Assembly: GCA_900473915.1 (NCBI GenBank)
Contig: UCNG01000011.1
Span: forward strand, 210,544 to 274,543
Direction of reading: 5' to 3'
DNA length: 64,000 nucleotides
Origin: Hyphomicrobiales bacterium
GTDB lineage: Bacteria; Pseudomonadota; Alphaproteobacteria; Rhizobiales; Rhizobiaceae
A program made the translations under genes and the position numbers. Positions 1 to 64,000 of the stretch are shown here, in pieces (within the stretch, counting starts at the first letter, position 1; each line of letters starts with the position of its first letter). Below the pieces are notes generated by a model. It saw only the letters and a program-made list of their open reading frames with translations, ran no database searches and had not been told where the DNA came from.

Positions 1-31
1 CCGCTTCGCACTTTTGCTGAAAATGCTCCAA
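1..31 (-). repeat. Partial copy of an intergenic repeat also found near 60163
   Basis: Read on the minus strand this stretch gives GAGCATTTT, then a short variable part, then CAAAAGTGCGAAGCG. The same string with one or two changes occurs on the plus strand at about 60164-60190. Both copies sit just beyond the 3' end of an operon, and the left part of this copy may lie outside the window. Short intergenic elements of this sort are common in Rhizobiales genomes. Its role is unknown. Confidence 0.6.
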
Positions 32-41
32 CATTCTTCGC

Positions 42-77
42 AAAAGAAAAGGCGCCGCGTTTCCGCGGCGCCCTGAT
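42..77 (-). terminator. Rho-independent terminator of gcvTHP
   Basis: GGCGCCGCG and CGCGGCGCC pair as a perfect 9-bp stem (51-72) and are followed on the minus strand by a T-rich run (50-41). It lies about 20 bases after the gcvP stop, so it should end the gcv transcript. Confidence 0.85.
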
Positions 78-97
78 TTCAAAACAATCCAACACGA

Positions 98-2911
<2,814 letters not shown>

Positions 2912-2915
2912 CGCG

Positions 2916-3284
2916 TTATCCTACCAGTTTGTCGTAACCGGCCTTGTCGAGGAGACCGGAAAGCTGGCTTTCATCGGAAAGCTTCAGCTTGAACAGCCAG
3001 CCCTCGCCTTCCGCAGCCTGATTGATAAGAGCCGGATCGCTTGCGACGGCTTCGTTGACTTCGACCACTTCGCCATCGACCGGCGCATAAACGTCGGAAG
3101 CGGCCTTGACCGATTCCACAACCACAATGCCCTCGCCCTTGGTTGCCGTGCGGCCGACATCCGGCAGCTCGACGAAAACGAGGTCACCCAGTTGTTCCTG
3201 TGCGTGGATCGTAATGCCGACAGTGGCGACGCCGTTTTCGACGCTGATCCACTCGTGATCTTCGGTGAACAGGATATTGGCCAT
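2916..3284 (-). CDS. gcvH: Glycine cleavage system H protein
   Basis: GcvH is the lipoylated carrier that shuttles the aminomethyl intermediate between GcvP, GcvT and lipoamide dehydrogenase. The 122-residue product has the biotinyl/lipoyl fold, with the lipoyl-lysine at about K60 in ESVKA. I chose the ATG at 3284 (MANILF) because it has an AGGA motif at fair spacing. An upstream ATG at 3293 overlaps the gcvT stop codon and would add only three residues. The gene sits between gcvT and gcvP with almost no spacing, so the three genes are probably translationally coupled. Confidence 0.97.
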
Positions 3285-3289
3285 GGAAA

Positions 3290-4393
3290 TCATCCTTTGC
3301 GATAGCGATGCGGTGTGAAGGGAAGCGCCGAAACGTCTACGGGAACCTTGTTGCCGCGAACGTCAGCGAAAACGCGTGTGCCGGGGGCAGCGAGGCTTGC
3401 CTCGACATAGCCCATCGCGACAGGAAAACCTGCCGATGGACCAAAACCACCCGAAGTAACGGTGCCGATCTGGCGACCGGATTCATCAAAAAGGTCAGCG
3501 CCTGCGCGGACCGGCTGGCGGCCTTCCGGCTTCAGGCCAACGCGCTTGGCAGATGCGCCCTTGGCGATTGCATCCAGGACGGCCTTTGCACCGTTGAACG
3601 TCGCCTTTTCGCGCACAGGCTTGGTGATCGCCCAGGTAAGACCAGCCGAAACGGGGTCTGTCTCCGGGGTAATGTCCTGGCCGTGGAGGCAAAGCCCGGC
3701 TTCAAGGCGCAAGGAATCGCGGGCGGCAAGGCCGATCCATTCGACGCGTTCATCGGCAAGAAGCTTTTCGGCCAGCGCGCGCGCCTCTTCGGCAGGCAGG
3801 CCGATCTCGAAACCGTCTTCGCCGGTATATCCCGAACGGGTCATGAACCAGCCCTGCTTCGGCTCAAAACCGTTCATGAAGGCAAGATCTGCGCCCGGCA
3901 GCCCCGCATCGGTGACGACTGCTTCGGCTTCTGGTCCTTGCAATGCGAGGAAAACACGGTCGAGAGGATTGACCTTCACGTCCTTGCCCGACGCCGCTTC
4001 ATTCAGATGTTCGATATCGGCATCGGCATTGCCCGCATTGGCGACGACCATGAAGCGGTCTTCACCAAGACGCGTGACGATCAAATCGTCCAGCACGCCG
4101 CCATTATCATTGAGGAAGAAAGTATATTTCGACTGACCCGTCTTCAGGATCGTCGGATCGAGCGGGCAGGTCTCGGCCAGAAGTGCGGCGGCATCTGCGC
4201 CCGAAACTTCGATCAGTTTCATATGAGAAATGTCGAAAAGGCCGACATGTTCACGCGTATGAAGATGTTCCTTCATGACGCCCAGCGGATAGGTGATCGG
4301 CATGTTCCAGCCAGCAAAGCCGCCAAAGCGCGCGCCAGCCTTTTCATGCATGTCCTGCAAAGGCAGGGTCTTCAGATGTGCGGTATCGCCCAT
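3290..4393 (-). CDS. gcvT: Glycine cleavage system T protein (aminomethyltransferase)
   Basis: GcvT moves the methylene group from aminomethyl-lipoyl GcvH to tetrahydrofolate and releases ammonia. The 367-residue product is full length for the family and has the N-terminal GcvT folate-binding domain (motifs such as GLFDISHM and YTGEDGFE) and the C-terminal barrel domain. I chose the ATG at 4393, which has GGAG six bases upstream; an in-frame start 33 bases further up lacks one. It is the first gene of gcvTHP, directly behind a tandem glycine riboswitch. Confidence 0.97.
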
Positions 4394-4439
4394 AACAACT
4401 CCAGAGTCGCACGTGTGCCTCCGCAAAATGCGGTTGCTT

Positions 4440-4620
4440 CGTGCCCCTCTGTCTCAGGCCTGAGAGACTCGCATGGCTATATATAAAGCCATACTTACAC
4501 CTTCGGCGCAGGGTTTCCCCCGACTTTCCAGAGTTGCCTTACCCGTCTGCGGTTCCTTGTACCTGAGAGATTTCGGGCGATTTCCCCTTCGGCGGCCGGT
4601 TGGCGCTCTCCCGCAGACAG
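4440..4620 (-). promoter_or_regulatory. Tandem glycine riboswitch
   Basis: The leader of gcvT contains two glycine aptamers in series on the minus strand. The first (about 4620-4545) has GGGAGAG, GCCGAAGGGG and CTCTCAGGTA, closed by a TCTGCGG/CCGCAGA stem. The second (about 4544-4440) has CGCCGAAGG, a long P3-like hairpin (ATGGCT/AGCCAT), CTCTCAGGC and GACAGAGGGG. These are the conserved blocks of the gcvT RNA family, which usually switches glycine catabolism on when glycine is high. About 45 bases separate it from the gcvT start, with a small CCGCATTTTGCGG hairpin in between. Confidence 0.93.
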
Positions 4621-5116
4621 ACAGTGCAAGGACGCCATATAATATGATGTCCCAGCACCCGACGAAACTCCCTTAACCCAATCCCGCGCACAAGTCATGT
4701 GGAATTGTTGTCTCCAACCGACGATTTAACGGACTTTTGCGACAAAATTGAAAGCCGGGGGAGGTTCAGATTTATACTTGATTATACACGCCTGTCGCGA
4801 CACGATGAGATCGCGCAATTATTGGCCCGTCCCGCCTCGACAGGCCGTCATCCCACTTCACTTTGTGGGGGCAACTTTCTGGTCGGCAAAATTTTAAAGA
4901 AGTTTTAACCGGTTAGCCGTCGAAGCAGCCTGAATCCAGCGGATTTCCCCAACAGGACATGAGATTGTGATCGTATAATGACCAAGCTGCGCAAAAGACG
5001 TGCAACTGACAAGCTTTAACGCATTGCAGCTATGCAAATCTGTCTCTCCAATTCGAAATGCTTCGAGCCTATATGCTGTTTGCAACAAAGAGATAAGATT
5101 TTACTAGGTGAGAGAA
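4621..5116. other. Intergenic region between gcvT leader and DUF1127 gene
   Basis: This stretch of about 500 bases should hold the promoter of the riboswitch transcript (a TATTAT-like box lies near 4640 on the minus strand) and the promoter of the small gene at 5117. It is AT-richer than its neighbours. I see no convincing open reading frame, repeat or RNA gene in it. Confidence 0.5.
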
Positions 5117-5263
5117 ATGAACCTGATCCGCTCGTACAACAACTGGCGCCGTTACCGTAACACCGTAAACGAACTGAGCCGCCTGAGCCCACGTGAACTG
5201 AACGACCTCGGCATCCTGCCTTCGGAAATTCCGTTCGTCGCCCGCAAGGCCGCTGCTCGCTAA
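5117..5263 (+). CDS. DUF1127 (YjiS-like) small protein
   Basis: This 48-residue basic peptide starts at ATG 5117, five bases after GGTGAGAG. It has the DUF1127 pattern: an arginine-rich N-terminal helix (NNWRRYRNTVNEL) followed by SRLSPRELNDLGI. DUF1127 proteins are abundant in alphaproteobacteria. Some arginine-rich members are reported to affect RNA metabolism and phosphate or carbon uptake, but no role can be assigned here. It is a single gene followed by two hairpins. Confidence 0.88.
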   Translation: MNLIRSYNNWRRYRNTVNELSRLSPRELNDLGILPSEIPFVARKAAAR

Positions 5264-5382
5264 TAGCGCCGTCGGAAGGCATGCGCCTTCTTCAAGGATC
5301 GCGAATCCCCATAATTGCGCGGTCCTACAGTTTCAAGAATATCATCGGGGGCTTTCTCCTCCTCCCATTCCCTCGGTGATTC

Positions 5383-5414
5383 AAGACCGGATACCCTCCT
5401 CCCAGTCCGGTCTT
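5383..5414 (+). repeat. Inverted repeat after DUF1127 gene
   Basis: AAGACCGGA and TCCGGTCTT form a perfect 9-bp stem around a 14-base loop. No T-run follows, so it is not a standard terminator. It may protect the 3' end of the DUF1127 messenger, just ahead of the true terminator at 5421. Confidence 0.55.
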
Positions 5415-5420
5415 CCCCAT

Positions 5421-5457
5421 AAAACACCCGCCGCTTCCTCCCGCGGCGGGTGTTTTC
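5421..5457. terminator. Bidirectional terminator between DUF1127 and Rid genes
   Basis: AAAACACCCGCCG and CGGCGGGTGTTTT are perfect inverted repeats, so an A-run and a T-run flank the stem on both strands. It lies between two convergent genes and can serve both. Confidence 0.85.
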
Positions 5458-5466
5458 GTTTGGAGA

Positions 5467-5856
5467 TTACCGCGCGGCGACGACCTCGATCTCGACTTTG
5501 AATTCCTCGCGCGTGAAACCGGAAACGATCATCAGCGTGGAAGCGGGCGCTGGCGCTGGAAACAGCCTGTCGCGCACGTCCATATATGGCCGCATGTGAG
5601 CGCGATCCGTCACGTAGGTGTTGATGCGCACTACATCGGCAAGGTCCATGCCGCCGTCACGCAGGATGCGCCGGATATTCTCAAAGCAAAGCTCCGCCTG
5701 CGCCCCCGCATCCTGCGGAACATTGCCATCTGGCGCGATGCCCAGCTGGCCAGAGCAGAAGATCATTTCCGCACCAGTCTTTACTTTCACACCATGGCTA
5801 TAGGCGGCAAAGGGAGCCGCCATATCCTGCGGCAGCAGATGTTTCAAAGTGCTCAT
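5467..5856 (-). CDS. Rid-family protein (YjgF/YER057c/UK114), lacking the deaminase arginine
   Basis: The 129-residue product has the Rid fold (motif IFCSGQLG; C-terminal FKVEIEVVAA). Archetypal RidA deaminates reactive enamines and uses an arginine in a PARS-type motif near residue 105. Here that segment reads PASTL, with serine at about position 106, so imine/enamine deaminase activity is doubtful and the protein fits Rid subfamilies outside RidA. It lies nine bases after the FAD reductase gene in an apparent two-gene operon, divergent from the creatininase operon. RutC of the Rut pyrimidine pathway is also a Rid protein, which makes the context suggestive. Confidence 0.9.
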   Translation of the reverse strand: MSTLKHLLPQDMAAPFAAYSHGVKVKTGAEMIFCSGQLGIAPDGNVPQDAGAQAELCFENIRRILRDGGMDLADVVRINTYVTDRAHMRPYMDVRDRLFPAPAPASTLMIVSGFTREEFKVEIEVVAAR

Positions 5857-5865
5857 CGTATATCC

Positions 5866-7098
5866 TCAAGTTTTCGGCGCAGCAGCCAGCATTTCTTTCA
5901 GCCGTGTTGCCCCAGCGGCAATATCAGCCTCGGTCGGATTGATCCCTGCCGCCAGCAGGCGGCGCGCGATCATATGATCCGCCGGGCGATTGATGGAATC
6001 GACAGCCACAAGCCTGTCACCGGCGAAATGAAAGATGGAGAACGCATTTTCTTCCGGGTTCCCGGAAAGCACATGCCGATCAGCATCGAAGGACAGGCCT
6101 GCGGTCTGCAACTTCATATCGCCCTGATCGGACCAGAACCAGGCAATCTCTCGAAATGGCGTTTCGCGTCCGACAATGGTGCGCGCCACATGCTTTGCCT
6201 GGTCTGTCGCATTCTGCACCGATTCAAGTCGCACCCGACGGCCGGCGTGAAAATGATCGTAGCTCACGCAATCGCCAATTGCGTAGACATGGCTCGCGGA
6301 CGTGCACAGATTCCCATCCACTACAATGCCGTTGTCGATTGCAAGCCCGGCTGTTACTGCAAGCTCCACGTTTGGCACCGCGCCCGTGCCGATCACAACC
6401 ATATCCGCCGGAAATATAGTTCCGTCCGCAGCTTTAACGCCTGTCACGCGGCCATTTTCACCCTCAATCGCCATCACGCCGAGATTGGTCAAAACCGTGA
6501 TACTGGCGGCGCGGCTGCGCGCTTCCACATGGGCGGAGATGTGCGTCGCCACCGAGCGCCCCAGCACGCGAGGCGCAGCCTCGATCAGAACTGTCTTTTT
6601 GCCAAGCGCGATTGCGCTATGAGCCATTTCGAGGCCGATGAAACCGCCGCCGATAATAACCACATTCTCAACATTGGGCATCGCCGCCGCAATGCGGCGT
6701 GCATCTTCCATCCGGCGCAGCGTGAAAACACCGTCAAGCTCGACACCCGGCACATCGGGAATGCGGGCACGCGCACCGGTCGCGAAGATCAATTCGGACC
6801 AGTTCAGGACCTGCCCGTCATCGAGCGTGACCGTCTTGTCTGCAAGAGATACGCCATCGACGCGACGGCCAAACATCATCTCGATATTATTGTCGCGGTA
6901 GGCCGACTCTGGACGCAGAACCAGCCCTCCACCTTCGGGCGCCTTCAGGTAGGACTTGGACAGCGGTGGCTTGTGGTAGGGAATATCGGTTTCGTCGTTG
7001 ATGAGAATGATTTCGCCTGCATAGCCTTCCTGCCGAAGGCTGATCGCGGCCTGCGAGCCAGCATGACCAGCTCCAATGATAATGCATCTATCGTCCAT
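5866..7098 (-). CDS. FAD-dependent ferredoxin/rubredoxin reductase-type oxidoreductase
   Basis: The 410-residue product has the two-dinucleotide-fold layout of oxygenase-coupled ferredoxin reductases (BphA4/PdR type). There is an N-terminal FAD site (GAGHAG, residues about 7-12), a central NAD site (IIGGGFIGLE) and the FAD-contacting YAIGDC motif, then a reductase C-terminal domain. Such enzymes pass electrons from NADH to a ferredoxin serving a monooxygenase or dioxygenase. No ferredoxin or oxygenase gene lies next to it, so the partner is not known. It is transcribed with the Rid gene and divergently from the creatininase operon. Confidence 0.9.
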   Translation of the reverse strand: MDDRCIIIGAGHAGSQAAISLRQEGYAGEIILINDETDIPYHKPPLSKSYLKAPEGGGLVLRPESAYRDNNIEMMFGRRVDGVSLADKTVTLDDGQVLNWSELIFATGARARIPDVPGVELDGVFTLRRMEDARRIAAAMPNVENVVIIGGGFIGLEMAHSAIALGKKTVLIEAAPRVLGRSVATHISAHVEARSRAASITVLTNLGVMAIEGENGRVTGVKAADGTIFPADMVVIGTGAVPNVELAVTAGLAIDNGIVVDGNLCTSASHVYAIGDCVSYDHFHAGRRVRLESVQNATDQAKHVARTIVGRETPFREIAWFWSDQGDMKLQTAGLSFDADRHVLSGNPEENAFSIFHFAGDRLVAVDSINRPADHMIARRLLAAGINPTEADIAAGATRLKEMLAAAPKT

Positions 7099-7211
7099 AG
7101 GACCTCCGGAAATTTCCGCACATCATAAACCTGTCGCGGCCCGTCACGTGACCAATTAGCCACGGATTCACACCTTAATTGCACGCAATTTGAATATTTA
7201 AAACATTTAGT

Positions 7212-7227
7212 TTGACCGATCGGTCAG
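7212..7227. promoter_or_regulatory. Candidate RutR-type operator
   Basis: The site reads TTGACCGATCGGTCAG and contains the perfect 14-bp palindrome TGACCGATCGGTCA at 7213-7226. The published E. coli RutR consensus is TTGACC, four bases, GGTCAA, so the match fails only at the last base. It lies between the divergent FAD reductase and creatininase genes, and TTGACC could double as a -35 box with TAGTAG 16 bases on. A RutR-like TetR gene ends the plus-strand operon at 14076, so it is the likely binder. This is inference from motif and context. Confidence 0.72.
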
Positions 7228-7252
7228 ATTGTTTAGTAGGATGCGCTAAATC

Positions 7253-7318
7253 TGGTTTGACGCGCATCTTGTTCCGAAAGCCGTTTCACACTTTTCGGGA
7301 TGCGCTCTAACGCCCTTG
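7253..7318 (+). repeat. Rhizobiales-type intergenic repeat
   Basis: The segment holds GCGCATCTTGTTCCGAAA, CCGTTTCACACTTTTCGG and GATGCGCTCT. Its outer parts (GCGCATC/GATGCGC) and inner parts (CCGAAA/TTTCGG) are inverted repeats. From memory, near-identical strings recur between genes in Brucella, Ochrobactrum and other Rhizobiales. It lies between the candidate operator and the creatininase start, so it would be part of the 5' leader if the promoter is at the operator. Confidence 0.6.
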
Positions 7319-7343
7319 GCCCGAGCGTGTAGGAGTTGCAGTC

Positions 7344-8144
7344 TTGAAACGATATTGGTCCGATTATACGAGCGAGGCATTCTCCCGCCTTGAGCGTGAA
7401 AAGCTCGTGGCAGTTCTGCCCGTTGGCGCGATCGAACAGCACGGGCCTCACCTGCCGCTGGCAGTTGATGCCGCCATTGTCGATGGCATGGTGAAAGAAA
7501 CAATCGCCCGCCTGCCGGAATCCAGCCATGCGCTGTTCCTCCCCACGCAGGCCATTGGCAAGAGCAACGAGCACAGCCTTTACCCAGGCACACTGACGTT
7601 CTCGGCAGAGACGATCATTCGCATGTGGTGTGAGATAGGCGGCTGCGTGGCAGCAAGCGGTGTCCGCAAGATGGCGCTTCTCAACAGTCATGGCGGCCAG
7701 ATTAGTGTCATGGATATCGTAGCACGCGAGCTGCGCATCCGTCACAACATGATGGTGGTCAGCATCAACTGGTTCGGCCTTGGAATGCCCGAAGGCGTTT
7801 ACAGCGAGCACGATCTGAAGCACGGCATCCATGCAGGCGACATGGAAACCTCAGTGATGCTGGAAATGCATCCCGATCTGGTCGACATGTCGAAAGCGCA
7901 GGATTTCCGCACCCTTACTGAAAAGTTCGCAAGCGATTTCAAACACCTGTCGCTGAGCGGCGGCGCCAAGCCCGCCTGGCAGATTCAGGATATCAATTCT
8001 CACGGCGCAGCAGGCGACGCAACGCTTGCAACCGCTGAAAAAGGCCGCAAGACCATCGATTTTGCCGCTGGCCGGCTAGTCGAGGTATTGATGGAAATCG
8101 AACGAGCGCCGCTCGCCTGGCTCGATAACAAGCCAGGCTGGTAG
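7344..8144 (+). CDS. Creatininase-family amidohydrolase
   Basis: The creatininase family contains metal-dependent hydrolases of cyclic or linear amides such as creatinine and formamidopyrimidines. The 266-residue product has the ligand set E31, H33 and D42 (GAIEQHG...VDAA), spaced as in creatininase itself, plus the SHGG loop and a later metal-binding glutamate in HAGDMETS. The start is TTG 7344, with AGGAG eight bases upstream. It opens an operon that continues with an ABC importer, a cytosine-deaminase-like enzyme and an FAD oxidase. Ring opening of an imported N-heterocycle is a reasonable guess, but the substrate is unknown. Confidence 0.9.
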   Translation: MKRYWSDYTSEAFSRLEREKLVAVLPVGAIEQHGPHLPLAVDAAIVDGMVKETIARLPESSHALFLPTQAIGKSNEHSLYPGTLTFSAETIIRMWCEIGGCVAASGVRKMALLNSHGGQISVMDIVARELRIRHNMMVVSINWFGLGMPEGVYSEHDLKHGIHAGDMETSVMLEMHPDLVDMSKAQDFRTLTEKFASDFKHLSLSGGAKPAWQIQDINSHGAAGDATLATAEKGRKTIDFAAGRLVEVLMEIERAPLAWLDNKPGW

Positions 8145-8153
8145 GAAAGGACA

Positions 8154-8960
8154 ATGAGCGTGGCCCCCGACTCCTCCCCTTCCTCCCTCATCGAAATAAA
8201 CCGCGTCTACAAGCAGTATGGCACCGGCGTCATGGCCGTGAGCGACATGTCGCTCAGAATTGAGCAAGGCCAGTTCGTAAGCTTTCTCGGCCCCTCGGGA
8301 TGCGGCAAAAGCACGGCGCTGCGCATGATAGCGGGACTGGAATCCATTTCCGCTGGCGAAATCCACATCAACGGCCACACCCCCGGCAAAGGCCCGATTG
8401 GCGCGCAGGATATCGGTTTCGTGTTTCAGGAACCGACCCTGATGCCTTGGGCGAACGTCTTCGACAATGTCTATCTGCCACTCCGTCTTTCCGGCATATC
8501 GCGCAAGCAAGCAACGCCACGCGTCGAAGAAGTGCTGGCACAGGTCGGTCTTTCACGTTTTGCCAAGGCATTCCCGCGTGAGCTTTCCGGCGGCATGAAA
8601 ATGCGTGTTTCCATTGCTCGCGCGCTGGTTACACGGCCGCGCCTTCTCCTGATGGACGAGCCTTTTGCAGCGCTTGACGAGATGACGCGTTTCAAGCTCA
8701 ACAATGATGTGCTGCGTCTTTGGCAAGAGCACGGCCTGACGGTGATCTTCGTCACCCACAGCGTTTATGAGTCGGTCTATCTGTCCAACCGCGTCATCGT
8801 CATGGCGGCAAGGCCGGGGCGCGTGGTCGCCGATATACCGATCATCGGCACCTATCCCCGTGCAGAAAGCTACCGCACGACAGAAGCATATGCAAAATAT
8901 TGCGCCAAGGTTTCTGATGCGCTGACCGCGACGCTTTCCTCTGAAGATATAGATCACTGA
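8154..8960 (+). CDS. ABC transporter ATP-binding protein (SsuB/TauB/ThiZ type)
   Basis: This is the cytosolic ATPase of an importer. The 268 residues include Walker A (GPSGCGKST), the Q-loop, signature LSGGMKMR, Walker B (LLLMDEPFAALD) and the switch histidine in FVTHS. The sequence groups with the nitrate/sulfonate/taurine and thiamine-precursor importer ATPases, which pair with NMT1/THI5-like binding proteins; such a protein is encoded at 12389. It follows the creatininase gene by nine bases. Confidence 0.93.
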   Translation: MSVAPDSSPSSLIEINRVYKQYGTGVMAVSDMSLRIEQGQFVSFLGPSGCGKSTALRMIAGLESISAGEIHINGHTPGKGPIGAQDIGFVFQEPTLMPWANVFDNVYLPLRLSGISRKQATPRVEEVLAQVGLSRFAKAFPRELSGGMKMRVSIARALVTRPRLLLMDEPFAALDEMTRFKLNNDVLRLWQEHGLTVIFVTHSVYESVYLSNRVIVMAARPGRVVADIPIIGTYPRAESYRTTEAYAKYCAKVSDALTATLSSEDIDH

Positions 8961-8964
8961 GGAC

Positions 8965-9813
8965 ATGCAAATGAACCAGATGCAAAACGAACTGCCTGTC
9001 CTCAATTCCGAACAGGACCGCCTTGCCAGGCGCGAGCGCACCTTGCGCATCCTCATGCCCACCGCGGCCATCCTCATCGCACTCGGCATTTGGGAAAGTC
9101 TCGTCCGTTACTATCAGATACCTCACTATCTGATCCCAGCCCCTTCGCTGGTTGCGGAAACGCTCGTCAAGGATGGCCCGTCGCTGATGGCGTCCCTGTG
9201 GTTCACGGTAAAGCTGACACTCATCTCGCTTGCCTGCGCCATCGTCGGCGGCGTACTGCTTGGCATGGTCTTCGCCTTGTCGCGCCCGATAGAAATGGCG
9301 TTTTTTCCTTTCGCCGTCATACTTCAGGTGACACCGGTGATCGCCATCGCACCGCTGATCCTGATCTATGTGCGTGATACCTTCTCCGCCCTTCTGATCT
9401 GCGCGTGGATCGTCGCCTTCTTCCCTATCCTTTCCAATACGGTGATCGGGCTTCGCAGTGCCGATCATAACCTGCGCGACCTGTTCAAGCTCTACCGTGC
9501 CTCGCCATGGCAGCGGCTGCGCTATCTGCTGGCGCCGAGCGCATTGCCCTATTTCATGGCGGCACTGAAAATCGCCGGTGGCCTGTCGTTGATCGGTGCG
9601 GTTGTCGCCGAATTTGTCGCCGGTACAGCAGGCCAAAGCACCGGCCTTGCCTCACGCATTCTGGAATCGAGCTTCCGCAACGAAATTCCGCGAATGTTTG
9701 CTGCACTTTTTCTCGTGTCGCTGCTGGGCATCGTGATCTTCCTCATCACAAGCTGGCTGTCGCGCCTTGTCCTCGGACGCTGGCACGAAAGCGAAATTCG
9801 CCGGGAACGCTGA
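8965..9813 (+). CDS. ABC transporter permease (SsuC/TauC/ThiX type)
   Basis: This inner-membrane permease of 282 residues has about six hydrophobic segments and the BPD_transp_1 domain, with the ATPase-contacting EAA-like loop around residues 160-185. It starts four bases after the ATPase gene and ends one base before the amidohydrolase start, so the genes are tightly coupled. Together with the ATPase at 8154 and the binding protein at 12389 it forms a complete importer. Confidence 0.93.
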   Translation: MQMNQMQNELPVLNSEQDRLARRERTLRILMPTAAILIALGIWESLVRYYQIPHYLIPAPSLVAETLVKDGPSLMASLWFTVKLTLISLACAIVGGVLLGMVFALSRPIEMAFFPFAVILQVTPVIAIAPLILIYVRDTFSALLICAWIVAFFPILSNTVIGLRSADHNLRDLFKLYRASPWQRLRYLLAPSALPYFMAALKIAGGLSLIGAVVAEFVAGTAGQSTGLASRILESSFRNEIPRMFAALFLVSLLGIVIFLITSWLSRLVLGRWHESEIRRER

Positions 9814-9814
9814 C

Positions 9815-10996
9815 ATGCTGAGCGGCGTTGCCATAACCGGGCTTTCCGGCCGTCACGATATTCATATCGAGGGGAACCGCATTGCCTCGATCACGCCGTC
9901 CCGCGCAACTGGCGGCGGACTGGTGACGCCGCTTTTCGCCGATGTGCATGTGCATCTCGACAAGACATTCACCATGCCGCGCATTGCGCAAAACGGTCCG
10001 GCAAAGGTGGAATGTCTGTTCGACGCCATCGATCTGATGAATGCCGACCGGCAGAACTGGACCGCGGATGATATTCGCGCCCGCGCAAGCAAAGGGCTTG
10101 AGACAGCCTTTGCGCAAGGGGTCGGCGCGATGCGCAGTCACGTGGACTGGATTGCACCGGAAACGCCGACGGCATGGCCTGTTCTGAACGAATTGCGCGA
10201 GGAATGGAAAGGCCGGATCGATCTTCAGCTTGCCGCCCTTGTCCATGGCGATCTCGTGCTGGAAGCTGGCAAGTCGATTGCTGCCCGCGTGGCGCAGGAT
10301 AATGGCGTGCTTGGCGCATTCTTCTATCGCAATCCCGATCTCGAAGCGAAGATCGCGGAGATGTTCCGGCTTGCGACTGCACACGGGCTCGATCTCGACT
10401 TTCATGTTGATGAAGGCCTGGATATTGAAGCCAACGGCTTCTCCCTGATCGTCGATGCAACCCGCCGCCATTCCATGGGCGGGAAAGTGCTGTGCGGTCA
10501 CGCCTGTTCGCTGTCCTTGCGCGGGCCCGACGAGCTTCCACGCATTCTCGATGCCGCAGCAGAAGCGGGCGTCGCGCTCGTCGCGCTGCCCACGACGAAC
10601 CTTTATCTGCAAGACCGGCTTGGCGGAAAATCGCCGCGAATGCGCGGCGTAGCGCCGCTGAAAGAGGCACGCGCTGCGGGCATGGATGTCATGATCGGCT
10701 CCGACAATGTGCGCGACGCCTTTTACCCCTATGGCGATTACGATCCGCTGGCGATCCTGCGTCTTGCGGCACCCGTCTGCCATCTTGAGCCCCAGGAATG
10801 GCTGGACAGCATCACCACCCTGCCTGCTCGCCTCATCAAAAGCGAGCGCGTGCAAGTACCCAAAGCCGGTGCGCCCGCAAATTTCATCTGGCACGACGCC
10901 GAAGACCTCAACGACCTCATCAGCCGTCCGCAGGCCCCGCGCACCATCTGGCGCGACGGTGTCGCCTCGCCCCAAAACAACGGGAGAACCCCATGA
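9815..10996 (+). CDS. Cytosine-deaminase-like amidohydrolase
   Basis: The 393-residue product belongs to the metal-dependent amidohydrolase superfamily, on the cytosine deaminase (CodA) branch. It has the HxH metal motif at H45/H47 inside VHVHLDKTF, then HVDEGLD, CGHACSL and the late aspartate in GSDN, all typical of that branch. CodA-type enzymes deaminate cytosine, isocytosine, creatinine or related rings, so the natural substrate cannot be read from motifs. ATG 9815 is preferred over an in-frame start at 9767, because the latter would overlap the permease gene by 47 bases. Its stop codon overlaps the next start (ATGA). Confidence 0.88.
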   Translation: MLSGVAITGLSGRHDIHIEGNRIASITPSRATGGGLVTPLFADVHVHLDKTFTMPRIAQNGPAKVECLFDAIDLMNADRQNWTADDIRARASKGLETAFAQGVGAMRSHVDWIAPETPTAWPVLNELREEWKGRIDLQLAALVHGDLVLEAGKSIAARVAQDNGVLGAFFYRNPDLEAKIAEMFRLATAHGLDLDFHVDEGLDIEANGFSLIVDATRRHSMGGKVLCGHACSLSLRGPDELPRILDAAAEAGVALVALPTTNLYLQDRLGGKSPRMRGVAPLKEARAAGMDVMIGSDNVRDAFYPYGDYDPLAILRLAAPVCHLEPQEWLDSITTLPARLIKSERVQVPKAGAPANFIWHDAEDLNDLISRPQAPRTIWRDGVASPQNNGRTP

Positions 10997-12372
10997 ATTC
11001 TGCCGCTCCGCAGCGCATTTACGACTGGGCCGCATTCCGCGCCGAAATCGATGGAATCCGCATCTATGACGACCCGAAGCAGGTCGAGCTGCGCTCACGC
11101 GATTATTTCTGGTACAGCCCCATCCTGACCGAAGATATCGGCCAATATGTTGGCGATCTCGTGGTCATCCCGAAAGATCAGGACGAAGTGCGCCGCGTGG
11201 CGGCGGCTGCCGCGAAACTCCGCATCCCCATCACCGTGCGCGGCGGCGGCACCGGCAATTACGGCCAATGCGTCCCGCTGGAGGGTGGCATCATCCTCGA
11301 CATGACCAAGCTCGACCGTATCATTTCCATCGAACCCGGCAAGGTTCGCGTGGAAGGCGGCGCGCGCATTTCGCGCCTTGACGATGCTGTGCGCGAGACC
11401 GGACAGGAACTTCTCATGTATCCGTCCACCCGCCGCATCGCCACGATTGGAGGCTTTTTCTCCGGCGGTTCCGGCGGCATCGGTTCGCTGCGCCACGGCA
11501 TGTTGCGCGACGACGGCAACGTCTATTCGGTCAAGGTTCTGACCGTCGAACCGGAACCGAAAATCATCGAATTGACTGGCCGCGACATCCACAAGGTCCA
11601 GCACGCCTATGGCACCAACGGCATCATTCTGGAGCTGGAAATCGGGCTGACCAAATCGACCGACTGGATACATACCGCTGCCTTGTTCGACAGTTACGAG
11701 GCAGCGCTCAACTTCTGCCTCAAGGCGCTGGAAGAAAATCTGGACTGCTATCTGCTGACCACCGTTGATCGTCGCTTCGCGCGTTTCTACACCAAGTTCG
11801 GCGAGCTCTTCCCTTCCGACAAGGATGCGGTTTTCGCCATGATCGCGCCGGAGGAAATGGCCCGTTTCGAGGCGCTCGCCACCGAATTTGGCGGTAAGCT
11901 ATCCTTCGCCATGACACTGGATGAATTGCACAAGAACGGCCTGCAGCCTGCCTATGAATGTGGCTGGAACCACACCACCTTGCAGGCGCTGAAAGCTGAG
12001 GAAGGCTGGACCTATCTGCAGGTTGCCTATCCGCGTCCATTCGATGTTGATGTGGTGACGCGCCAGATCGAACGCTACGGCGAGACGCAATATATGCATC
12101 ACGAAATGGCACGTCTGGAAGGCGAAGTGCAGATTTTCGCCCTGCCGCTTGTCCGCTTTGAAGGTCGGGACGAGATGTATCGCCTGATCAAGGAACTGGA
12201 GCAGGTTGACGGCTGCGACATCTACGATCCTCATGCCTACACCATTGAGGATGGCGGCATGAAGGAGATCGACAGCGTCCAGATCGAGTTCAAGAAACTC
12301 GCTGACCCGTATGGCCTGCTCAATCCGGGTAAGACGCGCGGCTGGACCGCCGACATGGCTTTGACTGATTAA
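10993..12372 (+). CDS. FAD-binding oxidase, GlcD/VAO-type
   Basis: The 459-residue product has the PCMH-type FAD-binding fold (VRGGGTGNYGQ near residue 80, then GGFFSGGSGGIGS) and the FAD-linked oxidase C-terminal region ending in LLNPGKTRGW. Enzymes of this group oxidise hydroxy acids, alcohols or amines. ATG 10993 overlaps the previous stop codon. Upstream in-frame starts lie inside the amidohydrolase gene and are rejected. The substrate is probably a product of the two hydrolases encoded upstream; this is inference. Confidence 0.88.
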   Translation: MNSAAPQRIYDWAAFRAEIDGIRIYDDPKQVELRSRDYFWYSPILTEDIGQYVGDLVVIPKDQDEVRRVAAAAAKLRIPITVRGGGTGNYGQCVPLEGGIILDMTKLDRIISIEPGKVRVEGGARISRLDDAVRETGQELLMYPSTRRIATIGGFFSGGSGGIGSLRHGMLRDDGNVYSVKVLTVEPEPKIIELTGRDIHKVQHAYGTNGIILELEIGLTKSTDWIHTAALFDSYEAALNFCLKALEENLDCYLLTTVDRRFARFYTKFGELFPSDKDAVFAMIAPEEMARFEALATEFGGKLSFAMTLDELHKNGLQPAYECGWNHTTLQALKAEEGWTYLQVAYPRPFDVDVVTRQIERYGETQYMHHEMARLEGEVQIFALPLVRFEGRDEMYRLIKELEQVDGCDIYDPHAYTIEDGGMKEIDSVQIEFKKLADPYGLLNPGKTRGWTADMALTD

Positions 12373-12388
12373 AACAAGGGGAACCAAT

Positions 12389-13399
12389 ATGAAAAAAAAT
12401 CTGATTGCAGCGCTGGCCGCGCTTTCCATGGGCCTTTCCGCACAAATGGCCTATGCGCTCGACAAGGTGACGCTTGGCACCAACTGGCTGGCGCAAGCCG
12501 GTCACGGTGGCTTCTATCAAGCCGTTGCCGATGGCACCTATGAGAAATACGGGCTCGATGTGCAGATAGAAATGGGCGGACCGCAGGTCAACAATCGCCC
12601 GATGCTTGCCGCAGGCCGTCTCGACTTCCTGCTGGCGGGCAATCTCCTTCTTTCCTTCAACAATGTGGCCAATGGCGTGCCTACCACGGTTGTCGCCGGC
12701 TTCTACCAGAAAGACCCGCAGGCGTTGATGGTCCATGAAGGTGAATACAAGGACTTCAAGGATCTGACCAATGCCGAAACGATCCTGCTTTCGAAGGATG
12801 CGCAATTCTCATTCTGGCCGTGGCTGGTGAAGGAATTTGGCTTCAAGGAAGAACAGCTTCGCCCCTATGGCTACAGCCTGGCACAGTTTCTGAACGACAA
12901 GAAGGTGGTGCAGCAGGCCTATGCCACCGCGGAACCGCTCTACGCCGAAAAGGAAGGGGCAAAGGTCACGACCTATCTTCTGGCCGATTATGGCTACAGC
13001 ACCTATGGCAACACCATCGAAACGCGTCAGGAGCTGATCGAGAAGAACCCCGATCTGGTGCAGCGCTTCGTCAGCGCTTCTATTGAGGGCTGGACGAATT
13101 TCCTCTATGGCGACCACACCAAAGCTTATGAGTTGATCCTGAAAGACAATCCGGACATGAGCAAGGAAACGCTGGATGCCGAGCTTGCTCGCATCAAGGA
13201 GTTGCAGCTCATCGACAGTGGCGACGCAGCCGAGAAAGGCATCGGCGCCATTGATATGAACCGCGTGAAGGCATTCTACGAACTCGCGCGCAAGGCAGGC
13301 ATCGTCAGCGGTGACGAACTCGACATGAGCAAAGTCGCGACGGATGCCTTTGTGAACAAGGGCGTGGGCCTCGACATCAAGAAGAAGCTCGGCCAATAA
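12389..13399 (+). CDS. ABC transporter substrate-binding protein, NMT1/THI5-like
   Basis: The 336-residue product has a signal peptide (cleavage likely after MAYA, about residue 24) and the NMT1/THI5-like fold (LGTNWLAQAGHGGFYQA). Family members bind pyrimidine precursors (ThiY), sulfonates, nitrate or riboflavin. The ThiY-like opening hints at a pyrimidine-like ligand and agrees with the RutR-like regulator encoded next. It has a clear AAGGGGAA ribosome-binding site and lies 16 bases after the oxidase gene. Confidence 0.92.
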   Translation: MKKNLIAALAALSMGLSAQMAYALDKVTLGTNWLAQAGHGGFYQAVADGTYEKYGLDVQIEMGGPQVNNRPMLAAGRLDFLLAGNLLLSFNNVANGVPTTVVAGFYQKDPQALMVHEGEYKDFKDLTNAETILLSKDAQFSFWPWLVKEFGFKEEQLRPYGYSLAQFLNDKKVVQQAYATAEPLYAEKEGAKVTTYLLADYGYSTYGNTIETRQELIEKNPDLVQRFVSASIEGWTNFLYGDHTKAYELILKDNPDMSKETLDAELARIKELQLIDSGDAAEKGIGAIDMNRVKAFYELARKAGIVSGDELDMSKVATDAFVNKGVGLDIKKKLGQ

Positions 13400-13425
13400 G
13401 CCATCTCCAATCGCGGCAGGCACGG

Positions 13426-14076
13426 ATGAACAACGACGAGAATGATAACACGGAGCCAACCGGACGAGACAAGGTTCTCGACCGCAGGCGGCGCATTCTC
13501 GGCGCAATCCGCGCCGCCGCGATTGATGAATTCGCTGAAAAGGGCCTTGCGGGGGCTTCCACGCAAGGCATTGCGCAACGGGCAGGCCTGACCAAGCCGC
13601 AATTGCATTACTATATTTCGAGCAAGGAAGAACTTTACGAGGACATCATCGTATATATCCTCGACGAATGGGAAGAGATATTCCTCGGCGCCAATACCGA
13701 AAACGACCCTGCCAGGGTGATCCGTCAATATATCCGCGCCAAGCTCGAATATAGCCAGAAGAACCCCAAGGCTTCGCGCCTTTTCACTACCGAAATTGCC
13801 AATGGTGCGCCTTATCTCGGACGCCACTGGGCCAAGCATCAGTCTGCGACTCAGAATGCCGTCCGCCTCATCCAGTCCTGGGTAGATGACGGTCGTATCA
13901 AGCCCGTCGATCCGCTACTGTTCCAGATGCATATATGGGCAGTCACTCAGCATTATGCCGATTTCGAAGCGCAGGTTCGCAGCATGATGAAACTCGACAA
14001 GGACGAACCGCTCGACCTTGAACGGATCGAGAAGGAAGTCTCAACGCTGTTTCTGCGGGCCTGCGGGCTGGAATAA
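13426..14076 (+). CDS. TetR/AcrR-family regulator, RutR-like
   Basis: The 216-residue product has an N-terminal TetR helix-turn-helix (about residues 23-70, with QGIAQRAGLTKPQLHYYIS) and a C-terminal ligand domain resembling the YcdC/RutR type. RutR of E. coli represses pyrimidine breakdown and is released by uracil or thymine. Here the gene closes the creatininase/ABC operon, and a matching palindrome sits at 7212. I infer that it autoregulates the operon in response to a pyrimidine-like compound and may also control the divergent Rid/reductase pair. Confidence 0.87.
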   Translation: MNNDENDNTEPTGRDKVLDRRRRILGAIRAAAIDEFAEKGLAGASTQGIAQRAGLTKPQLHYYISSKEELYEDIIVYILDEWEEIFLGANTENDPARVIRQYIRAKLEYSQKNPKASRLFTTEIANGAPYLGRHWAKHQSATQNAVRLIQSWVDDGRIKPVDPLLFQMHIWAVTQHYADFEAQVRSMMKLDKDEPLDLERIEKEVSTLFLRACGLE

Positions 14077-14096
14077 GGCGCGGACTGAAATCCCTT

Positions 14097-14927
14097 TCAG
14101 CGCAAATCTTCAAGTTCGGCAATGCGGGCGGCGCTGTCCTTTTCCAGCATTCGGGTCATTTCGCGAATGACCGTTTCTGCCAAAACAAAAAGTGCAGCCG
14201 ATGAATCCCACGCGGACGGCACGGCTGTGCGCCCTGCCAGAACATGACGGGCCACGCGCGCTATCGGCGAAAGCCACTGGTCGGTAACAAGAACGACCTC
14301 CACGCCTCTGGCCCGTGCCTTCTCGGCCAGTTTCAAAAGACTGTCCTGATAACGGCGAATATCGAAAACCACCAGAACATCGCGCTTTCCCATATCGAGA
14401 AGACGATCGCGCCAGACGCTCTCCTGCCCGCCAAGATGAAAGACATGCGGACGAATGACAGTCATATGCGCCGCCATATATTGCGCAATGGGATCGGTGA
14501 AGCGCCCGCCTATCAGATAGACATTGCCCTTTGCTTCACTCAAAGCTGACACGGCTTGCCGCAACTGCCTTTCGCCGAGATGCCGGAAACTCTCGCGGAT
14601 ATTTTCCAGCGTATGCTCCACCGCCGGATAGGCCGCGTCCGGCCCGCCGCCGGGCAGTTCATTGCGATGGTGCGGCGATTGCAATTGCGCCGCAAGTTCG
14701 TCCTGCAATCGCGCCTGAAAATCAGGATAGTTCTGGAACCCGAGCCTGTTTACGAAGCGCAGGATCGTCGGGGAGCTGACACCAGCCAGGGCGGAAAATT
14801 CCGCAACGGTTTTCAAACCCAGCATCGGATAATTGGCGATCAATGTCTGGGCTGCACTTCGCTCGCCCGCTGGCATCGTATCAATCCGCTCATTGATCAG
14901 TTCCGCAACGCTCGCATGCACAGGCAC
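14097..14927 (-). CDS. MurR/RpiR-family transcriptional regulator
   Basis: The 276-residue product has an N-terminal RpiR helix-turn-helix domain (about residues 5-80; VAEFSALAGVSSPTILRFVN) and a C-terminal SIS domain (VYLIGGRFTDPIAQYMA) that usually senses a small metabolite. It is divergent from the N-formylglutamate-amidohydrolase/TRAP/glutamine-synthetase operon at 15069-22975 and is its likely regulator. Two direct repeats lie in the shared promoter region. Confidence 0.92.
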   Translation of the reverse strand: MPVHASVAELINERIDTMPAGERSAAQTLIANYPMLGLKTVAEFSALAGVSSPTILRFVNRLGFQNYPDFQARLQDELAAQLQSPHHRNELPGGGPDAAYPAVEHTLENIRESFRHLGERQLRQAVSALSEAKGNVYLIGGRFTDPIAQYMAAHMTVIRPHVFHLGGQESVWRDRLLDMGKRDVLVVFDIRRYQDSLLKLAEKARARGVEVVLVTDQWLSPIARVARHVLAGRTAVPSAWDSSAALFVLAETVIREMTRMLEKDSAARIAELEDLR

Positions 14928-14976
14928 AATACTTTCTGTTCCCGAACGCCCTTTTTGAACTTGGGCGAAATTGTGT

Positions 14977-15009
14977 TTGACAAATAATCATAGGACGTAT
15001 CAAATAATC
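14977..15009 (+). promoter_or_regulatory. Direct repeats in a candidate promoter upstream of the 15069 operon
   Basis: CAAATAATC occurs at 14981-14989 and again at 15001-15009. The copies are exactly 20 bases apart, about two helical turns, so a regulator could bind both on one DNA face. TTGACA at 14977-14982 resembles a -35 box, with a weak AT-rich -10 near 15000. GTAAC-ATAA-GTTAC follows at 15036-15049. The RpiR protein encoded next door is the natural candidate binder. Confidence 0.4.
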
Positions 15010-15068
15010 CGCAATAGCGCATAATCTGAAAAAACGTAACATAAGTTACAGCGCGGGGAACAAACAGA

Positions 15069-15863
15069 ATGACGGACGAGCGAGAATATCGCACGGTTTC
15101 GTGCGAGCCTGTTTCTGTCTTCAACAAGGATGGGGAAAGCCCCTATCTCTTTGTCTGCGAACACGCATCCAATTTCATTCCTGAGTCTTTCCAGGGGCTC
15201 GGCCTTGATGCCGAGGCATTGCGCGCGCATATCGCGTGGGACCCCGGCGCTGTGGAAGTCGCAAGACATCTCGCTACTTCCCTCGACGCACCTCTTGTCG
15301 AAAGCCAGCTTTCTCGACTGCTGATCGATTGCAATCGTCCACTCGATGCTCCCGACCTCATTCCGGAAATCAGCGAGACGACCGTGGTTCTCGGAAATCA
15401 CGCGCTCAGTTCCATGGAACGTCTGGCGCGCATCGATCTTTCACACCGTCCATTCCACACCGCTGTCGAACAGGTCATGGCGGAGCGTGCGCAACGCGGA
15501 CTACCGTCCTGGATCGTGACGGTCCATTCCTTCACCCCCGTTTATCGCGATGTGCCCCGGCCCTGGCAGATCGGCATCATCCACGATGAAGACGACCGGA
15601 TTGGCATGCCCCTGATCGCTGCCCTGCGCAAAGACGATACCCTGCATGTGGGCGTGAACGAGCCCTATTCGCCCGCTGACCGCGTCTACTACACGCTGGA
15701 GCGGCATGCACGTCCGCGCAATGCGCCCTGCGTGATGATCGAAATCCGCAACAATGAAATCGCCAATAGCCGGACACAGACGCTCTGGGCCGAAAGGCTT
15801 GCAGAAATTTTGAAGGAAATTGCGAAAACAATTGGTCCGCATACCACGGAACAGAAAGCCTGA
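15069..15863 (+). CDS. N-formylglutamate amidohydrolase-family enzyme (HutG-like)
   Basis: The 264-residue product matches the N-formylglutamate amidohydrolase family (motifs VCEHASNFIP, LIDCNRP, VHSFTP, HARPRNAPCVMIEIRN). Known members cleave N-formyl-L-glutamate to glutamate and formate in histidine breakdown. No hut gene is near. Instead it precedes a TRAP transporter, a PuuA-type glutamine synthetase and two dehydrogenases, so it may hydrolyse a glutamyl amide at the end of that pathway. This alternative role is inference. Confidence 0.9.
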   Translation: MTDEREYRTVSCEPVSVFNKDGESPYLFVCEHASNFIPESFQGLGLDAEALRAHIAWDPGAVEVARHLATSLDAPLVESQLSRLLIDCNRPLDAPDLIPEISETTVVLGNHALSSMERLARIDLSHRPFHTAVEQVMAERAQRGLPSWIVTVHSFTPVYRDVPRPWQIGIIHDEDDRIGMPLIAALRKDDTLHVGVNEPYSPADRVYYTLERHARPRNAPCVMIEIRNNEIANSRTQTLWAERLAEILKEIAKTIGPHTTEQKA

Positions 15864-15874
15864 GGGAGCCGGAA

Positions 15875-16426
15875 ATGCCGAAGCCAATCAGACTGTTCGT
15901 CAAATATGTTGATGCGCTGAATTATTATATCGGGCGCTTCGCGATGTATCTTCTATTCGTGCTGGGCGCCTGCCTTCTCTATTCCACCTTTTCGCGCGTG
16001 GTGCTGGGCATCCCGGTGAACTGGGTGCTGGAAATGTCCCAGTTTTTGCTTTCCGCCTATTACCTGCTCGGCGGCGCTTATGCCATGCAGCAAGGCGCGC
16101 ATGTGCGCATGGATCTGTTCTTCGACCGTCTCCCGCCCCGCAGGAAAATGATCACCGATATGATCACCATCCTGTTCATCATCTTCTATCTTGGCGTGAT
16201 GGTTGCGGGTGGAATTTCATCGACCAATTACGCCATCGTTTACAACCAGACGAACTATACTGCCTGGGCACCACTTCTCTGGCCGATCAAGCTCATCATG
16301 ACGGTCGGCATTTTCCTGCTGCTGCTCCAATGCGTCTCCAATTTCTTCAAGGACTGGGCCTCCCTGCGTGGAAAGCCGATCAGCACCATTGCGGGTCCTG
16401 CCATTGAGGAAGGGCATCACATATGA
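15875..16426 (+). CDS. TRAP transporter small permease, DctQ family
   Basis: The 183-residue inner-membrane protein has four hydrophobic segments and the DctQ layout, with NWVLEMSQ between segments 1 and 2. With the large permease (overlapping ATGA start at 16423) and the binding protein at 17849 it forms a sodium- or proton-coupled uptake system for an organic acid or zwitterion. It has a GGAG ribosome-binding site. Confidence 0.93.
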   Translation: MPKPIRLFVKYVDALNYYIGRFAMYLLFVLGACLLYSTFSRVVLGIPVNWVLEMSQFLLSAYYLLGGAYAMQQGAHVRMDLFFDRLPPRRKMITDMITILFIIFYLGVMVAGGISSTNYAIVYNQTNYTAWAPLLWPIKLIMTVGIFLLLLQCVSNFFKDWASLRGKPISTIAGPAIEEGHHI

Positions 16427-17748
16427 GCTCGGAATTCATTACGCTCTTCATGTTCGCAACCATGATGGTGCTGCTCATGACCGGGCAGCGCGTCTTCGGC
16501 GTGATCGGGTTTGTGGGCTCCCTCGCAGCACTGCTGCTCTGGGGCAAGGGCTCGTTCGAGATGCCGTACAATGCCACCTTTGCGGTATTGAACTGGTATC
16601 CGCTTATCACCGTGCCGTTCTTCGTGTTCATGGGCTACATGCTCTCGGAATCGGGCATTGCCAGCAATCTTTATCGCATGTTCCATGTCTGGTTCGGCGG
16701 CATTCGCGGCGGTCTGGCTCTGGGAACAATCGGCCTGATGGTCATCATTTCCTGCATGAACGGCCTCAGCGTCGCAGGCATGGCCATCGGCGCAACCGTG
16801 GCGATGCCGGAGCTTCTCAAGCGCCGCTACAACAAGGTCATGGTCACAGGCGTCATTCAGGCAGGCAGTTCGCTCGGCATCCTGATCCCGCCCAGCGTCG
16901 TGCTGGTGCTTTATGCGATGATTGCCCGGCAGCCGGTTTTGCAGTTGTGGCTCGCAGGCATCGGCCCCGGCCTTCTCATGGCCGCGCTCTTCGCGATCTA
17001 TATCTATATTCGCTGCCGCATCCAACCCGAACTGGGCCCGACACTGCCCCAGGAGGAACTGGATAAAATTACATGGCGCGATCGGTTCGTCACCTTGCGT
17101 GCCGGCATATTGCCGCTCGTGGTTTTCGGCGCGATGATGGGCCTGTTCCTCACCGGCGTTACCAGCCTTGTCGAAAGCTCTGCCGTCGGCGCACTTCTTG
17201 CAACGCTGGCCGCGCTTTTTACCGGACGCCTCAACAAGGCCGTCTGGGAAACCACGACACGCAACAGTCTCACCGTCACCTGCATGTTCCTCTGGATTAT
17301 TCTGGCGGCGCTCTGTTTCTCGTCGGTCTATGACGGTCTCGGTGCAGTGAAAGCCATCGAGAGCGTGTTGCTCAACACCTTCGATCTGTCACCATGGACC
17401 ATCCTGGTATTGATGCTGTTTTCTTTCATCATACTGGGCATGTTTCTTGACGATACAGCGATGCTGGTGATCGTGGCGCCACTCTATATACCGCTGGTCA
17501 AGAGCCTCGGCTTCAACGCTATCTGGTTCGGCGTCCTCTACACCATCACCTGCCAGATCGCATATATCACGCCGCCTTTCGGATACAATCTCTTCATGAT
17601 GCGGGCCTTGGCACCGAAGGAAGTCACGCTGATAGACATCTATCGCTCAATCGTGCCGTTCTTCTTCCTCATGGTGCTGACGATCATCATCCTGATGATC
17701 TTTCCGCAGATCGCGATGTGGCTGCCGAATTGGTACAGCGGACGGTGA
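16423..17748 (+). CDS. TRAP transporter large permease, DctM family
   Basis: The 441-residue product has about a dozen hydrophobic segments and DctM signatures such as IQAGSSLGILIPPSVVLVLY and the C-terminal TPPFGYNLF. It forms the transport channel together with DctQ. It overlaps the dctQ stop by four bases, which indicates translational coupling. Confidence 0.94.
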   Translation: MSSEFITLFMFATMMVLLMTGQRVFGVIGFVGSLAALLLWGKGSFEMPYNATFAVLNWYPLITVPFFVFMGYMLSESGIASNLYRMFHVWFGGIRGGLALGTIGLMVIISCMNGLSVAGMAIGATVAMPELLKRRYNKVMVTGVIQAGSSLGILIPPSVVLVLYAMIARQPVLQLWLAGIGPGLLMAALFAIYIYIRCRIQPELGPTLPQEELDKITWRDRFVTLRAGILPLVVFGAMMGLFLTGVTSLVESSAVGALLATLAALFTGRLNKAVWETTTRNSLTVTCMFLWIILAALCFSSVYDGLGAVKAIESVLLNTFDLSPWTILVLMLFSFIILGMFLDDTAMLVIVAPLYIPLVKSLGFNAIWFGVLYTITCQIAYITPPFGYNLFMMRALAPKEVTLIDIYRSIVPFFFLMVLTIIILMIFPQIAMWLPNWYSGR

Positions 17749-17848
17749 CGACACGCACAGGAGAATGCGCATAAGCCGGTGACAAGAGCCCAAAGGGCCG
17801 GACCGGAATAATTAAAGGGTGAACTCAAACAAGAGTGGGAGAATGGGC

Positions 17849-18916
17849 ATGAGTGAGAACAGCAAGCTTAACAAACGCGATTTTCTCAAGAAAGCCGGGC
17901 TGACAACCGTAGGTGCCTTGGGTGCCAGCACACTTGCAACGCCTTATGTGCGAGCGCAAAGCCCAATCAAATGGCGGCTTCAGACCTATGCGGGTCCGGC
18001 GCTGGCCGAGCACGTCATCAAGCCGTCAATCGAAGCGTTCAACAAAGCCGCGAATGGCGAAATGGTGATCGAGCTCTACACCGCAGACCAGCTTGTCCCG
18101 CAGGGCGAGCTGTTTCGGGCCGTTCAGTCCGGTACAATCGACGCCGCGCAAAGCGACGACGACTCCATGGCCTCGCCCGTCGATGTCGCGGTATTCGGAG
18201 CTTATTTCCCCTTCGCATCACGCTACAGCCTCGATGTGCCCGCCCTGTTCAACTGGTACGGGCTCAATGAAATCTGGGAAGAAGCATATAAGGAAATTCC
18301 GGGGGTAACCTGGCTTAGTGCCGGTTCCTGGGACCCGTGCAATTTTGCTACAACCAAGCCGATCCGCAGCCTGCAGGACTTGCAAGGACTGCGCGTCTTC
18401 ACCTTCCCGACCGGGGGGCGCTTCCTGACCAAATTCGGCGTCGTTCCGGTGACTTTGCCATGGGAAGATATCGAAGTGGCGATCCAGACCGGCGAGCTGG
18501 ACGGCGTGTGCTGGTCCGGCGCGACGGAGGTATATACGGTCGGCTGGGCCGACATAAACAAATACTACCTCACCAATAATATCAGCGGTGCATGGGCCGG
18601 TTCCTATTTTGCCAATACGGAAAAGTGGAATGCCGTGCCGGATCATCTCAAGCAGCTGTTCCGGCTGGCAATGGATAGTTCGCATTACTATCGCCAGCAC
18701 TGGTACTGGTGGGGCGAAGCGCACTACCGCACAACGGGTGGCAAGCTGGAACTCACCAGCATTCCTGAGGCTGAATGGAAGCAGGTGGAAGATGCAGCCA
18801 TGCAGTTCTGGGACGAAATCGCCGCCAAGAGTGAGCGGAATGCCAAAGTCGTAGACATCCTCAAGAAATATCAAAAGACCATGCGCGATGCGGGCGCGCC
18901 CTATCGTTATGCCTGA
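17849..18916 (+). CDS. TRAP transporter substrate-binding protein, Tat-exported
   Basis: The protein captures the ligand in the periplasm for the TRAP permeases. It begins with a long signal that has KRDFLKKAG followed by a hydrophobic stretch and ends near VRAQS, which looks like a Tat signal; secretion may therefore be in folded form. The DctP-type fold follows. I chose ATG 17849, with GGGAG at fair spacing; ATG 17843 and GTG 17819 are also in frame. The sequence resembles the TakP/FcbT group of binders. The ligand is unknown. Confidence 0.9.
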   Translation: MSENSKLNKRDFLKKAGLTTVGALGASTLATPYVRAQSPIKWRLQTYAGPALAEHVIKPSIEAFNKAANGEMVIELYTADQLVPQGELFRAVQSGTIDAAQSDDDSMASPVDVAVFGAYFPFASRYSLDVPALFNWYGLNEIWEEAYKEIPGVTWLSAGSWDPCNFATTKPIRSLQDLQGLRVFTFPTGGRFLTKFGVVPVTLPWEDIEVAIQTGELDGVCWSGATEVYTVGWADINKYYLTNNISGAWAGSYFANTEKWNAVPDHLKQLFRLAMDSSHYYRQHWYWWGEAHYRTTGGKLELTSIPEAEWKQVEDAAMQFWDEIAAKSERNAKVVDILKKYQKTMRDAGAPYRYA

Positions 18917-18923
18917 AAATTTT

Positions 18924-18960
18924 GGACGCGGCGCAGTGCGCCGCGTCCATCACTTTTTTC
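18924..18960 (+). terminator. Intra-operon terminator-like hairpin after the TRAP binding protein
   Basis: GGACGCGGCGCA and TGCGCCGCGTCC form a perfect 12-bp stem with essentially no loop; six Ts follow six bases later. The next gene starts 20 bases downstream on the same strand. The hairpin probably reduces transcription into the enzyme genes or stabilises the upstream messenger. Confidence 0.75.
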
Positions 18961-18979
18961 CGTTCTGGAGCGAGCATAA

Positions 18980-20350
18980 ATGGCCGGACAATTGACTTTC
19001 GATGCATTGAAACAAGCCGTTGCAAATGACGAAATCGACACCGTTCTCGCATGTTTTGTGGACATGCAGGGACGCCTGATCGGCAAACGCTTCTACGGAC
19101 AGTTTTTCGTGGAATCCGGTTACGACGAGACCCATGGCTGCAACTATCTCCTTGCCGACGATATCGATATGGAGCCAGTCCCGGGCTATGAAGCGGCTGG
19201 ATGGGATAAGGGCTATGGTGATTTTGTCATCAAGCCGGATCTTTCGACCTTGCGCGTCGCCACATGGCTGGAAAAGACCGCCATCGTACTTTGCGACGTG
19301 CTCGATCATCATGACCATCAGGATCTGGCGCATTCTCCGCGCGCCATCCTCAAGAAGCAGCTCGCCCGCCTGCACGAGCGCGGCTATCGCGCCTACTTCG
19401 CGTCCGAACTTGAATTCTATCTTTTCGATGAGACCTACAAGACCGCCCGCGCCAAGCACTGGCAGGATATGGAAACGGCCTCTCCTTACGTGCAGGATTA
19501 TGTGATCCACCTGACCACCAAGGAAGAACCGGTTCTGCGCGCGATGCGCAACCAGCTTGCAGCGGCCGGCATTCCGGTCGAAAACTCCAAGGGCGAATGG
19601 GGGCCGGGGCAGGAAGAGCTGAATGTGCGCTACGCCGAAGCTCTGGAAATGGCGGATCGCCATGTCATCATGAAAAACGCGATGAAGGAAATTGCCGAGG
19701 CGCACGGCAAATGCATCACCTTCATGGCCAAGTATGATTACAGCAAGGCGGGAAGTTCAAGCCACGTACATAATTCCATCTGGAGTGCCGACGGCAAGGA
19801 CCCGCTCTTTTTCGATCCGAAAGCGCCTTACACCATGACGCCGCTGATGCGTTCATGGGTGGCCGGGCAGCTCAAATATGCCACCGACTATACCTATTTC
19901 CTGGCGCCCTATATCAACTCCTACAAGCGTTTTCAGGCTGGCACCTTCGCGCCGACAAAAATCATGTGGAGCCAGGATAATCGCACCGCAGGTTTCCGTC
20001 TCTGTGGCGAAGGCACGAAAGGCATCCGCATTGAGTGTCGCATCGGCGGTGCCGATCTCAATCCGTATCTGGCCTTTGCAGCGCTTATCGCAGCCGGCCT
20101 GAAAGGAATAGACGAGCAGCTGGAACTCGAAGAACCCTTCGTGGGCGATGCCTATAGCGCCGTGAAACTCAAGGAAATTCCCTATACACTGCGTGAAGCC
20201 GCCCAGGCCCTCAAGAACTCCGCGTTTCTCAAGGAGGCGCTCGGGGAGGCAGTGGTCAACCACTATGTCCACACCGCTCATTGGGAGCAGATCGAGTACG
20301 ACCGGCGCGTGACTGACTGGGAACTGCACCGCGGTTTCGAGCGCTATTGA
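18980..20350 (+). CDS. Glutamine synthetase family protein, gamma-glutamylamide synthetase type (PuuA-like)
   Basis: The 456-residue product keeps glutamine synthetase catalytic motifs: SELEFYLF, GPGQEELNVRYAEAL, AGSSSHVHNS and NRTAGFRLCGEG, then ECRIGGADLNPYLA. The GPGQ/NPYLA wording is that of PuuA and other gamma-glutamylamide synthetases, and the adenylylation-site motif of housekeeping GlnA is missing. PuuA-type enzymes join glutamate to an amine with ATP. Aldehyde and alcohol dehydrogenase genes follow, so the amine probably also carries an alcohol group; this is inference. Confidence 0.92.
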   Translation: MAGQLTFDALKQAVANDEIDTVLACFVDMQGRLIGKRFYGQFFVESGYDETHGCNYLLADDIDMEPVPGYEAAGWDKGYGDFVIKPDLSTLRVATWLEKTAIVLCDVLDHHDHQDLAHSPRAILKKQLARLHERGYRAYFASELEFYLFDETYKTARAKHWQDMETASPYVQDYVIHLTTKEEPVLRAMRNQLAAAGIPVENSKGEWGPGQEELNVRYAEALEMADRHVIMKNAMKEIAEAHGKCITFMAKYDYSKAGSSSHVHNSIWSADGKDPLFFDPKAPYTMTPLMRSWVAGQLKYATDYTYFLAPYINSYKRFQAGTFAPTKIMWSQDNRTAGFRLCGEGTKGIRIECRIGGADLNPYLAFAALIAAGLKGIDEQLELEEPFVGDAYSAVKLKEIPYTLREAAQALKNSAFLKEALGEAVVNHYVHTAHWEQIEYDRRVTDWELHRGFERY

Positions 20351-20386
20351 CCCTGAGATAATGCCAGACTTCAAAGGAAACCAAAG

Positions 20387-21772
20387 ATGAGCGGCACAGC
20401 CAAAATCATCTCCCCGATAGACGGTTCTGTTTATGCCGAGCGTCCTTTCTTGGACGAAGCCGCAATCGCCTCGGCGGTGGCCGCTGCCCGTGATGCGCAG
20501 GCCGGATGGGCTCAACTGAGCATCGCGGAACGCGCACGTTATTGCCGGGCCGCACTCGATGCCCTTGCTGGAATGCAGGACGAAATCATTCCTGAAATCG
20601 CATGGCAGATGGGTCGACCCACGCGCTATGGCGGCGAAAACGGCGGCGTTCAGGAGCGCGGCCAGTATATGATCGACATCGCCGAGGAGTCGCTCAAGGC
20701 CTATGTCCCAGCGCAGAAGGATGGCTTCCGCCGCTATGTGAAACATGTTCCGCTCGGCGTGGTGATGGTGATCGCGCCGTGGAACTATCCCTATCTTACC
20801 GCCGTCAACACGATCATTCCGGCATTGATGGCCGGGAATAGCGTGATCCTCAAACATGCGACGCAAACGCTACTGGCCGGTGAACGCTTTGCAAAAGCGT
20901 TTGAGAAGGCCGGGCTGCCCAAAGGGGTCTTCCAGAATGTGGTGCTCGACCATGCATCGACAGAAAAGCTGCTCGCCTCCGGCACGATTGATCACGTGAA
21001 TTTCACTGGCTCGGTCGGCGGTGGTCGAGCAATTGAAAAGGCTGCCGCCGGCACCTTCATGACGCTGGGGCTGGAGCTTGGCGGTAAGGACCCGGCCTAT
21101 GTCCTGCCCGACGCCAATCTGGATCATGCCATCGCAAATCTGGTGGACGGCGCGTTTTTCAATTCGGGCCAGTGCTGCTGCGGGATCGAGCGCATCTATG
21201 TGCATGAAGCTGTCTATGGCCGCTTTGTCGATGGTTTCATCGACCTGACCAAGCAATATGTCGTCGGCAATCCGCTGGATGCGGGAACCACCCTTGGCCC
21301 CATGGCACAGGCGCGTTTCGCCGATCTCATCCGCGAACAGAAAGCGGAGGCCCTGCGCAAAGGGGCAAAAGCACATGTGAATATGAGCGTCGCGAATGAC
21401 CGCGCAGGGTCTCCCTATGTCGCGCCGGAAGTGCTTACCAACGTCGACCACCAGATGAGCGTCATGCGTGAGGAAAGTTTCGGCCCCATCGTCGGCATCA
21501 TGAAAGTGCGCAATGATGAAGAAGCTCTCGCGCTCATGAATGACAGCATTTACGGACTGACGGCTTCATTGTGGACGACAGACACAGACCGCGCCGCCGC
21601 TCTCGGCGACCGCATCGAAACAGGCACGGTTTTCATGAACCGCTGCGATTATCTCGATCCCGCACTTGTCTGGACTGGCGTGAAGGACACCGGCAAGGGT
21701 GCCGCCCTCTCGGCCATCGGCTACGGCAATCTCACGCGACCGAAATCCTTCCATCTGCGTGAAAAAATCTGA
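20387..21772 (+). CDS. Aldehyde dehydrogenase (NAD(P)+-dependent)
   Basis: The 461-residue product has the superfamily motifs in order: APWNYPYL, FTGSVGGG (cofactor), LELGGKDP (general base glutamate) and NSGQCCCG (catalytic cysteine). It lies 36 bases after the glutamine-synthetase-like gene. In the PuuC step of putrescine breakdown an enzyme of this class oxidises a gamma-glutamyl aminoaldehyde; the same chemistry would fit here after the alcohol dehydrogenase step. Confidence 0.94.
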   Translation: MSGTAKIISPIDGSVYAERPFLDEAAIASAVAAARDAQAGWAQLSIAERARYCRAALDALAGMQDEIIPEIAWQMGRPTRYGGENGGVQERGQYMIDIAEESLKAYVPAQKDGFRRYVKHVPLGVVMVIAPWNYPYLTAVNTIIPALMAGNSVILKHATQTLLAGERFAKAFEKAGLPKGVFQNVVLDHASTEKLLASGTIDHVNFTGSVGGGRAIEKAAAGTFMTLGLELGGKDPAYVLPDANLDHAIANLVDGAFFNSGQCCCGIERIYVHEAVYGRFVDGFIDLTKQYVVGNPLDAGTTLGPMAQARFADLIREQKAEALRKGAKAHVNMSVANDRAGSPYVAPEVLTNVDHQMSVMREESFGPIVGIMKVRNDEEALALMNDSIYGLTASLWTTDTDRAAALGDRIETGTVFMNRCDYLDPALVWTGVKDTGKGAALSAIGYGNLTRPKSFHLREKI

Positions 21773-21802
21773 CCGCCCATCATAATTCGGAAAGCAATCG
21801 AC

Positions 21803-22975
21803 ATGACCACTTTGACCGCGAAATGGAACTTCCCGACCACCGTGCTTTTCGGGCCGGGGCGCATCCGGGAGCTTCCAGCCGTCCTGAAATCCGCAGGCAT
21901 TGAGCGCCCGCTTTTCGTCACCGATCCGGGTTTGGCGAAGCTTCCCGTAGTGGCGTCCACCCTTGCTATTCTGGACCAAGCTGGCGTGAAATACGGGATG
22001 TTTTCCGATGTGAAACCCAACCCGGTTGAAAGCAATCTTTATGCGGGCGTCGAGGTCTTCAAAAGCGGCAAGCATGACGGTGTCATCGCCTTTGGCGGCG
22101 GTTCGGCATTGGACCTTGGCAAGCTGATTGCCTTTCAGGCTGGACAGACCCGGCCCGTCTGGGATTTTGAAGATATTGGCGACTGGTGGACCCGCGCTGA
22201 CAGCAATGCCATAGCGCCGATCATTGCGGTGCCGACGACGGCAGGCACCGGCTCTGAAGTTGGCCGCGCAGGTGTTCTGACCAATGAAATCACCCACACC
22301 AAGAAGGTGATTTTCCACCCGAAGATGCTGCCGGTCACGGTCATTGCCGACCCGGAACTTTCGACCGGAATGCCGCCCTTCATCACGGCTGGGACAGGCA
22401 TGGATGCGCTGGCGCACTGCCTTGAGGCCTATTGCGCGCCAGGCTTTCACCCAATGGCAGACGGCATCGCGGTTGAGGGCATCCGTCTCGTTTTCGAAAA
22501 CCTTCCGAAAGCTTATGCCGATGGCAAGAATGTCGAAGCCCGCGCCAACATGATGGCGGCTGCGGCCATGGGCGCAACCGCCTTCCAGAAAGGGCTCGGT
22601 GCAATCCATTCGCTGTCACACCCGATTGGCGCCCTCTATGACACCCATCATGGCATGACCAACGCGGTCTTCATGCCCTATGTCCTGCTTCAGAACCGGG
22701 CGGCTATCGAAAAGCGTATCGAACGACTTGCCGATTATCTCGGCATCAAGGGTGGATTTGACGGATTTCTGGCCGCTGTCATGAAATTGCGCAGCGGCCT
22801 CGGTGTCCCCAATACACTGCCTGAATTCATCAAGGGCCTTGAAATGGACGACGCCCGGAAAGACCTGATCGCCGAAATGGCCATCGTCGATCCGACCGCT
22901 GGCGGCAACCCGATTGAGCTGACAAAAGAACGCGCGCTGAAGTTGCTAAATGCCGCGCTCGAAGGTAAGGTCTGA
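21803..22975 (+). CDS. Iron-containing (type III) alcohol dehydrogenase
   Basis: The 390-residue product has the group III fold: GGGSALDLGK (NAD site), VPTTAGTGSE, the metal-ligand region GMDALAHCLEAY, and SLSHPIGALYDTHHG with the last two iron-binding histidines. These enzymes interconvert alcohols and aldehydes with NAD(H). It ends the operon, 30 bases after the aldehyde dehydrogenase gene. The pair suggests stepwise oxidation of a hydroxyl to a carboxylate. Confidence 0.94.
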   Translation: MTTLTAKWNFPTTVLFGPGRIRELPAVLKSAGIERPLFVTDPGLAKLPVVASTLAILDQAGVKYGMFSDVKPNPVESNLYAGVEVFKSGKHDGVIAFGGGSALDLGKLIAFQAGQTRPVWDFEDIGDWWTRADSNAIAPIIAVPTTAGTGSEVGRAGVLTNEITHTKKVIFHPKMLPVTVIADPELSTGMPPFITAGTGMDALAHCLEAYCAPGFHPMADGIAVEGIRLVFENLPKAYADGKNVEARANMMAAAAMGATAFQKGLGAIHSLSHPIGALYDTHHGMTNAVFMPYVLLQNRAAIEKRIERLADYLGIKGGFDGFLAAVMKLRSGLGVPNTLPEFIKGLEMDDARKDLIAEMAIVDPTAGGNPIELTKERALKLLNAALEGKV

Positions 22976-23048
22976 TGCGCTGAATTCGGGCTGACAAAGG
23001 CCACAAGGGGTCAGCATCGCACCACCTATGGCGGGGGGCGATGCATCG

Positions 23049-23100
23049 GGGAGCGGGTTCTTGGGGAGGAGCCCGCTCCTCTTCATTTTCTGCGTTTTTA
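23049..23100 (+). terminator. Terminator of the 15069-22975 operon
   Basis: GGAGCGGG (23050-23057) pairs with CCCGCTCC (23072-23079), followed by a T-rich tract to 23099. A second hairpin (GCATCGC/GCGATGC, about 23015-23044) comes just before it. Confidence 0.7.
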
Positions 23101-23206
23101 AGAAGCCTGAAACTCCGTCCCACGCCCATATAAATTGGGAACAATTCTATATTTCAATCGTTTACCCTCGTCATTCCAATACGGAGGCCAACACGGAGGG
23201 TTGCAC

Positions 23207-23662
23207 GTGAACATCTTCAAACAGACTTGTGTAGGGGCATTGGCCCTGATTTTCGGAGCGACATCGGTTGCACCGACAATGGCCGCACCCATGAACCTGC
23301 AACGTCCGGTTATCGACCAGACTATCGAACAGGTACGCGATCATCGCCGCCCACCGCGTCATTATCGTGGCCATCGCCCCAACCGACCTGGATACTGGCA
23401 TGGTCATCGCGGTTATCGGCATTATCGCCACGGCTATCGTCGCCACAGCGACGGGTGGTGGTATCCGCTGGCCGCATTCGGTGCTGGCGCCATCATTGGC
23501 GGCGCAATAAGCCAGCCCCGCCCCGTATATCGCGCACCCAGGCTCTCCAGTGCACATGTGCAGTGGTGCTATAACCGCTACAAGTCCTATCGCTCATCGG
23601 ACAATACGTTCCAGCCCAATAATGGGCCGCGCAAACAGTGCTACTCACCCTATTATCGCTGA
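23207..23662 (+). CDS. BA14K-family exported protein
   Basis: The 151-residue product has a signal peptide (residues 1 to about 26, ending TMAA), a strongly His/Arg/Tyr-rich middle (repeated HRGY/HYRHGY units), a short hydrophobic glycine-rich stretch ([11 protein letters not shown]) and the C-terminal BA14K block with [12 protein letters not shown] and two conserved cysteines. BA14K is an immunoreactive, lectin-like protein first described in Brucella abortus. GTG 23207 has GGAGGG six bases upstream; longer in-frame starts lack both a site and a signal peptide. It is a single gene with its own terminator. Confidence 0.9.
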
Positions 23663-23976
23663 TGATCGGGAAGCGCCCTCCGGGGCGCTTTTTTCATTCA
23701 CGTTGCACCACGCCGAACAACGGCGGAATGAATTTTTAAGTTTCATCCATATACAGGAGCTAGACGTCTCCCCAAAACAGGAATAAGCAAGCCCGCGTCA
23801 TATCAATGTCGCGGGCAAGTTTTTCCAAACTTTCATCTTTCCGCGATACGAAAAATAACACTCAGAACAGATCGCTGGAAGAAAAGTACTGATTTCTCCG
23901 CGATCGGTTCAGTCCGAAGCCAGATCTCGCATTGCGCGATCAAAAGCGGCATGTCGGCATAACACCGGGCTTGAAA
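23663..23976. other. Intergenic region between BA14K and EamA genes
   Basis: It holds the BA14K terminator (23672-23694) and a second stem, GCCCGCG/CGCGGGC (23791-23816), followed by AAGTTTTT, which looks like another plus-strand terminator. No gene before that second terminator explains it, so a short unannotated transcript ending near 23822 is possible. I see no convincing open reading frame. Confidence 0.5.
23672..23695 (+). terminator. Terminator of BA14K gene
   Basis: AGCGCCC, a short loop and GGGCGCT are followed by six Ts, about ten bases after the stop codon. Confidence 0.85.
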
Positions 23977-24876
23977 ATGTCGCATACCACCGCCGCAAAC
24001 CCTGCACCTTCCAACGCACAGCGCTGGGCAATGACTGCCCTGATTGTTGGCGGCATAGCCATTGGCAGTTCGCCGATCTTTGTAAGACTTTCAGAGGTGG
24101 GGCCGCTCGCAACCGGCTTCTGGCGTCTTGCACTGGCGGTCTTGCCGCTTTTGCTCATGGATGGCCGCGAGCGGCGCGATGAAAAAGATGCCGCTCCGCT
24201 CACCCCGTCCGATTGTTTGCGTCTCGCCCTGCCCGGCCTGTTTATCGCTTTCGATCTGGGCGCGTGGCATTTGTCGCTGCACATGACATCCGTTGCCAAT
24301 GCAACGCTGCTTGCCAATATGGCACCGATTTTCGTGACGCTCGGCGCATGGCTGCTTTTCAAGTCGCGCGTGAGCACCTCCTTCATGATCGGACTTGCCG
24401 TCGCGGTCCTCGGTGTCGTGGTGCTGAAAGGTGGACCGGGTGAGCTTCTCCGGTCCCAATCTTCCGGCGATGCGATGGCGCTTCTGGCTGCGGTCTTCTA
24501 TGCCGGGTACATCCTTTCGGTGGGCCGCCTGCGCAGCCGCTTTTCCACCATGCGCATCATGCTGTGGAGCAGCGCGATTGCCGCGGTGTTTTCACTGCCG
24601 GTCGCTTATTTCATGGAAGGTCAGATTCTGCCCGCCACGCTCTATGGCTGGCTGATCCTTGCCGGGTTGGCATGGGTGACCCATGCCGCAGGTCAAAGCA
24701 TGATCGCTTATGCGCTTGCCTATCTTCCGGCTTCATTCTCCTCGCTCACCTTGCTTCTGCAACCGGTCGTCGCGGCGTTTCTTGCCTGGACGCTCCTGTC
24801 CGAACCCATCGGCATGCTGCAGGCTTTCGGGGGGATTATCGTGATCTCCGGTATCCTGATTGCTCGAAGAGGATAG
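23977..24876 (+). CDS. EamA/DMT-family transporter
   Basis: The 299-residue product has ten predicted membrane segments arranged as two EamA repeats (GSSPIFVRLSEVGPLATGFWR in the first; LLLQPVVAAFLAWTLLSEP in the second). Members export metabolites such as amino acids or are of unknown substrate. ATG 23977 (MSHTT) is taken over an upstream in-frame start because the latter adds a charged tail with no ribosome-binding site. It is a single gene convergent with the betaine transporter. Confidence 0.9.
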   Translation: MSHTTAANPAPSNAQRWAMTALIVGGIAIGSSPIFVRLSEVGPLATGFWRLALAVLPLLLMDGRERRDEKDAAPLTPSDCLRLALPGLFIAFDLGAWHLSLHMTSVANATLLANMAPIFVTLGAWLLFKSRVSTSFMIGLAVAVLGVVVLKGGPGELLRSQSSGDAMALLAAVFYAGYILSVGRLRSRFSTMRIMLWSSAIAAVFSLPVAYFMEGQILPATLYGWLILAGLAWVTHAAGQSMIAYALAYLPASFSSLTLLLQPVVAAFLAWTLLSEPIGMLQAFGGIIVISGILIARRG

Positions 24877-24882
24877 AATGCG

Positions 24883-24908
24883 AAAAGCCCCGGTTTCCCG
24901 GGGCTTTT
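24883..24908. terminator. Bidirectional terminator
   Basis: AAAAGCCCCGG and CCGGGGCTTTT are perfect inverted repeats placed between the convergent EamA and betaine-binding-protein genes, so it can serve both strands. Confidence 0.9.
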
Positions 24909-24917
24909 GCTTGGGCT

Positions 24918-25784
24918 TTATTCCGCCAGCCACTCCTTGATGCGATCAGGATGGTCCGCGATATATTTGTCGACGGCCTTTTCATAGGATGTTTCCTGCG
25001 CATCGAACATCGCAGCCTCAAGCTCGCTGATCGGAAGGCTCATCTTGGTGAGCAGCGACGCAACTTTCGGGTTCTCTTCCTTGAAGCCCTTGCGTGCGAT
25101 AGCGTCGATATGTTCAGCACCACCAAGTGCGCCTTCAGGATCGGCAATGTAGCGCAGCTTGTACTTGCCGAACATCCAGTGCGGGCTCCACGAAGTCGCC
25201 ACGAACCAGCCGTCCGAACGCGTGGCGCGGTCGACCGTGGTCAGCATGGCCGCTTCACTCGAAATATTGAGCTTGTAGTCCAGCCCATATTTCTTGATCG
25301 CTTCCTGCGACAGGCGGGTAAGACCGGCACCCGGATCAATGCCCTGGATTTCGCCTTTCAGCTTTTCGCGAACTTCGGGCTTTTTCAGGTCCTCGATGGA
25401 GCTGATCTCGCTTTCGGGAATGTATGCCGGAACGATCCAGCCGAGCTTCGCACCTTCATAGAGCGGGCCGAGATTTTCGACCTTGCCCTCGATGCGCTTG
25501 TAGTAGTCAGCGTGGGTTTCCGGCAGCCAGGCCATCATCATGGCATCAATATCGCCACGGCTCACGCCCTGATAGAGTGGGGCCACGTCTGTCTGAACCA
25601 GCTCGACCTTCTGGCCGAGATTGTCTTCGATCAGCTTCTTGGCAAGTTTTGTGACGAACTCAGCATCCGACCATGGTGCCCAGCCGATTTTAACCGGCTT
25701 GCTGTCCTGCGCAAATGCTGCGCCGATGGTCATCGTTCCCGCCACAACTGCCGCCAGACCGAATTTGGTTAGTTTGCCTAACAT
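24918..25784 (-). CDS. proX: Glycine betaine/choline-type ABC transporter substrate-binding protein
   Basis: The 288-residue product has a signal peptide (cleavage near AAFA) and the OpuAC fold, with KIGWAPWSDAE and the tryptophan-rich SDGWFVATSWSPHWMF that suits a quaternary-ammonium ligand cage. ATG 25784 has AGGAG upstream; an earlier in-frame start adds a hydrophilic leader. It is the third gene of proV-proW-proX. The system probably imports betaine or a relative for osmoprotection or as a carbon source. Confidence 0.9.
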   Translation of the reverse strand: MLGKLTKFGLAAVVAGTMTIGAAFAQDSKPVKIGWAPWSDAEFVTKLAKKLIEDNLGQKVELVQTDVAPLYQGVSRGDIDAMMMAWLPETHADYYKRIEGKVENLGPLYEGAKLGWIVPAYIPESEISSIEDLKKPEVREKLKGEIQGIDPGAGLTRLSQEAIKKYGLDYKLNISSEAAMLTTVDRATRSDGWFVATSWSPHWMFGKYKLRYIADPEGALGGAEHIDAIARKGFKEENPKVASLLTKMSLPISELEAAMFDAQETSYEKAVDKYIADHPDRIKEWLAE

Positions 25785-25844
25785 AGCTTCTCCTTTTCGA
25801 TTGGTATCAGTTCCCATTGTTATTCTTGTTTATTTTTGCCTGTT

Positions 25845-26750
25845 TCATGCTTCCTGCTTGCGAAAGGACGAGGCGGACTGAGTGTCCGCCGCCTTCCTTA
25901 GAGATGCGAGCCGCTTGAAAAATCCGGCCCCGCCCTTGCCGAAGCTCTGGGTAATGCGGTCGAGAATGACTGCCAGAATGACCACGGCAAGGCCGCCTTC
26001 GAAGCCGAGGCCCACATTGAGGCGCTGAATACCCGTGAGAACCGTATTGCCGAGACCGCCGGCGCCGATCATCGATGCAATGACCACCATTGAAAGCGAC
26101 AACATGATCGTCTGGTTGATACCGGCCATGATCGAGGGCATGGCGTTCGGGAGCTGTACCTTGAACAGAAGCTGCCGCGACGTGCAGCCGAAGGCGAGAC
26201 CGGCTTCGACAAACTCCGAATGCACCTGCCGGATGCCGAGATTGGTAAGACGCACGACTGGCGGCATGGCAAAGATCACCGTCGCAATCGTTCCAGGCAC
26301 GGCACCAAGACCGAAAAACATTGCAGCCGGAATGAGATAAACGAAAGCAGGCATCGTCTGCATGAGGTCGAGGACCGGGCGCACGACCGAAGCAACTGTG
26401 TCGCTGCGAGCCATCGCGATACCAAGCGGAATGCCGATTACGACAGCGATAACTGTCGAGGCGAGCACCAGAGAAAGGCTTTCCATCGTGCCTATCCACA
26501 AATCCATGTGGATGATGAGGCCCAAGGCAAGAGCGGTGAAAATCGCAAACTTCCACCCCACGCGCCACAGAGATAGCAATGTTAAAACTGCAACCCCGCC
26601 GCTCGGCGGCACAGCGAGCAGAGCATTTTGAATACTGTCGGTAACAAAACCGATAGTGGCTGCGATCATATCGAGCGCGGGCGTAAAGTGGTCGAGAATG
26701 TAGTTGACCACAACATCCGCCCAGCCGCCGACACTGAAATTCAAATCCAT
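25845..26750 (-). CDS. proW: Glycine betaine/proline-type ABC transporter permease
   Basis: The 301-residue membrane protein has ProW-type segments and motifs (DLMQTMPAFVYLIPAAMFFGLG; MAGINQTIMLSLSMVVIASMIGAGGLG). It lies between the ATPase and binding-protein genes. Confidence 0.93.
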   Translation of the reverse strand: MDLNFSVGGWADVVVNYILDHFTPALDMIAATIGFVTDSIQNALLAVPPSGGVAVLTLLSLWRVGWKFAIFTALALGLIIHMDLWIGTMESLSLVLASTVIAVVIGIPLGIAMARSDTVASVVRPVLDLMQTMPAFVYLIPAAMFFGLGAVPGTIATVIFAMPPVVRLTNLGIRQVHSEFVEAGLAFGCTSRQLLFKVQLPNAMPSIMAGINQTIMLSLSMVVIASMIGAGGLGNTVLTGIQRLNVGLGFEGGLAVVILAVILDRITQSFGKGGAGFFKRLASLRKAADTQSASSFRKQEA

Positions 26751-26831
26751 GTTTTACCGTCCATTTCCGTATTTCTTCTGGATTGGACCCATTCTGCCCC
26801 TATCAGGCAAAAGTCCGTTGGCGTGCAGGTA

Positions 26832-28016
26832 TCAACCCGCGCGGCCAAGCGTTTCGAGCAATGCCGATTTACTGATGGCGCCGACATAGCGGTTCTGGCG
26901 GTCCGTAACCGGGACCGGCCAGGGGCTTTCCGCCACCTGCGTCAACAATCCGGAAAGCGGCGCTTCCGCCTCGATGGCAGAGACGCCTTCCAGCCCGTTC
27001 CCGCCTTGCGCTACAGCACCCTTTGCCAGCGCATCACGGCTAACCATTCCGCGATAGGTACGGTCAGCGTCGATCAGCACACCGAATGTCTTCCCGCTCG
27101 TATCGAACCGTTCAAGCGCTGTTGCCAGCTGTTCGGGTTCGAACACGATGAGCTCGTCCTCGCGCGCCACATCAGCGGCTTTGAATACGCGGGACACATC
27201 CACATTGCGGAAGAAGGAACGGACATAATCGTTGGCCGGTGCCGACACGATTTCGTTCGGCGTTCCAACCTGCACCACCTTGCCGTGTTGCATGATGCAG
27301 ATACGGTCGCCGATGCGCATGGCTTCATCGAGATCGTGGCTGACGAAAATGATCGTCCGGCTGTGCTCCGCCTGAAGACGCTTCAGTTCGTCCTGCATTT
27401 CGGTGCGGATCAGCGGATCGAGTGCAGAAAAAGCCTCGTCCATCAGAAGAATGGTCGGCTCGCTGGCCAGCGCCCGCGCCAGTCCGACGCGTTGTTTCAT
27501 ACCGCCGGAAAGCTGGTCCGGCATACTATGGGCGTATGGTTCCAGTCCGACCGCTGCGAGCGCCTTCAGTGCTTTCTGGTGGCGTTCCGCCTCGCCCATT
27601 CCGGCCACTTCAAGGCCGAAAGACGCATTGTTGAGAACCGAACGATTGGGCAGCAGCGCGAAGGATTGAAATACCATGCTCATGTCGCGGCGACGAAGAT
27701 CGATCAACTCGCGCTTGGTCATTTTGACGACATCGCGGCCATCCACTTCGATGGAGCCGGCAGTCGGTTCGATCAGGCGATTGAGCAGACGCAGAAGCGT
27801 GGATTTGCCCGAGCCGGAGAGGCCCATAATAACGAATACTTCGCCTTCATAGATATCGAAGGTCGCATTATCGACGCCGATTGTTGCGCCGAATTCGCTG
27901 TGAATCTGGGTTTTTGATTTACCTGCGCGCAACTCCTGCATTGCACGCTCCGGATCATCGCCGAAGACTTTAAAAATGCCTTTCAAGCTTATTTTAGTCT
28001 TAGCCGGCGACTTCAT
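26832..28016 (-). CDS. proV: Glycine betaine/proline-type ABC transporter ATPase with CBS domains
   Basis: The 394-residue product has Walker A (GLSGSGKST), signature LSGGMKQRVGLARAL and Walker B (LLMDEAFSALDP), then a C-terminal CBS region (about 285-394). In OpuA-type ATPases the CBS pair senses ionic strength or nucleotides. The start is ATG 28016, preceded by AAGGAAG; a start at 28046 is possible but less supported. It is the first gene of the operon. Confidence 0.93.
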   Translation of the reverse strand: MKSPAKTKISLKGIFKVFGDDPERAMQELRAGKSKTQIHSEFGATIGVDNATFDIYEGEVFVIMGLSGSGKSTLLRLLNRLIEPTAGSIEVDGRDVVKMTKRELIDLRRRDMSMVFQSFALLPNRSVLNNASFGLEVAGMGEAERHQKALKALAAVGLEPYAHSMPDQLSGGMKQRVGLARALASEPTILLMDEAFSALDPLIRTEMQDELKRLQAEHSRTIIFVSHDLDEAMRIGDRICIMQHGKVVQVGTPNEIVSAPANDYVRSFFRNVDVSRVFKAADVAREDELIVFEPEQLATALERFDTSGKTFGVLIDADRTYRGMVSRDALAKGAVAQGGNGLEGVSAIEAEAPLSGLLTQVAESPWPVPVTDRQNRYVGAISKSALLETLGRAG

Positions 28017-28566
28017 ACTTTCTTCCTTGTATAAAATACCATGCATTAAGTTTAACCCCGCTGTGCTGGCGGACTTAATCTCCTTTTTAACATTGATAGA
28101 ACTTCATTCCAGCGCAAAATACTCGCACTCAATCTGCGTTCCGCGAACGGCCCACATGGAATGATTATCGATAGATTGCCTGATTCTATATAGGTCATTT
28201 CCCGACATGTCCACCCACAGCCGTGAATTCATCTGAATGATCCGTCCGGCAACCGTCCCCTTGAATGTTTTTTTTGAAGGGTTGCACGACGAATTTTGAG
28301 GACTGTTCGACACCGCTCAAAGCAGGAGGTGATCAACCAGCTTGAAGGCAATAGTAGTCCTCTTCCAGTCAATTACCGGAACGGCCTGCGACAAATATGC
28401 TATCAGCTGCGACATCATCCGAAATAGTATAATTCGGGAGAAAAAAGACTATAATTGCAGAAAAATAGTGTGATTATACTGTAATCTGGAACCATTTAGT
28501 CTATACATAAAAACGGCACAGATCGGGCGATCCGCGCCGTGATAGACAGTCCGTGTGGCCGATATT
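28017..28566. other. AT-rich intergenic region upstream of proV
   Basis: About 550 bases without a secure gene. It contains AGGAGGTGATC at 28324-28334, an 11-base match to the complement of the 16S rRNA 3' end, followed by TTG at 28342 opening a 43-codon frame. AGTATAAT (28427-28434) and ATTATACT (28473-28480) form a spaced inverted repeat. The promoter of proVWX must lie near its left end. A 69-codon minus-strand frame at 28104-28313 shows no recognisable feature. Confidence 0.45.
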
Positions 28567-29040
28567 TCAGCGATACGCCATATATCCAACAAAGCCTGTG
28601 ATCTTCCAGCGCGTTCCCTCGCGGCGGCAGAAATAGAGCGTCTGCCAGTTGAGGCGGTCGACGGAGCCGTCCTTTCTTGCAATCGTTCCATCGAATTTTT
28701 TTCGGGCCACCGCGACGTCGCCTGTAATATCGATCACGCTCAAATCGGTCGCGCGGAAGATCCCTTCGGCCAAAGATTCGGCATATTCAACCGCCGCACT
28801 TTCTGCCGCCTGACGCAGCCATTCATCGCGATAGCTTGCGAGCGTCGGAAATCCTGCATCCCATTTGTCGGGATCGCGATCATTATGCGCGTGAATGCCG
28901 AGGAAGCGTAGCTCGTCGAAATCATCGGCCACCAGCGACCAGTCCTGCGATACGAAAGCCTCGATATCGCGTCGCACGAGCATTTCCCATATCTGCTCGC
29001 GATCCTTGTCGCCTGCAAACGGATTGACCGCACCCTTCAT
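28567..29040 (-). CDS. NTF2/SnoaL-like protein of unknown function
   Basis: The 157-residue product looks like a cone-shaped NTF2-fold protein: an N-terminal helix (REQIWEMLVRRDIEAFVSQDW), a central helical part and C-terminal strands ending WKITGFVGYMAYR. Proteins of this fold are often small isomerases, dehydratases or binding proteins. It is the last gene of the minus-strand operon that starts with the SDR at 32837, 13 bases after the D-threonine-aldolase-like gene. The role is unknown. Confidence 0.8.
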   Translation of the reverse strand: MKGAVNPFAGDKDREQIWEMLVRRDIEAFVSQDWSLVADDFDELRFLGIHAHNDRDPDKWDAGFPTLASYRDEWLRQAAESAAVEYAESLAEGIFRATDLSVIDITGDVAVARKKFDGTIARKDGSVDRLNWQTLYFCRREGTRWKITGFVGYMAYR

Positions 29041-29053
29041 GCTATCCTCCTGA

Positions 29054-30118
29054 TTATCTTAACTTTCCACGCGCGGCGACCGGCAAGATATCAATGACGT
29101 TATCGCCCGAAACAAGATGAACCTCGTCAAAGAGGTTGGAAACGACGCAGACATGGTCAGGGATAATCCGCACGCGCTCGCCGACTTCCAGACCGGCAAC
29201 ATCGCCGGTCAGCTTGCCGTGCTCCTCACTCAATCCAGCCACACGTATATCCGGGCGACCCATAACCTCACCAAAATCGCTCAGGCCCAGCGTGTCGCTG
29301 GATAGCGCCTTGGAACCGGCATCGATGATTGCACGTTCAGAAGTCGGGTGACTCACTACCGTCGAAAGCACCGTCAAGGCGCAGTCATCCACTATCGCCG
29401 CCCCCTGTGCGACCTGATAACGGTCGAAATAGATATAGGTGCCGGGACGATATTCGGTGACGACACTATCGCCGGCATTGCGCCACATATCGGGCGTTCC
29501 ACCGCTAGAAATCGTCTCACAGGAAAGGCCGTTCGCCTCAAGCAACTCCCGTGCTGAGTAGAGCCATTGTTCCGCTTCCTCCGGCTTTCCTGCTGCGGGA
29601 TAGGTCATCAAGCCACCGAAATGCAGCCCCGCGCTCCGGTCGATAATGCGCGCCAGCTCCAGCGCTTCGGCCGGTGTCTGCACGCCACAGCGCCCCATGC
29701 CGGTGTCGCATTCGACAAGCACTTTCAGCGGGTGCTTTTCATCGGTGAAACGCGCCGCAAGCCCTGCAAGTGAGGTTGGATTATCAACTGTCACCGACAG
29801 GGTGATGCGTTGATGCAATGCATGAAGACGGTCGAGCTTTTCCCGCCCCAGAATATTGTAGGGCAGGAAAATATCCGTCAGCCCTGCATCGGCCATGACT
29901 TCCGCTTCACCCAGTTTCTGGCAGGTAATACCCACGGCGCCCGCTTCCACCTGCATTTTCGCGAACATGGGCAGTTTATGAGTCTTGATATGCGGGCGCA
30001 GTTTCACTCCCACCGCATCTGCATGGGCCTGCGCTTTGGCGATATTCGCTTTCACCCGGTCAATGTCGATGAGGATCGCGGGCGTATCCACGTCGTGAAT
30101 GGTTTTCGGTCCTGTCAT
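29054..30118 (-). CDS. D-threonine aldolase/D-serine dehydratase-like (DSD1) PLP enzyme
   Basis: The 354-residue product is an alanine-racemase-fold type III PLP enzyme. The PLP lysine is in RPHIKTHK (K45 by family analogy), and the zinc site of D-serine dehydratase/D-threonine aldolase is present as H322 and C324 in PDHVCVVSN. Such enzymes cleave or dehydrate D-3-hydroxy amino acids. The operon also codes for an SDR, an RpiR regulator and a transporter ATPase, and a Rid protein with an intact deaminase arginine is encoded across the divergent promoter. Catabolism of an imported D-hydroxy amino acid or relative is likely. Confidence 0.9.
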   Translation of the reverse strand: MTGPKTIHDVDTPAILIDIDRVKANIAKAQAHADAVGVKLRPHIKTHKLPMFAKMQVEAGAVGITCQKLGEAEVMADAGLTDIFLPYNILGREKLDRLHALHQRITLSVTVDNPTSLAGLAARFTDEKHPLKVLVECDTGMGRCGVQTPAEALELARIIDRSAGLHFGGLMTYPAAGKPEEAEQWLYSARELLEANGLSCETISSGGTPDMWRNAGDSVVTEYRPGTYIYFDRYQVAQGAAIVDDCALTVLSTVVSHPTSERAIIDAGSKALSSDTLGLSDFGEVMGRPDIRVAGLSEEHGKLTGDVAGLEVGERVRIIPDHVCVVSNLFDEVHLVSGDNVIDILPVAARGKLR

Positions 30119-30121
30119 GAA

Positions 30122-31003
30122 TCAATCTCCCAGCGGCAGGCGCGGATCATCTATTGTGAGTGTATTGAGGCTGTGCTTGATGCGGCGCAGACTTTCCAGG
30201 ACCTTCGGTCCACGCGCTTCCGCCGTGGCAGTGGCGAGCATATCGAGAATGGCGAGCAATGCGAAGCGCGACGATGTCGGCTTGTAGATATTGCCGTCTT
30301 CATTGGCCTGATAGGGAATGAGCACGTCTGTTGCCTTGGCGAGATCGGAACCGGCAGGCGTGATTGCAACCGTCTGCGCCCCATATTGCCTTGCGACAAG
30401 CACGGCCTCCACCACCGACCGGGCGAAGCCGGAGACGGAGAAAGCGATCACAGTCGCCTCATGCGTGGTGACAGCGGCATACATGCGCTGCAACTGCCCA
30501 TCCACCTGCGCGCTGACAGGAATACCAAGCCGAAACAAACGGTTCTGCATTTCCGTTGCCAGCATGGACGAGATGCCGCCCGAGCCGAGACACAGCACCG
30601 GGCCACCCGCGGCGAGCCGTTCGGCCACTTTCATCAGCACGGCCATATCGATTCCGTCGCTTGCGCGTTGGATGGCGGAAACCGCCGCATCGGTCACGGC
30701 GGTCGCAATGCGGCTTTCACGCACATCGCGTGCGGGAATTTCAGCCGTCAGATATTGACCTCCGATAGCCAGCGCCTGCGCCAGAAAAAACTTGAAATCG
30801 CGAACGCCATCACAGCCGAGCGCCCGACAAAAACGCGTTACCGTGGGTTCGCTGACACCGGCTCTGGCCGCAATTTCCGAGATTGCCGCCTTGGAAGCGT
30901 AATCAGGATCGGCCAGCACAAGCGCAGCCAGCCGCCGGTCGGATTTCGATCCGTCCTGCGCCACCACATGCAGCCGCGTGATGATGTCTGCAACCTTGCT
31001 CAT
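30122..31003 (-). CDS. MurR/RpiR-family transcriptional regulator
   Basis: The 293-residue product has the RpiR helix-turn-helix (AISEIAARAGVSEPTVTRFCR, about residues 37-57) and an SIS domain (VLCLGSGGISSMLATEMQNRL). It lies three bases upstream of the D-threonine-aldolase-like gene and seven bases after the ATPase gene, and probably controls both arms of the divergent cluster. Confidence 0.92.
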   Translation of the reverse strand: MSKVADIITRLHVVAQDGSKSDRRLAALVLADPDYASKAAISEIAARAGVSEPTVTRFCRALGCDGVRDFKFFLAQALAIGGQYLTAEIPARDVRESRIATAVTDAAVSAIQRASDGIDMAVLMKVAERLAAGGPVLCLGSGGISSMLATEMQNRLFRLGIPVSAQVDGQLQRMYAAVTTHEATVIAFSVSGFARSVVEAVLVARQYGAQTVAITPAGSDLAKATDVLIPYQANEDGNIYKPTSSRFALLAILDMLATATAEARGPKVLESLRRIKHSLNTLTIDDPRLPLGD

Positions 31004-31010
31004 GGGGAGT

Positions 31011-32060
31011 TCAAAGCGGGAGACCGCTATCCTTGTCGAAAAGATGTATGTGTTCGCTCTTCGCAGTTACAGGCACTTGCTCACCGGGCGCAAGATGTAT
31101 GCGCTCGCGAAACACAGCTCGTATGGGCTGTCCTGCAATCCGGCCATAAATATGGGTTTCCGGCCCCGTCGGCTCGATGACTTCCACGGTGAGCGTCAGC
31201 CCCTTGCCGTCCCGCGCGACCGTAAAATTTTCCGGGCGAATGCCAGCTTCCGCTTGTGCATTGAACGCTCCGGCGGCAACGGCAATCTCCTCGCCCTCGC
31301 CGGTACGGAATATTCCTCTCGACACAGTGCCCGGAATGAAACTCATCGATGGCGAGCCGATAAAGCCCGCGACAAACTTGTTGGCCGGGCGGTCATAAAG
31401 TTCCAGCGGCGCGCCGATCTGCTGGATCTTGCCCTGGTTCATAACCACGATCCGGTCGGCCATTGTCATGGCCTCGATCTGGTCATGGGTGACGTAGATC
31501 ACCGTCGATTTCAGGCGTTGATGGAGCGCCTTGATCTCGGTACGCATCTGGACGCGCAACTGAGCATCGAGATTGGAAAGCGGCTCGTCGAACAAAAACA
31601 CCGATGGTTCGCGAACAATGGCGCGCCCCATGGCCACGCGCTGGCGCTGCCCGCCGGAAAGCTGGCGCGGATACCGATCCAGATAGGAATGGAGGTTCAG
31701 GATGAAAGCCGCCTTGTCCACCTTTGCCGCAGTTTCCTCCGATTTCTCACCGCGAATGCGCGGACCGAAACCAATATTTTCACGCGCCGTCATATGCGGA
31801 AACAACGCGTAGGATTGAAACACCATCGCGATATTGCGTTTTTGCGGCGGCAACTCGTTGGCCCGCTCCCCACCGATCAGAAGATCCCCGCCGGAAATGG
31901 GCTCAAGCCCCGCCACCATTCGCAGAAGCGTGGATTTTCCGCAACCGGAAGGACCGACGAGTACAAGGAATTCCCCGCTTTGAATATCGAGGTCAACACG
32001 GTCGAGGACCGTCAATTGCCCGAAGGTCTTGGTAATGCCGCGCAGCGAAACCTCTTTCAT
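31011..32060 (-). CDS. ABC transporter ATPase, UgpC/MalK type
   Basis: The 349-residue product has Walker A (GPSGCGKST), signature LSGGQRQRV and Walker B ([10 protein letters not shown]), with a C-terminal TOBE-type domain (about 235-349). This carbohydrate-importer ATPase has no adjacent permease on its strand. The binding protein and two permeases of the same transporter class lie across the divergent promoter at 33018-36018, so the importer is split over two operons. Confidence 0.94.
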
Positions 32061-32063
32061 CGG

Positions 32064-32837
32064 TCAGTTTCCTCCGAGAATATCTTCGATGAAAGGACGG
32101 CAGCCTGCAGTCAGCCCCGCATCCACTGGAAGGATCGCGCCAGTGATACCCGATGCGCGGTTGGAGGCCAGAAAGGCTACCGTTTCCGCCACCTCGCCTG
32201 TGTCAACGATACGCCCCAAAGGATAGAAACGCTGCAAGCGATCCAGAACGCTCTTATCCTGCGCGATACGATGGTCCCATGCAGGCGTCCGTATTGACCC
32301 CGGACAGACGACATTGGCACGCACGCCCTTCCTGCCGAACTCAACCGCAATAGCCCGCGCGAAGGCGTTGATCCCGGCCTTCGCGGCCGCATAGGCCGGA
32401 TTTCCGAAATGTAAAAGCCCATTGACCGACGAAATGAACACAAAAACACCGTGTCCCCGCGTCGCCATGGCCTGTGCCATGACATTTGAAAATCCGGCAA
32501 CCGCTGTCAGATTGAGGTCGATCTCGGCGTTGATATTGCCCTGATCCAGCCCGTCAAAAGTTTCGGCGCGGGTCCAGCCTGCATTGTTGATAACGATATC
32601 GGGCAGGCCCGATTCCACTATGATCCGCTTTGCTGCCGGTTCCAGCCCGTCACGGTCGAGCAGATCGAAGGCATGACGCGCATGAAAGCCATCGCCCGTC
32701 ATCGCTTCCAGTGACATATCGCAACCGATCACCCGGGCGCCGCGCTCCGAAAACAGCTTGACCAGCGCGCTTCCCACACCGCCGCCCGCGCCGGTAATCA
32801 ATACAGATTTCCCGGCAAATTCACCTGCTTGCTCCAC
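32064..32837 (-). CDS. Short-chain dehydrogenase/reductase
   Basis: The 257-residue product has the NAD(P) motif TGAGGGVG (near residue 16), NNAG, and the catalytic serine-tyrosine-lysine set (SSVNG then YAAAKAG). It is the first gene of the minus-strand operon, four bases ahead of the ATPase gene. It probably oxidises or reduces a hydroxyl or keto group of the imported compound or its aldolase product. Confidence 0.92.
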   Translation of the reverse strand: MEQAGEFAGKSVLITGAGGGVGSALVKLFSERGARVIGCDMSLEAMTGDGFHARHAFDLLDRDGLEPAAKRIIVESGLPDIVINNAGWTRAETFDGLDQGNINAEIDLNLTAVAGFSNVMAQAMATRGHGVFVFISSVNGLLHFGNPAYAAAKAGINAFARAIAVEFGRKGVRANVVCPGSIRTPAWDHRIAQDKSVLDRLQRFYPLGRIVDTGEVAETVAFLASNRASGITGAILPVDAGLTAGCRPFIEDILGGN

Positions 32838-33017
32838 ACCATTCCCCTTTTATGCGGCAGTTTTCTGCACTGTTTAGTTTCGCCAGCGTAAAAGTCAAAA
32901 TGTAAGTTTGCAACAAAACTTTTAACTTGAAAGTACCAATAAAGGCGATAATGTAGGAAAATAACAATAATAGATCGTCATCGCAACATCGCGATGGCTC
33001 AACACGGGAACGGGAAG
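32838..33017. promoter_or_regulatory. Divergent promoter region with a candidate operator
   Basis: This AT-rich region separates the SDR operon from the binding-protein operon. AAGTTT (32904-32909) and AAACTT (32916-32921) form a spaced inverted repeat in its middle. The RpiR protein of the cluster is the likely regulator. The link is only positional. Confidence 0.35.
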
Positions 33018-34253
33018 ATGTCTATCAACAAATGGAAGGCTGGCCTTTTGGCTGGGTTGAGCATTCTGGCGCTATCATCGGGCTCACAGGCTGGCGAAGT
33101 ACGCATGACCGTCGCGGAGTACAGCTCCAAGACCGGCCCATATTTCGAAGAGGTCAAGAAGGCGTTTGAAGCTGCCAATCCCGGCATCACGCTCAATTTC
33201 GAGGTCGTGCCGTGGGACGTGCTTCTACAGAAGCTGACCACCGACATTTCAGCAGGCACCAATGCGGACCTTTCCATCATCGGCACGCGCTGGCTGATCG
33301 ATTTCGTGCAGCAGGGCATCGCCGAACCGCTCGACGGTTACATGAATGATGAGTTCAAGGGTCGCTTCATCGAGACTTTCCTGTCGCCGTCCGTCCTTGA
33401 GGGAAAGACCTATGGCCTGCCCATCGCGGCCTCGGCCCGCGCCATGTATTACAACAAGGATTTGCTCGCCAAGGCAGGTGTCGAAAACCCGCCAGCAACC
33501 TGGGACGAACTGAAAGCAGCAGCCTCCAAGATCAAGGCGCTTGGCGGCGAGAATTACGGTTTCGGCCTGCAAGGCAAGGAAATCGAGACCGATGTCTATT
33601 ATTACTATGCCATGTGGTCCTATGGGACCGAAATTCTCAACAAGGATGGCACATCGGGCCTCAGCACACCCGGCGCACTTGAAGCTGCCAAGCTTTACAA
33701 GTCGTTGATCGATGACGGCCTGACCCAGCCCGGCGTCACGTCCTATGCGCGCGAGGACGTGCAGAACCTGTTCAAGCAGGGCAAGGTTGGGATGATGATT
33801 ACCGCGCCTTTCCTGTCGAACCAGATCAAGGAAGAAGCGCCTAACCTCAAATATGGTGTTGCGGCCATTCCCGCCGGACCGACGGGCGCGCGCGGCACCT
33901 ATGGCGTGACCGATTCCGTCATCATGTTCCAGAACTCCAAGAACAAGGAGGAAGCCTGGAAGGTGCTCGACTTCCTGTTCCAGACCGAATGGCGCGCCAA
34001 GTTCACGCAGGGCGAAGGCTTTCTGCCAGTCAACAAGGAAGAGGCGAAGATGGATTATTACGTCAATAATGCCGATCTTGCCGCCTTCACCGCGCTTCTG
34101 CCGGATGCCCGCTTTGCGCCGATTATTCCGGGTTGGGAAGAAATTGCCGACATCACGTCCAACGCCATGCAGAGCATTTATCTCGGCAAGGGCGAACCTG
34201 ATGCCGTGCTGAAGGATGCCGCCGCCAAGGCCGACGCGATCCTGAAGAAGTAA
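33018..34253 (+). CDS. ABC transporter substrate-binding protein, family 1 (carbohydrate type)
   Basis: The 411-residue product has a signal peptide (cleavage near GSQAG) and the extracellular binding fold of the MalE/UgpB group (PYFEEVKKAFEAANPGI; MYYNKDLLAKAGVENPPATWDEL). ATG 33018 follows GGGAAG; another in-frame ATG at 32994 is possible. It works with the permeases downstream and presumably the ATPase encoded at 31011. The associated enzymes suggest the ligand may not be a simple sugar. Confidence 0.92.
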   Translation: MSINKWKAGLLAGLSILALSSGSQAGEVRMTVAEYSSKTGPYFEEVKKAFEAANPGITLNFEVVPWDVLLQKLTTDISAGTNADLSIIGTRWLIDFVQQGIAEPLDGYMNDEFKGRFIETFLSPSVLEGKTYGLPIAASARAMYYNKDLLAKAGVENPPATWDELKAAASKIKALGGENYGFGLQGKEIETDVYYYYAMWSYGTEILNKDGTSGLSTPGALEAAKLYKSLIDDGLTQPGVTSYAREDVQNLFKQGKVGMMITAPFLSNQIKEEAPNLKYGVAAIPAGPTGARGTYGVTDSVIMFQNSKNKEEAWKVLDFLFQTEWRAKFTQGEGFLPVNKEEAKMDYYVNNADLAAFTALLPDARFAPIIPGWEEIADITSNAMQSIYLGKGEPDAVLKDAAAKADAILKK

Positions 34254-34266
34254 CGCTCCCCGCCTG

Positions 34267-34301
34267 CCTGGCAGTGCTCCCTCGCTCTGCCGGGCTTTTT
34301 T
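34267..34301 (+). terminator. Intra-operon terminator-like hairpin after the binding protein
   Basis: CCTGGCAG (34267-34274) pairs with CTGCCGGG (34287-34294, one G-T pair), followed by C and six or more Ts. The permease gene begins 18 bases later, so the hairpin probably lowers permease expression relative to the binding protein. Confidence 0.75.
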
Positions 34302-34318
34302 CTTTTCCGGGACATTGA

Positions 34319-35194
34319 TTGCCGATGCAAAGCCGCACCCTGCCCTATCTCCTGATCCTGCCCAGCCTGCTGCTGGCTGCGGTGGTGATCTTCTGGCCCG
34401 TGGTGCATCTCGTTGAAATTGCCAGCCATGATGTCAACCGCTTCGGGCAGCTTCGCGATTTCAACGACGGCGCAAATTTCACTGCCCTTTTCGCAACGCC
34501 CGACTTCCTCAATGCGGTCTGGCGCACCGCCATCTGGACCGTCGCAGTGGTCGGCGGGGCGCTCATAGTTTCCATTCCGGTCGCCATCATTCTCAACATG
34601 GATTTCTATGGGCGGTCGGTGGCCCGCGTCATCGTCATGCTGCCCTGGGCCGTTTCGCTCACCATGACGGCCATTGTCTGGCGCTGGGCGCTCAACGGCG
34701 AAAGCGGAATGCTCAATTCCGCACTGCGCAATCTCGGCCTTATCGACAGCAACATTCAATGGCTGGCGAGTGCAGCGACCGCCTTTCCCATGCAGATATT
34801 GGTCGGCATTCTGGTGACTGTCCCGTTCACGACCACGATCTTTCTCGGCGGGCTTTCATCCATCCCGGACGATCTCTACGAAGCCTCGTCGCTGGAAGGC
34901 GCCAGCTTGTGGCAACAGTTTCGGGAAATCACCTTTCCGCTGCTCAAGCCCTTCGTCAACATCGCCATCGTGCTGAATACTATCTACGTCTTTAATTCAT
35001 TTCCCATCATCTGGGTCATGACCCAAGGCGGGCCTGCCAACTCCACCGACATTCTGGTGACGCATCTCTACAAGCTCGCTTTCCGCCTCGGAAAGCTGGG
35101 GGAAGCCTCCGCCGTATCGCTCATCATGCTGGCGATCCTCCTCGTCTTCACGGCAATTTATATTCGCCTTGCAATGCGGGGAGAACGCGCATGA
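34319..35194 (+). CDS. ABC transporter permease, MalF/UgpA type
   Basis: The 291-residue membrane protein has six hydrophobic segments and the EAA loop ([21 protein letters not shown]). TTG 34319 has GGGA six bases upstream; ATG 34325 is the alternative. Its stop overlaps the next start (ATGA). Confidence 0.92.
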
Positions 35195-36018
35195 CGGGTT
35201 CAAAGCTGAAACGCACGATCATTGCCTGGGCAGTTCTGTCACCGCTTATCGTGCTGACGCTGTTTCCCTTTGCGGTGATGTTCCTCACCGCCGTCAAACC
35301 GCCACAGGAAGTGCTGTCGCCGCACTGGTGGCCGAGCAGCTTCCGCTGGCAGAATTTTTCGGAAATGTGGGTCCAGACGGGTTTCGGCCAAGCGCTTTTG
35401 AACTCGCTTTATGTCTCCGTCATCGCTTCTGTCGGCGCAATCGTGGTTTCCATTCCTGCCGCCTATGCCATGTCGCGTTTTCGCTTTGCGGGTCATGGCG
35501 CATTCCGGCAATTCCTGCTCGTCTCGCAGATGATTTCGCCCATTGTTCTGGTGCTGGGCCTTTTCCGGTTGCTCGCCGCTTACGGGCTGATCGAAAGTGT
35601 GTCGGCGGTCGGTGCGGTTTATATGGCCTTCAATATCGCCTTCACCGTTTGGATGCTGCAAAGCTATTTCGACACCATACCGCGCGATCTGGAAGAGGCG
35701 TCGTGGATGGAAGGGGCCGGACGCGGCAAGACATTGATAAAAGTGTTCCTGCCGCTTTGCCTGCCCGCCATTGCTGTCACGGCCATCTTCACATTCATCA
35801 ATGCCTGGAACGAATTCGTCGTGGCGCTGACCATGCTGCGCAGGCAGGATAGCTACACCCTGCCCATTCAGGTCTTCTCGCTGGTGGCCGGACGCTACAC
35901 CGTTGAATGGCATTATGTCATGGCGGCGACCTTCCTGGCCACGCTGCCGGTCGCCATCCTTTTCATCTGGCTCCAGCGCTATCTCATCAAGGGACTGGCC
36001 CTTGGAGCCGTCAAATAA
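35191..36018 (+). CDS. ABC transporter permease, MalG/UgpE type
   Basis: The 275-residue membrane protein is the second permease of the importer. It has the EAA loop ([18 protein letters not shown]) and the [10 protein letters not shown] motif typical of MalG-like proteins. It overlaps the first permease gene by four bases. Confidence 0.93.
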
Positions 36019-36030
36019 CCGGAGAAAATT

Positions 36031-36402
36031 ATGTCCAGAAAACAGGTCTTCGGCGCATCGCATGTGCCTCTTTCCCCCGCCGTTCGCGCAGGCGACACAG
36101 TCTATGTTTCCGGACAGGTGCCAGTCGGAGCAAACGGTCAGATTGTTGAAGGCGGCATTGAAGCCCAAACGAAACAGGTGCTCGAAAACGTCAAGGCCGC
36201 ACTCGCGCTTGCAGGTGCGACAATGGAAGACGTCGTTAAAACCACTATCTGGCTGGAAGATGCCCGGGATTTCGGGCGCATGAATGCCGTTTACGCCACA
36301 TATTTCCCGAAAGAACCGCCAGCGCGCACCACGGTCGAGTCCCGCCTGATGATCGACATCAAGATCGAAGTCGAAGCCATCGCCTACGCACCGCAGAAAT
36401 AA
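36031..36402 (+). CDS. RidA-family enamine/imine deaminase
   Basis: The 123-residue product has the Rid fold and keeps the family's catalytic arginine in PPARTTVE (R99), unlike the Rid protein at 5467. RidA hydrolyses 2-aminoacrylate and related enamines released by PLP enzymes. Being encoded with a D-threonine-aldolase/dehydratase-like enzyme, it may clear the enamine made by that enzyme. It lies 12 bases after the permease gene. Confidence 0.93.
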   Translation: MSRKQVFGASHVPLSPAVRAGDTVYVSGQVPVGANGQIVEGGIEAQTKQVLENVKAALALAGATMEDVVKTTIWLEDARDFGRMNAVYATYFPKEPPARTTVESRLMIDIKIEVEAIAYAPQK

Positions 36403-36427
36403 ACACGCCCCGCCCAGAGTCATTTCC

Positions 36428-37897
36428 ATGCGCATCTTCACCGCATCGCTTGCGACAGAAACCAACACGTTCTCGCCGGTCCCGACCGACAGGGCCTCGT
36501 TTGAAATGGCTTTCTATGCCGCGCCGGGCAAGCATCCGGAAACGCCGACGCTTTGCTCTTCTCCCATCGTGGCATTGCGCAAGCGCGCAGCGGCGGAAGG
36601 ATTAACCGTCATCGAAGGCACAGCCACCTGGGCGGAACCCGGCGGACTGCTGCAACGGCAGGCGTTCGAGGAATTGCGCGATGAAATCCTCGATCAGCTC
36701 ACGGCCGCGATGCCCGTTGACGCCGTCGTCCTTGGCCTGCACGGCGCCATGGTCGCACAGGGTTATGACGACTGCGAGGGCGATCTGCTGGAGCGCGTGC
36801 GTGCTACTGTCGGGCCGGATATTCTCGTTGCCAGCGAGTTCGACCCGCATAGCCACCTGACCCCGAAGCGGGTCGAAAACCTCAATATTTTCGCGTCGTT
36901 CCTCGAATTTCCTCACACGGATTTTTACGAACGCGGCGAGCATGTGGTCGATCTTGCGCTCAATGCCCTGAAAGGCCGCATCAAGCCCGTCATCTCCACC
37001 TTCGACTGCCATATGATCGGCGTATATCCGACAAGCAAGGAGCCAATGCGCTCTTTCGTCGACCGCATCAAGGCGATGCAGGGCAAGGATGGCATCCTGT
37101 CGATTTCAGTCATTCATGGCTTCATGGCTGCCGATGTGCCGGAAATGGGAACCCGCATTCTCGTTGTCACCGACAATGACCCGGCCAAGGGCGAGGTGCT
37201 TGCGGAAAAACTCGGGCGCGAATTGATCGCCATGCGCGAACAAACCTCAATGGCCATGTTTGACACCGATCAGGGTATCGACCGGGCGCTGGCCGCCCAT
37301 GCAGCCAATCCTGCGAAACCTGCGGTAATCGCCGATGTGTGGGACAATCCCGGCGGCGGGGTAGCCGGCGACGGAACCCATCTCCTTCGCCGCCTGATTG
37401 AACGCGGCATCGACAATATTGGCATCGCCACCATCTGGGACCCCATCGCAGTGACATTCTGCCATGCGGCGGGCGAAGGCGCGGTGATCGATCTGCGTTT
37501 CGGCGGAAAGTCCGGACCGCTTGGCGGCGAACCTATCGATGCGCGTGTAACCGTCCTGAAGACCCTTGCCGAAGGCTGGCAGAGTTTCGGGCCAAGCCGC
37601 GTGACGCTTGGAGCCTCGGCGGTTGTGCGCATCGAAGGCACCGGGATCGACATTATTCTCAATACCAACCGCACGCAGACATTCGAGCCGGATATCTTTT
37701 CAAATATCGGTATCGACCCGATGGAGAAGGACATACTGGTGGTCAAATCCACCAACCATTTCCACGCGGGCTTCGCGCCGATTGCTGCTGAAATTATCTA
37801 TGTCGCGGCACCGAGCTCCTATCCGAGCAATCCGCGCACGACCAATTACCGCAAGCTCAGCCGTGCCATCTGGCCGCGTGTCGAAAACCCGTGGTGA
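36428..37897 (+). CDS. M81-family metallopeptidase (MlrC-like)
   Basis: The 489-residue product resembles MlrC, the metallopeptidase of microcystin breakdown. It starts with the typical MRIFTASLATETNTFSP block and has LHGAMVAQGYDDCEGDLL, SEFDPHSH and an internal STFDCHMIG, which supply metal ligands. A C-terminal MlrC domain has DNPGGGVAGDGTHLL. In most bacteria the substrate is not microcystin but an unknown peptide or amide. Its place in this operon suggests hydrolysis of an imported conjugate that feeds the PLP enzyme; this is inference. Confidence 0.9.
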   Translation: MRIFTASLATETNTFSPVPTDRASFEMAFYAAPGKHPETPTLCSSPIVALRKRAAAEGLTVIEGTATWAEPGGLLQRQAFEELRDEILDQLTAAMPVDAVVLGLHGAMVAQGYDDCEGDLLERVRATVGPDILVASEFDPHSHLTPKRVENLNIFASFLEFPHTDFYERGEHVVDLALNALKGRIKPVISTFDCHMIGVYPTSKEPMRSFVDRIKAMQGKDGILSISVIHGFMAADVPEMGTRILVVTDNDPAKGEVLAEKLGRELIAMREQTSMAMFDTDQGIDRALAAHAANPAKPAVIADVWDNPGGGVAGDGTHLLRRLIERGIDNIGIATIWDPIAVTFCHAAGEGAVIDLRFGGKSGPLGGEPIDARVTVLKTLAEGWQSFGPSRVTLGASAVVRIEGTGIDIILNTNRTQTFEPDIFSNIGIDPMEKDILVVKSTNHFHAGFAPIAAEIIYVAAPSSYPSNPRTTNYRKLSRAIWPRVENPW

Positions 37898-37905
37898 ACA
37901 AATGA

Positions 37906-37932
37906 AAAAGCGCGGGAACGACCCGCGCTTTT
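37906..37932. terminator. Bidirectional terminator
   Basis: AAAAGCGCGGG and CCCGCGCTTTT are inverted repeats between the convergent M81 peptidase and TRAP permease genes. Confidence 0.9.
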
Positions 37933-37936
37933 CTTT

Positions 37937-39211
37937 TTAGTGAGCGAGATAGGTTGAGATAATCGGCACATAAGTAACCAGCGCCAGCAGGATAAACAGC
38001 GCCATATACATGCTGAATGCCTGGCGGGTGAAATCTCCCACCCTCACCTTCGCAATATTGCAGACCATCAGCATGACCGTACCGACAGGCGGGGTCAGCG
38101 TGCCAATCGACAGGTTGATGATCACGATGATACCGAAATGTACCGGATCGATGCCCAGCGCCTTCACCGTCGGCATCAGCAGCGGCACGAGAACGATCAT
38201 CAGGGCCGTACCCTCGATCAGCGCCCCGAGGATCAGCAGGATCACGTTGACTGCAAGCAGGAACGCATAAGGATTGCTGGTGAAGGACGAGATCAGCTGC
38301 ATCAGCGACTGGCCAGCCTGTTCAAGCGAGAACACCCATGCGAGCGCTGACGACGCCATGATGACGAGCATGACGGAGGCGGTCGATTTCGCCGTTTCGA
38401 TGAGCGAATCCACCACGTGCGAAATACGCATTTCGCGATAGATCACGAAGCCGATAATCAGAACCAGCGTTACCGCAACCGCACCTGCTTCCGTCGGCGT
38501 GAAGATGTTCATGCGGATGCCGCCGATGATCGCGAACAGCAACAGGACGGCAGGCCATGCCGAGGCAAGCGTCGAGACAACCTCTGCGCCGCTCATCCGC
38601 TTTTCACGGCTTGGCTTGTAACCGCGCTTGACCGACGTCGCATAGGCTGCAACCATCAGGATAATTGCACCCAGAATGCCCGGCAACACACCGGCCATGA
38701 ACATCTTGCCAATGGAAACATCCGCAATCAGACCGTAGATGATGAGCGCGATGCCTGGAGGAATGATCGGCGTGATCAGCGAACCGGCAGCCGTCACCGC
38801 GCAGGAAAATGCCTTGTCATAGCCACGCTTGACCATTTCCGGCACCATCATGCGCGTCAGCATGGCGCTATCGGCCAGATTGGACGCGCTGACGCCGCCC
38901 ATCAGGGTCGAAACCATGATGTTGGTGAGCGCCATGCCGCCGCGCATGCGGCCCACCAGAATTTCCGCGACCTTGATCAGGCGCTCCGCAATCCCGGTAT
39001 GCGACATCACCGTGCCAAGCATGATGAAGAACGGAATGGCGAGCAGCGACGTGTTCTGTGCTGGGCTGATGAAGCGCTGCACGGCAATCGCTATCGGCAT
39101 CTGGTTGAAGAAGGTGAAATAGGTGAAGACCGCAATCAGGATGGCCACGTAAAGGCGCATATTGAGCGCGATCAGCGCCAGCATGATGAGTACGACAGTC
39201 GTCAGGTTCAT
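37937..39211 (-). CDS. TRAP transporter large permease, DctM family
   Basis: The 424-residue inner-membrane protein has about twelve hydrophobic segments and DctM motifs (MGGVSASNLADSAMLTRMMVP; TAAGSLITPIIPPGIALIIYG; TPPVGTVM). It is the last gene of a minus-strand operon for uronate or aldonate use. Its start overlaps the dctQ stop (ATGA). Confidence 0.94.
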   Translation of the reverse strand: MNLTTVVLIMLALIALNMRLYVAILIAVFTYFTFFNQMPIAIAVQRFISPAQNTSLLAIPFFIMLGTVMSHTGIAERLIKVAEILVGRMRGGMALTNIMVSTLMGGVSASNLADSAMLTRMMVPEMVKRGYDKAFSCAVTAAGSLITPIIPPGIALIIYGLIADVSIGKMFMAGVLPGILGAIILMVAAYATSVKRGYKPSREKRMSGAEVVSTLASAWPAVLLLFAIIGGIRMNIFTPTEAGAVAVTLVLIIGFVIYREMRISHVVDSLIETAKSTASVMLVIMASSALAWVFSLEQAGQSLMQLISSFTSNPYAFLLAVNVILLILGALIEGTALMIVLVPLLMPTVKALGIDPVHFGIIVIINLSIGTLTPPVGTVMLMVCNIAKVRVGDFTRQAFSMYMALFILLALVTYVPIISTYLAH

Positions 39212-39678
39212 GCCTTGCCTCCCGCAAATGCGGCGCGCAAGGATTTGAATGCGCCTGCAAACATATAAAGAGCGATAATGACGAAGCCGACGGGAACGGC
39301 GATATCGATCCAGTAATAGGAAACCCGCAGCACGTCCGTCACTTTAAACTGCGCAGCAACCGAAAGCTTGTAACCGGCATAGGAAACGTAAAGCAGGAAC
39401 AGTCCCGACAGGATGGAAACGATAGCGTTGATGACCTCGCGCAGCTTTTCCGAAAACAGGTCCACAAGCATCGGAATGGCAAGATGCTGGTTGCTGCGTT
39501 CTGCGGCGACACTGCCGAGCATCACAATCCAGATCATCAACAGGCCGGCCATTTCCTCGGTCCATTGCAATGGCTGATGCATCCAGTAGCGCATGACAAC
39601 GGCGATGTTGAACATCGCGAGCAGGATGAACAGCGGCACCGCAGCCAGCCATTCGATCAGTTTTTCAAACAGTTTCAT
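39208..39678 (-). CDS. TRAP transporter small permease, DctQ family
   Basis: The roughly 156-residue product has four hydrophobic segments and the DctQ hallmark QWTEEMAGLLMIW. The start is uncertain: ATG 39678 (MKLFEK) suits the family's N terminus, while ATGs at 39693 and 39714 are in frame but lack a convincing ribosome-binding site, and the last lies in a hairpin. Confidence 0.88.
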   Translation of the reverse strand: MKLFEKLIEWLAAVPLFILLAMFNIAVVMRYWMHQPLQWTEEMAGLLMIWIVMLGSVAAERSNQHLAIPMLVDLFSEKLREVINAIVSILSGLFLLYVSYAGYKLSVAAQFKVTDVLRVSYYWIDIAVPVGFVIIALYMFAGAFKSLRAAFAGGKA

Positions 39679-39702
39679 CGGATTGGATTCCATGAGCGAA
39701 CC

Positions 39703-39727
39703 ATGCCGCGGCAAAGCCGCGACATGG
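39703..39727 (-). repeat. Hairpin between TRAP binding protein and DctQ genes
   Basis: CATGCCGCGGC and GCCGCGACATG pair with one mismatch around AAA. There is no T-run. It follows the binding-protein stop and precedes dctQ, a position where such hairpins often protect the upstream messenger. Confidence 0.6.
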
Positions 39728-39747
39728 CGATATCCGAATAGGATGGA

Positions 39748-40722
39748 TCAGTTCAGTTCGGCCTTGATCTTTTCATAAAGACCTGGAGACCATTCCGGGA
39801 ACTGGGTGTAGACCTTTTCAGCAAGAGCCTTGAAAGGAGCGCGGTCGACATCAATGACCTCGACACCGGCTTCCTTCATCTTTTCGATCATTTCATTGTC
39901 TTTTTCGATCGTCAGCTTCTGGCTGTAGAGACCCGCGTCATAAGCGGACTCGTGGATCATCTTGAGTTGATCTTCAGGCAGCGTGGAGAAGAATGCTTCG
40001 CCTCCAACGATGAGAGCCACGTTGGTCAGATAGCCGACCTTGCTCAGATATTTGGCTTCTTCCTGGAACTTCTGGCCGTAGAGAACCGAAATCGGGTTTT
40101 CGACGCCATCGATCACGCCCTGCGCCAGCGCCGGGAAGGTTTCGCCGAGCGGCATCGGGGTCGGCGTAGCGCCCATGGCCTCGAAGGTCTTGATCTGCAT
40201 GACATTGTTCGGCACGCGGATCTTCATGCCCTTCAGGTCTTCGGGGGTGCGGATCGGCTTCTTGGAAATAATCTGGCGAATGCCGTAAAGATAGTTCGGC
40301 ATTACGATGTGAATGCCCTTCTTCTTCAGCTCTTCGCTCTTCTCCTTGAACCAGGGACCGTCATAGACCTTGAAAAGCTGTGCCGGATCGTCGGTCAGGA
40401 ACGGGCCGTAGAGAACGCCGAGGTCCGGATCATATTCGGCCAGAAAGCCAACGTCGGAAATGGTTACGACATTGAGGCCCATCATGGCCTGTTCGGTCAC
40501 GTCCTTCTTGGAGCCGAGCTGCGAGCTTGGATAAAGTTCGAGCGTGATCTCGCCGTTGCTGCGCTTGGCAAGGTCATCTTTCCAGTAATGCATTACTTCA
40601 TCGAAAGGCTCGCCGGGGTTGTTTTCATAGGCAACCTTGATCGACACATTGGCAGCATATGCAGCCATGCTTCCTGCCAGCAGCATGCTGGCGGCGATCA
40701 TGCCGGTAACGAGTTTCTTCAT
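39748..40722 (-). CDS. TRAP transporter substrate-binding protein, DctP family
   Basis: The 324-residue product has a Sec signal peptide (cleavage near AAYA) and the DctP fold (EVMHYWKDDLAKRSNGEITLELYPSSQLG; GMKIRVPNN; GVIDGVENPISVL). ATG 40722 has GGAGGACAAC upstream. Solute binders of this group often take sugar acids, and the uronate-type enzymes in the same operon fit that. Confidence 0.93.
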   Translation of the reverse strand: MKKLVTGMIAASMLLAGSMAAYAANVSIKVAYENNPGEPFDEVMHYWKDDLAKRSNGEITLELYPSSQLGSKKDVTEQAMMGLNVVTISDVGFLAEYDPDLGVLYGPFLTDDPAQLFKVYDGPWFKEKSEELKKKGIHIVMPNYLYGIRQIISKKPIRTPEDLKGMKIRVPNNVMQIKTFEAMGATPTPMPLGETFPALAQGVIDGVENPISVLYGQKFQEEAKYLSKVGYLTNVALIVGGEAFFSTLPEDQLKMIHESAYDAGLYSQKLTIEKDNEMIEKMKEAGVEVIDVDRAPFKALAEKVYTQFPEWSPGLYEKIKAELN

Positions 40723-40823
40723 GTTGTCCTCCCGTATAGGGTCATTACACAATTGGCCTTGTGGCCGGTTTCCTCCACTAGCGCGCCATGCCCTCTTTCA
40801 GGCACGGCGCATTTGCTTCGATT

Positions 40824-41840
40824 TCAGTCGCGTTCGATGATGATCTTCAAAACATTGCGGTCGCCATCCCAATAGGGAAGCGCTGCTTCAGCTTCATCGA
40901 ACGGAAACACCTTGGAGATCAGCTTGTCGGCACCCGCCCCGAGCTTTTCCAGATGCGTTATGACGGCCTCAAAATCCGAGAGCGTCGCATTGCGCGATCC
41001 CATGATGTCGAGTTCCTTCAGGTTGAAGAACTGGGTCTGATAGGTAACGGGCGCCTTGGAATAGCCGACATACACTACCCGGCCTGCAAAACCGGCCATG
41101 TCGACAGCCTGCGTGAAGGTGATCGGCAGGCCGACCGCTTCAAAAGCAACATCCACCCCGTCATCGTTGGTCAATTCCTGCACCTTGGCGACAACATCCT
41201 CACCGCCCGGCAGCGCGTGTGTTGCGCCGAACTGCAGCGCCAGCTCACGCTTCTCGGCGCTAGGATCGATGGCGATGACCTTGGCGCCGCGCGCGACTGC
41301 ACCGAGCAGCACGCCCATGCCGATCATGCCGCAACCGAGAACAGCGACCGTATCGCCCGCCTGAACGCGTCCGCGCTCGACAGCATGAAAGCCAACCGAA
41401 AGCGGCTCGACCAGCGCCAGATGACGCGGCTCCAGCGTATCGTTGAGGATCAGCTTCTCGGCAGGCAGCACGATCTGGTCGGCCAGACCGCCATTTTGCT
41501 GCACGCCGAGCGTTTTGTTATAACGGCATGCATTGAGCCGCCCCTTGCGGCAGGATGAACATTCGCCGCAATTCGTATAGGGTAGCACGATGACCCGCTT
41601 GCCCTTGGCGTAGGCAGCGCCGACGCCTTCTCCGGCTTCCATGATCTCGCCGCCGATTTCATGTCCCGGTATGCGAGGCAGCTGGACCAGAGGGTTAAGC
41701 CCCTTGAAGGTGTTCAGGTCGCTGCCGCAGAGCCCCACATGGCGCACGCGCACGCGGACATGACCAGCCAGCAAAGGCGCTTCGTCGATTTCTGCAAAAC
41801 GGGTGACGTTTTCGCTCTCGATACGCAGAGCTTTGACCAT
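40824..41840 (-). CDS. Zinc-dependent MDR alcohol/polyol dehydrogenase (galactonate-5-dehydrogenase-like)
   Basis: The 338-residue product has the catalytic zinc site (GLCGSD, PGHE) and the four-cysteine structural zinc loop (CGECSSCRKGRLNAC), then the NAD motif GCGMIGMG. In this operon it may oxidise an aldonate: L-galactonate to tagaturonate by LgoD-type chemistry would feed the UxaB/UxaA-like enzymes encoded alongside. This assignment rests on context. Confidence 0.88.
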   Translation of the reverse strand: MVKALRIESENVTRFAEIDEAPLLAGHVRVRVRHVGLCGSDLNTFKGLNPLVQLPRIPGHEIGGEIMEAGEGVGAAYAKGKRVIVLPYTNCGECSSCRKGRLNACRYNKTLGVQQNGGLADQIVLPAEKLILNDTLEPRHLALVEPLSVGFHAVERGRVQAGDTVAVLGCGMIGMGVLLGAVARGAKVIAIDPSAEKRELALQFGATHALPGGEDVVAKVQELTNDDGVDVAFEAVGLPITFTQAVDMAGFAGRVVYVGYSKAPVTYQTQFFNLKELDIMGSRNATLSDFEAVITHLEKLGAGADKLISKVFPFDEAEAALPYWDGDRNVLKIIIERD

Positions 41841-41876
41841 CGAATTATTCCTGTCAGTCGTCGTTGAAGAAAGGGA

Positions 41877-43421
41877 TCAGGTTACGGCGCCGACCTGCCA
41901 CGGCACGAATTCGTTGTCGCCATAGTCGTAGACTTCGCTCAACGTCTTCTCGCCGGATGCGACCGCGATGATATGTTCGAAGATGCGCGTGCCCGACTGT
42001 TCGATGGTCTCGTCGCCGGTGACGATGCCGCCGCAATTGATGTCCATGTCTTCCTTCATGTGCTCATACATTTCGGAATTCGTGGCGATCTTGATGCAGG
42101 GGGAAGGCTTGAAGCCGGAAACCGACCCGCGACCCGTGGTGAAGCAGATCACATTGCAGCCACCGGCCACCTGCCCGGTCACCGCAACGGGGTCATAACC
42201 GGGTGTGTCCATGAAGACGAAACCTGGTTCGGTAATGGTTTCAGCAAACTCGTAGACCGCCTTGAGTGGCATGGAGCCACCCTTGGCGACCGCGCCGAGC
42301 GACTTTTCCAGAATGGTGGTGAGCCCGCCAAGCTTGTTGCCGTGCGACGGGTTGTTGTTGAGTTCGTCGCCATTGCGCGCCGTGTAGTCACGCCACCAGT
42401 CGATACGCTGCAACAGCTTCTCCGCTACCGCAGGCGTTACTGCGCGGCGCGTCAGAAGATGTTCGGCACCGTAGATTTCCGGCGTCTCCGACAGGACGGT
42501 CGTGCCGCCATTGCGCACGATAAGGTCCGAAGCATAGCCCAATGCCGGATTGGCGGAGATGCCGGAATAACCGTCCGAGCCGCCGCATTCCAGCGCCACT
42601 TTCAGCTTCGACAGGGGCTGTTTGGTGCGGACCGCCGAATTGACCAGCGGCAGCATGTCCTTGATCTCGGCAATCGCATGATCGATGGTCTTGCGCGTGC
42701 CGCCATGCTGCTGGATCGTCATGGTGCGCAGGCGCGAGCCTTCTTCCATGCGATAATGTTCGAGAATTGGTGCAATCTGGTTGGTTTCGCAGCCAAGCCC
42801 GATCAACAATATGCCGCCGAAATTCGGGTGCTTGGCATAGCCCTGAATGGTGCGGGTCAAAAGGCGATAGCCTTCCGACTTGGTGTTGAGCGCGCAGCCG
42901 CTGCCATGCGTCAGCGCCACGACGCCATCGACATTATCGAAACCGTCGAGACCGCCCATCCGGTTGAAATAATCGGCAATGTAACGCGACACCGTTGCCG
43001 AGCAATTGACCGACGAAATCACGCCGATGAAATTGCGTGTGCCGACGCCGCCAGCGCCCCGGTCGAAGCCCATGAAATGACGGCGCTCCGCCTCCGGCAG
43101 CATGCCGCGTTCTTCAATGTCGATGGAGAACTGGTGCTCGTGTTCGGAAGGCAGCATGGCGAGGTTCTGCAGATGCACATGCTCGCCCTGCGCGATGTCC
43201 TTCGTCGCAACGCCGATCACCTGCCCGTATTTCAGGACTTCCCTACCCTCTGGAATGTCGCGAACGGCAACCTTGTGGCCGCGCCCGATCAATTCCCGGG
43301 CATTGATCCCGTCAAGTCCGATTGGATCGCCCGCGCGAACCGAAACGCGCGCCACCGCAACATCGTCGGACGGATGCAGCAAAATTACCGGCGCAACCGT
43401 TTTAGCAACGGAATCATTCAT
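41877..43421 (-). CDS. uxaA: Altronate dehydratase-family protein (UxaA/GarD)
   Basis: The 514-residue product has an N-terminal SAF domain (about 1-100) and the long UxaA/GarD domain (GFDRGAGGVGTRNFIGVISSV, LTHGSGCALNT, ECGGSDGYSGISANPALG). UxaA dehydrates D-altronate to 2-keto-3-deoxygluconate; GarD relatives act on galactarate. The neighbouring tagaturonate-reductase-like gene favours altronate. It lies between the zinc dehydrogenase and GntR genes on the same strand. Confidence 0.9.
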   Translation of the reverse strand: MNDSVAKTVAPVILLHPSDDVAVARVSVRAGDPIGLDGINARELIGRGHKVAVRDIPEGREVLKYGQVIGVATKDIAQGEHVHLQNLAMLPSEHEHQFSIDIEERGMLPEAERRHFMGFDRGAGGVGTRNFIGVISSVNCSATVSRYIADYFNRMGGLDGFDNVDGVVALTHGSGCALNTKSEGYRLLTRTIQGYAKHPNFGGILLIGLGCETNQIAPILEHYRMEEGSRLRTMTIQQHGGTRKTIDHAIAEIKDMLPLVNSAVRTKQPLSKLKVALECGGSDGYSGISANPALGYASDLIVRNGGTTVLSETPEIYGAEHLLTRRAVTPAVAEKLLQRIDWWRDYTARNGDELNNNPSHGNKLGGLTTILEKSLGAVAKGGSMPLKAVYEFAETITEPGFVFMDTPGYDPVAVTGQVAGGCNVICFTTGRGSVSGFKPSPCIKIATNSEMYEHMKEDMDINCGGIVTGDETIEQSGTRIFEHIIAVASGEKTLSEVYDYGDNEFVPWQVGAVT

Positions 43422-43455
43422 GTGTCTGACCTCACTCCCAAATCGCCCCGGCTAA

Positions 43456-44163
43456 TCACTCGCTGGGTTCATTATCCATCCAACGCTGTTTGGACCGGTC
43501 CAGATGCGTTCGCATGGCTGCCTGCGCCTGAAGCGGATCTCTTGCCTCCAGGGCTGCATAGATGGCTTCGTGCTCAGCCAGAGCCAGAGCCCATGTATCA
43601 TTATCCTCGAAGCGTGTTCTGATATGCGACGTCAGCGGACTATGCCGCTCGTCGAAAAGGTCGCGCACGATGCGCGCCAAAACGGAATTGCCCGATTGCT
43701 CGGCGATGAGCAGATGAAACTGCCTGTCGAGTTCAATCGCCTTGCGCCCGGCATCGACATTCACCTTCATCGCGTCAATCGTTGCACGCAATTCAGCCAG
43801 TCTTTCAGGCGTCATGCGCGCGCAGGCCGTGACAACCACGCTGCCCTCCACCATTTCGCGTGCCTGCATGATTTCAAGCGGGCTCTCGCCGATAGAAGCT
43901 CCATGGGAAAGTGAACGCTTTTCCGACTCCGCCGTGACATAAATGCCGGAACCCATACGGATTTCGACATTGCCGGCGATTTCCAGTGCAATCAGCGCCT
44001 CGCGCAGCGAAGGTCGCGACACACCGAGCTGCTGTGCCAGCTCGCGCTCAGCCGGCAGCCTGCTGCCAGCAGGAAACTGGCCATCCTGGATGAGATTTCT
44101 CACCCGATCCGCAATCTGCTGATAAAGCCTGCGCGGTTCCGCGGTTGCCGTAAAGTCGCTCAT
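43456..44163 (-). CDS. GntR-family regulator, FadR subgroup
   Basis: The 235-residue product has an N-terminal winged helix (LAQQLGVSRPSLREALIALE, about residues 46-65) and an all-helical FCD ligand domain with the histidine/aspartate pattern of metal-bound sugar-acid sensors. It is the first gene of the minus-strand operon and faces the uxaB-like gene. It is likely to repress both until a uronate or aldonate binds. Confidence 0.92.
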   Translation of the reverse strand: MSDFTATAEPRRLYQQIADRVRNLIQDGQFPAGSRLPAERELAQQLGVSRPSLREALIALEIAGNVEIRMGSGIYVTAESEKRSLSHGASIGESPLEIMQAREMVEGSVVVTACARMTPERLAELRATIDAMKVNVDAGRKAIELDRQFHLLIAEQSGNSVLARIVRDLFDERHSPLTSHIRTRFEDNDTWALALAEHEAIYAALEARDPLQAQAAMRTHLDRSKQRWMDNEPSE

Positions 44164-44190
44164 GGTGCTCCCAATTCACCTCTCCTCGAA

Positions 44191-44203
44191 TTGGCCTTAC
44201 CAT
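44191..44203. promoter_or_regulatory. Candidate GntR operator, box 1
   Basis: TTGGCCTTACCAT is a TGG-five-base-CCA dyad 28 bases ahead of the GntR start. Box 2 at 44310 has the same structure. GntR/FadR proteins commonly bind short TGG...CCA dyads of this spacing. Binding is inferred. Confidence 0.45.
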
Positions 44204-44309
44204 ATTTCCAAGCGGAATGAAGCGCAATATGCTTAAAAACCCGATGAATTGCGGCAAATCGCACATTTCCACATCTGCTATCGGATCGTTTGGCTGATAA
44301 ATCTGCCCA

Positions 44310-44322
44310 CTGGCTTGACCAA
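44310..44322. promoter_or_regulatory. Candidate GntR operator, box 2
   Basis: CTGGCTTGACCAA repeats the TGGC-TT-ACCA pattern of box 1 on the other side of the divergent intergenic region, about 50 bases ahead of the uxaB-like start. TTGACC within it could also serve as a -35 element. Confidence 0.45.
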
Positions 44323-44370
44323 TTTGCCGCGCATCGCTTAGTTAAAACCACTGATTTATGGGAGAAGGTC

Positions 44371-45492
44371 ATGCACGAAAAGCCAGCGATCCTGCAGTTC
44401 GGCACCAGTCGTTTTCTGTTGGCTCATGCCGATTTCTTTGTTTCGGAAGCGCTTGCCTATGGCAAAGCCATCGGGACAATCGCCGTCGTGCAGACGACTT
44501 CCAACCCGCAGAGCAGCCAGCGGATCGCGGCTTTGAACGAAAACCGCAGCTATCCCGTGTTGATCCGCGGACTGGTCGACGGCAAGCCGTCGGAGACGGA
44601 ATATCAGGCGAAGGGCGTCAGCGCTGCCTACTCTGCGCATCACGACTGGGCTGCGATTCTCGACCTTGGCGCCAGCGTCGATGTGATCCTCTCCAACACC
44701 GGCGACAAGGGTTTTGAGCTCGACAGAAGCGATGACAGCTCGCTTCTCGCCAATCCGGAAGCTTTGCCGAAAAGCTTTCCAGCCAAGCTGCTGGTGCTGC
44801 TGCACCATCGCTGGCAGCACAATCCCGATGCGCCGCTGTCGGTATTTCCCTGCGAACTGATCTCGCGCAATGGCGACAAGCTTCGTGCGATCCTTGTAAA
44901 TCTGGCTCAGGACTGGAAGCTGCCGGACAGTTTCGTGCAGTGGCTCGAAACTCGCTGCATCTTCGCCAACAGCCTGGTCGACCGCATCGTTTCCGAACCC
45001 ATCGAGCCCATCGGCGCCGTCGCCGAACCCTATGCGCTCTGGGCCATCGAGAAAGCAGACGGGCTGACACTCCCTTGTGAACACAAGGATATCGTCGTCA
45101 CCGATGATCTGGCGCGCTATGAGCAGCTGAAACTCTACCTGCTCAACCTTGGCCATACATTCATTGCGGAACAATGGCTGAAGAGCGGCCGTCCGAAAGA
45201 CGAGATCGTTCTGGAAGCCATGCAGGACGAGACGATCAGGAGCGAACTGGAAGCGGTCTGGCGTGACGAGGTCCTGCCGGTATTTGCTGCGGATGGTCTT
45301 GGCGAACAGGCCGAAGCTTACGTGGCTTCAGTACGGGAACGGTTTCTCAACCCCTTCCTCAAGCACCGCATCGCAGACATTGCTTCCAACCATGAGGAAA
45401 AGAAGCAGCGACGCTTCGCACCAGTCATCGCCCGCGCGTCGGAAATGGGCCTCAATCTCGAACAGCGCCGCCTGAAGACGGCTGTCGGCTGA
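44371..45492 (+). CDS. uxaB: Tagaturonate/fructuronate reductase-like, mannitol dehydrogenase family
   Basis: The 373-residue product belongs to the polyol-specific long-chain dehydrogenases (LQFGTSRFLLAHADFF at the N terminus, ILSNTGDKGFEL, NSLVDRIVSEP). UxaB reduces tagaturonate to altronate with NADH, the step before UxaA. ATG 44371 has GGAGAAGG upstream; a start at 44290 is less likely. No uronate isomerase gene (uxaC) is in the window. The last 41 bases overlap the response-regulator gene on the other strand. Confidence 0.85.
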   Translation: MHEKPAILQFGTSRFLLAHADFFVSEALAYGKAIGTIAVVQTTSNPQSSQRIAALNENRSYPVLIRGLVDGKPSETEYQAKGVSAAYSAHHDWAAILDLGASVDVILSNTGDKGFELDRSDDSSLLANPEALPKSFPAKLLVLLHHRWQHNPDAPLSVFPCELISRNGDKLRAILVNLAQDWKLPDSFVQWLETRCIFANSLVDRIVSEPIEPIGAVAEPYALWAIEKADGLTLPCEHKDIVVTDDLARYEQLKLYLLNLGHTFIAEQWLKSGRPKDEIVLEAMQDETIRSELEAVWRDEVLPVFAADGLGEQAEAYVASVRERFLNPFLKHRIADIASNHEEKKQRRFAPVIARASEMGLNLEQRRLKTAVG

Positions 45493-46198
45493 TCCAGTCA
45501 TTGAGCTCGATTTCGGCGCGCTCAAGCGCGCTGTAGTTCAAAAGCTTGCGTAGAAGTGCCACTGTGACCGCACGGGCCCTGAGATTGAAACGTCCTTCGT
45601 CGGGTTCACCCTTCTCCTGGTAGACGCCAAGTTTTTCATAGAGTTGCTGCAATCTGTTCTGAACGCTTCTGAGCGACAGATTGCGGCGGCGGGCAATAAC
45701 GCGATCCGTCAGGCCCAACGCTATATCGACCAGAATTTCATATTCGCTTTCGCTGAAACCACTGGCATGGCCAAGGCTCTTTTGCTGCAGGCCGCGCACC
45801 TCGCGGTCGATAACGCATTGTGCCTCGACGAAGATGCTGCGCAATGCCAGCCGCAGCTTGTCGTCGGATGCCGATTTCAGCACATAGCCGTAAGCTGCCC
45901 CTTCCGGCACAATGCGCGACACGCCGCGCACATAGGCTTCATCGGCATAGTTCGACCAGAACAGAATGCGCGTTTCAGGATTTTCCTTCCAGATCGTTCG
46001 CGCCGCTTCGATGCCGTTGCGTCCGTTCATCTGCAAATCCATGACGATATGCGCTGCCCTGTGCTGGCGCGCCAGTTTCTCGCCGGCGGACCCGTTTTCG
46101 GCTTCCAGCACGTCGCTGCATTCGGGCAATGCCGCCCGCACGGCCTCGCCAAGATAGGCGCGGTGCAACGGATCATCTTCCACGATCAGAACATGCAT
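45452..46198 (-). CDS. Two-component response regulator, NarL/LuxR type
   Basis: The 248-residue product has a receiver domain with acceptor D54 (HIVMDLQMNG), the acidic pair near residue 8 and the late lysine (YVLK), then a LuxR-type helix-turn-helix (LTDRVIARRRNLSLRSVQNRL, about 170-195) and a longer than usual C-terminal tail. ATG 46198 has GGAGG upstream. It follows the kinase gene almost immediately and is the likely activator of the sugar ABC operon across the intergenic region. Confidence 0.92.
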   Translation of the reverse strand: MHVLIVEDDPLHRAYLGEAVRAALPECSDVLEAENGSAGEKLARQHRAAHIVMDLQMNGRNGIEAARTIWKENPETRILFWSNYADEAYVRGVSRIVPEGAAYGYVLKSASDDKLRLALRSIFVEAQCVIDREVRGLQQKSLGHASGFSESEYEILVDIALGLTDRVIARRRNLSLRSVQNRLQQLYEKLGVYQEKGEPDEGRFNLRARAVTVALLRKLLNYSALERAEIELNDWISRQPSSGGAVRD

Positions 46199-46199
46199 T

Positions 46200-47438
46200 T
46201 CATCCTCCACCCTCCCGGCACATCTCCGCAGGTAGGTGGATCGTCACACTGGTGCCGCCACCTTCCCCGTTTTTCCTGATAGCGAAACTTGCAGAGATCA
46301 ACCGCGCGCGCGTGCGCATATTGTCGATCCCATGTCCCACGTCGGGACGCTGCGTGTGGCGATCCATGCCGATGCCGTTATCCGCGACTTCGACATATAG
46401 CCGACCGCCCCTGTTGCGGAACGCGACGCGCAACCGGCTTGCATGAGCATGGCGTATCGCATTGTTGATTGCCTCCTGCACGATGCGGAACAGCGAGGTC
46501 GCAACCGTTTCTTCCAGCCGATCCGCCATGCCTTCGCTGTGGTCGTCCAGCGCCCATTCGATGGTTGACCCGCTGTCGCGCACCGAACGGCCCAGATGGT
46601 TTTCCGTCGCCTGTACGAAACCGAAGAGCTGGAGAATTGAAGGCTTCGCTTCTTCAATGATTTGCCGCAGGTCGTGCATGCAATGCTGGAGCCCGCGAAA
46701 CAGCGGTTCAAGCTGCTCGCCCGAAAGGTCCGGCGCGTGGGTAAGCCGCTCGACGTGGCGCGCCAGTCGTGTCAGATCGGCCAGAGTCTGGTCGTGCAGG
46801 TCCATGCCGATGCGGTGGCGCTCGATTTCCAGCGCTTCTGTCAGTTTCAGAGCGCCGAAACGCAAGCCTTCCTCGCGCGCCCGCGCTTCCGCTTCCACGA
46901 TGGCGGAACGCTTGGCCTGTTCTGCCGCACGGATTGCGAAGAAATATGGGGTAAGCAGATCGGCAATCGACTGGGCGTTTTCCACGTCCCGCATGGTGTA
47001 GCAGGCGGGAGTGAGACTGGAACAGCTGAGCGCGCCGATAATATCGCCCTGCGCCTTCAGCGGCACATGCAGGCGCCCTTTCAGATCGTGCTCGATAATG
47101 GGACTGGAAAAAGCACCCGTAAAATGAAAGCGCGGGTCGGTGCGCGCATCGTCGGTCAAAAGATGATCGGCCTCGCCGGAAAGCACGGTTCGGATGGGGC
47201 TGCCGGAAAGCGGCGCAGGCGGATTGCGGCTCCAGTCCGTCGATATGCCGCTCTCATAGGCGATATGGAACTTTCCATCGAGCGTCTTGATGCAGACGTC
47301 CAGATGGTCATAGGGCACGATATGCGTAATCTCTGCCGCCACCGCCCGGATGATGGAATCGAAGTCGAGTTGTCCCGCCAGCAATCTGGAAATATTCAGA
47401 TAGTGGTCGAGCAACCGTTGGGGCGCGAGTTCAAGCAA
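46200..47438 (-). CDS. Sensor histidine kinase with GAF domain, HisKA_3 type
   Basis: The 412-residue product has an N-terminal GAF-like domain (about 15-170), a HisKA_3 dimerisation segment with phospho-acceptor H215 (GMDLHDQT) and a C-terminal HATPase domain (EAINNAIRHAHA, VADNGIGM, VGHGIDNMRTRA). No membrane segment or signal peptide is evident, so it probably senses a cytosolic ligand. It pairs with the regulator encoded next. Confidence 0.92.
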   Translation of the reverse strand: MLELAPQRLLDHYLNISRLLAGQLDFDSIIRAVAAEITHIVPYDHLDVCIKTLDGKFHIAYESGISTDWSRNPPAPLSGSPIRTVLSGEADHLLTDDARTDPRFHFTGAFSSPIIEHDLKGRLHVPLKAQGDIIGALSCSSLTPACYTMRDVENAQSIADLLTPYFFAIRAAEQAKRSAIVEAEARAREEGLRFGALKLTEALEIERHRIGMDLHDQTLADLTRLARHVERLTHAPDLSGEQLEPLFRGLQHCMHDLRQIIEEAKPSILQLFGFVQATENHLGRSVRDSGSTIEWALDDHSEGMADRLEETVATSLFRIVQEAINNAIRHAHASRLRVAFRNRGGRLYVEVADNGIGMDRHTQRPDVGHGIDNMRTRARLISASFAIRKNGEGGGTSVTIHLPAEMCREGGG

Positions 47439-47753
47439 GCGTCTCTCCTCCGGAACGCAAACTTCTCATAGGCTATAATAGGCTGCGACAGCCTCGGCGC
47501 GTCTTGCGGGTTTCCGCAATTTTGCTACGGGAACCCGCAAGACAGTTGCTTCAATCGGCCTTCACAGAAGGCTCCTCTTCTTTCATCCTCGCTTCACCAG
47601 AAAATTGCCCGCGATACAAGAGTGAAAAATCGCATCAGGCGCGGACTGGTGCCGTTGAGGAGCGGCGGTGCGGGAGGCTCGCGCCACAATCAATTCAGAC
47701 GATCCGAAGTGCCGGGGCGCTGCGGGTCGCATACTGGCAACTGGGAGGAAAGA
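47439..47753. other. Divergent regulatory region between the kinase and sugar-transporter operons
   Basis: About 315 bases with no gene. The main feature is the 12-bp inverted repeat at 47501-47543, described separately. The region should contain the promoters of the two-component operon on the left and of the sugar ABC operon on the right. Confidence 0.5.
47501..47543. promoter_or_regulatory. Perfect 12-bp inverted repeat, candidate regulator site
   Basis: GTCTTGCGGGTT (47501-47512) and AACCCGCAAGAC (47532-47543) are exact reverse complements separated by 19 bases. There is no T-run, so it is not a terminator. Half-site centres are about 31 bases apart, three helical turns, which suits two dimers or one looped complex. 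The NarL-type regulator encoded at 45452 is the natural candidate. Confidence 0.5.
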
Positions 47754-48770
47754 ATGAAACTCGCAAAAATCCTTTTCGCGTCCGCAGCACTTGCAGGCGT
47801 TCTGGCCGCAGGCAGCGCATTGGCTGACACATCTTCGAAGAAGATTGCATTCTCGAACAATTATGCTGGCAACTCATGGCGTCAGGCCATGCTGGAAAGC
47901 TGGGACAAGATCACAAAGGAAGCCGTGAAGGCTGGCGTTGTTGCGGCTGCTGACCCGTTCACGACGGCTGAAAACCAGGCGACCGAACAGGCCGCGCAAA
48001 TCCAGAACATGATCCTGCAAGGCTATGACGCCATTGTCATCAATGCCGCCTCGCCGACCGCGTTGAACGGAGCAATCAAGGAAGCCTGCGACGCGGGCAT
48101 TACGGTGGTTTCCTTCGACGGCATCGTGACCGAGCCTTGCGCATGGCGCATTGCGGTCGATTTCAAGGCGATGGGTGAAGGACAGATCGACTATCTTGCC
48201 AAGCGCCTCCCGGATGGCGGCAACCTGCTCGAAATTCGCGGCCTTGCCGGTGTTTCCGTCGATGACAATATTCATGCCGGCATCGAAGAAGGCGTGAAGA
48301 AGCATCCGAAATTCAAAATCGTCGGCTCCGTCAATGGCGACTGGGCCGCAGACGTCGCACAGCGTGCCGTCGCGGGCATTCTCCCAAGCCTGCCGAAAAT
48401 CGATGCGGTGGTGACGCAGGGTGGCGACGGTTACGGCGCTGCGCAGGCTTTCGCCGCCGCCAAGCGCGAAACGCCGATCATCATCATGGGCAATCGTGAG
48501 GACGAATTGCAGTGGTGGAAACAGCAGAAGGACGCCAACGGATACGAAACCATGTCGGTTTCGATTGCGCCCGGCGTATCCACGCTTGCTTTCTGGGTTG
48601 CCCAGCAGATTCTCGACGGCAAGGACGTGAAGAAGGACCTCGTGGTTCCGTTCCTCAGCGTCAGCCAGGAATCGCTCGACAAGGACCTTGCCAACACCCA
48701 GAAGGGTGGCGTCGCGAATGTCGAATATTCGCTTGAAGACGCGCAGAAGGTCATCGACGCCGCGAAATAA
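47754..48770 (+). CDS. Sugar ABC transporter substrate-binding protein, ribose type
   Basis: The 338-residue product has a signal peptide (cleavage near SALA) and the periplasmic-binding-protein type I fold (KKIAFSNNYAGNSWRQAMLE; DAIVINAASPTALNGAIKEACDAGI; VVTQGGDGYGAAQAF). ATG 47754 follows GGGAGGAAAGA. It is the first gene of an operon with an RbsA-like ATPase, two permeases and an SMP-30 lactonase. The ligand is probably a pentose, hexose or lactone-forming sugar. Confidence 0.93.
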   Translation: MKLAKILFASAALAGVLAAGSALADTSSKKIAFSNNYAGNSWRQAMLESWDKITKEAVKAGVVAAADPFTTAENQATEQAAQIQNMILQGYDAIVINAASPTALNGAIKEACDAGITVVSFDGIVTEPCAWRIAVDFKAMGEGQIDYLAKRLPDGGNLLEIRGLAGVSVDDNIHAGIEEGVKKHPKFKIVGSVNGDWAADVAQRAVAGILPSLPKIDAVVTQGGDGYGAAQAFAAAKRETPIIIMGNREDELQWWKQQKDANGYETMSVSIAPGVSTLAFWVAQQILDGKDVKKDLVVPFLSVSQESLDKDLANTQKGGVANVEYSLEDAQKVIDAAK

Positions 48771-48863
48771 GCAGCGCGTTTGCATCATCAGACGATTGGG
48801 GCGGGTTTCGTTCCCGCCCTTTTCCGTCACCTTATTCAGCATTTCCAGCAGTCAGATGAACGT

Positions 48864-50324
48864 ATGACAGAAGCAGCAGAGAAACGGGAGGTCGTCGCCG
48901 CGCGCAATATCCGCGTGCAGTTCGGTGCGGTGAAAGCACTGGATGGCGCCGAACTCGTGATCCGCGAAGGCGAGTGTGTCGGGCTTGTGGGGCACAATGG
49001 CGCGGGCAAATCCACCATCGTCAATGTCATCAATGGCGGGCTGTCGCCGCATGAAGGCAGCGTTTCCTATCACGGCGAAGCGGGGCATGGCGTGGCGATG
49101 GCGCGCAAGCATGGTGTGCGCTGCGTGTTTCAGGAACTGTCGCTGTTCCCCAACCTGACGATTGCCGAAAATGTCCGCATCATGCAGCGCAACCTCGAAG
49201 GCGCAAACTGGCGCGGCAAGGCCGTTGAACTGATTTCCAAAAAGCTCAACGAGATTTTTCCGGGCCACAAGATCGACAGCAGCGCTACCATTGACGAATT
49301 GTCGATTGCCGAGCGGCAGATGGTAGAGATCGCCATCAACTTTACCGCGCCGGGAACGGCACCGAAACTGGTCATTCTCGATGAGCCTACCTCATCGCTC
49401 GATGCAGGCATTGCCGCGCAGCTGATGGCCTATGTGCGCCGCTTCGTTGAAACCGGCGGTGCCATCATTCTTATTTCGCACATGCTGGGCGAAATTCTCT
49501 CCACCTCCGACCGCATCGTCGTGATGAAGGATGGCAAGGTCGTCGCCAATCGCGCCGCCAGCGAATTTACCAATCGCAGCCTCGTTGAAGCCATGGGCAG
49601 CGTGGAGCGCGAGAAGACGGTGCGCCGCGTCGCACAGACCGACGCGACCGGCTCACCGGTTCTGTCCTTTCCAAAACGCGCCACCGACACAAAGCCGTTT
49701 CAGGCTTTCAAGGGCGAGGTCATCGGCCTTGCAGGGCTGGCCGGACACGGGCAGACCAGAATGCTGCTCGATCTTTACTATGCGCGGCGCCCAAACTGGA
49801 TTCCCGCCCGCAATTGTGAAATCGCCTTCGTCGCGGGTGACCGCAGCCTGAACGGCACATTCCCGCTGTGGAGCATCCTGCACAATCTTACGGTCAGTTC
49901 GCTCGACGGGCTGTCGTCGCTCAAACTCGTCGACCGAAAACGGGAAGACGCGCTCGGCGGTGAATGGAAGGGCCGCATCCAGATAAGAACGCCGGATATG
50001 GGCAACCGCATCCTGTCGCTGTCGGGCGGCAACCAGCAGAAAGTGCTTTTCGCCCGCGCTCTGGCAACCAGCACGCATACGATCCTGATGGATGACCCGA
50101 TGCGTGGCGTCGATGTCGGCACCAAGCAGGAGGTCTATGAAATCCTGCGCCATGAGGCGGAAAACGGACGCACTTTCGTCTGGTATTCCACCGAAATGGA
50201 CGAAATCGAACTTTGTGACCGGGTCTATGTTTTCCGCGACGGCGCTATCGTTGCTGAACTGACCGGCGAAGACATTACGGAAAAGAACGTGCTTGCCGCA
50301 TCATTCGAGGGAGGTCACGAATAA
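48864..50324 (+). CDS. Sugar ABC transporter ATPase with two nucleotide-binding domains (RbsA-like)
   Basis: The 486-residue product has two ABC domains. The first has a full Walker A (GHNGAGKST), signature-region LSIAERQMVEIA and Walker B (LVILDEPTSSLD). The second has a degenerate Walker A (GLAGHGQT) but a good LSGGNQQKVLFARAL and LMDDPMRGVDVG, the usual RbsA/MglA asymmetry. ATG 48864 is the best start by homology; earlier in-frame starts lie in the spacer after the binding-protein gene. Confidence 0.93.
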   Translation: MTEAAEKREVVAARNIRVQFGAVKALDGAELVIREGECVGLVGHNGAGKSTIVNVINGGLSPHEGSVSYHGEAGHGVAMARKHGVRCVFQELSLFPNLTIAENVRIMQRNLEGANWRGKAVELISKKLNEIFPGHKIDSSATIDELSIAERQMVEIAINFTAPGTAPKLVILDEPTSSLDAGIAAQLMAYVRRFVETGGAIILISHMLGEILSTSDRIVVMKDGKVVANRAASEFTNRSLVEAMGSVEREKTVRRVAQTDATGSPVLSFPKRATDTKPFQAFKGEVIGLAGLAGHGQTRMLLDLYYARRPNWIPARNCEIAFVAGDRSLNGTFPLWSILHNLTVSSLDGLSSLKLVDRKREDALGGEWKGRIQIRTPDMGNRILSLSGGNQQKVLFARALATSTHTILMDDPMRGVDVGTKQEVYEILRHEAENGRTFVWYSTEMDEIELCDRVYVFRDGAIVAELTGEDITEKNVLAASFEGGHE

Positions 50325-51265
50325 TGCGCCTTTCCTCTTCCACCATCCGCCTGCTGACGCCGGTGTTCTCGCTGGTCCTGCTTCTGGCCGCCGTCTTCTA
50401 CATGCAGCCGCGGGCCATGAGCTATACCGGGCTGAACCTGCTGTTCAATCTGGCCGTTCCCATCGCGCTCGCAACCATCGCCCAGATGCTGATCATGGCC
50501 GTCAATGATCTTGATCTCTCGATGGGAACCTTCGTGAGCTTCGTGGTTTGCGTTGCCGCGACCTACCTCAACACCACCCCCGTCATCGGCGTGCTGATCC
50601 TGGTGGCAGCGATTGCCGCCTATGCCGCGCTTGGCGCGCTGATCCATCTGCGCAACCTGCCTTCCATCGTGGTCACGCTTGGCATGAGCTTTGTCTGGGG
50701 CGGGTTGGCGGTGTTCCTGCTGCCCTCGCCCGGCGGACAGGCACCGGACTGGGCGCGCTGGATCATGACCGCCAAGCCGCCATTCATGCCGATGGCCATT
50801 GTCGCCAGCATTCTGATTGCGCTCGTCACGCATTTTATCGTGATGCGGTCCACCTTCGGCGTGCTGATGCGCGGCGCGGGTGGCAACACCCGCTCCATCG
50901 AGCGCGCGGGCTGGTCTGTCACCATGATCCGCGCCGGAACCTATGCACTGGCTGCCTTTTTCGCGGTGCTGGCAGGAATTGCACTGGTCGGCCTCACCAC
51001 ATCGGCTGATGCCAATATCGCGTTACGTTATACGCTTCTGTCCATCGCAGGCGTTATTCTCGGTGGCGGCGAATTCGTCGGCGGCCGCGTCTCGCCCATC
51101 GGTGCTGTCATCGGTGCGCTCACACTGACGCTTGCCGGATCTTTCCTCTCCTTCATGCGTATTTCCCCTGACTGGCAGATTGGCGCGCAGGGCGGCATCC
51201 TCATTGTGGTGCTGGCATTGCGCCTCTTCCTCAACCGCCTCGAAAAGAGGGAGAAAAAGCAATGA
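50324..51265 (+). CDS. Sugar ABC transporter permease, RbsC type
   Basis: The 313-residue membrane protein has eight to ten hydrophobic segments and the BPD_transp_2 pattern (AVNDLDLSMGTFVSF; AGVILGGGEFVGGRVSPIGAVIGA). It starts at the ATPase stop and overlaps the next permease gene by four bases. Confidence 0.93.
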   Translation: MRLSSSTIRLLTPVFSLVLLLAAVFYMQPRAMSYTGLNLLFNLAVPIALATIAQMLIMAVNDLDLSMGTFVSFVVCVAATYLNTTPVIGVLILVAAIAAYAALGALIHLRNLPSIVVTLGMSFVWGGLAVFLLPSPGGQAPDWARWIMTAKPPFMPMAIVASILIALVTHFIVMRSTFGVLMRGAGGNTRSIERAGWSVTMIRAGTYALAAFFAVLAGIALVGLTTSADANIALRYTLLSIAGVILGGGEFVGGRVSPIGAVIGALTLTLAGSFLSFMRISPDWQIGAQGGILIVVLALRLFLNRLEKREKKQ

Positions 51266-52209
51266 ACGGCCTCGCCATTCTCACCAGACGCCCGTGGATA
51301 TGGTCGTTTATAGCGACCGTCGCCGTGTGGGTCATTACAATCCTCTTCACCGGAGGTGCAGGCGCGCACGGGCTTTCCCATGCAGCCTTCACCTTTGCAT
51401 CCTTCTCGGTGATCGTCGGGCTGGGGCAGATGTTCGTCATCACGCTCGGCCCCGGCAATATCGATCTGTCGGTACCTGCCAACATGACGCTCGCCGCAAC
51501 GCTGGCACTGAAACTGATGGACACGCAGGACGGCATGATCCTCGCCGGGCTTGCCGTCGCGCTGCTGATCGGGCTTGCCATCGGCATTTGCAATTATGCG
51601 CTGATCAAGCTTCTGCGCATCCCTCCTATCATCGCCACCTTGTCGATGAGCTTCCTGATCCAGTCCACAGCCATCTGGAGCAATCGCGGCTTGCGCGTAA
51701 AACCGCCTGAGAGCCTGGCGCAGTTCACGACTGCATCGACGCTCGGCATTCCCAATGTCGCCATCGTGGCCCTGATCCTGTCGGTCATTGGCTGGGTGCT
51801 TTTGAAAAAGAGCATTTATGGCCGCTGGATTTCGGCAATCGGCCAGAACCCGTTCGCGGCGCGCATGGCAGGCGTACCCGTCGACGGCACACGCTTCGTC
51901 ACTTATCTGCTTTGCGCGGCGCTGGCTTCGCTTTGCGGCTTCCTGCTCGCCTGTTTCTCGGGCGGCGCGGCGCTGAACATGGGCGCAGAATATCTGTTGA
52001 TGTCGATCGCTGTCGTCATCATCGGCGGCACGGCGGTTGCTGGCGGCGATTCCAATATCCCCGGCATATGGGGAGCCGCCCTGTTCATGTTCCTCATCGT
52101 CTCGATGCTCAACACTTATGGTTTCGGTGCCGGTGTCCGCCTTGTCCTGACCGGGCTCACCATTATTGCGGTGATCATCCTCGCCAGTGGCCGTCGGGCT
52201 GAACGATAG
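51262..52209 (+). CDS. Sugar ABC transporter permease, RbsC type, second subunit
   Basis: The 315-residue membrane protein has the same family pattern (TLGPGNIDLSVPANMTLAA; SIAVVIIGGTAVAGGDSNIPG). Two different RbsC-type permeases imply a heterodimer, unlike the single RbsC of the ribose system. Confidence 0.93.
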   Translation: MNGLAILTRRPWIWSFIATVAVWVITILFTGGAGAHGLSHAAFTFASFSVIVGLGQMFVITLGPGNIDLSVPANMTLAATLALKLMDTQDGMILAGLAVALLIGLAIGICNYALIKLLRIPPIIATLSMSFLIQSTAIWSNRGLRVKPPESLAQFTTASTLGIPNVAIVALILSVIGWVLLKKSIYGRWISAIGQNPFAARMAGVPVDGTRFVTYLLCAALASLCGFLLACFSGGAALNMGAEYLLMSIAVVIIGGTAVAGGDSNIPGIWGAALFMFLIVSMLNTYGFGAGVRLVLTGLTIIAVIILASGRRAER

Positions 52210-52228
52210 TTTTCCGGAGTAAATTTCC

Positions 52229-53149
52229 TTGTCACAGACCGTTTCGATTTACGAAATCCACGACGAACGCTTCAAGCAGATGATCGTGCCGAGCGCCGAT
52301 CTGGATGAACTCTATACCGGTTGCCGCTGGGCCGAGGGCCCCGTATGGTTCGGTGACCAGAACTGCCTTTTGTGGAGCGACATTCCGAACCAGCGCATTC
52401 TGCGCTGGGTGCCTGAAGGGGGCGTGTCCGTCTTTCGCCAGCCCTCCAATTTCTCAAACGGCAATACCCGCGACCGCGAAGGACGCCTCGTTACCTGCGA
52501 GCATGCCGGTCGCCGCGTCACCCGCACGGAACCGGACGGCAGCATCACCATGCTGGCCGACAGTTACCGCGGCAAGAAGCTGAATGCACCCAATGATGTG
52601 ATTGTGCGTTCAGACGGAACGGTCTGGTTCACCGATCCGACCTACGGCATTATGGCCGATTATGAAGGCTACAAGGCCGACCCGGAACAGCCCACGCGCA
52701 ATGTCTATCGCCTTGACCCGAAAACCGGCGAACTCGATGCAATCATCACCGATTTCCACCAGCCGAACGGCCTCGCCTTTTCCCCGGACGAAACCAGGCT
52801 CTATGTTGCCGACAGCGCCTATAGCCACGACGAGAACGCGCCACGCCATATCCGCGTCTTCGACGTTGCGGATGGCGGCAAGCGCGTTACCGGCGGCGCG
52901 GTATTCTGCACCATCGATAATGGCTTGCCGGACGGATTCCGTTTCGATACGGGCGGCAACCTGTGGACCAGCGCTGGCGATGGCGTGCACTGCTTCTCCC
53001 CGGACGGCACGCTCCTCGGCAAGATCAGGACGCCGCAGACAGTCGCCAACGTAACTTTCGGGGGGCCGCGCCGTAACCGGCTTTTCATCGCCGCGACGAA
53101 GTCGCTTTACGCGGTCTATCTCACCGTCACCGGCGCCCAATATCCCTGA
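52229..53149 (+). CDS. SMP-30/gluconolactonase-family lactonase
   Basis: The 306-residue product has the six-bladed propeller motifs of SMP-30 lactonases: WAEGPVWFGD (metal glutamate), NGNTRDREGRLVTCEH, APNDVIVRSDG, QPNGLAFSPDE and LYVADSA (metal asparagine and aspartate). Such enzymes open aldonolactones formed by sugar dehydrogenases. It starts at TTG 52229 with GGAG upstream and closes the sugar transporter operon, suggesting an oxidative non-phosphorylating route whose dehydrogenase lies elsewhere. Confidence 0.9.
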   Translation: MSQTVSIYEIHDERFKQMIVPSADLDELYTGCRWAEGPVWFGDQNCLLWSDIPNQRILRWVPEGGVSVFRQPSNFSNGNTRDREGRLVTCEHAGRRVTRTEPDGSITMLADSYRGKKLNAPNDVIVRSDGTVWFTDPTYGIMADYEGYKADPEQPTRNVYRLDPKTGELDAIITDFHQPNGLAFSPDETRLYVADSAYSHDENAPRHIRVFDVADGGKRVTGGAVFCTIDNGLPDGFRFDTGGNLWTSAGDGVHCFSPDGTLLGKIRTPQTVANVTFGGPRRNRLFIAATKSLYAVYLTVTGAQYP

Positions 53150-53157
53150 TAAAATAA

Positions 53158-53192
53158 CGGCGGCTTTTCCAAACGAAAAGCCGCCGCTCTTT
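53158..53192 (+). terminator. Terminator of the sugar ABC/SMP-30 operon
   Basis: CGGCGGCTTTTC (53158-53169) and GAAAAGCCGCCG (53175-53186) form a perfect 12-bp stem, followed by CTCTTTAT. Confidence 0.85.
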
Positions 53193-53661
53193 ATAAATAG
53201 AGTAATTTATTGAATAAAATGCATTCGCCGCATGCCCTGTTAATGTGAACATGCCAATAATGTTTCTTTATTCAAAACGGATCTTTCCGGCGTAAAACCG
53301 AAACGACCCGCATATCAGGACCGTGAATGACGGAACAAATCAAAGCATGATCTCTTCTGTCCTTCTGCCATGCATCTTGTAGGCAGGCCGAGGCTTTGCA
53401 TACGAGTACATTTCCTGATGCGCTGAGGCCTTATACCCCGATCGTCAACGGAATGGAAACAGATCGTCAATAAAACAGGTCAAATTACTGTGATTAAACT
53501 GAATAAAAAGTGCAACTTATCATGATGTTAGCTATATTTTAGGTATAACTACATTAGTTAATTCTGTTTTATAATCCTATTTGTTACCATATTTATTAGA
53601 ACGTCCGCATGAAGCACAATAGCGGCCAGCGGCGACCGCGATGCGGTCGCCCCAGCCCCGA
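53193..53661. other. AT-rich intergenic region without a recognised gene
   Basis: About 470 bases between convergent operons. It is clearly AT-richer than the flanks. GATCGTCAA is repeated near 53440 and 53463. I find no good open reading frame with a ribosome-binding site and no RNA gene I recognise. Confidence 0.5.
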
Positions 53662-54456
53662 TCAAGCTGAATATCGGAGTTTCGGAGAACACCGGTTCGG
53701 CGCCCGATAACGAATGTGGCAACCATCGATGCCATGATACTCGATATCAACTTCGACACCGAAAACTTCCGCGATCCGCCCTTCTTGCAGCACCTCTCGC
53801 GGCGTGCCCAACGCGACGAGATTTCCCTTATCCATCACCGCGATCCGGTCGCAAAACATCGCGGCGTGGTTCAGGTCATGCAAGGCAGCCACGACTGTCA
53901 GCTTCTGACGGCGAACCAGATCGAGCAGCCCGATCTGGTGCCCGATATCGAGATGATTGGTCGGCTCATCCAGAAGCAAAATCTGCGGCTCCTGCGCCAA
54001 AGCGCGAGCGATATGCAGACGCTGCCGCTCGCCGCCCGAGAGCGTGTGCCAGTAGCGGCCCGCCAGATGAGCCATATCGACATTGACCAGTGCCCGGTCA
54101 ACGATTGCATCATCCTCCGCCGACCACGGCGATAGCGCCCCGAGATAAGGCGTCCGCCCCAGTTCGACGGCCTGACGCGCCGTAATACGGTCTGTCGTAC
54201 CCGCCTGCTGCTCGACCAGCGCCAGTTGCCGTGCAATCTCGCGGCGGCTGAAACTGCTGATCGGCGTGCCGCAGAGGTTCACCTCGCCGACGCGACACCG
54301 GCGCACGCCGGATAACAGCGACAGAAAACTGGTCTTTCCCGAACCGTTCGGCCCGATGATGCCAAGAAACTCCCCTTCCGCCACATCCAGTGAAACATTG
54401 CGTAAAATCTCGACATTGCCTGCCGACCAGCCGACATTGTGGGCCGAGAGGATCAT
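53662..54456 (-). CDS. ABC transporter ATPase, FecE/BtuD type
   Basis: The 264-residue product has Walker A (GPNGSGKTS), signature LSGGERQRLHIARAL and Walker B (ILLLDEPTNHLD). It belongs to the ATPases of iron-siderophore and cobalamin importers. ATG 54456 overlaps the permease stop. A longer frame reaching 55254 is an out-of-frame artefact through the permease gene. It is the third gene behind a cobalamin riboswitch, which favours a cobinamide or B12 substrate. Confidence 0.92.
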   Translation of the reverse strand: MILSAHNVGWSAGNVEILRNVSLDVAEGEFLGIIGPNGSGKTSFLSLLSGVRRCRVGEVNLCGTPISSFSRREIARQLALVEQQAGTTDRITARQAVELGRTPYLGALSPWSAEDDAIVDRALVNVDMAHLAGRYWHTLSGGERQRLHIARALAQEPQILLLDEPTNHLDIGHQIGLLDLVRRQKLTVVAALHDLNHAAMFCDRIAVMDKGNLVALGTPREVLQEGRIAEVFGVEVDIEYHGIDGCHIRYRAPNRCSPKLRYSA

Positions 54457-55508
54457 GACGCAGCCCTCCTTTGTCCGAGCAACAGGGCGAAGGCGGGCGC
54501 ACCGAACAGGGCCGTGATGACGCCGATTGGGAGAACCTGCCCCGGAATAATGACGCGCGACAGGATGTCGGCGACGATCATGAAGATTGCCCCGATGAGT
54601 GCCGCCGCAGGCAGCAGCCTGCCATGCCGAACCCCAACCACCATGCGCGCTGCATGGGGTATGACAAGGCCGATAAAGCCGACAGAACCGACGATGGAAA
54701 CCATCACCGCCGTCATCATGGCGCTGACACCGATCAGCGCGGCATAGACGCGCCGTACCGGTATGCCGAGCGAAGCGGCGGATTCCGTTCCGAAGGTAAA
54801 TGCATCGAGCGCACGCGCATGCCACAGGCAGATGACAAGGCCGATCAGGCAGGCAGGCAGGGCAAGTGTGACGTCCGGCCAGCGCACCCCGGAAAGGTTG
54901 CCCAAAAGCCAGAACATGATGCCGCGTGCCTGTTCGGCATTTGCAGCCTTGGTGACAATGAACGAGGTCAGCGCATTGAAAAGCTGCGAACCGGCAATCC
55001 CGGCGAGAATGATTGCGCTGCTGCCGCGTCCGGCCCGCAGCGCCAGCAGGGACACGAGGCCGAAAGCAACAATCGCCCCGATAAACGCACCCAGCGACAG
55101 CGTCAGCACGCCAGCTCCGACGCCAAGAATGGCAACGCTGACCGCCCCGGTCGAAGCGCCGGCCGAAATGCCCAGAATATAAGGATCGGCAAGCGAATTT
55201 CGGAGCAGCGACTGCAAGATGACGCCGGATATTGCGAGCGACGCGCCGCAACATGCAGCGATGACTGCACGGCTGAGGCGATAGCTCCAGACAATCCCTT
55301 CATCGATAGGCTCAAGCGCATATCCGGCGTTCCACAGCCGATTGGCCACGGTTTTCGCAACCACATCGAGCGGTATCGCCGTTTCGCCTATCGCGGCACC
55401 GAGCCAAAGGGCAAAAAGCAGGAGGACAAGAGAAAAGGCCAGAAAGAGTACGCCGGAGCGTGCCCTCCCCTTTTGCTTGAAGCCCGCTGTCGCGGCCCGC
55501 GCCGTCAC
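54453..55508 (-). CDS. ABC transporter permease, FecCD/BtuC type
   Basis: The 351-residue membrane protein has about ten hydrophobic segments and FecCD motifs (GLVIPHAARMVVGVRHGRLLP; ISAGASTGAVSVAILG). It begins with GTG at 55508, overlapping the binding-protein stop, and itself overlaps the ATPase start, so all three genes are coupled. Confidence 0.92.
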   Translation of the reverse strand: MTARAATAGFKQKGRARSGVLFLAFSLVLLLFALWLGAAIGETAIPLDVVAKTVANRLWNAGYALEPIDEGIVWSYRLSRAVIAACCGASLAISGVILQSLLRNSLADPYILGISAGASTGAVSVAILGVGAGVLTLSLGAFIGAIVAFGLVSLLALRAGRGSSAIILAGIAGSQLFNALTSFIVTKAANAEQARGIMFWLLGNLSGVRWPDVTLALPACLIGLVICLWHARALDAFTFGTESAASLGIPVRRVYAALIGVSAMMTAVMVSIVGSVGFIGLVIPHAARMVVGVRHGRLLPAAALIGAIFMIVADILSRVIIPGQVLPIGVITALFGAPAFALLLGQRRAAS

Positions 55509-56533
55509 TTGTTCAAATCCGAGTTTGCGATATCGGCGGCGAGTGTCTCGATGCCTTCGATCACGCGAAGCGAAGTACTCATCGATTGCGCATCCATGTC
55601 GAAGACATGCTTGTCCTTCACCGCAGGCATCAGCTTCGTGACCGCATCACTGTCGAGGAACTGGTGCTTGACGGCGATGTCGTCAGCCGGGTAGCGACGG
55701 CGATCCAGCTTCGCGGCCACAATCATCGACGGGTTCGATTTCGCAATCGTTTCCCATCCGACCGTTGGCCACTCTTCTTCGCTGTCGATCACATTCCTGA
55801 TGCCGAGCGCTGATAGAATATAGGCGGGCGCGCCGAACTTGCCCGCGACGTAAGGGTCAGCATCGACCTGCGCGCTCGAAAACCAGACGACGGCCGACAG
55901 TTTTCCATCAGCGGAAGCAATCTTCTTGCGAGCCGCCGCTTCACGGGCCTTCAGGTCGGCGACGAGTTTCTGGCCGCGATCCTGCACATTGAAGATTTCC
56001 GCCAGTTCGGTGATTTCCTGATAGACGATGTCCATCTTGAACGCTGCCGTGCGAACGCCGTCGCCGCCACCGGAATTGTCCTTGCCGACACAATCGGACG
56101 GTGATGTGTAAGCCGGAATGCCCAGTTCCTCGAACTGTTCGGGCTTCGCCACAATACCCGTCGGGCCGACATGCCATTGGAAATCAGCCGTCACGATTTC
56201 CGGCTTTTCCGCCAGAACGCTTTCAAAGCTCGGATCGTTATCGGCGAGCCGCTTTACCTTGGCATTGACCTCCTCGAAGCCCTTGAGAACAGGGCCGAAC
56301 CAGACAGCGGTCCCGACAAGCTTGTCGCCCAGACCAAGGCTGTAGAGAATCTCCGCGCTGCTCTGGCCGACAGCGACGGCACGGGTCGGCGCCTGTTTGA
56401 ACGTGACCTCGCGGCCGCAATTTTTCAACGTCAGCGGATAGTGCGTTTCCGCCGCCTGTGCAGCCAAGCCGCCCGCGAGAAATGTGCCCGCACAAATAGC
56501 GAGATGAAACGGCATTTTGCCGAAAATTTTCAT
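55505..56533 (-). CDS. ABC transporter substrate-binding protein, FecB/BtuF type
   Basis: The 342-residue product has a signal peptide (cleavage near LAAQA) and the helix-backbone binding fold (RAVAVGQSSAEILYSLGLGDKLVG; LAEKPEIVTADF). These binders take siderophores, haem or cobalamin. The cobalamin riboswitch upstream points to a corrinoid, or to cobalt carried by a chelator. No TonB-dependent receptor gene is adjacent. Confidence 0.9.
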   Translation of the reverse strand: MKIFGKMPFHLAICAGTFLAGGLAAQAAETHYPLTLKNCGREVTFKQAPTRAVAVGQSSAEILYSLGLGDKLVGTAVWFGPVLKGFEEVNAKVKRLADNDPSFESVLAEKPEIVTADFQWHVGPTGIVAKPEQFEELGIPAYTSPSDCVGKDNSGGGDGVRTAAFKMDIVYQEITELAEIFNVQDRGQKLVADLKAREAAARKKIASADGKLSAVVWFSSAQVDADPYVAGKFGAPAYILSALGIRNVIDSEEEWPTVGWETIAKSNPSMIVAAKLDRRRYPADDIAVKHQFLDSDAVTKLMPAVKDKHVFDMDAQSMSTSLRVIEGIETLAADIANSDLNK

Positions 56534-56726
56534 GGATATCCCCGATGTAACTGAGAGAAGAAAGTCCTGTCAGGCGACGGAAAAAATCCGGAGCGGAAGG
56601 CGGACAGGCATATCCGGGGACATGTCGAAATCATGCGATGACGATGGAAGAATGCGTCCTGCGACGCGGAAATCTGTCATAACCGGCTCCTGCTCCGGGC
56701 ATCCCCGCCCGTGACAATGGACAACA
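56534..56726 (-). promoter_or_regulatory. Leader between cobalamin riboswitch and binding-protein gene
   Basis: This part of the leader holds a weak CCGGA/TCCGG stem followed by six Ts (about 56624-56585 on the minus strand), which might be the terminator half of the riboswitch. The start codon region has GGGGAT as a modest ribosome-binding site, so translational control is also possible. Confidence 0.4.
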
Positions 56727-56935
56727 CTAGACGGCAGGTCTCCTGGCTCACGAATATCTGCTGTTCATCTGCCTTCCCGCGCTTCTCCGGCACAGTGGCA
56801 TGACGCTTTCAACGTCACGAGGATGAACGGCAATCCGCTTACAGTTGCGGGGGCAGCCACGGTCTTGGCCCCTTTTCGGGTCGTCCTCACCGTGTTCCCT
56901 ATTAATCCCCTTCGCTCTCGGTCGGGGAACCGTCG
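56727..56935 (-). promoter_or_regulatory. Cobalamin (adenosylcobalamin-type) riboswitch
   Basis: On the minus strand the conserved blocks appear in order: GGGAACACGGTGAGG, GGCTGCCCCCGCAACTGTAAGCGG, GCCACTGTGCCGG, GGGAAGGC, and the B12 box GAGCCAGGAGACCTGCC near 56755-56735. The arrangement is that of the cobalamin riboswitch family. Such elements repress uptake or synthesis genes when B12 is high. It precedes the FecB/BtuF-type importer operon. Confidence 0.93.
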
Positions 56936-57157
56936 TTATACTATTACGTCGGCATGGCGTCGCCGTCAAGCGCATCCCGTCGGCTATTTTGGCGTGCCGT
57001 TTTCAGGTGCGTTGCTGAAATAGCGGCCAAACTATTGTCGCATATGCTGGCCTATTGAATTTGTTTTCGCTAATCTCCATGTAGTTTGCTCCCGCTAGAG
57101 GAGCGGGACTTGGGGAGGTCCGCCGAAGGGCGGCATATATTCCATTTGGGAGGACAT

Positions 57158-58108
57158 ATGCGTAGATTCATTCTGGCCCTGACGTCGGTGGCGGCGTTGG
57201 CTATGGCAGGCTCTGCTTCCGCGGAAGACTACAAGGTGCTCGCGCCTGCCGCTCCGGGCGGCGGCTGGGACCAGACGGCGCGCACGATGCAGAGCGCGCT
57301 TCAGGACGAAAAGATTTCCGGCAGCGTGCAGGTCATCAACGTTCCGGGCGCTGGCGGCACCATCGGCCTCGCGCAGTTCGTGAACCAGAACAAGGGTGAT
57401 CCGAGCCAGCTCATCGTTGGCGGCTATGTCATGGTCGGCGCTATTCTGACCAACAAATCGCCGGTCACGCTCGACGCCATCACGCCGATTGCGCGTCTTA
57501 CGGGCGAATATGAAGCCATCGTCGTACCGGCTTCTTCCGACATCCAGAACCTTGGTGATCTTGCCGCGAAGCTGAAGGCTGATCCGGGCTCCGTTTCATG
57601 GGGCGGCGGTTCTGCTGGCGGCACCGACCACATTACCGCTGGTCTTTTTGCCAAGGCGGCAGGCGTCGACCCGACCAAGGTCAATTACATTGCTTTCTCC
57701 GGCGGCGGCGAAGCGCTTGCGGCCATTCTCGGCAATCAGGTGACTGTCGGCATTTCCGGCTACGGCGAGTTCGAAGCCCAGATCAAGGCAGGCACGCTGC
57801 GCATCATCGGCATTTCCAGCGACGAGCGCGTGGAAGGCATCGATGCCCCGACCTTCAAGGAAGGCGGCGTGGACGTTTCGATCCAGAACTGGCGCATGGT
57901 GGGTGCGGCTCCCGGCATCACTGCCGAACAGGAAGCCGCCATCAATGCCGATATCGAGAAGATGGTGAAGTCGGAATCCTGGCAGAAGGCACTCAAGGAC
58001 AAGGGCTGGGCGAATACCTATCTCGCCGGTCCGGCGTTCAAGGAGCAGCTTGCCAAGGACGTTGCCGCAACTGAAACCATCCTCAAGGAAATCGGCCTCG
58101 TCAAATGA
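57158..58108 (+). CDS. tctC: Tripartite tricarboxylate transporter binding protein, TctC family
   Basis: The 316-residue product has a signal peptide (cleavage near ASA) and the TctC/Bug fold (APGGGWDQTARTMQSALQ; VINVPGAGGTIG; GGSAGGTDH). ATG 57158 follows GGGAGGAC. Bug proteins bind citrate, other carboxylates or amides. The leader carries two GC-rich hairpins (near 57088-57108 and 57117-57134). Confidence 0.93.
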   Translation: MRRFILALTSVAALAMAGSASAEDYKVLAPAAPGGGWDQTARTMQSALQDEKISGSVQVINVPGAGGTIGLAQFVNQNKGDPSQLIVGGYVMVGAILTNKSPVTLDAITPIARLTGEYEAIVVPASSDIQNLGDLAAKLKADPGSVSWGGGSAGGTDHITAGLFAKAAGVDPTKVNYIAFSGGGEALAAILGNQVTVGISGYGEFEAQIKAGTLRIIGISSDERVEGIDAPTFKEGGVDVSIQNWRMVGAAPGITAEQEAAINADIEKMVKSESWQKALKDKGWANTYLAGPAFKEQLAKDVAATETILKEIGLVK

Positions 58109-58602
58109 CAGGATCAGACCAGCAGGAAGCGCGCCGCCCCGAAAGGGCGGCGCCAGATTTCGCCGCTCTTGTCATCGCTCTTGTTCTTGCAGCTGTCGCC
58201 ATCGCCATCGCCTGGTCGACAACCTATGGAAACGATGTGACGAGCTATTCGCCGGTCGGTCCGAAAACCGTTCCCTATGTTGTCGCAGCCGGATTGTTCG
58301 GCCTTGCGATCTGGACCGTTTTCGAGGCGCTTCGCGGCGATTTTCCCGAGCGTGAGCATCAGGAAATCGCCCCGATGGCCTGGATCATCGGCGGTCTTGC
58401 CATCCAGATGCTGACGATGAAGACCGTCGGCTTTTCCCTGTCTACCGGCCTGCTTTTCGCAGCCACCGCACGCGGCTTCGGCTATCGCAAATTGTGGATC
58501 AGCGTTCCCGTCGGCATCGTCTTCGCCTTCGTGATCTGGTTCATCTTTGCGCGCGGCCTGCAGCTGTCGCTGCCGTCCGGCTGGCTTGAACAATTCGTTT
58601 AG
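58105..58602 (+). CDS. tctB: Tripartite tricarboxylate transporter small membrane subunit, TctB family
   Basis: The 165-residue product has four hydrophobic segments and matches TctB in size and layout. It overlaps the tctC stop (ATGA) and precedes tctA by 15 bases. Confidence 0.92.
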   Translation: MTGSDQQEARRPERAAPDFAALVIALVLAAVAIAIAWSTTYGNDVTSYSPVGPKTVPYVVAAGLFGLAIWTVFEALRGDFPEREHQEIAPMAWIIGGLAIQMLTMKTVGFSLSTGLLFAATARGFGYRKLWISVPVGIVFAFVIWFIFARGLQLSLPSGWLEQFV

Positions 58603-58617
58603 GGACGGAGCGCTTTC

Positions 58618-60162
58618 ATGGATACTGTCGCACTTCTCGCCAACGGACTTCTGGTAGCGCTTGAACCGTCGAACCTTCTTTATGCGCTGATCGGCGTCAC
58701 GCTTGGCACAGCCGTCGGCGTGCTGCCCGGCATCGGCCCAGCACTCACCGTCGCGCTGCTGCTGCCCGTCACCTACAAGCTCGACCCTTCCGGCTCGCTC
58801 ATCATGTTCGCGGGCATTTATTACGGCGGCATGTATGGCGGCTCGACCACGTCGATCCTGCTCAACACGCCGGGCGAAAGCGCCTCCATTGTCACCGCGC
58901 TGGAGGGCAACAAGATGGCCCGCGCCGGACGCGGCGGGCCAGCACTTGCAACCGCCGCCATCGGCTCGTTCATCGCGGGCCTGATCGCCACGCTGGCACT
59001 TGCCTTCGTGGCACCGTGGGTCGTGAAATTCGCCCTGTCCTTCGGTCCCTCCGAATATTTCGCGCTGATGCTGCTCGCCTTCATGACGGTTTCAGCGGCC
59101 TTCGGCGATTCCACGCTGCGCGGCCTGACCTCGCTGTTCATCGGCCTTGCGCTCGGACTGATCGGCATCGACCAGCTGACCGGTCAGGCGCGTCTCGTCA
59201 TGGGGACCCCGAACCTGCTCGACGGCATCAATGTCACGACACTTGCGGTCGCGCTGTTCGCCATCGGCGAAACGCTGGCGGTCGTGTCGAAAAAGCTCGG
59301 CCCTGAAGATGAGGTCATTGCCGTCAAGGGTTCCGTCTGGATGACCAGGAATGACTGGAAACGCTCGTGGATGCCATGGCTGCGCGGCACCGCTATCGGC
59401 TTTCCGATCGGGGCCATGCCGGCAGGCGGCGCCGATGTGTCGAGCTTCCTTTCCTATTCGGCGGAACGGCAGTTCTCAAAACATCCGGAAGAATTCGGCA
59501 AGGGCGCCATCGAAGGCGTGGCGGGACCGGAAGCGGCCAATAACGCCTCCGCCGCCGGAACCCTCGTGCCGCTTCTGACGCTCGGCCTGCCTACCACCGC
59601 GACGGCGGCAATCATGCTTGCCGGTTTCCAGCAGTTTGGCCTGCAACCCGGCCCCCTTCTCTTCGTGACCAACGCCACGCTGGTGTGGGGCCTGGTGGCG
59701 AGCCTTCTCGTCGCCAACCTGATGCTGCTGGTTCTCAACCTGCCGCTGATCGGCCTGTGGGTGAAGATGCTCACGATCCCGCGCCACTGGCTCTATGCAG
59801 GCATTCTGGTTTTCGCCACGCTTGGAACCATCGGGGCGAATGCCTCCACCTCCATGCTGTTCGGCCTGCCGGTGTCGTTCGAGCTTGGCCTGCTTCTGGC
59901 ATTCGGCGTGCTGGGCTATGTGCTGCGGCGCTTCTCATATCCCATCGCGCCGGTGGTGGTTGGCCTCATCCTCGGACCTATGGCCGAGAAAAGCCTGCGT
60001 CAGGCGCTGCAGATCAGCCAGGGCAACCCGATGGCTCTGGTGCATTCCTGGGTATCGATTGTGCTGATCGCACTGGCGATTGCCGCCGTCGTCGTGCCGA
60101 TGATCATGCGCCAGCGCGGCAAGGGCGAATTGCTGAGCCAGATGGCGACGGATGAGGACTAG
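58618..60162 (+). CDS. tctA: Tripartite tricarboxylate transporter large membrane subunit, TctA family
   Basis: The 514-residue product has about twelve hydrophobic segments and TctA hallmarks ([60 protein letters not shown]). With TctC and TctB it makes a complete carboxylate uptake system. The ligand is not known. Confidence 0.95.
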
Positions 60163-60312
60163 AGCATTTTCGAGCCAAAAGTGCGAAGCGCCTACGCGGG
60201 GAAATCAGTCCACCGGACTGATTTCTGATCCCGCTTCGATGCGTAGGATAATGGGACGAAACAAATAGTTGGAGCGGTTCCAATGATTCCGTTTTAACCG
60301 GAACCGCTCTAA
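60163..60312. repeat. Compound palindromic intergenic repeat
   Basis: Three parts lie in series. The first (60164-60190) matches the element at 1-31. The second is a nested palindrome (CCTACGC...GCGTAGG around CGGG, GAAATCAGTC/GACTGATTTC and CCCG, 60191-60245). The third is a 10-bp perfect stem, GAGCGGTTCC/GGAACCGCTC (60272-60309). It lies just after tctA. This is the modular structure of Rhizobiales intergenic palindromes. Confidence 0.75.
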
Positions 60313-60317
60313 ACGAC

Positions 60318-60343
60318 AAAAGCCCGGCATTGCCGGGCTTTTT
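60318..60343. terminator. Bidirectional terminator between tctA and the small minus-strand gene
   Basis: AAAAGCCCGGCA and TGCCGGGCTTTT are inverted repeats with A and T tracts on each side. Confidence 0.88.
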
Positions 60344-60373
60344 ACTCATATACACATACGCTTACTTGATTGC

Positions 60374-60544
60374 TCAACCCTGAATACGACGGAACTGATC
60401 GACGTCGATGCCAAGCGTCTCAAGGTCCTGGGCAGCAGGCTTCTGACCGGCGCGCACGGCAGCAGAAACGCGAACGGCACTACCCAATTGCGCAAACGCA
60501 CGACCGAAACGATTATTGAAACGGGTAAACATTTTTCTCTCCAT
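60374..60544 (-). CDS. Small basic protein of unknown function
   Basis: The frame codes for 56 residues from ATG 60544, or 52 from ATG 60532, which has GGAGA six bases upstream. The peptide is basic at the N terminus and ends with DLETLGIDVDQFRRIQG, a weak echo of the DUF1127 C-terminal half. A longer frame to 60982 runs through the ydcH-like gene on the opposite strand and is not credible. It faces the ydcH-like gene across a region with an FNR-type box. Confidence 0.6.
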   Translation of the reverse strand: MERKMFTRFNNRFGRAFAQLGSAVRVSAAVRAGQKPAAQDLETLGIDVDQFRRIQG

Positions 60545-60654
60545 CACGGACACTTCCTTGGTCCGCACCCATGAAATGGTGATGGGTCCTGTGACTGAGA
60601 AGACCGGCCTTTGCATGCCAGCCATGCAGTTTCGGCATGCTCCTTTCCGCGCAA

Positions 60655-60668
60655 CTTGATTGCGATCA
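60655..60668. promoter_or_regulatory. Perfect FNR/FnrN/FixK-type box
   Basis: TTGAT-TGCG-ATCAA matches the FNR consensus TTGAT-N4-ATCAA without mismatch. It is 57 bases ahead of the ydcH-like start and 110 bases ahead of the small gene on the other strand. Oxygen-responsive FnrN or FixK proteins of alphaproteobacteria bind this sequence. Function is inferred from the match. Confidence 0.65.
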
Positions 60669-60724
60669 ATGCTGTTCGCACGCGGGCTTGCGAAGCTCCC
60701 CTCAACCAAGGAAGGAGCCACGGA

Positions 60725-60964
60725 ATGTCGAATACCCCCCACACGCTTGGAGAAGAGTTTCCCGGCCAGCTCGATGCCATTCATGCCTTGAAGGCGAAGG
60801 ATGCGCATTTTGCCCGCATTCTGGAAGAGTATGATTCCGTCAATGACCGCATCCACCGCGCGGAAACGAAAATAGCGCCGGTGAGCCAGGAAGAGGAAAC
60901 GAACCTGCGCAAACAGCGCCTCGCCTTGAAGGATAGCATCGCCGAGGCACTTGCCGCGGCTTGA
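60725..60964 (+). CDS. YdcH/DUF465-family small protein
   Basis: The 79-residue product is almost entirely helical and charged, with the DUF465 pattern (GEEFPGQLDAIHALKAKDAHFARILEEYDSVNDRIHRAE). ATG 60725 follows AAGGAAGG. The family is widespread in proteobacteria and functionally unassigned. The FNR-type box upstream suggests induction at low oxygen. Confidence 0.85.
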   Translation: MSNTPHTLGEEFPGQLDAIHALKAKDAHFARILEEYDSVNDRIHRAETKIAPVSQEEETNLRKQRLALKDSIAEALAAA

Positions 60965-61144
60965 TCTTCTATCCCCTCCCACAAGGTTGGGACATAAACG
61001 AATGGCGAGAAAAAGCGGTTCCGAAATTACCGGGGTCGCTTTATTATTTTATCACGAATACAGCAATTGCCTAAGAAAAGATAAGCTGCTACCAAATCAA
61101 AAAAACAATACTAAACAATATATTAGCAAATGGGAAAGTATCAA

Positions 61145-62356
61145 GTGAAGACCAGATATGCTGTATTTATTGCATCCGCAATGGCATTTTCATATTGTAA
61201 TTTAGCTGCGGCGCAAAAACTGGAAGGTTTCGATCTCTCGCTGGCGAAAGTGTCGCCATTTCCTGTAACGGCGTTTTATGAAACGCCGGAAAATTTCTCC
61301 TCTTTACCGGTTGGCAGCATTATTCGTCAGGAACCGATCGAAGCTCCGGCTGGCGCATCGGCCTGGCGTGTGCTCTACGTTTCGGAACGCTGGGATGGAA
61401 CGCACGTTCCGGCAAGCGGTCTGGTCATCGCGCCGAAGCAGACGGACAGCACCACGCCTCATCCGGTCGTGTCCTGGCTGCATGGCACCACCGGGGTGGC
61501 GCGCGGCTGCGCTCCCTCGCTTGCGCCAAATCCGGTTCAGGAATTTGTGCAACGCGGCGAGTATGTCATCGATATCGGCATTCCATATCTTCAGGACTGG
61601 CTTGCAAAGGGATATGCGATCGTCGCGCCGGACTATGCCGGGCTTGGTTCCGACGCTGTTCACCGTTATCTCGCGGGCGTGGATTCAGCGCGTGACGTCC
61701 ATAATCTGCTGCGTGCGGCGCGCTCCATCAGCGAAGCGAATATCGGCAAGGACGTCTCACTGGTCGGCTGGTCCCAGGGTGGGGCTGCCGCGCTGTTCGC
61801 AGGCGAAATCGCCGCAACTTACGCACCTGAGAATAAAATTCGCTCGCTCGTAGCCCTGGCTCCCGCTTCGACTATTCTGAGGCCGGACGCTGCGATAAAT
61901 GCCTTCTTCAAGGCCAAGGTGCCCTACACGCTGCTTGTCGGGCAAAGCTACATCGACGCCTACAATCTCGACAAAACTCTTTTTACCGCCGAAGGCCAGA
62001 AACTTCTCAAGGCCGCGCAGTCAACCTGCGTGGTGGGTGTTCTGGGCGCACTGGCGCAAAGCAAAGACCCTGCGGTCACCGATAATATTACGGATCACAA
62101 GGACTGGGTCGAAGCCCTGAAACGCAATAATGCCGGTTCCGCAAAAATCGACGCGCCTGTTTCGATTTTCCAGGGGCTCGACGACACCATCGTTCCGCCG
62201 AGCGATACGCAGGATTATGCTGATCGGGTCAAGGCATTGGGAATGGACGTTTCCATCACGTGGGTTGCACATGCGGGTCATCGTGATCTTTTCGGCAGGA
62301 AAAAAGACGAGATCGTGGAAAAAGTGGTTGAAGGCTTCGAAGCCACAAGCAACTGA
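61145..62356 (+). CDS. Secretory lipase-like alpha/beta hydrolase
   Basis: The 403-residue product has a signal peptide (cleavage near AAAQ) and an alpha/beta-hydrolase fold like that of LIP-family secretory lipases. The nucleophile is S210 in GWSQGG; GLDDTIVPP and HAGHRDLF supply the probable aspartate and histidine. I prefer GTG 61145, with GGAAAG upstream, since it starts right at the signal peptide; ATG 61130 is the alternative. The upstream region is very AT-rich. It is likely an exported esterase or lipase of unknown substrate. Confidence 0.85.
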   Translation: MKTRYAVFIASAMAFSYCNLAAAQKLEGFDLSLAKVSPFPVTAFYETPENFSSLPVGSIIRQEPIEAPAGASAWRVLYVSERWDGTHVPASGLVIAPKQTDSTTPHPVVSWLHGTTGVARGCAPSLAPNPVQEFVQRGEYVIDIGIPYLQDWLAKGYAIVAPDYAGLGSDAVHRYLAGVDSARDVHNLLRAARSISEANIGKDVSLVGWSQGGAAALFAGEIAATYAPENKIRSLVALAPASTILRPDAAINAFFKAKVPYTLLVGQSYIDAYNLDKTLFTAEGQKLLKAAQSTCVVGVLGALAQSKDPAVTDNITDHKDWVEALKRNNAGSAKIDAPVSIFQGLDDTIVPPSDTQDYADRVKALGMDVSITWVAHAGHRDLFGRKKDEIVEKVVEGFEATSN

Positions 62357-62386
62357 ACGCGAAATTCTGTGAAGTTGAACCAGTTC

Positions 62387-62417
62387 GGGATCATTCGACA
62401 TGGAATGATCCCGTTTT
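62387..62417 (+). terminator. Terminator of the lipase gene
   Basis: GGGATCATTC and GAATGATCCC form a perfect 10-bp stem with a six-base loop, followed by GTTTTCC. Confidence 0.8.
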
Positions 62418-62451
62418 CCTTGTGATGCCATCCCACCGCCGCGGCGGCGGC

Positions 62452-62967
62452 TCAAGAGGACTGGTCCTCGTTTTTGTGCCCAACCTTGCTGTTGTCCGGG
62501 CCGACCACGCCTTCCATCTTACCCACCACGATCAGGACCGTAACGGCAATAAGCGTCGCCAGCAGCGCGATGTGCCAGAGGCCGAGACCACTGGCGAGCC
62601 CTACCGATGCGGCAAGCCACATGCCCGCCCCGGTGGTGATGCCGGTTATTTTTCCGCGCGCAACGATGATGAAACCAGCCGCCAGGAAGGCGACGCCGCT
62701 GGTGATCGCCTCCACAAGCCGCGAAGGATCCATCCGGATATTCTGATCGTTGAAGACCGGCACATTGACCAGTTCCAGCGATACAATTGTGAAGGTGGCT
62801 GAGGCGAGACAGACCAGCATATGGGTCTTCAACCCGGCAGGCCGCCTGCGCCATTCCCGTTCGAGACCAATGATGGAGCCGAGCAGCGTCGCCAGCAGCA
62901 TCCGCGCCAGAACCACCGGCAAACTGATTACATTGTCGTGCGTGAATTCAGCCCAGAATTGTTCCAT
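62452..62967 (-). CDS. MgtC/SapB-family membrane protein
   Basis: The 171-residue product has the N-terminal MgtC block (LARMLLATLLGSIIGLEREWRRRPAGLK, about residues 20-47) and four or five hydrophobic segments, but no C-terminal ACT-like domain, so it is a short form. MgtC is linked to magnesium limitation and survival in macrophages, also in Brucella. The product here may be that virulence-type MgtC or a house SapB relative. The gene stands alone. Confidence 0.88.
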   Translation of the reverse strand: MEQFWAEFTHDNVISLPVVLARMLLATLLGSIIGLEREWRRRPAGLKTHMLVCLASATFTIVSLELVNVPVFNDQNIRMDPSRLVEAITSGVAFLAAGFIIVARGKITGITTGAGMWLAASVGLASGLGLWHIALLATLIAVTVLIVVGKMEGVVGPDNSKVGHKNEDQSS

Positions 62968-63180
62968 GCTTCATAACGGCGACCATCATTTTTGGTTCCA
63001 CCGTAAGACAAATGTAGCAAATACTCCAGAATTCCATCGCCAGTACACAAAACAAACACAACTCATATACACTATTGTAATATATAATTTATTCACCTCA
63101 AAATATATTAAGATATTGACCGGCGCATTGCTGTATGTATATCTCCGCATGACTTCAATAATTATCGAGAAGTAATTAAA
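62968..63180. other. AT-rich divergent promoter region
   Basis: The region between mgtC-like and DUF982 genes is strongly AT-rich, with several TATAAT-like hexamers (for example TATAAT near 63081). It probably carries both promoters. Confidence 0.4.
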
Positions 63181-63528
63181 ATGAAATGGCAAATACCGGT
63201 TGCTGTTTATATTAATGATACATTTTACAGTATATTCGATACTCATGAGGCAGAGAAATTCTTCCTGCGTCATTGGATCGTTTTCAGGCCGGAGCATCGC
63301 GATCCGCTCATCATGGCCTGCCTGCTCAGCTGGGACGGGCACACTGAGCTCGCGGCCAAGGCGCGTGAGAAATTCGTAGAGGCGGCTGAGAGCGCGGGCA
63401 TTCTCATATGGGACAATGAGCTGCCGAAATCGCCTCACTTTGCCGAAGCTGGCGGAACCGTTTCAATGGTCGCGGGCGGCAGGGAATTTTCGCCGTTGGG
63501 CGTGTTCTCACAGAACAAAGCGAGGTAA
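63181..63528 (+). CDS. DUF982-family protein
   Basis: The 115-residue product has the DUF982 core: strands with VAVYIND, then EAEKFFLRHWIVFRPEHRD, a helix with ACLLSWDG and a last helix REKFVEAAESAGIL. The family is largely confined to Rhizobiales and has no known role. It has a C-terminal tail of about 30 residues beyond the usual domain. The first codons are AT-rich compared with the rest. Confidence 0.85.
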   Translation: MKWQIPVAVYINDTFYSIFDTHEAEKFFLRHWIVFRPEHRDPLIMACLLSWDGHTELAAKAREKFVEAAESAGILIWDNELPKSPHFAEAGGTVSMVAGGREFSPLGVFSQNKAR

Positions 63529-63670
63529 GTTGACATAGATTCGAGGAGCCAAGCGGCCACTGCGATTTATATTGTCATCATGCGCAGAAATAGTAATGTT
63601 TTCCATAATCGCTGGCTTAACAACTTGCACATAGAGTGGAGACCCTGTTCGGTTTTTGGGAGGCATGAGG

Positions 63671-64000
63671 ATGCATCAACCAATAATAAGTTCATTTCAA
63701 ACTCCTTCTCTTTCTGGCCTCATCATCAAGGATGACCGCACGCCATTTGAAACCCTCCCCGGTATTTCGGAATTCTCCTCAAACCTTCCTCAGACAGAGC
63801 GCGTTATCTCCGCAGTCAAGAACGACACTTCCCCCATACCTCAAACGAAGGATCGGGAGTATTATCACGGCGACGAACACGCTGCTTGGTGGCTGAATGG
63901 CCTAGATGATATGCATGGGATATTAGGGACGGCAGCCCGCTTGGACATCAATACCGGTGGGTTGACGTACTTTGAGATGGGATGTGCTTCGGGTCGTGTC
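63671..64000 (+). CDS. Class I SAM-dependent methyltransferase, N-terminal part, cut by window end
   Basis: An open frame of 110 codons runs to the window edge without a stop. ATG 63671 has GGGAGG seven bases upstream; ATG 63665 is too close to it. After a variable N terminus comes YYHGDEHAAWWLNGLDD and then the SAM-binding motif I, YFEMGCASGRV. This pattern is seen in methyltransferases linked to cell-surface glycan or lipid genes. The rest of the gene lies outside the window. Confidence 0.75.
   Translation, partial: MHQPIISSFQTPSLSGLIIKDDRTPFETLPGISEFSSNLPQTERVISAVKNDTSPIPQTKDREYYHGDEHAAWWLNGLDDMHGILGTAARLDINTGGLTYFEMGCASGRV

What the first reader, a model, noticed from the sequence alone, without database searches (positions are those of the whole stretch)
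5467..14076. Possible undescribed N-heterocycle (pyrimidine-like) catabolic locus under a RutR-type switch
A RutR-like TetR gene, a perfect RutR-type palindrome at 7212-7227 and an NMT1/THI5-like ABC importer all point to a pyrimidine-like signal and substrate. The enzymes (creatininase-like, cytosine-deaminase-like, GlcD-type FAD oxidase, and divergently a Rid protein and ferredoxin-type reductase) do not match the known Rut, reductive or Pyd pathways; RutA and RutB are absent. A plausible order is import, deamination, ring opening by the creatininase homologue, then flavin oxidation.
Basis: partly seen in the sequence, partly recalled or inferred. Interest (0 to 1): 0.75.

Follow-up and report, generated by a model that had tools for sequence, protein, structure and literature searches.

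The report
Uncharacterised heterocycle-degrading operon with RutR-like switch
A conserved set of genes, found in scattered soil, sea and plant-associated bacteria, looks built to import and break down a nitrogen-ring compound whose identity is still unknown, and here it is switched by a cousin of the uracil sensor RutR.

Summary
5467-14076 holds a packed seven-gene operon (creatininase-superfamily hydrolase, NMT1-type ABC importer, CodA-related amidohydrolase, FAD oxidoreductase, RutR-like TetR) and divergent ferredoxin-reductase and Rid genes around a 14-bp palindrome. Of 64 genome loci with full flanks around the FAD gene, 51 hold both hydrolases. The TetR proteins form one group beside RutR. 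The window protein keeps all five uracil contacts of E. coli RutR, but relatives outside the cluster largely keep them too. A good RutR-type site precedes 22 of 39 TetR-type clusters and 0 of 15 with a LysR hit. Corrections: the CodA-like enzyme lacks cytosine-contact residues, the creatininase-like one its second-metal Glu, the Rid its catalytic Arg. Since 33 of 38 host genomes searched carry PreA or RutA, it is hardly just another uracil route. Ureide hydrolases beside the module in 3 of 112 loci fit ring catabolism. Substrate unknown. A deaminase-like and FAD pair of R. leguminosarum, most likely the orthologues, is listed as pea-specific in bacteroids. New variant of a known kind.

The parts
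5467..5856 (-). Rid-family protein (PF01042) without the catalytic Arg of RidA (Ser in its place)
5866..7098 (-). NADH-ferredoxin-reductase-like flavoprotein (Pyr_redox_2 + Reductase_C; closest NCBIfam models HcaD and AndAa, below their cut-offs)
7213..7226 (.). 14-bp perfect palindrome TGACCGATCGGTCA, RutR-type operator, in the 245-bp divergent spacer
7344..8144 (+). creatininase-superfamily hydrolase (PF02633), TTG start with AGGAG at 7331-7335; first-metal ligands kept, second-metal Glu lost
8154..8960 (+). ABC importer ATPase
8965..9813 (+). ABC importer permease (BPD_transp_1)
9815..10996 (+). amidohydrolase related to cytosine deaminase CodA (below the cut-off of NF005759); catalytic metal site intact, cytosine contacts changed
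10993..12372 (+). FAD_binding_4 oxidoreductase, same family as PDB 6v42/6v43
12389..13399 (+). NMT1/THI5-like periplasmic binding protein
13426..14076 (+). RutR-like TetR regulator (TetR_C_3), of a group beside RutR

Best explanation
The locus is a catabolic operon for an imported small nitrogen heterocycle that bears a ring amino group. SHOWN: gene order and conservation; an intact amidohydrolase metal site; loss of the residues that contact cytosine in CodA and creatinine in creatininase; a RutR-like regulator of its own group with an operator, conserved in the close relatives, between the two divergent units. INFERRED: the binding protein, permease and ATPase import the compound; the CodA-like enzyme removes an amino group to give a uracil- or hydantoin-like imide; that imide, or a close relative, releases the RutR-like repressor from the site at 7213-7226 and opens both divergent units; the creatininase-superfamily enzyme hydrolyses a C-N bond (ring or ureide); the FAD enzyme makes a two-electron oxidation, coupled to or supported by an NAD(P)H redox partner (here ferredoxin reductase, elsewhere a flavodoxin-type or VanB-type reductase); the Rid protein handles an unstable enamine or ureide by a chemistry other than RidA's. 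Substrate and order of steps are open; hydantoin-type, ring-oxidised pyrimidine, pterin-type or thiamine-pyrimidine compounds all fit.
For: Conserved as a unit: of 80 genome loci picked by the FAD gene, 64 have at least 5.5 kb on both sides, and of these 56 hold the CodA-like gene, 58 the creatininase-like gene, 51 both, 55-56 each ABC gene and 55 at least one of three kinds of reductase. A second sample, from evenly drawn genomes (overlap with the first not excluded), gave AH 10, creatininase-like 9 and any ABC gene 11 of 13 fully flanked places. Prevalence is low and patchy: 19 of 385 Alphaproteobacteria with G001 itself counted, 2 of 321 in the class of G022 with G022 itself counted. Amidohydrolase: His61, His63, His214, His246 and Asp313 of CodA kept in 28 of 28 aligned, Glu217 in 26 of 28. 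Regulator: 43 cluster regulators on one side of a branch with support 100/99, apart from 30 RutR-like genes of the same genomes plus E. coli RutR; Trp77, Trp167 and Gln171 kept in 42, 43 and 42 of 43, all five contacts in 26 of 43. Operator: score 10/12 or more before 22 of 39 TetR-type clusters, 0 of 15 with a LysR hit, 1 of 17 with neither; the strict pattern occurs only once in genomes G001 and G002, both times beside the cluster. Neighbours in relatives: AtzE amidase (696 bits, cut-off 461) and HpxZ (169, cut-off 135) in L198; a RutB/biuret-hydrolase-like isochorismatase in L198, L204 and L194; weak ureidoglycolate-lyase-like and PuuE-like genes in L204; an 8-oxoguanine-deaminase-family gene (L087 copy 663 bits, cut-off 532) in L068, L078 and L087, with a weaker one in L058.
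Against: No enzyme activity, ligand or growth phenotype is shown. Trp77, Tyr97, Trp167 and Gln171 are kept also in 4 of 5 TetR_C_3 regions with no other core gene. Three fully flanked places of the second sample (L193, L199, L207) have neither hydrolase, and 13 of 64 in the first lack one or both. The ureide hydrolases are in only 3 of 112 loci searched. The operator score is no better than shuffles in most Rhodobacterales clusters. The strict pattern as such is not enriched over its reversed control in the 15 genomes. 9 of 64 fully flanked loci show none of the three kinds of reductase. Rid lacks the Arg needed for imine hydrolysis. FAD proteins of this class often oxidise 2-hydroxy acids (recalled), so the true substrate could be an open-chain acid.
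Confidence: 0.5

Rival explanations
1. A second route for ordinary uracil/cytosine: a Rut analogue in which the FAD enzyme with its reductase replaces RutA/RutF, the creatininase-like enzyme RutB, and Rid RutC.
For: RutR-like regulator and operator; a reductase near the FAD gene in 55 of 64 fully flanked loci; a Rid-family gene in 35 of 64.
Against: 33 of 38 host genomes searched (38 of the 80 loci) hold PreA (29) or RutA (8) over cut-off, 4 both; genomes G001-G025 hold two to five TetR_C_3 genes each, so a RutR beside the cluster's regulator; CodA's Gln156 lost in 28 of 28 and Asp314 is Asn in 28 of 28; Rid lacks the catalytic Arg (13 of 13 aligned). Left open: five genomes have neither PreA nor RutA over cut-off (G022, G023, G025, G035, G036).
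Confidence: 0.12
2. Oxidative ureide/hydantoin route: the module turns an amino-imidazolone or hydantoin-type compound, or an oxidised purine product, into ureido acids such as oxalurate or ureidoglycolate; the FAD enzyme oxidises the 2-hydroxy acid or hydroxy-ring, as its GlcD-like fold suggests.
For: AtzE, HpxZ (oxalurate catabolism) and biuret/RutB-type hydrolase inside the cluster of L198, ureidoglycolate-lyase-like and PuuE-like genes in L204; glyoxylate/hydroxypyruvate-reductase-like gene near 9 of 80 loci; after 6v42, the FAD enzyme's closest named relatives are GlcD and D-lactate dehydrogenase.
Against: Ureide genes in only 3 of 112 loci; creatininase residues Glu122 and Trp174 lost in 77 of 77; 2-hydroxyacid dehydrogenases are common genes and may be bystanders; the PuuE-like gene is far below its cut-off.
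Confidence: 0.18
3. Catabolism of the thiamine pyrimidine (HMP) or its amino form: deamination of C4, oxidation of the 5-hydroxymethyl by the FAD enzyme, then hydrolysis.
For: The binding protein's only solved relatives at E<=0.001 are chain 4nmy (named only as a solute-binding protein; that it is ThiY-like is recalled) and yeast THI5; loss of the Gln that reads cytosine O2 fits a ring with 2-methyl (inference).
Against: The matches are weak (E 5e-6 and 1e-4); no thiamine gene is named among the annotated neighbours of the 12 plasmid loci first read, though none was searched for; ureide hydrolases beside the module in relatives do not fit.
Confidence: 0.1
4. Not a heterocycle at all: the importer takes an organic acid or sulfonate and the hydrolases act on open-chain amides; RutR-likeness is only ancestry.
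For: NMT1 importers serve many substrates (recalled); the creatininase superfamily includes non-cyclic amide hydrolases such as MftE (best NCBIfam hit, below cut-off); the main uracil contacts are a family trait; tetronate-type genes flank some clusters (11 of 80).
Against: A CodA-type gene in 56 of 64 fully flanked loci, its metal site intact in 28 of 28 aligned; 8-oxoguanine/isocytosine-deaminase-family and ureide genes in some relatives.
Confidence: 0.1

Closest known systems
RutR and the Rut pyrimidine operon
   Same: TetR_C_3 regulator with the uracil-contact residues, TTGACC-N4-GGTCA site, Rid-fold protein and reductase in the unit
   Different: regulator is of a separate group; no RutA over cut-off in the close relatives G001-G009 and G024; importer is ABC not RutG; enzymes of other families; Rid without catalytic Arg
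Cytosine deaminase CodA / NF005759 'cytosine deaminase'
   Same: CodA-type amidohydrolase sequence and metal site (PDB 1k6w, E 4e-30)
   Different: Gln156, Asp314 and Trp319 replaced; 347.5 bits against a cut-off of 403
Creatininase (PF02633, PDB 1q3k, 1j2t)
   Same: Glu34, His36, His120, His178 in 77 of 77 and Asp45 in 76 of 77
   Different: Glu122 is Gly and Trp174 is lost in 77 of 77; 87 bits against the creatininase cut-off of 235
PDB 6v42/6v43 'FAD/FMN-containing dehydrogenase'
   Same: same family as the FAD gene over nearly its whole length (640 bits to the profile of 8 members)
   Different: no function in the molecule name and no paper found; the tool shows no organism or title
R. leguminosarum RLV_169/RLV_170
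   Same: deaminase-like and FAD-dehydrogenase pair, most likely of the LysR-type Rhizobium version
   Different: LysR instead of RutR-like regulator; FAD about 41-44% identical to the window's

Membership tests
RutR (TIGR03613 / NF011584) | score over the curated cut-off | tested here: not met
   146.3 against 368 bits and 123.4 against 230
RutR (TIGR03613 / NF011584) | uracil contacts Trp77, Tyr97, Trp167, Gln171, Gln179 | tested here: met
   5 of 5 in the window protein, all five in 26 of 43 cluster regulators (contacts from a passage of PMC10891134); but not specific,
RutR (TIGR03613 / NF011584) | phylogenetic place inside the RutR group | tested here: not met
   43 cluster regulators on one side of a 100/99 branch, 30 RutR-like genes + E. 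coli RutR on the other (midpoint root, long branches flagged by the tool)
RutR regulon | TTGACCN4GGTCAA-type palindrome before the operon | tested here: met
   11 of 12 positions in the window, conserved in close relatives; the consensus is recalled, not read in a call
Rut pathway | RutA oxygenase in the cluster | tested here: not met
   none among the genes of 5467-14076; RutA elsewhere in 8 of 38 host genomes
Reductive pyrimidine pathway | PreA/PreT and dihydropyrimidinase in the cluster | tested here: not met
   not among the genes of 5467-14076; PreA is over cut-off in 29 of 38 host genomes
Cytosine deaminase | cytosine contacts Gln156 and Asp314 (roles recalled) | tested here: not met
   0 of 28 and 0 of 28
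Cytosine deaminase | metal site His61, His63, His214, His246, Asp313 (roles recalled) | tested here: met
   28 of 28 each
Creatininase | second-metal ligand Glu122 and substrate Trp174 (roles recalled) | tested here: not met
   Gly in 77 of 77; His/Tyr/Phe/other in 77 of 77 (77 of 81 hits, the 4 short ones dropped)
RidA imine hydrolase | Arg105 | tested here: not met
   Ser in 13 of 13 aligned and, by motif, in 48 of 50 hits, 2 not matched by the motif; role of Arg from PMC4433059 abstract and passages
Thiamine-pyrimidine (ThiY/THI5) binding proteins | binds HMP-type pyrimidine | not testable with these tools
   only weak sequence kinship; structure prediction was off

The most novel reading that the evidence does not exclude
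A previously undescribed bacterial route for ring-oxidised or amino-substituted pyrimidine/hydantoin compounds (for instance 5-hydroxypyrimidines going to a C2/C3 keto acid such as glyoxylate or tartronate semialdehyde), using an orphan FAD oxidoreductase family, sensed by a RutR sister regulator that has shifted ligand, and used by rhizobia on a host-specific legume metabolite inside pea nodules.
Probability: 0.17. Interest if true: 0.7.

Novelty: new variant of a known kind. Interest (0 to 1): 0.45.

Why it matters
If the reading holds, a whole importer-deaminase-hydrolase-oxidase pathway with an orphan but already solved FAD enzyme family (6v42/6v43) waits for its substrate, the 'cytosine deaminase' label on the Rhizobium and related orthologues is wrong, and a RutR sister group offers a ready ligand-shifted sensor. 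The listing of what are most likely the Rhizobium enzymes as pea-specific in bacteroids would make it a handle on what the plant feeds its symbiont. Against high interest: uncharacterised catabolic clusters are common, and no step is proved.

Tried and rejected
Identity as Rut, reductive Pyd, creatinine or plain cytosine utilisation was tested and set aside. I first thought the Rid gene was a RutC analogue; the missing Arg speaks against that. Sigma-70 promoter and terminator scans of 7000-7450 gave nothing. Uracilylalanines (willardiine) as pea substrate: in the review found, the terms for pea, degradation and Rhizobium gave no relevant passage, so this is only a recalled lead. The R. leguminosarum rhizosphere paper PMC3333776 gave no passage with the tag stem pRL1203, 'cytosine deaminase' or 'creatininase' (that the cluster's old tags begin so is a guess). 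The Bradyrhizobium innA 'cytosine deaminase' (PMC5748692, passages) was not tested for membership in this family. PMC6186785 (outline and Results read) places its isocytosine deaminases with the 8-oxoguanine deaminases, not with CodA. PMC5343134 (passages) says RutR motifs vary by taxon. Literature searches; listings only, unless said otherwise; no paper describing the cluster as a pathway was found by them in that library, which lacks most subscription journals.

Tetronate-type dehydrogenases, a glyoxylate-reductase-like gene, an E1/transketolase-like gene with Lrp, Rieske and 2-oxoglutarate oxygenases, and dimethylglycine-dehydrogenase-like genes flank some clusters. I could not decide which belong to the pathway.

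Known flaws: in the script, for three of the 30 comparison regions (L113, L116, L120) the weaker of two RutR-like genes was the one kept; the 30 are the best TetR_C_3 places, and I did not check each for pyrimidine genes beside it. LysR labels include weak hits (from 22% identity). The first ORF picture was spoiled by antisense frames and replaced.


Full report
What is there. Window 7344-14076 (+) is a packed operon: creatininase-superfamily hydrolase, ABC ATPase, ABC permease, CodA-like amidohydrolase (AH), FAD oxidoreductase, NMT1/THI5-like binding protein, RutR-like TetR; gaps are 26 bp or less or overlaps. Divergently lie a ferredoxin-reductase-like gene (5866-7098) and a Rid gene (5467-5856). 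In the 245-bp spacer is a perfect 14-bp palindrome, 7213-7226. The host is an Ochrobactrum-type Brucella by closest match (FAD 98% to B. pseudintermedia); no whole genome is held, and the species was not settled.

Conservation. Counting genes within 10 kb of FAD by tblastn: of the 64 genome loci with more than 5.5 kb on both sides, AH is in 56, the creatininase-like gene in 58, both in 51, ATPase 56, permease 55, binding protein 55, flavodoxin-type NAD(P)H reductase 35, ferredoxin reductase 13, Rid 35, RutR-like TetR 31, LysR 7. Of the 12 plasmid loci 10 have both hydrolases. In a second sample of evenly drawn genomes (overlap with the first not excluded; only the best few candidates per genome were scored) the FAD family at E<=1e-60 is in 19 of 385 Alphaproteobacteria (G001 counted) and 2 of 321 of the class of G022 (G022 counted); of 13 fully flanked places 9 hold both hydrolases and 3 neither (a second place in G486 was left out). 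So the unit is real, patchy, and wider than Rhizobiales. In Rhodobacter and Tabrizicola (L033-L035) only the three enzymes are left together, which marks them as the core. A reductase of one of three kinds (ferredoxin reductase, flavodoxin-type, or VanB/BenC-like) is near in 55 of the 64 (kinds).

Enzymes. AH keeps the CodA metal site in 28 of 28 aligned (Glu217 in 26) but has lost Gln156 in 28, has Asn for Asp314 in 28 and Phe for Trp319 in 27 (the roles of these residues are recalled); it scores 347.5 bits against 403 for 'cytosine deaminase'. So it is probably an active deaminase of another substrate. The creatininase-like enzyme keeps Glu34, His36, His120 and His178 in 77 of 77 and Asp45 in 76, but Glu122 is Gly and Trp174 is lost in 77 of 77 (77 of 81 hits; roles recalled). 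The FAD enzyme matches PDB 6v42/6v43 over nearly its length (640 bits with the profile of 8 members), otherwise mainly the FAD domain of D-lactate-dehydrogenase-like, GlcD-like and other proteins; a set of His, Glu, Asn and other residues is invariant or nearly so across 31 and 34 sequences. No paper with the two PDB codes is in the library. Rid has Ser where RidA has the catalytic Arg in 13 of 13 aligned, and in 48 of 50 hits by motif; PMC4433059 (abstract and passages) holds that Rid proteins without this Arg appear not to hydrolyse imines.

Switch. The TetR scores far below the RutR cut-offs. The 43 cluster regulators lie on one side of a branch (100/99) from 30 RutR-like genes of the same genomes plus E. 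coli RutR (midpoint root, the tool warns of long branches, and three of the 30 rows are the weaker of two copies). The five uracil contacts given in PMC10891134 (passage) are all kept in the window protein; in the 43 cluster regulators Trp77 42, Tyr97 32, Trp167 43, Gln171 42, Gln179 39, all five 26. Control: of 16 further TetR_C_3 regions (several of them clusters of this kind) 15 keep Trp77, Trp167 and Gln171, and of the 5 with no other core gene within about 3 kb 4 do. The contacts therefore suggest a uracil-like ring but are a family trait. Operator: best match to TTGACCN4GGTCAA in the 300 bp before the creatininase-like gene scores 10 or more of 12 in 22 of 39 TetR-type clusters, 0 of 15 with a LysR hit (some weak) and 1 of 17 with neither (loci with under 150 bp upstream or a reversed creatininase gene were dropped; shuffles kept base counts only). 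In G001 and G002 the strict pattern occurs once in the genome, beside the cluster; over 15 genomes it is not more frequent than the reversed control. Most Rhodobacterales clusters show no such site.

Not just uracil. Of 38 host genomes (38 of the 80 loci were searched), PreA is over its cut-off in 29 and RutA in 8, 4 in both, so 33 have another uracil route; G022, G023, G025, G035 and G036 have neither (completeness is not told). This speaks against a mere duplicate of uracil catabolism.

Hints at substrate. L198 also has AtzE (696 bits, cut-off 461) and HpxZ, the oxalurate-catabolism family (169, cut-off 135), and two genes that look like 2-oxoglutarate/iron oxygenases (kin of the annotated one of L088); L204 has weak ureidoglycolate-lyase-like (48 bits Pfam, cut-off 23; far below the NCBIfam cut-offs) and PuuE-like (110, cut-off 424.6) genes and an amidase (490, cut-off 391). 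An 8-oxoguanine-deaminase-family gene is near L068, L078 and L087 (the L087 copy over its cut-off) and a weaker one near L058. Rieske oxygenases are near 9 of 112 loci. These fit breakdown of a nitrogen ring through ureides but are few.

Expression lead. PMC7950203 (Table 3 in passages) lists RLV_169 'cytosine deaminase like' and RLV_170 'putative FAD-binding dehydrogenase', on pRlvA of R. leguminosarum UPM791, as pea-specific in the comparison of pea and lentil bacteroids. The pRlvA record NZ_CP025507.1 carries the AH-FAD pair of this family at 181237-183961, 93.9% identical in DNA to that of strain 3841. The record has no annotation here, so the link of tag to gene rests on tag adjacency and order. 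This is the LysR-type version, not the window's.

Verdict. A conserved catabolic module for a nitrogen heterocycle, not found described in the searches made, is the best reading (about 0.5); the substrate and the order of steps remain open.

Noticed in passing
window 15069-18916 (+) with 14097-14927 (-): Next to the locus: a 264-aa protein that reads like N-formylglutamate amidohydrolase (recalled resemblance; no NCBIfam hit at 1e-10), a TRAP transporter (DctM 240 bits, below its cut-off of 268; DctP just over its cut-off; small permease from inspection) and an RpiR-type regulator; kept beside the cluster in L008, L009 and L011.
   Followed up: partly
window 98-4426 (-): Glycine cleavage genes gcvP and gcvT over cut-off, with a GcvH-like gene 2916-3293 between (from inspection), 1 kb from the Rid gene.
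   Followed up: partly
L191 (G486), L081: Three FAD-family paralogues in tandem (also two in L051, L058, L064, L083, L085, L194), often with a Rieske oxygenase near: family expansion within one cluster.
   Followed up: partly
L131 (G019) and L139 (G025): Further RutR-like TetR genes beside creatininase-like genes (38-40% to the window's), with AH in one and reductase and binding protein in the other: paralogous clusters in Variovorax genomes.
   Followed up: no
L002, L003, L004, L026, L029: An 800-aa E1/transketolase-like gene lies beside the cluster in these loci, with an Lrp regulator in all but L029.
   Followed up: partly
L003 (NZ_CP084754.1): A cluster like the alphaproteobacterial ones on a plasmid of a record named Roseateles sp. 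XES5, flagged UNVERIFIED_ORG: transfer or mislabelled record.
   Followed up: no
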